Positions 1-24,372 of a DNA stretch of 24,372 bases are shown here, in pieces. Both the position numbers and the translations under genes were made by a program. The stretch is from a virus: positions 1-24,372 of the IMG/VR virus record IMGVR_UViG_3300021373_001053; one strand, written 5' to 3'. Each line of letters opens with the position of its first letter. Positions within the stretch are counted from its first letter, which is position 1. The notes below the pieces were generated by a model. It did not search any database. It had not been told where the DNA came from and worked only from the letters and a program-made list of their open reading frames with translations.

Positions 1-2
1 AA

Positions 3-350
3 GCAGGTTCAAAGGGTGCGGTTGTATTCACAAAAGATGCAATCTGCACCACACCAAATGTGAAAACCTTTACCACAACTGGTCTACAACAATTTCAGTT
101 ACCATCTGCGAACAATGTATCACAGATTTGGCATAATGAAGATACTGGATCTGATCTTACAGGAGCGGATTTCTCTTACTTTGGTATTCCAGCCGGTGAG
201 GGAAAGGTTGTTCACGAGAGCCAGAGTTCCGTGGGGTTCAATCAAGTTTCTAATCAAGGCGGTACAGTAGTTGGTTCATCAAGAGAATATACTGCCGCCA
301 CTATGCAGATCTGGGTCACTAACTCAGGCGTTGCTCCGGTGCTATCATAA
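3..350 (+). CDS. C-terminal part of a probable virion structural protein (5' end outside window)
   Basis: The frame is open from the first bases and ends with TAA at 348-350, giving the last 115 residues. A GTG at 60 could be read as a start, but it has no ribosome binding site and the frame runs in from upstream, so I treat the gene as cut by the window edge. The visible part is rich in Gly, Ser, Thr, Val and Gln with few charged residues, as in beta-rich phage tail or decoration proteins. I see no enzyme motif. The stop overlaps the start of the alternative oxidase gene (TAATG). Structural role is inferred from composition and neighbours only. Confidence 0.6.
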   Translation, partial: AGSKGAVVFTKDAICTTPNVKTFTTTGLQQFQLPSANNVSQIWHNEDTGSDLTGADFSYFGIPAGEGKVVHESQSSVGFNQVSNQGGTVVGSSREYTAATMQIWVTNSGVAPVLS

Positions 351-916
351 TGCAGAGATTCTATGCTAAGTCAATGACGATGTTCTTCCGTTTCTGGGCG
401 GACATCTTCTTTCGTAAGCGATACGGGCACCGCGCAGTCGTACTTGAGACGATTGCAGGTGTGCCAGGTATGGTCGCGGGTATGCTGATACACATGAAGA
501 GCCTGCGCCGGCTACAACGAGGCAACGGCACCATGATTCATGAATTACTCGAAGAGGCAGAGAACGAGCGTAAGCACCTCATGTTCTTTATCGAGTTGAT
601 TCACCCGAACTGGTTCGAAAGAATACTCATTGTTGTTGCACAATTCATCTTCGTGTGTTATTATATGATATCATATATTTTATTTCCAAAGACATCGCAT
701 TTGATGATTCACTACTTTGAAGAAGAGGCGGTCAAAAGTTACAATCACTATCTGGGTGAGATTGCATCAGGCAGAATCGAGAACGTGCCTGCGCCTCAGA
801 TAGCCATCGATTACTATCGACTCAAGCCAGACGCAAGACTGTCTGACATGATCGTAAAGATTAAACAAGATGAGGCGAAACACGCCGATGTCAATTATAG
901 GTACGCTCATGCTTGA
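350..916 (+). CDS. aox: Alternative oxidase (quinol oxidase, di-iron), proteobacterial/mitochondrial type
   Basis: 188 residues. Alternative oxidases pass electrons from ubiquinol directly to oxygen on the membrane without pumping protons. All di-iron signatures are present: LET with E33; the block LLEEAENERKHL with E73 and H76; EEEA at 124-127; and DEAKHADVN with E175 and H178. The usual DEAHH reads DEAKH, but the ligand His is kept. Hydrophobic stretches around 35-50 and 92-112 fit the monotopic membrane helices. LETIAGVPGMVAGM and ENERKHL match the mitochondrial/proteobacterial AOX branch and not the plastid terminal oxidase carried by cyanophages. The N-terminus is short but the catalytic core is complete. 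It starts on the stop of a structural gene and overlaps the next gene by 8 bases, so it is probably expressed with virion genes. A host auxiliary gene captured by the phage is my reading. Confidence 0.93.
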   Translation: MQRFYAKSMTMFFRFWADIFFRKRYGHRAVVLETIAGVPGMVAGMLIHMKSLRRLQRGNGTMIHELLEEAENERKHLMFFIELIHPNWFERILIVVAQFIFVCYYMISYILFPKTSHLMIHYFEEEAVKSYNHYLGEIASGRIENVPAPQIAIDYYRLKPDARLSDMIVKIKQDEAKHADVNYRYAHA

Positions 917-2129
917 TTTCAATAATTTTCTGACTGAACAAAAGAATACGCACATGACTCACATCGAGGACAAGGTGCTATACGGCGGTGTCAATGGCAC
1001 TCGCCAAGCCATATTCGCACTACGCGATATGCGCGACATGCTTTCTGGCAAAAAAGAGGGAAGTGTATCAGTGAAGTGGGACGGAGCACCCGCCATCTTT
1101 GCTGGCACTGATCCTAGGGACGGGCAATTCTTCGTAGCCAAGAAAGGGATTTTTAACAAGAATCCCAAGGTCTATAAGACCGCCGCAGAGGTCGATGCTG
1201 ATACGTCAGGCGATCTCGCGACCAAACTGAAAGCCGCCTTGAGTCTATTACCTGCCTTGGGTATCAAGGGCGTAATTCAAGGCGACTTTCTGTTTGGACC
1301 AGGTGACCTCAAGTCTCGCAAGATCGACGGCAAGAAGTACACCACCTTTCACCCGAATACGATAGTGTATGCTATACCCGACGAACAAGCGGCGGCTGTA
1401 AAGCGCGCCAAAATCGGCATTGTGTGGCACACTACATATACTGGCTCAACATTCGAAACCATGAAAGCATCATATGGTGTAAATGTATCGAAGTTGAAAA
1501 ACTCCACGCAAGTGTGGTCACAAGACGCCATGCTACGTGATATGACTAAAGCGACAATGACGAAAAGAGAGACAGATGATGTTAATAAAATTCTTACAGA
1601 AATTGGGGTTCTTTTCAACCAAATCTCAGGAAACACCCTCAGAGCCCTCGAAAGAGACCAAGCCCTCGCCCAAACAATCGAAACGTACAACAACACGTTC
1701 GTCCGCAAAGGGCAAATCATCACCAACACCAAAGCGCACACGAACGGCCTCATCAGGTACATCAACCAAAAGTACCAAAAAGAAATCGACGCCCGCAAAA
1801 CCGACAAAGGCAAGAAAGCCCAGAGCCAAAAAAGAGACGACCTCCTCCAGTTCTTCTCGCCGAGCAACAAAGAAAACCTCATAAAGATGTTCGAATTGCA
1901 AAAACTTATCGTTATTGCAAAACTCCGGCTTATAAATAAACTTAACAGGTTGCAATCGTATGAAACTTTTGTTAAGACTCGCAAGGGTTTTAAAGTAACA
2001 GGCGCAGAAGGTTACGTTGCAATAGACAAACTTGGTGGTGATGCGGTGAAATTGGTTGATCGTATGGAGTTTTCATACAACAACTTTTCACCCGATATTT
2101 TGAAGGGATGGGACAAATCAGGGAGATAG
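909..2129 (+). CDS. Ligase-like nucleotidyltransferase (DUF6267-like), predicted to be packaged in the head
   Basis: 406 residues from ATG 909, which overlaps the oxidase stop. An in-frame ATG at 870 lies deep in the oxidase gene and I reject it; ATG 954 is possible. The N-terminus MLDFNNFLTE looks like a T4 capsid-targeting peptide ending in an L-x-E protease site. The rest carries signs of the covalent nucleotidyltransferase (ATP-dependent ligase / capping enzyme) fold: SVKWDG at 54-59 as motif I with K56 as candidate nucleotidyl-lysine, VIQGDFLFG at 122-130 resembling motif III, and AEGYVAID at 366-373 followed by VKLVDR at 380-385 resembling motifs IV and V. About 180 mostly helical, Lys-rich residues separate III and IV, longer than usual. 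I recall the family in marine T4-like phages as DUF6267 with no proven function. Ligase-like activity is inference from the motifs. Confidence 0.75.
   Translation: MLDFNNFLTEQKNTHMTHIEDKVLYGGVNGTRQAIFALRDMRDMLSGKKEGSVSVKWDGAPAIFAGTDPRDGQFFVAKKGIFNKNPKVYKTAAEVDADTSGDLATKLKAALSLLPALGIKGVIQGDFLFGPGDLKSRKIDGKKYTTFHPNTIVYAIPDEQAAAVKRAKIGIVWHTTYTGSTFETMKASYGVNVSKLKNSTQVWSQDAMLRDMTKATMTKRETDDVNKILTEIGVLFNQISGNTLRALERDQALAQTIETYNNTFVRKGQIITNTKAHTNGLIRYINQKYQKEIDARKTDKGKKAQSQKRDDLLQFFSPSNKENLIKMFELQKLIVIAKLRLINKLNRLQSYETFVKTRKGFKVTGAEGYVAIDKLGGDAVKLVDRMEFSYNNFSPDILKGWDKSGR
1931..1938 (+). promoter_or_regulatory. T4-type late promoter octamer TATAAATA (internal)
   Basis: Perfect match to the T4 late consensus TATAAATA, inside the ligase-like gene and about 195 bases upstream of the basic protein gene at 2133. 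T4 late promoters need only this octamer, so an internal one feeding the genes from 2133 is plausible. A chance match in this A-rich stretch is also possible. Confidence 0.4.
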
Positions 2130-2132
2130 TAC

Positions 2133-2579
2133 ATGTTGTCGTTTAAAGACTTCATGGTAGTAGACTACAAGCCAGGTGAGCCAGAGTTAATCTCGTATGC
2201 GGCTCATAAAAGGCATCGCGGCCGCATTGGTGAAGAGACCACTGATGAGGCTTTGACATTCCAACAAAGACGCGCACGTGCAAGAACAATGAAGAAGCAC
2301 AAGGCGCGTATCGCCATTGGCAGAAAGCGAGCAATGAAGAAGGCGCCCGATTCGGATCGTCTGAAGAAACGTGCTGACAAAGCCGCTCGTGCAATGCTAT
2401 TCAAAAAGTTTGCAAAGGGTAAAAGCAAGAGCGAAGTTCCAGCCGCCAAGAAACAAGGCATTGAGAAAAGATTAGATAAAATGAAGCCTCGTATTCAGAA
2501 GATTGCGCGGCGACTCGTACCCAAACTGCGACAGGCGGACAAAGAGCGCAGAATGGGTGGCAAGTCTGAGGAGAAGTAA
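2133..2579 (+). CDS. Highly basic internal-head-protein-like protein
   Basis: 148 residues with a very high Lys/Arg content, for example FQQRRARARTMKKHKARI around 63-80. There is no transmembrane segment and no enzyme motif. A GGGAG element at 2121-2125 precedes the start. The N-terminus MLSFKDFM resembles the capsid-targeting peptides of its neighbours but lacks a clear L-x-E. Similar Lys/Arg-rich proteins sit at this place in marine T4-like phages, and a DNA-associated internal head protein is the most likely role. The stop overlaps the next start (TAATG). The function is inferred from composition and context. Confidence 0.75.
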   Translation: MLSFKDFMVVDYKPGEPELISYAAHKRHRGRIGEETTDEALTFQQRRARARTMKKHKARIAIGRKRAMKKAPDSDRLKKRADKAARAMLFKKFAKGKSKSEVPAAKKQGIEKRLDKMKPRIQKIARRLVPKLRQADKERRMGGKSEEK

Positions 2580-3781
2580 TGTCGTTTCCATCCTTCAAAC
2601 AATATCTCGTAGAAGAACAAAGAGAGGTATTCTTCACCTTCGGTAGAATGAATCCTCCTACCACTGGGCACGGCAAGTTGCTCGATGTTCTCTCTACGAA
2701 GGCAGGGCGTAACCCATACAAAGTTTTCTTGTCTCAATCACAAGATGCCAAGAAGAATCCTCTTTCTTACGACCAGAAAATTAAACACTCACGTAAGATG
2801 TTTCCAAAACATGGTCGCAACATCATCAAGTCGAACAAGATTCGAAACGTGTTCGAAGTTGCGGCCGCACTCTATGATCAAGGCTTCAATCGTGTGACCA
2901 TGGTTGTTGGTGCTGATCGTATCGCTGAGTTTGAGACACTACTCAACAAATATAATGGTGTGAAAGCACGTCATGGATTCTATGTGTTCGAGACAATCAA
3001 AGTTATTTCGGCGGGTGATCGCGATCCTGATGCCGATGATGTGACTGGTATGTCTGCGTCAAAGCAACGCGCCAATGCGGCGAGTAATGATTATACAACA
3101 TTCTCTCAAGGCGTACCTTCTGGTATGTCTGCAAAAGACACTAAGCGTTTGTTCAATGATGTACGTACAGGCATGGGTCTCAAAGAAACCACATCATTCA
3201 GAAATCACGTTGATCTAGGATCAAGCAATGCGACCAGAGAAAAATACATCGAAGGCGAACTCTTCAATGAAGGAGATCAGGTCAGAACACGATCTGGCAA
3301 AACAGGGTCTATACATCGCCTTGGGAGCAATTATGTTATTGTTGCTCTTGATGAAGGGCGTATCGCTCGCCATTGGATAGACGATGTTGAACTGATTGAG
3401 AAGACCGACGATTGGTACAAAGATCAGCCTGAGTGGGGCAAGCCAGAATCTACAAAGCATGGTAAGAAAATCACACCTGGGCAAAACGTTAAAGAAGATG
3501 AAGTGAAGGTGGCGAGAGACGCCATTGATCGCGAAGAGAGAAACGACAAGCGTAAGTTTGATCGTATGCTCGACAAAGCAAGGCTTGCTCGTGCGATACG
3601 AAAGAATCGTGGGCTGCCAGCACCAACATCTAGCATGAGGCCTTCAGGTCAAAAGAAAACCGAAAGCACAAATCCAGTAGCGAAACACGCTCGCAAATTT
3701 AACAAAGCCGCTGTGCACACAGACAGAAAGAAAGCACAGAAGAAGGGCTATGTGAAACATAAAAAAGATATAAATAAGTAA
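2579..3781 (+). CDS. HxGH-type nucleotidyltransferase (adenylyl-/cytidylyltransferase fold) with basic C-terminal tail
   Basis: 400 residues. The N-terminal 180 or so form a nucleotidyltransferase of the NMN adenylyltransferase / cytidylyltransferase class: FTFGRMNPPTTGHGKL at 19-34 holds the TxGH form of the HxGH motif, VVGADR at 109-114 is the typical central strand, and MSASKQR at 158-164 is the ISSTxxR-like motif. The class transfers AMP or CMP to a phosphorylated substrate; the substrate here is unknown. Residues from about 225 on hold a small domain (EGDQVRTRSGKTGSIHRLG) and then a Lys/Arg-rich tail typical of internal head proteins. The N-terminus MSFPSFKQYLVEE resembles a capsid-targeting peptide with a prohead-protease site at LVE (10-12). 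It lies between two basic, virion-like genes, so the enzyme may be packaged and injected. Confidence 0.85.
   Translation: MSFPSFKQYLVEEQREVFFTFGRMNPPTTGHGKLLDVLSTKAGRNPYKVFLSQSQDAKKNPLSYDQKIKHSRKMFPKHGRNIIKSNKIRNVFEVAAALYDQGFNRVTMVVGADRIAEFETLLNKYNGVKARHGFYVFETIKVISAGDRDPDADDVTGMSASKQRANAASNDYTTFSQGVPSGMSAKDTKRLFNDVRTGMGLKETTSFRNHVDLGSSNATREKYIEGELFNEGDQVRTRSGKTGSIHRLGSNYVIVALDEGRIARHWIDDVELIEKTDDWYKDQPEWGKPESTKHGKKITPGQNVKEDEVKVARDAIDREERNDKRKFDRMLDKARLARAIRKNRGLPAPTSSMRPSGQKKTESTNPVAKHARKFNKAAVHTDRKKAQKKGYVKHKKDINK
3769..3776 (+). promoter_or_regulatory. T4-type late promoter octamer TATAAATA before the modular protein gene
   Basis: Perfect TATAAATA across the last codons of the nucleotidyltransferase gene. 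The predicted transcription start, about six bases downstream, would fall next to the ATG at 3783, giving an almost leaderless message. The element is therefore exact in sequence but oddly placed, and it may be inactive or serve genes further on. Confidence 0.35.
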
Positions 3782-3782
3782 C

Positions 3783-5981
3783 ATGGATATTAACGAAGCG
3801 CCAATCAGAGTTCAAGGATCGAAACTTCGCCCAATGGCAAAGACGATTGCGAACCATGCTATCGAGAAAGGCACCAACATGCGTGTCTTTTCTGTGTTGC
3901 GAGGTGCTGGTAAGAAAGTCAAGAAGATTAAAGACAAAGATAAAGACGGACCAATGGTCGTACAGATCGAAGATCTTCGCAAGTGGTTCGGCAAAGGTAA
4001 GAAAGGCGATTGGGTAAGAGTCGGCACAGACGGTGAGATCAAAGGCGACTGTGCACGTGATGAAGGTGAAGGCAAGCCAAAGTGTATGCCTCGCTCGAAA
4101 GCCCATAGCATGAAGAAGAAAGATCGCGCATCTGCGGCTCGACGTAAGAGAGCGGCTGATCCAGACGTAGATAGACCAGGCACAGGAAATAAGCCTATCA
4201 TGGTGAAGACTGATAAGAAGGAATCAGTGGTGCACGAAGACGTTAACGTTAAGAGTATCGAAAAGTTCAAGGCGGCTGCCAGAGATTTCGATAAGAACAA
4301 AGACATCAATTTCCAATCAATCGCAGATGCATTATCAAGAATTGTGACAGCGGTAAGGATGTTAGACAAAAGCACTTCTGGACGTACCGATTACAAGTAT
4401 GAACAAATTATTTCGAAAGAGTCAACTCGAATTAATAACATCGTCAATAAACTTAATTATGGTAAAGGTGGTGCTACCCCAGAAGGCAAAGAGATAGTAA
4501 AACTTCTTAACAAACACGGACTAAACCGTCCATTCCGCACTATAATTTTCGAAGGTGTGTACACCTTAACGGTCAAGGGAGTTGCTCCTGGTGGTCGTGA
4601 TCTTAACACTAAAATTTCTGGTAAGGACAAACTGGATGCTGTAAAACAGTGGAGAAAGAAAAACCCGAAATATAAGAACGATCAAATATCTGTTTCTGAG
4701 TCTACCGATATTGTTGAACTCACAGAAGCAACAATCGAAGGCACTTTCGTTAAATTAGCAAAGGAACTTGCTGATCAGGCAAACAAGAAACTGCCACCAC
4801 GAGAAAAGGACGGGAAACCCCAATTCACTGGAGTCTCTTATCCGATTACTATGACGGGTGGTGGTCGTAATGCTCGTGTTTGGACTCGTGGTGATGGCAG
4901 TAAATATCGCAAACCAGCAAAAATTGTAAGTGATCTTGATCACTCTATGTACGCAAAGGTACTCAAAGATTACAAGAAAGTGATGGGTGGTACTCCAGTA
5001 GACATGGCATGGAAATTCATCACATCTAAAGGTAAGTCTTTGGGTAAGGCAACTGGTGAGTTAGGTAGTGATAAACCTGCACCAGCATACCAATGGAATG
5101 GCACTGTGTTTATAAAACGTGGGTCTGAAAGCATTGATATAGTCACTCCCAGTATTTTCCGCAACTCGTGGGTGTGGAGAACAGTAAAAGAAGAGGTGGA
5201 AATGAACGAAGAGTCAAGACTTCAGTTTGGCGACAAGGTAAAGACACCACAAGGTACCGTTGAGATAAGGAAGCGTGACACGAGAGGAATGCGTGGCAAG
5301 CAAGATGCTTATGCTCTGGTCTTGCACATGAAGAATGGTAAGAAAGCATCAATGGGTTCTCATCCCGCGCCTACTGCGTCTGCTGTTACAAACATGGCAA
5401 AGAGATTCAAAGACGGTGTACCCAGTTACATGGCACATTTGAAGGTAGAGTCAGTCGATCTCGAAGAAAAGAATGTGCCAACAAATCCTAAGTTGTGGGC
5501 AAAGTTCAAAGCGCAAGCAAAAGCCAAGTTCGATGTTTATCCTTCAGCCTACGCAAACGGCTGGGCCTCAAAGCAGTACAAAGCAGCCGGCGGTGGCTGG
5601 AAGTCAGTGAAAGAAGATCTCGAAGAGAAAGCAGTATCAAAGGCACAACAGAAGTTCTTTGGTATGGTTCGAGCAAAGCAAAAGGGTGAGATGGACAATG
5701 CATCACCCGAAGTGAAGAAAGCCGCTGACACTATGTCTAAGAAAGATGTCAAAGACTTCGCAAAGACAAAGCACAAGGGTTTGCCTGATAAGAAGGTTGA
5801 CGAAGACGCGAAGAAGATGGCTACAAAAGATAAGAAGCGATATCGATCTGCTTCTCAGAACAAATCGTTTAAAGGTTTTCGTGACCGATTACGTGAAGAA
5901 GACCCATGTTGGGATACACACAAGCAAGTTGGAACAAAGATGAAAGGCGGCAAGCAGGTGCCGAATTGTGTGCCCAAATGA
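3783..5981 (+). CDS. Large modular virion-associated protein, polyprotein-like
   Basis: 732 residues built from separate small modules. Residues 56-140 hold a basic module with WVRVGTDGEIKGDC and two Cys (90, 101), then a Lys/Arg-rich run, a module common in marine T4-like phage proteins (perhaps the DUF5872 type). Residues 258-310 and 316-470 hold unrecognised modules. Residues 478-555 look like a small beta module. Residues 563-610 hold a VYPSAYANGWASK module. Residues 616-672 (KAQQKFFGMVRAKQKGE, then FAKTKHKGLP) match the DUF3008 pattern. The last 26 residues, from DPCW to PNCVPK, form a Cys-containing end module. Acidic linkers with L/I-x-E occur at most joints (255-257, 313-315, 560-562, 613-615, 703-705). 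There is no clear ribosome binding site, so translation is probably coupled to the gene before. Function unknown. Confidence 0.8.
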   Translation: MDINEAPIRVQGSKLRPMAKTIANHAIEKGTNMRVFSVLRGAGKKVKKIKDKDKDGPMVVQIEDLRKWFGKGKKGDWVRVGTDGEIKGDCARDEGEGKPKCMPRSKAHSMKKKDRASAARRKRAADPDVDRPGTGNKPIMVKTDKKESVVHEDVNVKSIEKFKAAARDFDKNKDINFQSIADALSRIVTAVRMLDKSTSGRTDYKYEQIISKESTRINNIVNKLNYGKGGATPEGKEIVKLLNKHGLNRPFRTIIFEGVYTLTVKGVAPGGRDLNTKISGKDKLDAVKQWRKKNPKYKNDQISVSESTDIVELTEATIEGTFVKLAKELADQANKKLPPREKDGKPQFTGVSYPITMTGGGRNARVWTRGDGSKYRKPAKIVSDLDHSMYAKVLKDYKKVMGGTPVDMAWKFITSKGKSLGKATGELGSDKPAPAYQWNGTVFIKRGSESIDIVTPSIFRNSWVWRTVKEEVEMNEESRLQFGDKVKTPQGTVEIRKRDTRGMRGKQDAYALVLHMKNGKKASMGSHPAPTASAVTNMAKRFKDGVPSYMAHLKVESVDLEEKNVPTNPKLWAKFKAQAKAKFDVYPSAYANGWASKQYKAAGGGWKSVKEDLEEKAVSKAQQKFFGMVRAKQKGEMDNASPEVKKAADTMSKKDVKDFAKTKHKGLPDKKVDEDAKKMATKDKKRYRSASQNKSFKGFRDRLREEDPCWDTHKQVGTKMKGGKQVPNCVPK

Positions 5982-6241
5982 AATCATTTAAGACCTTCGA
6001 AGCCACTTATCAAGGCAAGAAAGTACCTCTGAACAAGCCTATGCCTGGTGATGTGAAGAAGTCGAAGGTCTATGTCGATCCTGATGGAGACGGCAAAGCG
6101 AAGAAAGTAAATTTTGGTGACAAGAATATGAAGATTAAGAAGAATATTCCGAGTCGCCGTAAATCGTTCAGAGCGCGTCACAACTGTGACAATCCTGGAC
6201 CTAAAGATAAGGCGCGATATTGGTCGTGTAAGGCATGGTAA
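5978..6241 (+). CDS. Small conserved basic phage protein with Cys/His motif
   Basis: 87 residues from ATG 5978, which overlaps the previous stop as ATGA. The frame is open further upstream, but only this start gives the expected overlap and the N-terminus MKSFKTFEATY, close to the capsid-targeting-like starts of nearby genes. The core reads KVNFGDKNMKIKKN, then RRKSFRARHNCDNPGPKDKA, then RYWSCKAW, a pattern I recognise from many phage proteins of unknown role, in some of which it is a domain near capsid genes. One His and two Cys could bind a metal. A virion-associated role is likely from context. Confidence 0.75.
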   Translation: MKSFKTFEATYQGKKVPLNKPMPGDVKKSKVYVDPDGDGKAKKVNFGDKNMKIKKNIPSRRKSFRARHNCDNPGPKDKARYWSCKAW

Positions 6242-6559
6242 ATGGCTGAGACTCAAGCACAACGGCTCGGAAGAATCGAAGAGAAGGTTGATAAGATCAG
6301 TGATGCAGTATCAAACCTTGCTGTCACAACCCAAGTTATTCATACTAAGGTCGAAGATCTTGAAACGAGACGTGCTGAGTCTCACGAGAGAGCAAATAAG
6401 TTCTCAGAGAAAATAGATCATATGCACAATGGCATTCACAAGTTAGATAGCCACGTAAATGGTCTTGAAACAAAATTATCGCTTCAACAGAAGATACTAT
6501 TCGGGCTTGGCTCGATTATCGTTGCGGCAGTAGTAAACCAAGTAGTAAGTGTAATCTAG
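6242..6559 (+). CDS. Coiled-coil protein with C-terminal membrane anchor (XhlA-like layout)
   Basis: 105 residues. Residues 5-80 are charged with heptad-like spacing (RLGRIEEKVDKISDAVSNL) and should form a coiled coil. Residues 85-104 (ILFGLGSIIVAAVVNQVVSV) are one hydrophobic helix at the very end. This layout resembles the XhlA family of phage-encoded, membrane-associated proteins that assist lysis in some prophages. It starts right after the previous stop and is followed by an AGGAG at 6558-6562 for the next gene. A holin-like or accessory lysis role is possible, but the gene sits among virion genes far from the lysozyme, so I leave the function open. Confidence 0.7.
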   Translation: MAETQAQRLGRIEEKVDKISDAVSNLAVTTQVIHTKVEDLETRRAESHERANKFSEKIDHMHNGIHKLDSHVNGLETKLSLQQKILFGLGSIIVAAVVNQVVSVI

Positions 6560-6568
6560 GAGTCCGAC

Positions 6569-7687
6569 ATGGATCAGAAAGAAATAAGCAGTATTTTCTC
6601 GGCTTGGCAGGAAGTCGTAGAAAAGAAAAAATTAGATCCTGTCGATGATAAAGAGTTAAAAGGCAAACACGCTGATCGAGACGATAAAGATATCGACAAC
6701 GACGGTGATGTAGACTCATCTGATGAGTATCTGCACAATCGTCGTGCTACGATCAAGAAGTCAATGAAGCACAGCAAGTCTGGCAAACTGGGCGGGCACA
6801 ACGAGGCTGTCGAAGTCGATAATGACGACAAAGACGGTATGACCAAGTGTGCTGAGTGTGGTGGTTCTACTGAAAATCATGACCCAGATTGCTCTAAGGC
6901 TGCCGCAAGCGAGAAGAAGAAGGCTATGAAAGAGAAAGATATGGATTCATCAAGCGTAGGTAAGGCACTCAAGCATGACTGTGCCACCCACGTAGCATCA
7001 GAGCAATGGGGTTACGGCGAATGTATTCCTGGCGAACACACACTCGTAGAGCAAGAAGACGGTTCTGCCATCGTCACTCACTACGATGTAATGTTCGAAC
7101 ACGGAATCGAGAAAGACGTGCCTGTTGAAGAACTCAAGATCATGGCTGAGAAGTCACACATGCACGCCCAAAAGCAACACGGCGCTATGAAGAAAGACAA
7201 AGCAGGGCATACGACTGGTGGTTTCCGTATCTCAGATAAGGAAGCGCAAGCGGCTAAAAATCGTTTGGCTAAGAAGCAAAAGTCTAAGTCACAGAACGAC
7301 TCTTTTGGCAAAGTAAGATCGCGAATGGAAGAAGTCGAAGTTACTGAAGGCACCGTTGAAGAGTTGCACAACGAAGTAGAGAATGCATATATGCAGTCTG
7401 CTGTTGACGCAATGCGTAAGATGAGTGGTCTGTGGGAGAAGGCTGTACAGACCAAGCAAGGCGCCGCTGGCACTTCTAATCCTAGCCAGCCAATGTTCGA
7501 TGCTGATCAACATAATAACTATGACAAGATCCGCGCAGATCATGGTCTTGAAAGTCCCGAAGTTGTAAAAGACGGCGACAAAGAAGAAAAAGAAAAAGTT
7601 GTTGGTGTCACAAAACAAGCACCATCACGAGGACCCGCCGACAAGTTAAATGTTGGCGATTCTAAGCCTGTAAAACAAGGAGCATAA
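6569..7687 (+). CDS. Modular acidic protein with EF-hand-like loop and zinc-binding motif
   Basis: 372 residues, very rich in Asp, Glu and Lys. Residues 41-53 (DIDNDGDVDSSDE) form an EF-hand-like loop with Asp at loop positions 1, 3, 5, 9 and 12. Residues 94-108 hold CAECG with a later Cys, a partial zinc-ribbon pattern. Residues 135-200 (LKHDCATHVASEQWGYGEC, then HYDVMFEHGIEKDVP) match a module I recall from marine T4-like phages. The C-terminal third is unrecognised, and ends in a Pro/Gly-rich tail. AGGAG at 6558-6562 gives a good ribosome binding site. It lies with other virion-associated modular genes and is probably a structural or internal protein. The function is not known. Confidence 0.75.
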   Translation: MDQKEISSIFSAWQEVVEKKKLDPVDDKELKGKHADRDDKDIDNDGDVDSSDEYLHNRRATIKKSMKHSKSGKLGGHNEAVEVDNDDKDGMTKCAECGGSTENHDPDCSKAAASEKKKAMKEKDMDSSSVGKALKHDCATHVASEQWGYGECIPGEHTLVEQEDGSAIVTHYDVMFEHGIEKDVPVEELKIMAEKSHMHAQKQHGAMKKDKAGHTTGGFRISDKEAQAAKNRLAKKQKSKSQNDSFGKVRSRMEEVEVTEGTVEELHNEVENAYMQSAVDAMRKMSGLWEKAVQTKQGAAGTSNPSQPMFDADQHNNYDKIRADHGLESPEVVKDGDKEEKEKVVGVTKQAPSRGPADKLNVGDSKPVKQGA

Positions 7688-7688
7688 C

Positions 7689-7949
7689 ATGGCTATCGAA
7701 GCACCTAAGTGGGTTGCACGTGCTGGAGCATACCCAACAAAAGACGGATGGACTGTAAATCGTTCAAAAGGTCGTACAGAAGTGATCAAGCGCCGTAAGT
7801 TCACGGAAGCCGAGATTGCTGAGTGGCACGGTCTCGCGCCTGCACCTGCACCAGAACCTGTACTTCAGACTCTTCACGAAGCGCCTGTTGTAGAGCGTCA
7901 CGTGACTGAAGCAGAAGAAGACTGGCACTACGGCGAAGAAGACGAATGA
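7689..7949 (+). CDS. Small conserved phage protein
   Basis: 86 residues. The N-terminal half (PKWVARAGAYPTKDGWTV, then EIAEWHG) follows a pattern seen in small proteins of marine T4-like phages; the middle is a Pro/Ala linker (APAPAPEPV) and the end is strongly acidic. There is no membrane segment and no enzyme motif. It starts one base after the previous stop and overlaps the next gene by four bases, so it is expressed with the virion gene block. Function unknown. Confidence 0.7.
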   Translation: MAIEAPKWVARAGAYPTKDGWTVNRSKGRTEVIKRRKFTEAEIAEWHGLAPAPAPEPVLQTLHEAPVVERHVTEAEEDWHYGEEDE

Positions 7950-8257
7950 GCGAGCACCATCCCGCGGATACGAATGGTGATGGTGTAGTAAGTGAAGAAG
8001 AACACAAAATGTATCTTGAGTTCAAGCGTAAAGAACTTGAAGATCAAGATGCGATGCGTGATGCCCAACGTAATATGACATGGTTCGCATTAGCGGGCCT
8101 GTTGTTATATCCGTTTGCGGTTGTCTGCGCAGATTTAGTAAACCTAGAACAAGCGTCTAAGATTCTCGGTGATATGGCAGCCACATACTTTGTGTCTGTC
8201 GCCGCGATTGTAGCCGCTTTCTTTGGTGGGCAAGCATACTCGAATGGCAAAAAGTAA
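7946..8257 (+). CDS. Two-helix membrane protein with canonical EF-hand loop, possible holin
   Basis: 103 residues. Residues 8-19 (DTNGDGVVSEEE) fit the EF-hand calcium-binding loop, with D8, N10, D12, G13, V15, S16 and E19 at the right places. A charged helix follows (20-43), then two hydrophobic segments, about 45-65 and 80-98. Small size and two helices would suit a holin, and the EF-hand would put calcium binding at the membrane face. I recall close relatives in marine T4-like phages with no proven function. The gene overlaps both neighbours. Holin assignment is a guess. Confidence 0.75.
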   Translation: MSEHHPADTNGDGVVSEEEHKMYLEFKRKELEDQDAMRDAQRNMTWFALAGLLLYPFAVVCADLVNLEQASKILGDMAATYFVSVAAIVAAFFGGQAYSNGKK

Positions 8258-8960
8258 GTACTTAGAACATCAAGGTATTGATATAGCACGAGGTCTCGTC
8301 CTTGGAACTTCGTGCGTCAATAAGTTTGGTAGTACTGCTGGCACAATAACTTCTGAGACCACAATTTGGGACGGTAGCGGTACTACTGCTATTTACCCAT
8401 ATCCGGCGGCTGGGCAATTAGTCATTGCTGGTAACACAAACACTGACGATGATGGCGAACTCGTAGAAGTACAAGGGCTAGACGCAAATTACAATCTGCA
8501 AACAGAACAGGTTGCAATTGGTAGTGCAGGCGCTAAGACCTTTTCACGTGTCTTTCGTGCATTCATGGTCTCAACAGAAAATAGTCAAGACATTTTAATC
8601 AGTCTCAACACCAACCTGGCGGCTGTGATAGTAAGCGGTGCAGGGCAAACTCAGATGGCAGTCTACACCGTACCTGCTGGTAAGATGGGGTTTCTCAGTC
8701 ATATTCACGGCAGTTCAGACAGAAACCAAGGCACAACTGCCTGTCAATTTAAAATCAAAGCGAGAGAGTTCGGTTCTATCTTTCGCATCAAAGCAACCTA
8801 CGGTACTGCGGGCGGCGATCAGTTTGATTACGAGTATCCCGTACCGCTTATGTTTGATGAAAAGACAGACATTCGAATTGATGCCACTGCGACTCAAGCC
8901 ACGATTGTTAGTGCCATTTTTGATATCATACTTGTGGATAAGCCTCCCGCACAAGCCTAA
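8244..8960 (+). CDS. Beta-rich virion structural protein
   Basis: 238 residues from ATG 8244, which lies 14 bases inside the previous gene. An alternative start at 8223 reaches deeper into that gene and is less likely. The sequence is rich in Gly, Ala, Thr and Ile with short alternating hydrophobic stretches, as in tail, fibre-associated or decoration proteins. No signal peptide or enzyme motif is visible. It ends the first virion gene block and is followed by the late promoter at 8965. The structural role rests on composition, size and place. Confidence 0.65.
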   Translation: MAKSKYLEHQGIDIARGLVLGTSCVNKFGSTAGTITSETTIWDGSGTTAIYPYPAAGQLVIAGNTNTDDDGELVEVQGLDANYNLQTEQVAIGSAGAKTFSRVFRAFMVSTENSQDILISLNTNLAAVIVSGAGQTQMAVYTVPAGKMGFLSHIHGSSDRNQGTTACQFKIKAREFGSIFRIKATYGTAGGDQFDYEYPVPLMFDEKTDIRIDATATQATIVSAIFDIILVDKPPAQA

Positions 8961-8964
8961 TTTT

Positions 8965-8972
8965 TATAAATA
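8965..8972 (+). promoter_or_regulatory. T4-type late promoter TATAAATA for the secreted-protein cassette
   Basis: Perfect TATAAATA in the short intergenic gap 8961-9001, with about 24 bases of leader before the ATG at 9002. Its place outside coding sequence and ahead of a new gene group makes this the best of the three late promoters. It implies a T4-type late sigma factor (gp55-like) encoded elsewhere in this genome. Confidence 0.75.
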
Positions 8973-9001
8973 ACACTGACTGAATAACAGAGATTAGAAC
9001 T

Positions 9002-9685
9002 ATGCGAAGCATATTATTTCTCTTTGTTATGATGTGGTCATGCGTGGCATACGCACAAGTCGATGCGGAACCTGAGTTTCCCGGTGATGATATAACACTC
9101 CCCACCGACGATGTTGCACCAGATAATAATCAAAACGGCGATTTGAATTCGAATTCACAAAATTCGAATAACAACAATAGAACGACGACCAACATTGGCG
9201 CAGGTGCAGGTTCACCGACGCCAGTAAACACAGCGATTGCACCTTCACTCATGTCATCAGGTAGTGATACCTGTTTGCAGAGTCGAGGTACTGGTGTGCA
9301 GATCTTAGATATAGGTCTTTCAAACGGAGCCTATAAACAGGACGAAGAATGTAACCGACGCAGAGATGCGAAGGTGTTTAAAGATCTTGGTATGATTTTA
9401 CCCGCTGTTTCAAGGATGTGCCAGAACAAGAACAATTGGGAAGCAATGTTCATTTCGGGCAACCCTTGCCCTATTCTTGTCGGGGGAAAAATGGTATTCG
9501 GCAAGAACGCTGTCTTGGCTATGAGATCAAGACCAGACGTTTATATTCCTGACTATAGTAAAAAGAAAACATTTTACGACACAATCTTAGGAATAGGAGT
9601 AACAAATGAAACTGACGAAACTAATGGCGATGACATTAGCATTAGTGAGCGGTTCCGTACTAGCAGGACCAATTCAGTGGACTAG
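9002..9685 (+). CDS. Sec-secreted Asn-rich phage protein
   Basis: 227 residues. Residues 1-18 (MRSILFLFVMMWSCVAYA) form a signal peptide with probable cleavage after AYA. A low-complexity linker rich in Asn, Ser and Thr follows (about 40-65). The folded part has Cys at about 90, 117, 140 and 156, with DEECNRRRDAKVFKDLGM as its most typical stretch, known to me from a family of secreted proteins in marine T4-like phages. The Cys residues could form disulfides in the periplasm. The last 27 residues overlap the next gene by 80 bases, unusually long for this genome. Expression should be late, from the TATAAATA at 8965. Function unknown. Confidence 0.8.
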   Translation: MRSILFLFVMMWSCVAYAQVDAEPEFPGDDITLPTDDVAPDNNQNGDLNSNSQNSNNNNRTTTNIGAGAGSPTPVNTAIAPSLMSSGSDTCLQSRGTGVQILDIGLSNGAYKQDEECNRRRDAKVFKDLGMILPAVSRMCQNKNNWEAMFISGNPCPILVGGKMVFGKNAVLAMRSRPDVYIPDYSKKKTFYDTILGIGVTNETDETNGDDISISERFRTSRTNSVD

Positions 9686-10538
9686 CGTAGACAATCTAGT
9701 AACAGCGAGTGCCAGTATTACTGATACATTTGACAAAGGTTTAAAAAGAGTAGGCGGTTACTCATCAATGGCAGGTGCAGGGCATATATCACCAAACGGT
9801 TATCTTGAAGTGACCGCAACACTATTGACAGAAGCACAGAAAGATGCATACAATGCGGCAATTGGTGAAGTGCAGAACGACATCTTTCAGAAAACAGCGG
9901 AAGAGTATTTTGGTGAACAGTACGAGGCAACACAAGCGGCAATGGATGCGGCAGTTGATCAATACGTGGCAGCCGCTACACCTCTTGCAGTTGCAACGCA
10001 CATCAACAATATGGCAAATCAGGTGCAGTTAAGTGGTGATGCGGTTGAAGGGCAACAGTTGCAAGCATATGTGACTGCCAACAACGTGTTGATGACAACA
10101 CAACAAGTGAATGATTATAACAGTTCATTGACTGTGTTGCAAGATGCGGCAGATACGTTTGCTGGTGTTGCGGCAGTATACAATGATCCACAAATGATAA
10201 GTAACTTTCAGAGTATGGCAGATAACGATGGTGTTGACTTCTTGAATGCTGATGATTTATTCTTTGATCGTATTGAGAATCAAAACATCACTGGTATGCA
10301 AGCGGCAGTTGTGGTTGACTTCACCTCAATGAACAACACGATGTATGTGCAAGACGTTGCGGCGAATCTTGTGACCACTGAGTTCTTGAATCAGGCAGGT
10401 AACAATAGTTTCTTCTACACAACAGGTCCAACACAAGACATAAATACTACGTGTTCGACAGTGCAGAACGGCACTATCTTCCAAACATACCAAACGCAAG
10501 ATCCAGATATGCCTTGCTTTATAGAGCCAATGCCTTAA
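9606..10538 (+). CDS. Sec-secreted helical phage protein
   Basis: 310 residues. A typical signal peptide, MKLTKLMAMTLALVSGSVLA, is cut before GPIQW. The mature part is Ala-, Gln- and Asn-rich and mostly helical, with the opening WTSVDNLVTASASITDTFDK recurring in a family of secreted proteins from marine T4-like phages. Two Cys near the end (about 280 and 304) may pair. AGGAG just upstream gives a ribosome binding site, although the start lies 80 bases inside the preceding gene. Pairing with the previous secreted protein suggests they act together in the periplasm or on the cell surface; how is unknown. Confidence 0.8.
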   Translation: MKLTKLMAMTLALVSGSVLAGPIQWTSVDNLVTASASITDTFDKGLKRVGGYSSMAGAGHISPNGYLEVTATLLTEAQKDAYNAAIGEVQNDIFQKTAEEYFGEQYEATQAAMDAAVDQYVAAATPLAVATHINNMANQVQLSGDAVEGQQLQAYVTANNVLMTTQQVNDYNSSLTVLQDAADTFAGVAAVYNDPQMISNFQSMADNDGVDFLNADDLFFDRIENQNITGMQAAVVVDFTSMNNTMYVQDVAANLVTTEFLNQAGNNSFFYTTGPTQDINTTCSTVQNGTIFQTYQTQDPDMPCFIEPMP

Positions 10539-10539
10539 T

Positions 10540-10764
10540 ATGACAGAACATGACGGAAAGTGGCAACGAGTCACAATCAAATTGATAGACGGGCACCAGT
10601 ACATTGGTGCCCTCATTTGGTTGGACCCGAATAAGAGAACGAGCGATATGCTCAACAACGGAGATCCGTTCTTGCCGTGTCGATGGCAAGATGAATATTA
10701 CTGTATTGGCAAACCGTCAATACTTTGGGTAAATGAACACGTAGGGATGCAAAATGAGTATTGA
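10540..10764 (+). CDS. Small hypothetical protein
   Basis: 74 residues with no signal peptide, helix pattern or motif that I recognise. The composition (Trp, Tyr, Asp, Gly-rich, two Cys) suggests a small beta fold. It starts one base after the previous stop and overlaps the next gene by 11 bases, so it belongs to the same transcription unit as the secreted proteins. An 8-bp perfect hairpin lies within the coding sequence at 10591-10612. Function unknown. Confidence 0.6.
   Translation: MTEHDGKWQRVTIKLIDGHQYIGALIWLDPNKRTSDMLNNGDPFLPCRWQDEYYCIGKPSILWVNEHVGMQNEY
10591..10612 (+). other. Perfect 8-bp inverted repeat (hairpin) inside a small gene
   Basis: GGGCACCA at 10591-10598 pairs fully with TGGTGCCC at 10605-10612 around a six-base loop. 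It is not followed by a T run, so it is not a standard terminator. It could slow RNA decay or translation after the two secreted-protein genes. Confidence 0.45.
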
Positions 10765-11299
10765 AGACATCGAGTTAGACGTAGGAGGTACAAAGTTTAA
10801 GGGTATCTGGATCGCAGTGATTCTCTCGTTTGCATCTACCCTTGGTGGTGGTATCTGGGCAGCCTCAGAATTCTTTTCACGTCTTGAACTATTAGAAGAT
10901 GATGTACAGACCTCAATTATTCAAGCGCAAGGTATTGAACAACGCCTTCAGTCGTATAATGAAGATATCGACGAGACAATTGATGATTTTGAAACAGAAA
11001 TCAGTGTCATTGAGAAACAAGTCGCTAATGCTGGTATCGATGAACTACAAGGTAAACTCGCCACACTTGGTACGAATCTTCAAACAATTATGGAGCGACA
11101 ACAAGAGTTGCTCGCTATCCAGGAACGTATCATTGCAGTCGAACAAAAAGTCACTGAGATGCAAGTCACGGTGCAGAAGGCAGAAACGTCTTCAGAGAAA
11201 GTAAACGATTTCGATCAAAAGGTAACAAAGATTGAACGTGAGATCGAAGATCTTTGGAATGGGCTAGATTATCTTTCTAATCCATATGGAGGGAACTAA
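10754..11299 (+). CDS. Membrane-anchored coiled-coil protein
   Basis: 181 residues. A short N-terminal part is followed by one transmembrane helix at about 18-40 (IWIAVILSFASTLGGGIWAA) and then a long coiled coil from about 42 to 165. The end, EIEDLWNGLDYLSNPYGG, is a tail I recall from related marine T4-like phage proteins. The rod would reach from the inner membrane into the periplasm or the cytoplasm; the topology is not certain. It lies between secreted and small membrane proteins, in a cassette that seems devoted to the cell envelope. A role in lysis, in blocking superinfection or in the virion is possible. Confidence 0.75.
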   Translation: MSIEDIELDVGGTKFKGIWIAVILSFASTLGGGIWAASEFFSRLELLEDDVQTSIIQAQGIEQRLQSYNEDIDETIDDFETEISVIEKQVANAGIDELQGKLATLGTNLQTIMERQQELLAIQERIIAVEQKVTEMQVTVQKAETSSEKVNDFDQKVTKIEREIEDLWNGLDYLSNPYGGN

Positions 11300-11300
11300 C

Positions 11301-11495
11301 ATGGCAGTAGTACAATGGTTCATAGATTTCGTAAGCATTCTGATTATTGCAGGTCCTTACGTAGTTGCACTCGCAAGTGCGATCAGTGCAATGACACCCA
11401 CCACGGCTGACGATACATTCGTACAGAAGTATATCGTTCGCTTCGTTGATTTACTCGCGCTAAATATCGGTAATGCTAAACCAGAACAGAAGTGA
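11301..11495 (+). CDS. Small single-helix membrane protein, holin-like
   Basis: 64 residues from ATG 11301, preceded by GGAGG at about 11289. Residues 10-30 (FVSILIIAGPYVVALASAIS) form one hydrophobic helix, followed by AMTPTTADD and a C-terminal VRFVDLLALNIGNAKPEQ. This ends like a family of small phage membrane proteins sometimes called holin-like (the pattern ALTPTPKDD, then VDLLALNIGKAK). The gene closes the envelope cassette. A holin role is possible but unproven. Confidence 0.65.
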   Translation: MAVVQWFIDFVSILIIAGPYVVALASAISAMTPTTADDTFVQKYIVRFVDLLALNIGNAKPEQK

Positions 11496-11501
11496 TTTTT
11501 T

Positions 11502-12065
11502 ATGCGTGAAAGTTTATATCATCAATACATGAAAGATGTAGCAGTACCCGGCGATACCAAAGACCAATATGGTATCGCCGCTAATCTTCCAACCGTCAAA
11601 GCCTTTCTAGAAGAAGTTAATCTCAACGACTGTAAAATTGTGGCTGATCTCGGCAGTGGCATTAGTTCAGTGGCTATCGCTCATGCAACCAACGTCGAAA
11701 AAATATATTCTGTTGATAATCATTGGGCTTGGCTAGAAAAAACTAGAAAGTTTGTTGAAGCAAACGTTGACTCTTATGACAACGAAAAACATGAATGGTG
11801 GATGTGGAATGACTGGAGACAGGTAAGTATGAAGTGTGATTTCATATTCTATGATATGTTTTACACAAAAAGTAGAATAAAATTTATGGAAGAAATCACC
11901 CTCAAACTCAAAAAAGGTGGCTTCATTCTATATGATGACTGTCATAAACCTAGGTTACGCAATAAGGTCAAAATGATAGCGAAGAAACATGATCTTACAC
12001 TCGTGAAACGCATACTACCAATAGACGATAGAGGCCGTTGGTCTAATTTATATGTGAAAAATTAA
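11502..12065 (+). CDS. Class I SAM-dependent methyltransferase
   Basis: 187 residues. VADLGSGISS at 47-56 is motif I (SAM binding), VDNH with D72 at the end of the second strand fits motif II, and GGFILYDDCHKP fits the later strand region, as in small-molecule or sugar O-methyltransferases. The substrate cannot be told. It follows the membrane cassette after six bases and precedes a sulfotransferase, so modification of a glycan or small metabolite is a reasonable guess. Confidence 0.8.
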   Translation: MRESLYHQYMKDVAVPGDTKDQYGIAANLPTVKAFLEEVNLNDCKIVADLGSGISSVAIAHATNVEKIYSVDNHWAWLEKTRKFVEANVDSYDNEKHEWWMWNDWRQVSMKCDFIFYDMFYTKSRIKFMEEITLKLKKGGFILYDDCHKPRLRNKVKMIAKKHDLTLVKRILPIDDRGRWSNLYVKN

Positions 12066-12075
12066 TTTTTATATT

Positions 12076-12702
12076 ATGTACATAAACAAGCAAGACTTCT
12101 TTCTTGATCCAGAAACAGGGCTGCCTTGCGGCTCTGGTTCTCGCAAGATCATATCACCTACAGGAAAAATCTGGACATACCTTCACAACTATAGAACTGG
12201 AGGCGTGTCATTTCATCATTGGTGTTATGACAACTTGAAGTTAGCACATTTCTGTACGCGCCAACACGAGAACATCAAAGATACCCGGATCATTTTAGGC
12301 GACCTAGGTCAAGTTTTTTTCACCGTACGTAACCCGTGGGACTGGTGCGTGAGTCGGTGGTCTCATCGCATTATGAGAGATGCTGAAGATCCGCCATTAA
12401 GTTTTGAGCGATGGATAGTTGAGAAATTGGCTAGATGGTCTAGACATCGCGAAATGTCTTATATGTTGCTACAAAGATCAGCAATGGAAATAGAGAAAGG
12501 TGCGATAGCATTACGCTTTGAGAATCTCGAAACAGATTTTGTTCAGATACAAGAAGCCTTGCAATGTCATGTTCCTTTACCACACGTCAATGCATCGCCT
12601 CACGAACATTATACAGACTACTACAGCGCAAAGACAAGGCGCTTTGTTGGTGAGATATTCGAGGATTACAATAAGGTATTCGGTTATAAGTATGGTGAAT
12701 GA
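12076..12702 (+). CDS. Sulfotransferase-like protein (PAPS-dependent family)
   Basis: 208 residues. YRTGGVSFHHW at 39-49 resembles the 5'-phosphosulfate loop (usually PKTGGTS), and FFTVRNPWDWCVSRW at 81-95 is a clear 3'-phosphate binding motif with R85 and S93. The end, HYTDYYSAKTRRFVGEI then KVFGYKY, is typical of carbohydrate sulfotransferases. Such enzymes move sulfate from PAPS to a sugar or other hydroxyl. No signal peptide or membrane helix is present, so it acts in the cytosol or is packaged. With the methyltransferase before it, this suggests glycan modification. The Lys of the 5' loop is Arg here. Confidence 0.8.
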   Translation: MYINKQDFFLDPETGLPCGSGSRKIISPTGKIWTYLHNYRTGGVSFHHWCYDNLKLAHFCTRQHENIKDTRIILGDLGQVFFTVRNPWDWCVSRWSHRIMRDAEDPPLSFERWIVEKLARWSRHREMSYMLLQRSAMEIEKGAIALRFENLETDFVQIQEALQCHVPLPHVNASPHEHYTDYYSAKTRRFVGEIFEDYNKVFGYKYGE

Positions 12703-13070
12703 TGAAACTATTTGAAAAATTAACTGAGAGCAACTTCATGCTGTATGCGGCTCAGAACTATTATAACCCAACTTGTATTGATGTTGAAGAATTCGAAGAA
12801 GATCTAAAACGTTTTAAGTACATAAAGCGTTTAATTACTCGCTACAATGATACGGGCACACTCTCGACCAATCTGATTCTGAATCATCTGGTTATTATTT
12901 TCAATGTATTTGGCATCGAGGCTGGGCTTCGTATGCTCGAATTCAAGATGCAAGAAGATCAGTTCACGTTTATAAAACCGTTTTTAATTCATCTTAGAGC
13001 AATAAAAAACGATAAATATACAGGTATACCGATGGATAAAACTGTGGTAGAGGCTCTGAGGACAATATGA
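12699..13070 (+). CDS. Conserved T4-like phage protein (DUF7207-like)
   Basis: 123 residues, mostly helical. The block LYAAQNYYNPTCIDVEEF, then DLKRFKYIKRLITRY, then NLILNHLVIIFNVFG matches a family spread over T4-like phages that I recall as DUF7207. No function is established. Two adjacent ATG codons (12699 and 12702) could start it; both overlap the previous stop. The stop overlaps the next start (ATGA). Confidence 0.75.
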   Translation: MMKLFEKLTESNFMLYAAQNYYNPTCIDVEEFEEDLKRFKYIKRLITRYNDTGTLSTNLILNHLVIIFNVFGIEAGLRMLEFKMQEDQFTFIKPFLIHLRAIKNDKYTGIPMDKTVVEALRTI

Positions 13071-13654
13071 GTTTAGCAACAAGAGCGGCTGATCTGTACT
13101 ACACATTTCGGTTCGTAAAACTTCTGACAACACCGTGGGTTGAGACCGAAGCGTATAAGTTAGGGCTCATCGACGATAATGGTAAGCGAATCAAAAGCAA
13201 CAAGATTGATTCGGCTGCCGAGAAGACTGCGTACAGCACCTTCAATCGTCTCGTGTTTAATCTGAAGCGATTACTACAGAAAGTGCCTGGCGGCAAGAAC
13301 ACAGTTGCAAGTTATGCGGCTGCCTTATTGTTGTTGCGTGAGAAACATGAAGTAAGCGATGCATCACTCGAAAAAATACTGAAAGAGTGTGGCATTAATC
13401 CTTCTGAATATCTCAACGAAGCCAATCAGTGGTTCTTGCTTGAAAACAAACAGTTAGCACCAGGTGTTTATCGATGTCGTAATGAAAAGTTACTGAATCG
13501 CACGTTAGATGAACACGTCAATCCGAACGATAAGATGAAGGTGTCTGACAATTGCTATCCAGTCGGTGATGTATTTGGCGTTGATGTGTACGAAGTGACA
13601 CACATTGCCACGAATCAACCTGTGTACGTTGCACTAGGAGAACTGTACAAGTGA
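13067..13654 (+). CDS. Conserved phage protein of unknown function
   Basis: 195 residues. RAADLYYTFRFVKLLTTPW at 6-24 and FNRLVFNLKRLLQKVPGGK around 59-77 are strongly conserved in both T4-like and podovirus-type marine phages, as far as I recall. The N-terminal two thirds are helical and the rest looks like a small beta region (VGDVFGVDVYEVTHIA). No enzyme motif or membrane helix. The gene overlaps both neighbours by four bases. The wide spread over phage types suggests a structural or DNA-related role, but I cannot name it. Confidence 0.75.
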   Translation: MSLATRAADLYYTFRFVKLLTTPWVETEAYKLGLIDDNGKRIKSNKIDSAAEKTAYSTFNRLVFNLKRLLQKVPGGKNTVASYAAALLLLREKHEVSDASLEKILKECGINPSEYLNEANQWFLLENKQLAPGVYRCRNEKLLNRTLDEHVNPNDKMKVSDNCYPVGDVFGVDVYEVTHIATNQPVYVALGELYK

Positions 13655-13824
13655 AGACATTCAAACAGATGTACGATGAAGAGGTCATGAGCACCAGTTC
13701 TGGTGTTGCGGGCATAGGACCTGGTGAGATAGCAGACTTCAAGAAAAAGAAAAAAAGGAAAACTCGCGCTTTAACTCGACACTACATAGAAGTGATGGGC
13801 AAAAGAAAGCGACTATATCAGTAA
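13651..13824 (+). CDS. Very small basic protein with capsid-targeting-like start
   Basis: 57 residues with GTG as start, overlapping the previous stop (GTGA). The N-terminus MKTFKQMYDEE resembles the T4 capsid-targeting peptide (M-K-T-Y/F-x-x-F/M). A Gly-rich part, GVAGIGPGEI, and a Lys/Arg-rich run, FKKKKKRKTRA, follow, and the end is basic. I recall a matching family of small phage proteins with the same order of elements. The stop overlaps the next start (TAATG). It is probably an internal virion protein. Confidence 0.75.
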   Translation: MKTFKQMYDEEVMSTSSGVAGIGPGEIADFKKKKKRKTRALTRHYIEVMGKRKRLYQ

Positions 13825-14291
13825 TGTTTCAAGCGAAAATTATATTATTTCTTCTCGTGATCGGTGGTGCAGGCGGCGCGTTTGCATATCACAAAGTTAC
13901 TGTGTCTCAGTTAGAGTCACAAGTCTCAGCCCTCGAAGCAAACAATCAGGTACTCAAAGGCAACAATAATCGTCTCAAAGATGGGCTTCTTGATCAAGAA
14001 GAAGAGATGAAAGAACTTGTGGCTGAACGAGATGCTGAACGCGCTCAAGTCGCGGCTCTCACTACACGCAACAACGAGTTGCAAAAAGACAAAGAACATT
14101 ATCTGCGTATCTTCAAAGATCATAACCTGACTCGACTCGCACGAGCGAAGCCTGGTCTGATTGAAAAACGAATCAACAAAGGTACCGCAGACGTATTCAG
14201 ACAGGTGGAAAATGACACAAAAAATATTATGGCTCTTGATGATAATGATGACACTGACGGGGTGTCAACTGTTTCAGAGACAACCAATTGA
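13824..14291 (+). CDS. Inner-membrane spanin (i-spanin, Rz-like)
   Basis: 155 residues. An N-terminal membrane helix at 4-22 (AKIILFLLVIGGAGGAFAY) is followed by a long periplasmic coiled coil (27-100) and then KPGLIEKRINKGTADVFRQV. I-spanins anchor in the inner membrane and, together with the outer-membrane lipoprotein, fuse the two membranes in the last step of lysis of Gram-negative hosts. The o-spanin gene begins inside its last 80 bases in another frame, the classic Rz/Rz1 layout, which supports the assignment more than sequence likeness alone. Confidence 0.85.
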   Translation: MFQAKIILFLLVIGGAGGAFAYHKVTVSQLESQVSALEANNQVLKGNNNRLKDGLLDQEEEMKELVAERDAERAQVAALTTRNNELQKDKEHYLRIFKDHNLTRLARAKPGLIEKRINKGTADVFRQVENDTKNIMALDDNDDTDGVSTVSETTN

Positions 14292-14625
14292 GGTTGAACC
14301 TGAGATAATCATCAAGACAGAGTACGAACCACTTAGAATCTACCAACCACCGTTGCCTGCTGAGATCGATCTACTCGATGTCAACTGGGTGGTTATCACC
14401 GAAGAGAACTTCGATGAGAAGTTTGCCGAAGTCGAGCGATTGCTCGGGGGCGACTTCGTAATCTTCGCACTCACGCCTGACGGCTATGAGAAGATGGCTG
14501 AGAACCTACAAGAGATTCGACGCTACATAAGGCAACAAACCGAACTGATAATTTATTATCGAAACGCCACGACTGAAAGTGAAGGCACTACAGCGGAAGA
14601 CTGGTTGTCAGAAACGCCAGAATAA
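14212..14625 (+). CDS. Outer-membrane spanin lipoprotein (o-spanin, Rz1-like)
   Basis: 137 residues from ATG 14212, embedded in the i-spanin gene in another frame. I choose this start because it gives a short lipoprotein signal, MTQKILWLLMIMMTLTGC, with lipobox LTGC and acyl-Cys C18. Gln at +2 directs the protein to the outer membrane. An upstream in-frame ATG at 14161 would add 17 residues and spoil the signal. The mature part, longer than classic Rz1, has a Pro-containing stretch (YEPLRIYQPPLPAEIDLLDV) and a C-terminal helical part. It pairs with the i-spanin. Confidence 0.85.
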   Translation: MTQKILWLLMIMMTLTGCQLFQRQPIEVEPEIIIKTEYEPLRIYQPPLPAEIDLLDVNWVVITEENFDEKFAEVERLLGGDFVIFALTPDGYEKMAENLQEIRRYIRQQTELIIYYRNATTESEGTTAEDWLSETPE

Positions 14626-14633
14626 TATATAAT
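14605..14633 (+). promoter_or_regulatory. Sigma70-type promoter for ribonucleotide reductase
   Basis: TTGTCA at 14605-14610 and TATAAT at 14628-14633 with a 17-base spacer: five of six bases in the -35 and a perfect -10. It sits at the end of the o-spanin gene, with about 40 bases of leader before the reductase start. It would be read by unmodified host polymerase early in infection. Confidence 0.75.
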
Positions 14634-14681
14634 ACTTCCCAATTTTAAAACATGAACCTGCAAAAAGGAGGCGGCTTTCTG

Positions 14682-16604
14682 ATGCCCGACACAATTACCC
14701 TACCAACATCCTACCAAGAATTTATTCACCTCTCTCGATACTCACGATGGCTACCTGAGAAAGGTCGACGCGAAACATGGAATGAAACCGTTGCACGATA
14801 TTTCGATTTCTTTGAAGAGCATCTCAAAGCAACGTGTGACTATGATCTGAAACCAGCATTACGTGCTGAACTCGAAGATGCTGTACTACAACAAAAAATT
14901 ATGCCTTCGATGCGTTGTCTCATGACCGCAGGCGAAGCACTCAAGCGTGAGAATATTGCAGGTTATAACTGTTCTTATATTGCTATCGACAAGCCTCATG
15001 CATTTGACGAAGTGCTGTATGTTCTGATGAACGGCACAGGCGTTGGCTTCTCGGTAGAGCGACAGTATGTTTCACAGTTACCACTTGTGGCTGAAGAAAT
15101 GCACCGCACCGACACAACGATTGTCGTAAGCGATTCTAAACTTGGTTGGGCAAAAGCACTGCGTGAACTGATCGGGCTTCTGTATGCAGGGCAAGTACCA
15201 CAATGGGACCTCTCAAAGGTTCGAGAAGCAGGCGCGCCACTCAAGACGTTTGGTGGGCGAGCATCTGGACCTGAGCCGCTCAATCAGTTGTTCATCTTCT
15301 GTGAGCGTACCTTCCGTAATGCTCGCGGTCGTAAGTTGACCTCTGTTGAGTGTCACGATATTGTCTGTAAGATTGCTGAGATTGTGGTTGTTGGTGGTGT
15401 ACGCCGCTCTGCACTGATCTCATTGTCGAATCTATCAGATGACCGTATGCGTCATGCAAAGGCAGGGCAATGGTGGAATGACAACCCTCAACGTGCACTC
15501 GCAAACAACTCTGCGTGTTACACTGAGAAGCCAGATATTGGCATCTTCATGGATGAGTGGAAAGCACTGTACGACTCTAAGTCTGGTGAGCGTGGCATCT
15601 TCAACCGTGAATCAGCGAACAAAATGGCGACAGCAAGTGGTCGACGTGAGATCGACGGCTTTGAGTTCGGCACGAACCCATGTTCTGAGATCATTCTCCG
15701 CAGCCGACAGTTCTGTAACCTTTCAGAGGTTGTTGTTCGACCTGGCGATACGTGGGAAGATCTTGCTGAGAAGACGCGACTCGCTACTATTCTTGGTACG
15801 TTCCAGTCTTCACTCGTAAACTTCAAGTACGTATCAAGCGGCTGGAAGAAGAACTGCGAAGAAGAACGATTACTTGGTGTGTCAATGACTGGTATCATGG
15901 ACAACAAACTCACGAATGGCAAGACAAAGGGCATCGAAGAGAATCTTGAGAAACTCAAGGCTCTGGCTGTAGAGACAAATGCCAAGTTTGCGAAGTCTAT
16001 GGGTATCAATCAGTCAACAGCGATCACCTGTGTGAAGCCGTCTGGTACCGTGTCTCAGTTAGTAGACGCCGCATCTGGTATTCACGCACGTCACAACCCG
16101 TACTACATTCGCACAGTGCGTGGCGACAAGAAAGACCCACTGACTGAGATGATGGTCGATGCTGGCTTCCCAGTCGAAGACGATCAGATGAATCCAGGGC
16201 ACACATCTGTGTTCTCTTTCCCAATGAAAGTTGACAAGAACGCTGTGTTCCGTACCGATCTGACCGCTATCGAACAGTTAGAGATGTGGTTGATCTATCA
16301 AAAGCACTGGTGTGAACACAAGCCTTCTGTGACAATCTCAGTCAAAGAAGATGAGTGGATGGAAGTAGGCGCTTGGGTGTACAAGAACTTTGACTATATG
16401 TCTGGTGTATCGTTCTTACCATTCTCTGATCACACCTACGCACAAGCGCCGTATCAAGACACCGACAAGGCTGGCTATGATGAGTTCCTTGGTCAGATGC
16501 CAAAGAATGTTGACTGGTCTCTACTCTCACAATATGAATCTCGCGATATGACCGTGGGCGCTCAAGAACTTGCTTGTAGTGCCGGCGCCTGCGAGATTGT
16601 GTAA
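14682..16604 (+). CDS. nrdJ: Class II (adenosylcobalamin-dependent) ribonucleoside-triphosphate reductase
   Basis: 640 residues. I prefer ATG 14682 because AAAGGAGG at 14664-14671 sits ten bases before it; ATG 14652 has no such site. Class II reductases make deoxynucleotides with a coenzyme B12 radical and need no oxygen or second subunit. The visible active site is complete: C97 in YNCSYIAID, the block TNPCSEIILRSRQFCNLSE with N332, C334, E336 and C345, and a C-terminal Cys pair CSAGAC (C632, C637) that re-reduces the active site. Length and motifs match the monomeric type of Lactobacillus. It lies behind a sigma70-type promoter. The host must supply or salvage cobalamin. Confidence 0.93.
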   Translation: MPDTITLPTSYQEFIHLSRYSRWLPEKGRRETWNETVARYFDFFEEHLKATCDYDLKPALRAELEDAVLQQKIMPSMRCLMTAGEALKRENIAGYNCSYIAIDKPHAFDEVLYVLMNGTGVGFSVERQYVSQLPLVAEEMHRTDTTIVVSDSKLGWAKALRELIGLLYAGQVPQWDLSKVREAGAPLKTFGGRASGPEPLNQLFIFCERTFRNARGRKLTSVECHDIVCKIAEIVVVGGVRRSALISLSNLSDDRMRHAKAGQWWNDNPQRALANNSACYTEKPDIGIFMDEWKALYDSKSGERGIFNRESANKMATASGRREIDGFEFGTNPCSEIILRSRQFCNLSEVVVRPGDTWEDLAEKTRLATILGTFQSSLVNFKYVSSGWKKNCEEERLLGVSMTGIMDNKLTNGKTKGIEENLEKLKALAVETNAKFAKSMGINQSTAITCVKPSGTVSQLVDAASGIHARHNPYYIRTVRGDKKDPLTEMMVDAGFPVEDDQMNPGHTSVFSFPMKVDKNAVFRTDLTAIEQLEMWLIYQKHWCEHKPSVTISVKEDEWMEVGAWVYKNFDYMSGVSFLPFSDHTYAQAPYQDTDKAGYDEFLGQMPKNVDWSLLSQYESRDMTVGAQELACSAGACEIV

Positions 16605-16744
16605 TGGATGAGTATAACTATACTCTCGATTGTCCCTCATGCGAGGTCGAAGTGCACACAAAGGTCTATGGTGAAGACGAACTGCCTTGCTATTGCCCAA
16701 TGTGTGGCGAAGATGTCAACGAGGAATGGACCATAGCCGACTGA
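16604..16744 (+). CDS. Small zinc-ribbon protein
   Basis: 46 residues, overlapping the reductase stop (TAATG). Two Cys pairs, CPSC at 10-13 and CYCPMCGED at 29-37, form a zinc ribbon; the rest is acidic. I recall similar small proteins with CPMCGED in marine T4-like phages. Tight coupling to the reductase suggests expression together but does not prove a shared role. There is no CxxC redox context of the glutaredoxin type. Confidence 0.75.
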   Translation: MDEYNYTLDCPSCEVEVHTKVYGEDELPCYCPMCGEDVNEEWTIAD

Positions 16745-16755
16745 TATATAATGCC

Positions 16756-17169
16756 ATGACTTGGTATTATAACGATCAGCCTTATGAACCCGACGAGGAA
16801 GAACTCTCTTCCTTGGTCGGGTTTGTTTATTGTATCGAAGAAAAAACCACTGGCAAGAAGTATATCGGCAAGAAGTTTTTCTGGCGCAGTAAGATCCTAC
16901 CCATTACGAAAACGCGCAAGAGGCGCAAGAGGACGCTAGTGGAGAGCGACTGGCGCACCTACTATGGAAGTAGTGAAGCCTTGAAAGAGCAGGTGGCTGA
17001 ATTCGGCGGAGACATATATACCAGAACAATATTAAAATTATGTCGCAGTAAGGGTGAATGTTCGTACTACGAAGCAAAGGAACAGTTCGAGCGAGACGTT
17101 CTACTTCGAGACGATTATTACAACGAATTTATTGGTTGCAAGATACATTCAAAACATGTTAAAATTTAG
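16756..17169 (+). CDS. GIY-YIG-like putative endonuclease of T4-like phages
   Basis: 137 residues. I choose ATG 16756 because the longer frame from 16687 runs through the zinc-ribbon gene. GFVYCIEEKTTGKKYIGKK at 22-40 matches the GIY-YIG nuclease core (the GFVY and KYIG strands), followed by a basic run (RKRRKRT) and SDWRTYYGSSEALK. The later ECSYYEAKEQFERDVLL carries an acidic residue that could bind metal. The family is widespread in T4-like phages as a stand-alone protein and often annotated as a putative endonuclease; activity is not shown. TATAAT at 16747-16752 lies just upstream but has no good -35. Confidence 0.75.
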   Translation: MTWYYNDQPYEPDEEELSSLVGFVYCIEEKTTGKKYIGKKFFWRSKILPITKTRKRRKRTLVESDWRTYYGSSEALKEQVAEFGGDIYTRTILKLCRSKGECSYYEAKEQFERDVLLRDDYYNEFIGCKIHSKHVKI

Positions 17170-17836
17170 TCAATTTCTGAACGAAGGGATCAACGATCCC
17201 GCCATCTTCAAAGCAGTCTTTCTCGCCGGTGGGCCTGGATCAGGCAAATCATTCATGGTCGGGCAAACAGCCTTGACCGCTCTTGGTATGCGTGTCGTTA
17301 ACTCAGACGATGCATTCGAAGCCGCCATGAAGAAAGCAGGCATGGAGATGGATCCAAAGAATATCTTCTCAGTACAAGGGCAAGAGTTGCGAGGCAAAGC
17401 AAAGGCTCTCACCGGCCGCAAGCAAGCCATGTATCTCAAAGGTCGCCTTGGCCTTGTGATTGACGGCACTGGTAAAGACTACGAGAAGATCAAAAAGCAG
17501 TCAGTTGAATTACGTCGATTGGGTTATGACACAGCCATGCTGTTTGTCAATACCGATCTTGAGACCGCGATGCAGAGAAACCGAGATCGCGCTCGATCAC
17601 TACCTGATGACGAAGTTAAAAAGTATTGGGACCAAGTGCAGAACAACATTGGTAAATTCCAAGGGCACTTCGGTCGCAACTTCATGGTTGTTGATAACAG
17701 CCAGGGAGCAGACTGGAAAGCAGGCACAAAGAAAGGTTATGTCTGGGCGAGTAAGTTTGCCAAGCGTCCACCTAGCGCACCTGTTGCGAAGAAGTGGATT
17801 AATAAAGAGAAAGAAGCACGAGGGATAAGCAAATGA
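17156..17836 (+). CDS. P-loop kinase of the zeta-toxin/polynucleotide-kinase type with capsid-targeting-like start
   Basis: 226 residues from ATG 17156, which overlaps the previous gene by 14 bases. After the N-terminus MLKFSQFLNE, again like a T4 capsid-targeting peptide ending in L-x-E (8-10), comes the Walker A motif FLAGGPGSGKS at 22-32. VVNSDDAFE at 47-55 and LVIDGTGKD at 104-112 are strands typical of zeta-toxin and polynucleotide-kinase-like enzymes, and RNRDRARSLP forms an Arg-rich lid. It should phosphorylate a nucleotide, sugar or nucleic acid end; the substrate cannot be told. The C-terminal part is basic. No antitoxin gene lies next to it. Confidence 0.8.
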   Translation: MLKFSQFLNEGINDPAIFKAVFLAGGPGSGKSFMVGQTALTALGMRVVNSDDAFEAAMKKAGMEMDPKNIFSVQGQELRGKAKALTGRKQAMYLKGRLGLVIDGTGKDYEKIKKQSVELRRLGYDTAMLFVNTDLETAMQRNRDRARSLPDDEVKKYWDQVQNNIGKFQGHFGRNFMVVDNSQGADWKAGTKKGYVWASKFAKRPPSAPVAKKWINKEKEARGISK

Positions 17837-17979
17837 GCGGAGAAAGCGTAATCATTTTACTTGTCGCGGGCCTTGTCTTCGGTTACTTTTGGGTAAACCG
17901 TCGCAAAGGACTAGAGACAAAGAAGGGCGGTGGTATCAATCGTCCAGATGGCAGTGACACACCAGATAATCTGAAGTAG
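17833..17979 (+). CDS. Small membrane protein
   Basis: 48 residues, overlapping the previous stop (ATGA). Residues 5-21 (SVIILLVAGLVFGYFWV) form one membrane helix. The rest is Gly-, Lys- and Asp-rich and polar. I recognise no family. The gene ends just before a sigma70-type promoter. It is too short to say more than that it is a single-pass membrane peptide. Confidence 0.6.
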   Translation: MSGESVIILLVAGLVFGYFWVNRRKGLETKKGGGINRPDGSDTPDNLK

Positions 17980-17981
17980 AG

Positions 17982-18010
17982 TTGCCAAGATCAATTGTGA
18001 TCTGTATAAT
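17982..18010 (+). promoter_or_regulatory. Sigma70-type promoter before the DUF6433-like gene
   Basis: TTGCCA at 17982-17987 and TATAAT at 18005-18010 with a 17-base spacer, in a true gap between genes. The ribosome binding site AGGAG at about 18026-18030 and the ATG at 18039 follow. It begins a short unit that ends at the terminator at 18692. Confidence 0.8.
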
Positions 18011-18038
18011 GAAACACCGTTGACCAGGAGAATGAAGT

Positions 18039-18479
18039 ATGGCGTATACAGTACGGAAACAAGATGTTTGGGAAGTTTTTGCTGACTTTGAAAAGGCAAA
18101 AAACCGAAAACAAAGAATTGAGATTCTGAAAAAGAATGAAAACAATATGCCTTTAAGAGATGTACTGCAAGGTGCATTCGATGAAAGAATCCAGTGGAAT
18201 CTTCCACCTGGTACGCCACCTTACACACCTCAACAAACAGACGCGCCCACACCTAGCACGTTACTCAAAGAACACCTCAAGTTTAAGTATTTCGTCAAAG
18301 GCGTTCGCGAAAGCGAAGATCTATTGCCTGTTAGGCGTGAGCGTTTATTTATCGATATTCTCGAAGTCATCGATGCAAGAGATGCAGAAGCAGTTGTAGC
18401 GATGATTAACAAAAAGCCACCCGTGAAGGGATTAACAGAAAAGATAGTAAAGGAGGCCCTACCAGATTTGATCCCATGA
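18039..18479 (+). CDS. Conserved T4-like phage protein (DUF6433-like)
   Basis: 146 residues. PLRDVLQGAFDERIQWNLP around 38-56, PPYTPQQTD, and the C-terminal IDARDAEAVVAMIN then KGLTEKIVKEALPDLIP match a family found across T4-like marine phages, which I recall as DUF6433. No function is known. It has its own sigma70-type promoter and a good ribosome binding site, pointing to early or middle expression. Confidence 0.75.
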   Translation: MAYTVRKQDVWEVFADFEKAKNRKQRIEILKKNENNMPLRDVLQGAFDERIQWNLPPGTPPYTPQQTDAPTPSTLLKEHLKFKYFVKGVRESEDLLPVRRERLFIDILEVIDARDAEAVVAMINKKPPVKGLTEKIVKEALPDLIP

Positions 18480-18519
18480 CTTGGTTATGATTCCCATAAA
18501 CTAGAACAAGGAGTTGCCT

Positions 18520-18681
18520 ATGGTAGCAAACCAAATAGAACGATTAAAAAAAGATTCTAGAGACCTCGGTCATTATATTCACAAGTTGAATAAAAAGGGA
18601 AGAAAAGATGCCGCTTTTCGAATGCAAAAGAAACAAGCGTTCTTAAATGCCGCCATCGAACAAGTATCTACAAGGGGGTGA
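18520..18681 (+). CDS. Very small basic protein
   Basis: 53 residues, start ATG 18520 after an AAGGAG at 18508-18513. Lys/Arg-rich and helical (IERLKKDSRDLGHYIHKLNK), with no Cys and no membrane helix. It lies between the DUF6433-like gene and the terminator, within the same short unit. The clear ribosome binding site and place argue that it is real. Possibly a small host-directed or nucleic-acid-binding protein; no family recognised. Confidence 0.65.
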   Translation: MVANQIERLKKDSRDLGHYIHKLNKKGRKDAAFRMQKKQAFLNAAIEQVSTRG

Positions 18682-18690
18682 TCCAATCTG

Positions 18691-18719
18691 GAGGGCGGCT
18701 TCGGTCGCCCTATCTTTTT
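18691..18719 (+). terminator. Rho-independent terminator with UUCG tetraloop
   Basis: AGGGCGGC at 18692-18699 pairs with GTCGCCCT at 18704-18711 (one G-U pair) around a C(TTCG)G loop, and ATCTTTTT follows. This is a textbook intrinsic terminator, placed 10 bases after a stop codon and just before the next start. Confidence 0.9.
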
Positions 18720-18723
18720 GCCT

Positions 18724-19350
18724 ATGAATAAAGAATTTCACGCATTGCCTTATGAAGAACGTAGAGCCATCTTAGATAAGGTCTACTTATTTCTTCACAC
18801 ACCTAGAAAAGAAGGCGGACCTGGTCAGTTTCAAGGGCACGCTTGGAATGATCTCGCAAGAATCGCAGAGGTCACAAAAGCAGGGCACTATCATTCATTA
18901 CTAGACTACGGTTGCGGTGAACCTATAATGTATAAAACATTAGGGCATCGAGGCCGCAACGGATTTTTTAACTCACGTAACAATCTCAGACTGAAACGAA
19001 ACTTCAAAGTCACAACTTACGATCCGTTTTCGCACGATCCGGATGTTCGAGTAAAACCTGATAGAACATTTGATCTGGTGGTTTGCAATGATGTTCTTGA
19101 GCACCTACTTGAAGAAGAGGTCGACTCAACACTCGATGAGATTTTTGGTTATGCTCGTAAAGCAGTTTGGGTAAACATATCAACAAAAGCCGCTTCGAAA
19201 GCACTAGAGACTGAAGATGGTATCATATATAAAGGGCAGTCTGTACATACGTGCATCAAACCAGAAAGATGGTGGATAAAGAAATTAGAAAGGGCTGAAC
19301 GTAGAACTGGCCGGGCGTTAACGCTACATATACATTTCGAGAAGGGTTAA
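18724..19350 (+). CDS. SAM-dependent methyltransferase-like protein
   Basis: 208 residues from ATG 18724; a TTG at 18718 in frame lies in the terminator T run and is unlikely. LLDYGCGE at 59-66 is motif I, TTYDPF with D100 is the second strand, and DLVVCNDVLEHL at 117-128 is the typical class I methyltransferase strand 4. The N- and C-terminal parts are phage-specific. Because a terminator stands right before it, transcription must come from read-through or from a start I cannot see. Confidence 0.75.
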   Translation: MNKEFHALPYEERRAILDKVYLFLHTPRKEGGPGQFQGHAWNDLARIAEVTKAGHYHSLLDYGCGEPIMYKTLGHRGRNGFFNSRNNLRLKRNFKVTTYDPFSHDPDVRVKPDRTFDLVVCNDVLEHLLEEEVDSTLDEIFGYARKAVWVNISTKAASKALETEDGIIYKGQSVHTCIKPERWWIKKLERAERRTGRALTLHIHFEKG

Positions 19351-19352
19351 TC

Positions 19353-19631
19353 ATGCCAACATATGATTTAAAAAACACCAAGACTGGTGAAGTAATTGAA
19401 AAACTCTGTTCAATTTCAGAGAAAGAAGCAATGGTAGAGTCTGGTGAATGGGAGCAAATACATCTCGGTATGGCAGCCGACATCACTCACACTGGCAACG
19501 TGATTAATAAGACCAGTGGTGATTGGAAAGACCTTCTCAAAAAGATCAAGAAAGAAGCCGGTGGTAATAGCGGGCTCAGTACAGAGAAGAAAAGAAAGTT
19601 AGGCTGGAAAGACAACACGATCAAGACATGA
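19353..19631 (+). CDS. Small conserved phage protein (FmdB-like N-terminus without Cys)
   Basis: 92 residues. The start MPTYDLKNTKTGEVIEKLCS resembles the opening of FmdB-type putative regulatory proteins, but the zinc-binding Cys pairs are missing. The later NKTSGDWKDLLKKIKKEAGG is a helix-forming, Lys-rich part shared with similar T4-like phage proteins. It overlaps phoH by four bases. Function unknown. Confidence 0.7.
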   Translation: MPTYDLKNTKTGEVIEKLCSISEKEAMVESGEWEQIHLGMAADITHTGNVINKTSGDWKDLLKKIKKEAGGNSGLSTEKKRKLGWKDNTIKT

Positions 19632-20329
19632 AAACTCGACAGCAACAAGCCGAGTCGATGAACATACGCATCGATGATCTCTACACAATTGATCCTATCA
19701 CAAAGCATCAGAGAGAAGCATGGGACGCCTTCAAGAATGATGGCGACCATCTTGTATTGGCTGGCACCGCAGGCACCGGCAAAACCTTTCTTGCAATGTA
19801 CATGGCACTTGAACTGGTCATGGATAAGTCAACGCCATATGACTCACTTGTAATCGTGCGAAGCGTGGTGCCTACACGAGAAGTCGGTTATCTACCGGGT
19901 ACTCTGCAAGACAAACTCGATGCATTCACGGGTCCATATCGAGCCGCGTGTCACGAACTGTTCAATGACACTCGTGCCTATGACAAACTGGTACACAACA
20001 ACTTCATACGATTCGAATCAACGTCATATATACGTGGTGTGACGTTTGACAATGCGATCATATTGGTCGACGAAATGCAGAATCTAAACTTTCATGAACT
20101 TGATTCGGTGATCACCCGCGTAGGGCAGGCTACACGAATCATCTTCTGTGGTGACTATCACCAGTCAGATTTCAAGAACAACAACGAGAAAGAAGGCATC
20201 AAACAGTTTCTTTCGATACTTGAAAACATGAAAAATTTTAGTATAATAAACTTTAGTTGGGAAGATATAGTACGATCTGATTTCGTGCGAGACTATATCA
20301 TGACAAAAGAATGGATGGGAATACAATGA
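19628..20329 (+). CDS. phoH: PhoH-like ATPase
   Basis: 233 residues. Walker A is GTAGTGKT at 46-53, Walker B is ILVDEMQN at 145-152, and RIIFCGDYHQSD around 170-181 is the following sensor-like strand; all are typical of PhoH proteins, which belong to the superfamily-1-like helicase/ATPase group. PhoH is common in marine phages and is used as a marker gene; its true role is unsettled, with phosphate stress and RNA metabolism proposed. It overlaps genes on both sides by four bases. Confidence 0.93.
   Translation: MKTRQQQAESMNIRIDDLYTIDPITKHQREAWDAFKNDGDHLVLAGTAGTGKTFLAMYMALELVMDKSTPYDSLVIVRSVVPTREVGYLPGTLQDKLDAFTGPYRAACHELFNDTRAYDKLVHNNFIRFESTSYIRGVTFDNAIILVDEMQNLNFHELDSVITRVGQATRIIFCGDYHQSDFKNNNEKEGIKQFLSILENMKNFSIINFSWEDIVRSDFVRDYIMTKEWMGIQ
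20220..20247 (+). promoter_or_regulatory. Possible sigma70-type promoter inside phoH
   Basis: TTGAAA at 20220-20225 and TATAAT at 20242-20247 with a 16-base spacer, about 80 bases before the gene at 20326 that leads to the lysozyme. It lies in coding sequence, in a locally A/T-rich patch, so chance is possible. Confidence 0.4.
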
Positions 20330-20520
20330 CACAACGTATCACTGAAGCGATGAAACTTTACCTTGAAGGGCGTCGAGCCTATCACGTAGCAAACTGGGAG
20401 ACCTTCACAAAGAATCCTGTCGGTGTAGCCGAGCATGGTGACTTCATGGAAACTCTCGAAAAGGAACTAGAGCAGATCGCACGTTACGATGAACTGCTCT
20501 CAACACTGGAGACACTCTAA
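20326..20520 (+). CDS. Small hypothetical phage protein
   Basis: 64 residues from ATG 20326, overlapping the phoH stop. Mostly helical and acidic: YLEGRRAYHVANWETFTKNP, then GVAEHGDFMETLEKELEQIA. I recall a similar NPVGVxEH pattern in marine T4-like phages but no function. The stop overlaps the next start (TAATG). Confidence 0.65.
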   Translation: MTQRITEAMKLYLEGRRAYHVANWETFTKNPVGVAEHGDFMETLEKELEQIARYDELLSTLETL

Positions 20521-20762
20521 TGTCAGACATCTTTGATTTCGGTTTTACCGCGGTCACTGAAGATGAACTCGAAGTTGTACAGTCCTCAAAAGAGGCATCT
20601 ACCAACGTCGAAGAAAGACTAGATAATTTGTTTAATGCAATCATGCCGCTTCTTAACAATCTTAAGGCAAATCCAGAGAAAGAATATATTCTCTGGCCGA
20701 ACAGACTCGCAAAGGTCGAGCAGTTCGAAGACAAACTTCAAGCAATCTACCGAGGAGAATAA
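20520..20762 (+). CDS. Small conserved phage protein
   Basis: 80 residues. The start MSDIFDFGFTAVTEDEL and the block PLLNNLKANPEKEYILWPNR, then KVEQFEDKLQAIY, are strongly conserved in T4-like phages as I recall. Helical, acidic, no membrane helix. It lies directly before the lysozyme gene and carries its ribosome binding site (GAGGAG at about 20752). Function unknown. Confidence 0.75.
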   Translation: MSDIFDFGFTAVTEDELEVVQSSKEASTNVEERLDNLFNAIMPLLNNLKANPEKEYILWPNRLAKVEQFEDKLQAIYRGE

Positions 20763-20763
20763 A

Positions 20764-21210
20764 ATGGACAGAGAAGCCGTATTCGAAACACTCAAGATTG
20801 ATGAAGGCGTAGAGTACAAGATCTATGCTGATCATCTTGGCTATCACACATTTGGTGTAGGTCATTTGATCACAAACGCCGATCCTGAATGGGGTCAACC
20901 GTTTGATACGCCTGTTGATTCAGAGCGAGTCTGGGAAGCCTTCAACAAAGATCTCGATGTTTCTATCAGCGAATGCATTGTTCTCTATGGTGAAGACACC
21001 TGGGAAGGATTGCCTGATGAAGTACAGCAAATCGTGTGTAACATGATGTTTAATATGGGCAGACCACGTCTGTCTCAATTCAAGAAATTTAATGCCGCTA
21101 TCAAAGCAGGTGACTGGGCAACTGCGGCTGTAGAAGGGCGTGACTCACGTTGGCACAAGCAAGTGACCAATCGTGCAGAACGTCTGATGGTAAGACTAGA
21201 GAATGTCTAA
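20764..21210 (+). CDS. T4-type lysozyme (endolysin)
   Basis: 148 residues from ATG 20764, behind GAGGAG. The start matches phage T4 lysozyme: LKIDEGVEYKIYADHLGYHT at 10-29, with E14, D23 and T29 in place of catalytic E11, D20 and T26, then FGVGHLIT. The end SRWHKQVTNRAERLM fits the T4 pattern SRWYNQTPNRAKR. It cuts the glycan strands of peptidoglycan. It has no signal peptide, so a holin must release it. The T4 protein has 164 residues; this one is slightly shorter. The gene overlaps the lipoprotein gene after it by eight bases. Confidence 0.93.
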   Translation: MDREAVFETLKIDEGVEYKIYADHLGYHTFGVGHLITNADPEWGQPFDTPVDSERVWEAFNKDLDVSISECIVLYGEDTWEGLPDEVQQIVCNMMFNMGRPRLSQFKKFNAAIKAGDWATAAVEGRDSRWHKQVTNRAERLMVRLENV

Positions 21211-21595
21211 AAGCAATTTACTTGATCTGTTAATTATGTGGGGGTGTGCCGCTTCTGCCATCGTGCTAGCCGGCATACTTCTTACCGCCTGTGATCCTCA
21301 AGGCAGTACACTGAAAGAAACACACAACGCCGAAGGTGTAGACTTTACGATGAAGGTGCATGTGTTTCCTAATGATATGGAGTTGAATCGCGCTGTCAAA
21401 AGACTTGAAGGTGCACCAGCATATGAAGTTGAAGGCATCGCTCAAGCCAGAGTTGACGCAATCGGCAATATTAGGCGCTGTGACATATATGTTGTGAAAC
21501 CAAATTCTTCAAGAGATTACTCTCAGCAAGAAACCTGGGGGCACGAACTGATGCATTGCATCTATGGATTATATCATGCAGAAGGGCAAAGATGA
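21203..21595 (+). CDS. Lipoprotein with HExxH metallopeptidase-like motif
   Basis: 130 residues. A membrane helix and lipobox at 15-30 (CAASAIVLAGILLTAC) put the acyl-Cys at C30; Asp at +2 would keep it in the inner membrane by the E. coli rule. The mature part ends in TWGHELMHCIYGLYH, with HELMH at 114-118 and a further His at 125, as in zinc metallopeptidases. The spacing differs by one residue from the metzincin motif. It overlaps the lysozyme gene, so a part in lysis or in altering the host envelope is possible. Peptidase activity is inferred from the motif alone. Confidence 0.75.
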   Translation: MSKSNLLDLLIMWGCAASAIVLAGILLTACDPQGSTLKETHNAEGVDFTMKVHVFPNDMELNRAVKRLEGAPAYEVEGIAQARVDAIGNIRRCDIYVVKPNSSRDYSQQETWGHELMHCIYGLYHAEGQR

Positions 21596-22233
21596 TTATA
21601 CCTAAGACAATCACGAACTCATACGAAGTAGCAGGGTTCAACAACAAACGACACTTAAAATCATTGGGTGAATTTGCAAAGCAGATACCCGAACGCTCTC
21701 GTGTTCTAGAAATTGGTGTAGGCTGGGGCGGCTCTACTTGGGAGTTGATGGACAGTCTACCCGAAAACTGTGAGTTACATTCGTGCGATACGTTTGGCAT
21801 GAATAGCCCACAACTCAAGATGAAGCACGTACAAGGCGTGCTTGAAAAGCATTCGCACAATAGTGCAATCGTCTATCAAATGCAAGTCTATCAAGAACAG
21901 ACACACCGAGCCGCATTTGATTGGGCGGTAAAGCAACACCCACGTTATCGAAAGTTGATGAAACGAGTACATGAATGTAAATCGCTCGACGTACTAAACG
22001 ATGACTTAAACTGGGATATGGTATACATTGACGGTCATCATGCTTATGAAACTGTGATCAAAGAACTCACGCTGGTGACCCATGTAGCGTATGTCTGTGG
22101 TGATGACTATCACCCAGCACATCCTGGCTGCCAGCAAGCCATTGAAGAATGGATTGGTAACACTGGTCGTCAGTTTTCATTTGACCCGTATGACACTGGG
22201 TCTGGTTTCTGGTATTCTATTAAGGAATTCTAA
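21592..22233 (+). CDS. Class I SAM-dependent methyltransferase (Methyltransf_24-like)
   Basis: 213 residues from ATG 21592, overlapping the previous stop (ATGA). VLEIGVGWGGST at 38-49 is the SAM-binding motif I, HSCDTF with D66 the second strand, and MVYIDGHHAYETVIKEL the typical later strand of sugar or small-molecule O-methyltransferases. DDYHPAHPGCQQAIEEW follows the same family. It opens a run of glycosyltransferase genes, so a sugar substrate is likely but not shown. Confidence 0.82.
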   Translation: MIIPKTITNSYEVAGFNNKRHLKSLGEFAKQIPERSRVLEIGVGWGGSTWELMDSLPENCELHSCDTFGMNSPQLKMKHVQGVLEKHSHNSAIVYQMQVYQEQTHRAAFDWAVKQHPRYRKLMKRVHECKSLDVLNDDLNWDMVYIDGHHAYETVIKELTLVTHVAYVCGDDYHPAHPGCQQAIEEWIGNTGRQFSFDPYDTGSGFWYSIKEF

Positions 22234-22373
22234 TGGCGAAGTACGGTCGATTTGACCCTAAAAATAAAAAGAAGCGTAATGATAAGTATCGAGGCGAGCG
22301 AAGAACCGTCAAAAGTTCTGATTACAAAAGAGAGCGAGTGCAGGTAAATCAAATTGCAAACAGAACTGCTTGA
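22233..22373 (+). CDS. Very small basic phage protein
   Basis: 46 residues, overlapping the previous stop (TAATG). It starts MAKYGRFDPKNKKKRNDKYR, a pattern I recall from T4-like phage proteins that open MA(K/R)YGR(F/Y)DP(K/R)NKK. Rich in Lys, Arg and Asn, without hydrophobic core. Possibly nucleic-acid binding. It overlaps the start of the split glycosyltransferase by 20 bases. Confidence 0.65.
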   Translation: MAKYGRFDPKNKKKRNDKYRGERRTVKSSDYKRERVQVNQIANRTA

Positions 22374-23204
22374 TCCGAAAGGTCGCAAGTGGATTCTGAC
22401 TGGCGACACAATACATTTTGCGGGTAAGACTGGCATCGGTGACGTGATGCTCGGTCTTAACACTGCATACTATGTGTCGAATACATTAAAAAAAAAGTAA
22501 ATCTCACGTATCACTGGCTCAATGATCGAGACTGGAAGTTTCACTTTGAAGACCAACAGACGATCATAGAACAACAAGAGTACTTGCATACTCGAATGCA
22601 TGGCTATCAACGGGTTGATGTAAACGTTGAAAACATCTTCAACACAAATCATGACCTGTTGAATAATCAGTTACACATAAACATCGACAAGCCCGAAGGG
22701 TATGCGGTGCTTGACAGTATCAACACGTGGTTGTTTCACCCGAAGTTTCTGGATCTGCCAGTGCATGACAATCTTGTCGTTATTTGGCGAACTAAGTTTA
22801 TCGACTCAAAGTATCCTTCATTTAAAGACAGTTACGACTCATCGTATTGGGATCTGATCATACCCATATTAAAGATGAAAGGCTACAATGTTGTTGAAGT
22901 ATCACACCGAACACCAATCGCAGAGGTGTTTTATCTGATCTCGCGGTGTAAGTTCATTGTTGCATACAATGGGATGTATCACTACATTGCAAAAAATCTA
23001 GTGAAGCCAATGATCGTGTTAGGTGATTCGAGCATCATACGCACACACAACCCACAAGCAACTCACTTTTACTGCCCGAAGAAAGATAAGACGCCACGAG
23101 ACGTTCTAGACTACTTGCTAAATATCGAAAAGAATTATCCGAAGATGCTCAAGAAGACAGAACGGATAAAACGTGAAGTGAAACAAATAGTTTACGGTGA
23201 CTAA
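22354..23204 (+). CDS. GT9-like (heptosyltransferase-type) glycosyltransferase split by a -1 frameshift
   Basis: Read in two frames. From TTG 22354 (an AGG lies nine bases before it) comes a 48-residue part with FAGKTGIGDVMLGLN at 22-36, the N-terminal GIGDVxL motif of GT9-type enzymes, ending TLKKK and TAA at 22498. The -1 frame continues without a start from 22497 to 23204 for 235 residues and holds the family's C-terminal part: SRCKFIVAYNGMYHYIAKN then KPMIVLGD. The two parts make one normal protein of 283 residues if the ribosome slips back one base on the A AAA AAG at 22491-22497. The alternatives are a sequencing error in the nine-A run or a true mutation; a re-start at ATG 22584 would lack the N-terminal motif. 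The enzyme should transfer a sugar, probably to a surface glycan. Confidence 0.75.
22488..22500 (+). other. Candidate -1 ribosomal frameshift site (A AAA AAG UAA)
   Basis: A run of nine A followed by GTAA. In the upstream frame the codons are TTA AAA AAA AAG TAA, so the heptamer A AAA AAG is in phase and directly followed by a stop, as at efficient bacterial -1 sites. I see no strong downstream hairpin and no Shine-Dalgarno-like stimulator upstream. Confidence 0.55.
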
Positions 23205-23798
23205 ATGATAACGCCTGCTGTAGGCATGATCTTTCTGAAAGACAATAAGATCAGCGAGACCTATAAAAACATTGTAAAACATTCTTGGATGAATGCTGGC
23301 TATAAAGTCTGGTACCATGATGCTATCACACCAGACACAATGCATCTTGGTGTTAAAGAACTTAAGTTTGGCAACAAGGCACAAGGACGTAATAAGGGCA
23401 ATCCTTTATCACCAACTGAACAAGCAATCTGGTACAGTCACATGATGATGTGGGAGATCGCTTCACGAAAAACAAACCCGCTCATTGTCATTGAACACGA
23501 TGTGATGTTGCTTAAGCCAATCGAACAGTCGGTTCTCGCGCAACATCCTATTCTCGGTCTGTCACATTGTGGTCTGTTATCAAAACATCCTCACAAAGGG
23601 TACCGCATTTCGGCTGGTGGCGCATATATGTTAACGCCTGAGATTGCCAAGAAAATGATCGACGGTGTGCCTGAGTTGATCACATATAATAGTGACGGAT
23701 ACATTCATAACTGGATCGCTAGATATGGCACGTTTAGACAAGAATACTCAACACAACTTTACTTACCTGAGGTGGGTGTAACAATAGATCATGGTTAA
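23205..23798 (+). CDS. GT25-like glycosyltransferase
   Basis: 197 residues, starting right after the previous stop. SPTEQAIWYSHMMMWEI at 69-85 and PLIVIEHDVMLLKP at 92-105 match the GT25 (LPS beta-galactosyltransferase-type) pattern in which an E-x-D motif holds metal and sugar nucleotide (here E97, H98, D99). GGAYMLTPEIAKKMID is a further typical stretch. The C-terminal part with GYIHNWIARYG fits the family too. It probably adds a sugar to a glycan with its neighbours. It overlaps the next gene by eight bases. Confidence 0.8.
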   Translation: MITPAVGMIFLKDNKISETYKNIVKHSWMNAGYKVWYHDAITPDTMHLGVKELKFGNKAQGRNKGNPLSPTEQAIWYSHMMMWEIASRKTNPLIVIEHDVMLLKPIEQSVLAQHPILGLSHCGLLSKHPHKGYRISAGGAYMLTPEIAKKMIDGVPELITYNSDGYIHNWIARYGTFRQEYSTQLYLPEVGVTIDHG

Positions 23799-24372
23799 CG
23801 TCTATATTGGTTATGATGCACGTGAGCAAGACGCCTACAACGTGGCCATGGCATCAGTCAAAGAACATTCGAATGTGCACGTCAAAGGGCTGATTCGCGA
23901 ACAGTTAAAGGCTTATGGCTACTACTATCGTGAAGATCGACTCGCATCGACTGAGTTCACAATCACACGTTTTCTTGTGCCTTGGCTCGAAGACTACAAA
24001 GGGTTTTCGATCTTTATGGATTGTGACGTACTGGTCAACACCGACATCTCGAAGATTATGGATGAGATCGATGAAGAGAATGATGTGAGTTGCGTTCAGC
24101 ATCACTATTATCCTAAGACATCAACAAAGATGGACGGGCAAAGCAATCATCTATACCCTCGCAAGAACTGGTCATCTGTGATGGTGTTTAACAACGAACG
24201 ATGCAAGACTCTCACAAACGAGTACGTGAACCAAGCACAGCCCAGCGATTTGCATCAAATGAAATGGGCAAACAAGATCGGCTCGTTGCATCACACCTGG
24301 AACTATCTGTCGGGTTACTATCATGATCTTGACAAACCAAATATTATTCACTATACTGATGGTGGACCTTGG
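23791..24372 (+). CDS. GT-A-fold glycosyltransferase (3' end outside window)
   Basis: 194 codons are visible and the frame is still open at the window end. VYIGYDAREQDAYNVAM at 4-20 and FSIFMDCDVLVNTDIS at 72-87 are typical of GT8-like enzymes; the DxD motif (D77, D79) binds the metal and sugar nucleotide. SSVMVFNN and SLHHTWNYL follow the order of the fold. It is the third glycosyltransferase in a row, so the cluster may go on past the window. Confidence 0.82.
   Translation, partial: MVNVYIGYDAREQDAYNVAMASVKEHSNVHVKGLIREQLKAYGYYYREDRLASTEFTITRFLVPWLEDYKGFSIFMDCDVLVNTDISKIMDEIDEENDVSCVQHHYYPKTSTKMDGQSNHLYPRKNWSSVMVFNNERCKTLTNEYVNQAQPSDLHQMKWANKIGSLHHTWNYLSGYYHDLDKPNIIHYTDGGPW

Follow-up and report, generated by a model that had tools for sequence, protein, structure and literature searches.

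Stand-alone copies of the DNA-binding domain (DBD) of ligases have been described in cyanophages and other jumbo phages by Iyer et al. 2021 (PMC7824862), where the section on this domain places them in subgroup 2.1 and names AAX44695.1 as an example. This accession is PSSM2_317 of phage P-SSM2, which belongs to T4-GC 313, as does the DUF6433 protein of P-HM1. As regards the ligases themselves, the pertinent section of a review (PMC2984593) describes T4-like cyanophages as lacking T4 gene 30 and mostly also lacking rnh. No function is assigned to DUF6433 in Pfam, and no paper naming DUF6433 or PF20025 was found in the literature searched.

In this work, we analysed a stretch of viral DNA of 24,372 nt (positions 1 to 24,372 of IMG/VR record IMGVR_UViG_3300021373_001053; hereafter the window), in which a DUF6433 gene is followed by a gene for a 53-residue protein, labelled p53 here. 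The elements of this unit and the cassette that follows it lie on the plus strand. We propose that DUF6433 and p53 form a core module for DNA replication or repair in uncultured marine T4-superfamily phages, a statement toward which, taken whole with the roles suggested below, we lean slightly. DUF6433 would thereby be given a named, testable role in its genomic setting.

DUF6433 and the DNA-binding domain of T4-type ligases

The DUF6433 gene (PF20025, phrog_461; 18039..18479) encodes 146 amino acids and is preceded by an AGGAG ribosome-binding site that was read from the sequence (18026..18030). Its Pfam match scores 81.5 bits, against a gathering cut-off of 38.9, and covers positions 4-112 of the 115 in the profile. 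The relationship of this family to ligases emerges from the comparison of family alignments by hhalign: 24 DUF6433 proteins matched the N-termini of nine T4-like ligases with a probability of 97.7 and an E-value of 1.6e-12 over 129 columns, and restriction to the 26 closest DUF6433 sequences gave an E-value of 5.8e-11. The DUF6433 profile itself matches four of the nine T4-like ligases fetched. The comparison of single sequences, DUF6433 against T4 ligase, is weak (E-value 0.0019, probability 14.6, 47 columns), and the match turned strong only when the ligase family alignment was used. Searching the sequences of solved structures with the DUF6433 profile gave no credible match (best E-value 0.53).

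For the structural comparison, an AF2 model was built from 26 sequences of the window and IMG/VR (pLDDT 79.8). The best PDB matches found by Foldseek are T4 ligase (6dt1) and its isolated DBD (5wfy), with E-values of 2e-3 to 6e-3 and TMq of 0.64-0.65. VIA-align superposes the model on 5wfy over 130 of 132 residues with a Z-score of 13.9, and the scores for 5wfy and the ligase entry 6rar (Pmar-Lig) lie between 13.9 and 14.1; DNA ligases, with Z of at least 6.5, make up 48 of the 50 VIA-align matches listed, and the next match has a Z-score of 2.9. Since the fold match agrees with a profile match that makes no use of structure, we conclude that DUF6433 is a stand-alone DBD of the ATP-dependent (T4-type) ligase kind, without the catalytic parts, and predict that it binds DNA. 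A ligase enzyme, with its nucleotidyltransferase and OB domains, does not fit into this protein, all of whose Pfam-recognised content is DUF6433. The domain can also be tied to the published example, for the DUF6433 profile matches the P-SSM2 gene at 2.8e-33. Two DUF6433 genes in other records are annotated as "DNA ligase" (MK867354.2, 143530-144006; MT028491.1, 74218-74652), although DUF6433 is the DNA-binding part only.

Promoter, 3' hairpin and extent of the unit

An earlier note on this DNA had proposed a self-contained early unit, made up of a TTGCCA-17-TATAAT promoter, a DUF6433-like gene, a gene for a 53-residue basic protein and a UUCG terminator, and all four elements are indeed present. 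The promoter-like site (17982..18010), found by a hexamer scan with 11 of 12 matching positions, consists of TTGCCA (17982-17987) and TATAAT (18005-18010) separated by 17 nt, and its end lies 28 nt from the DUF6433 start. At the other end of the unit, a GGGCGGC-UUCG-type stem-loop (18692..18711) is followed by a U-tract of five T residues (18715..18719), which makes the hairpin terminator-like; in the window, therefore, the G+C-rich hairpin and U-tract of an intrinsic terminator are both found. The hairpin has a folding z-score of -2.2, and 6 of 200 shuffled sequences fold equally well.

Judged alone, the promoter and hairpin of the window exceed chance mildly. In the region scanned for such signals (5000-24372), the promoter-like sites number 45, where 34.2 are expected, and the terminator-like sites 30, where 15.5 are expected; in no other gene group there does a strong promoter-like site between genes go together with such a hairpin. 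A second promoter-like site (TTGTCA-17-TATAAT, 14605-14633) ends 18 nt before the start of nrdJ. Because sites of both types are frequent by chance in this DNA, we checked both in relatives, using a non-redundant set of 48 loci that includes L007, a contig nearly identical to the window; 46 of these, L007 among them, have enough upstream DNA. In 31 of the 46 loci, the 110 nt in front of DUF6433 contain a promoter-like site that matches at 11/12 positions or better, where shuffled letters lead one to expect 0.16; the perfect site (TTGACA/TATAAT, 12/12) is present in 23 and an 11/12 site in eight more; at a cut-off of 10/12 the count is 36 of 46 against 1.6 expected. A G+C-rich hairpin lies 3' of p53 in 46 of the 48 loci. 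The stem sequence varies among relatives, and each of the six consensus pairs shows compensatory changes, on both sides, in a structural alignment that used 38 of 45 listed tails (the listing omitted L014, L106 and L107).

This conservation among relatives is why we take both signals of the window to be real. The site at 17982..18010, with two hexamers at a spacing of 16-18 nt and kept in relatives, is of the sigma70 type; it is probably a host-type promoter that unmodified host RNA polymerase could read, and from its sequence we would place its timing as early or early-to-middle. The view of the two genes as a unit is thus borne out: the genes, the promoter and the 3' hairpin go together across a large phage group, and so are not a chance arrangement.

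That the unit is closed, as the earlier note also held, applies to the window with its hairpin and T5 tract, but not to most relatives. A U-tract (at least five T in eight) follows the hairpin in 14 of the 48 distinct loci, while 34 have none. Among the 45 loci with a usable downstream reg gene, which include neither L007 nor the window, the next core gene, reg (followed by phoH), starts 38-73 nt after the p53 stop in 30, and in the other 15 the two genes are separated by 624-1327 nt of other sequence. Given the few U-tracts and the direct succession of reg, closure is not general: its own promoter opens the unit in most relatives, and a good terminator closes it in some only.

From the same downstream arrangement, the pair might also be regarded as just one segment of a longer operon, in which reg and phoH would be co-transcribed with it, and the promoter-like site and hairpin would matter little. 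The short distance to reg in the 30 relatives and the 34 loci without a hairpin plus U-tract speak for this explanation, but under it one would not expect a promoter conserved so far above chance or a hairpin retained through compensatory changes; we consider it rather unlikely, though with a substantial residual chance.

Several further observations concern the region downstream of p53. The stop codon lies in a conserved context, TGATCC-(1-4 nt)-TCT (18679..18690), that was recognised in the alignment of relatives and occurs once in the window, just before the hairpin. An outer stem, in which TGATCC pairs with a downstream GGA(T), is visible in many tails; the window lacks it, and only the inner stem is retained in the consensus fold. 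The idea of read-through of the p53 stop codon, suggested by this context and the hairpin, was dropped, as in relatives the following stops come soon after and at various places. An Rfam search of the window gave no RNA family, and no repeats were found around the unit. The gap between p53 and reg is an insertion spot for methyltransferase and other cassettes; in the window it holds a methyltransferase-like cassette (18724..19350, from Pfam and PHROGs matches), which lies outside the unit, between it and the next core genes.

The 53-residue protein and its pairing with DUF6433

The p53 gene (18520..18681) starts with ATG, behind an AAGGAG ribosome-binding site (18508..18513) whose GGAG...GCCT-ATG leader is kept in many relatives, and encodes a basic protein (pI 10.5) of an unnamed conserved family. 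The IMG/VR search with the p53 of the window yielded 119 confirmed loci and the search with a divergent p53 at least 180, of which 80 were kept in each case, the two sets overlapping in some contigs. DUF6433 lies directly upstream of p53 in every one of the loci kept, 80 from the first search and 80 from the second, at a distance of 21-178 nt in the latter. Among three genome-bin contigs with p53, DUF6433 is visible in two, and in the third p53 stands at the contig edge; the tally of 161 out of 161 counts some contigs more than once. The pairing does not hold in the other direction: the p53 profile matched none of 12 isolate regions with DUF6433, so DUF6433 does not generally need p53.

This widespread and strongly conserved family of small proteins is unmatched, or matched by chance only, among 50,697 phage records searched with p53 and its divergent forms. 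For the p53 of the window, Pfam gave a sub-threshold Snf7 match only and PHROGs one weak match of unknown function, and there was no match in NCBIfam or, at E-values up to 1, in PADLOC. None of the papers and family libraries searched describes the family or its strict pairing with DUF6433, the text search being one that cannot use sequence. Over 48 distinct loci, the median pN is 0.149 for p53, 0.187 for PhoH and 0.266 for DUF6433, with pS near saturation for all three; the low pN of p53 at saturated pS shows it to be a real and strongly constrained protein.

In ten distant p53 genes, which were chosen for this pattern, a Shine-Dalgarno-like site is followed by an in-frame Ile codon (ATA, ATC or ATT) 17-21 codons before the conserved core, in all ten (L106:4950, L107:2955, L196:2146, L199:2456, L200:2456, L203:2447, L206:963, L207:1378, L211:2456 and L220:2456); most of these genes also carry a later ATG with its own site. 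Non-AUG initiation of such genes is possible, and the pN of 0.54 against a pS of 0.63 in the extension lends little support to its being coding.

The model of p53 is a confident two-helix hairpin (pLDDT 89.7), and conservation is strongest along helix 1. When solved structures were searched by sequence with the p53 profile, no match was credible (best E-value 0.014, to 21 residues of a designed TPR protein), and Foldseek returned generic hairpins only. Among these is Rop of ColE1 (1rop), on which the model superposes with TMq 0.91, TMt 0.86 and an rmsd of 0.9 over 52 columns, and p53 might accordingly be a Rop-like RNA-binding regulator, a helical-hairpin dimer that would set the level of the unit, perhaps by acting on its own mRNA, at the conserved 3' hairpin or the leader. 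This explanation would account for the high pI and the conservation along helix 1, as well as for the structured 3' end and leader that the p53 message retains. However, the Foldseek E-value for Rop is only 2.8, unrelated hairpins (CHMP3, 14-3-3) score equally well or better, and the Rop family is not matched by p53 in Pfam at E-values up to 1. We regard an RNA regulator as a serious rival, and one that is unlikely to be correct.

The two genes of the pair differ in their history. The comparison was made among 51 loci that are non-redundant on phoH and were filtered on phoH alone; in the 74 resulting pairs with similar phoH (pS below 0.5), which are not independent of each other, DUF6433 has diverged (pS above 0.5) in 48 and reg in 44, as against 5 for p53; the figure for the upstream kinase is 1 of 32. 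Local allele exchange at the DUF6433 and reg genes is seen at L007-L174. These divergence patterns indicate that DUF6433 alleles are swapped between otherwise similar phages over a constant p53. This exchange counts against a close one-to-one match between the two proteins, and would suit a DNA-binding component adapting to different hosts.

The gap between the two genes contains a terminator-like hairpin in some distant relatives. Among 44 distinct gaps, 11 (all of distant relatives) are at least 126 nt long; 10 of the 11 contain TATAAATA (L194, L199, L203, L206, L207, L208, L211, L213, L217 and L220), and in most of them a short stretch and then a terminator-like hairpin follow. TATAAATA resembles a T4-type late promoter, and the gap that bears it is possibly a small late RNA gene.

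A possible role in replication or repair

In isolates, DUF6433 often has a nuclease gene for its neighbour: twelve isolate regions were read, and in seven of them (DLP6, Melnitz-3, S-CAM1, phiM12, Cr30, OC and HTVC008M) a gene for a T4-type RNase H or flap nuclease directly precedes it. In C48C1, Mosig, P-HM1 and P-SSM2 no such label adjoins DUF6433, and the twelfth record is unannotated. The upstream neighbour in the group of the window is usually a kinase-like gene. Family searches of four or five long p53-bearing contigs, which may be incomplete, found the ATP-ligase catalytic family (PF01068) in none of five, the NAD-ligase family in none of four, no match to the RNA-ligase family in those searched, and T4-type RNase H (phiM12 query) in none of four (131, 146, 155 and 94 kb), as against four of five isolates matched. 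According to its record and the relevant part of PMC5349666, DLP6 encodes both DUF6433 and its own gp30 ligase; DUF6433 is therefore not a simple substitute for a missing ligase.

On the reading that we prefer, DUF6433 would grip duplex DNA at nicks and would recruit or cooperate with the ligase of the host; cooperation with the host enzyme is suggested because these phages are without a recognisable T4-type ligase and T4-type RNase H. The p53 protein might be an accessory whose binding partner is nucleic acid or some conserved component of the replication or repair machinery, and the pair would be transcribed from its own host-type sigma70 promoter up to the conserved 3' hairpin. Any joint action of DUF6433 with p53 is something that we infer, and the function of p53 is something that we only infer. 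A more elaborate form of the proposal, which we hold to be doubtful, is a split, catalysis-free module for handling nicks, in which DUF6433 marks the nicks and the nearly invariant p53 is an adaptor that recruits host ligase and polymerase I, the two together replacing T4 RNase H and ligase; DUF6433 would be swapped, perhaps to match hosts, and p53 kept constant. If p53 were such an adaptor to host repair enzymes, this would explain how T4-like phages that encode neither ligase nor RNase H complete the lagging strand, and p53 might serve as a small tool for recruiting bacterial ligase.

The earlier note had suggested that the two proteins perhaps act against the host, and a unit for early host takeover or a toxin unit can be argued for from its own host-type promoter and its small basic protein. 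Early T4 genes often have a host-type promoter of their own and a small basic product. The suggestion nonetheless finds no support: DUF6433 is of the ligase-type DBD kind and in isolates often stands beside T4-type RNase H, and p53 is strongly conserved under purifying selection and fixed in position like a core gene, unlike typical takeover genes. Nor does p53 match any toxin, defence or takeover family in Pfam, PHROGs, NCBIfam or, at E-values up to 1, PADLOC. We thus consider a takeover or toxin unit improbable; the pair looks like a part of the phage's own DNA copying or repair, which is the likelier nature for it than an anti-host weapon.

The gene order in T4 is rnh-dsbA-33-59-32. That DUF6433 is a positional stand-in for dsbA, the late-transcription DNA-binding factor encoded beside rnh, is very improbable, for although it directly follows rnh in many isolates, its profile and fold match ligase DBDs, and DLP6 is reported in the part of PMC5349666 concerned to have a separate DsbA (AAY80_035) besides DUF6433.

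As to the host, the NrdJ of the window has its closest counterparts in phages of alphaproteobacteria (HMO-2011, roseophages and rhizobial phages), and no photosystem gene was found in any of four long relatives; these are weak hints only. The window also carries an alternative oxidase gene (PF01786, E-value 7.4e-64) at 350-916, in a T4-like phage whose relatives give no sign of a photosynthetic host.

In comparison with known systems, p53 shares with ColE1 Rop a two-helix hairpin, as modelled, and a similar length, but it has no sequence-family match to Rop and the hairpin fold is generic. DUF6433 is homologous in fold and profile to the N-terminal DBD of T4 DNA ligase gp30 (5wfy, 6dt1) across the whole domain; unlike gp30, the protein of 146 residues has neither the nucleotidyltransferase nor the OB domain. 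It is the same domain as the stand-alone ligase-type domain of Iyer et al. 2021 (PMC7824862), and differs in its setting from that given in their section on it: here it is found in an uncultured marine group, with no adjoining RNase H, with p53 as the next gene, and with a conserved promoter and 3' hairpin.
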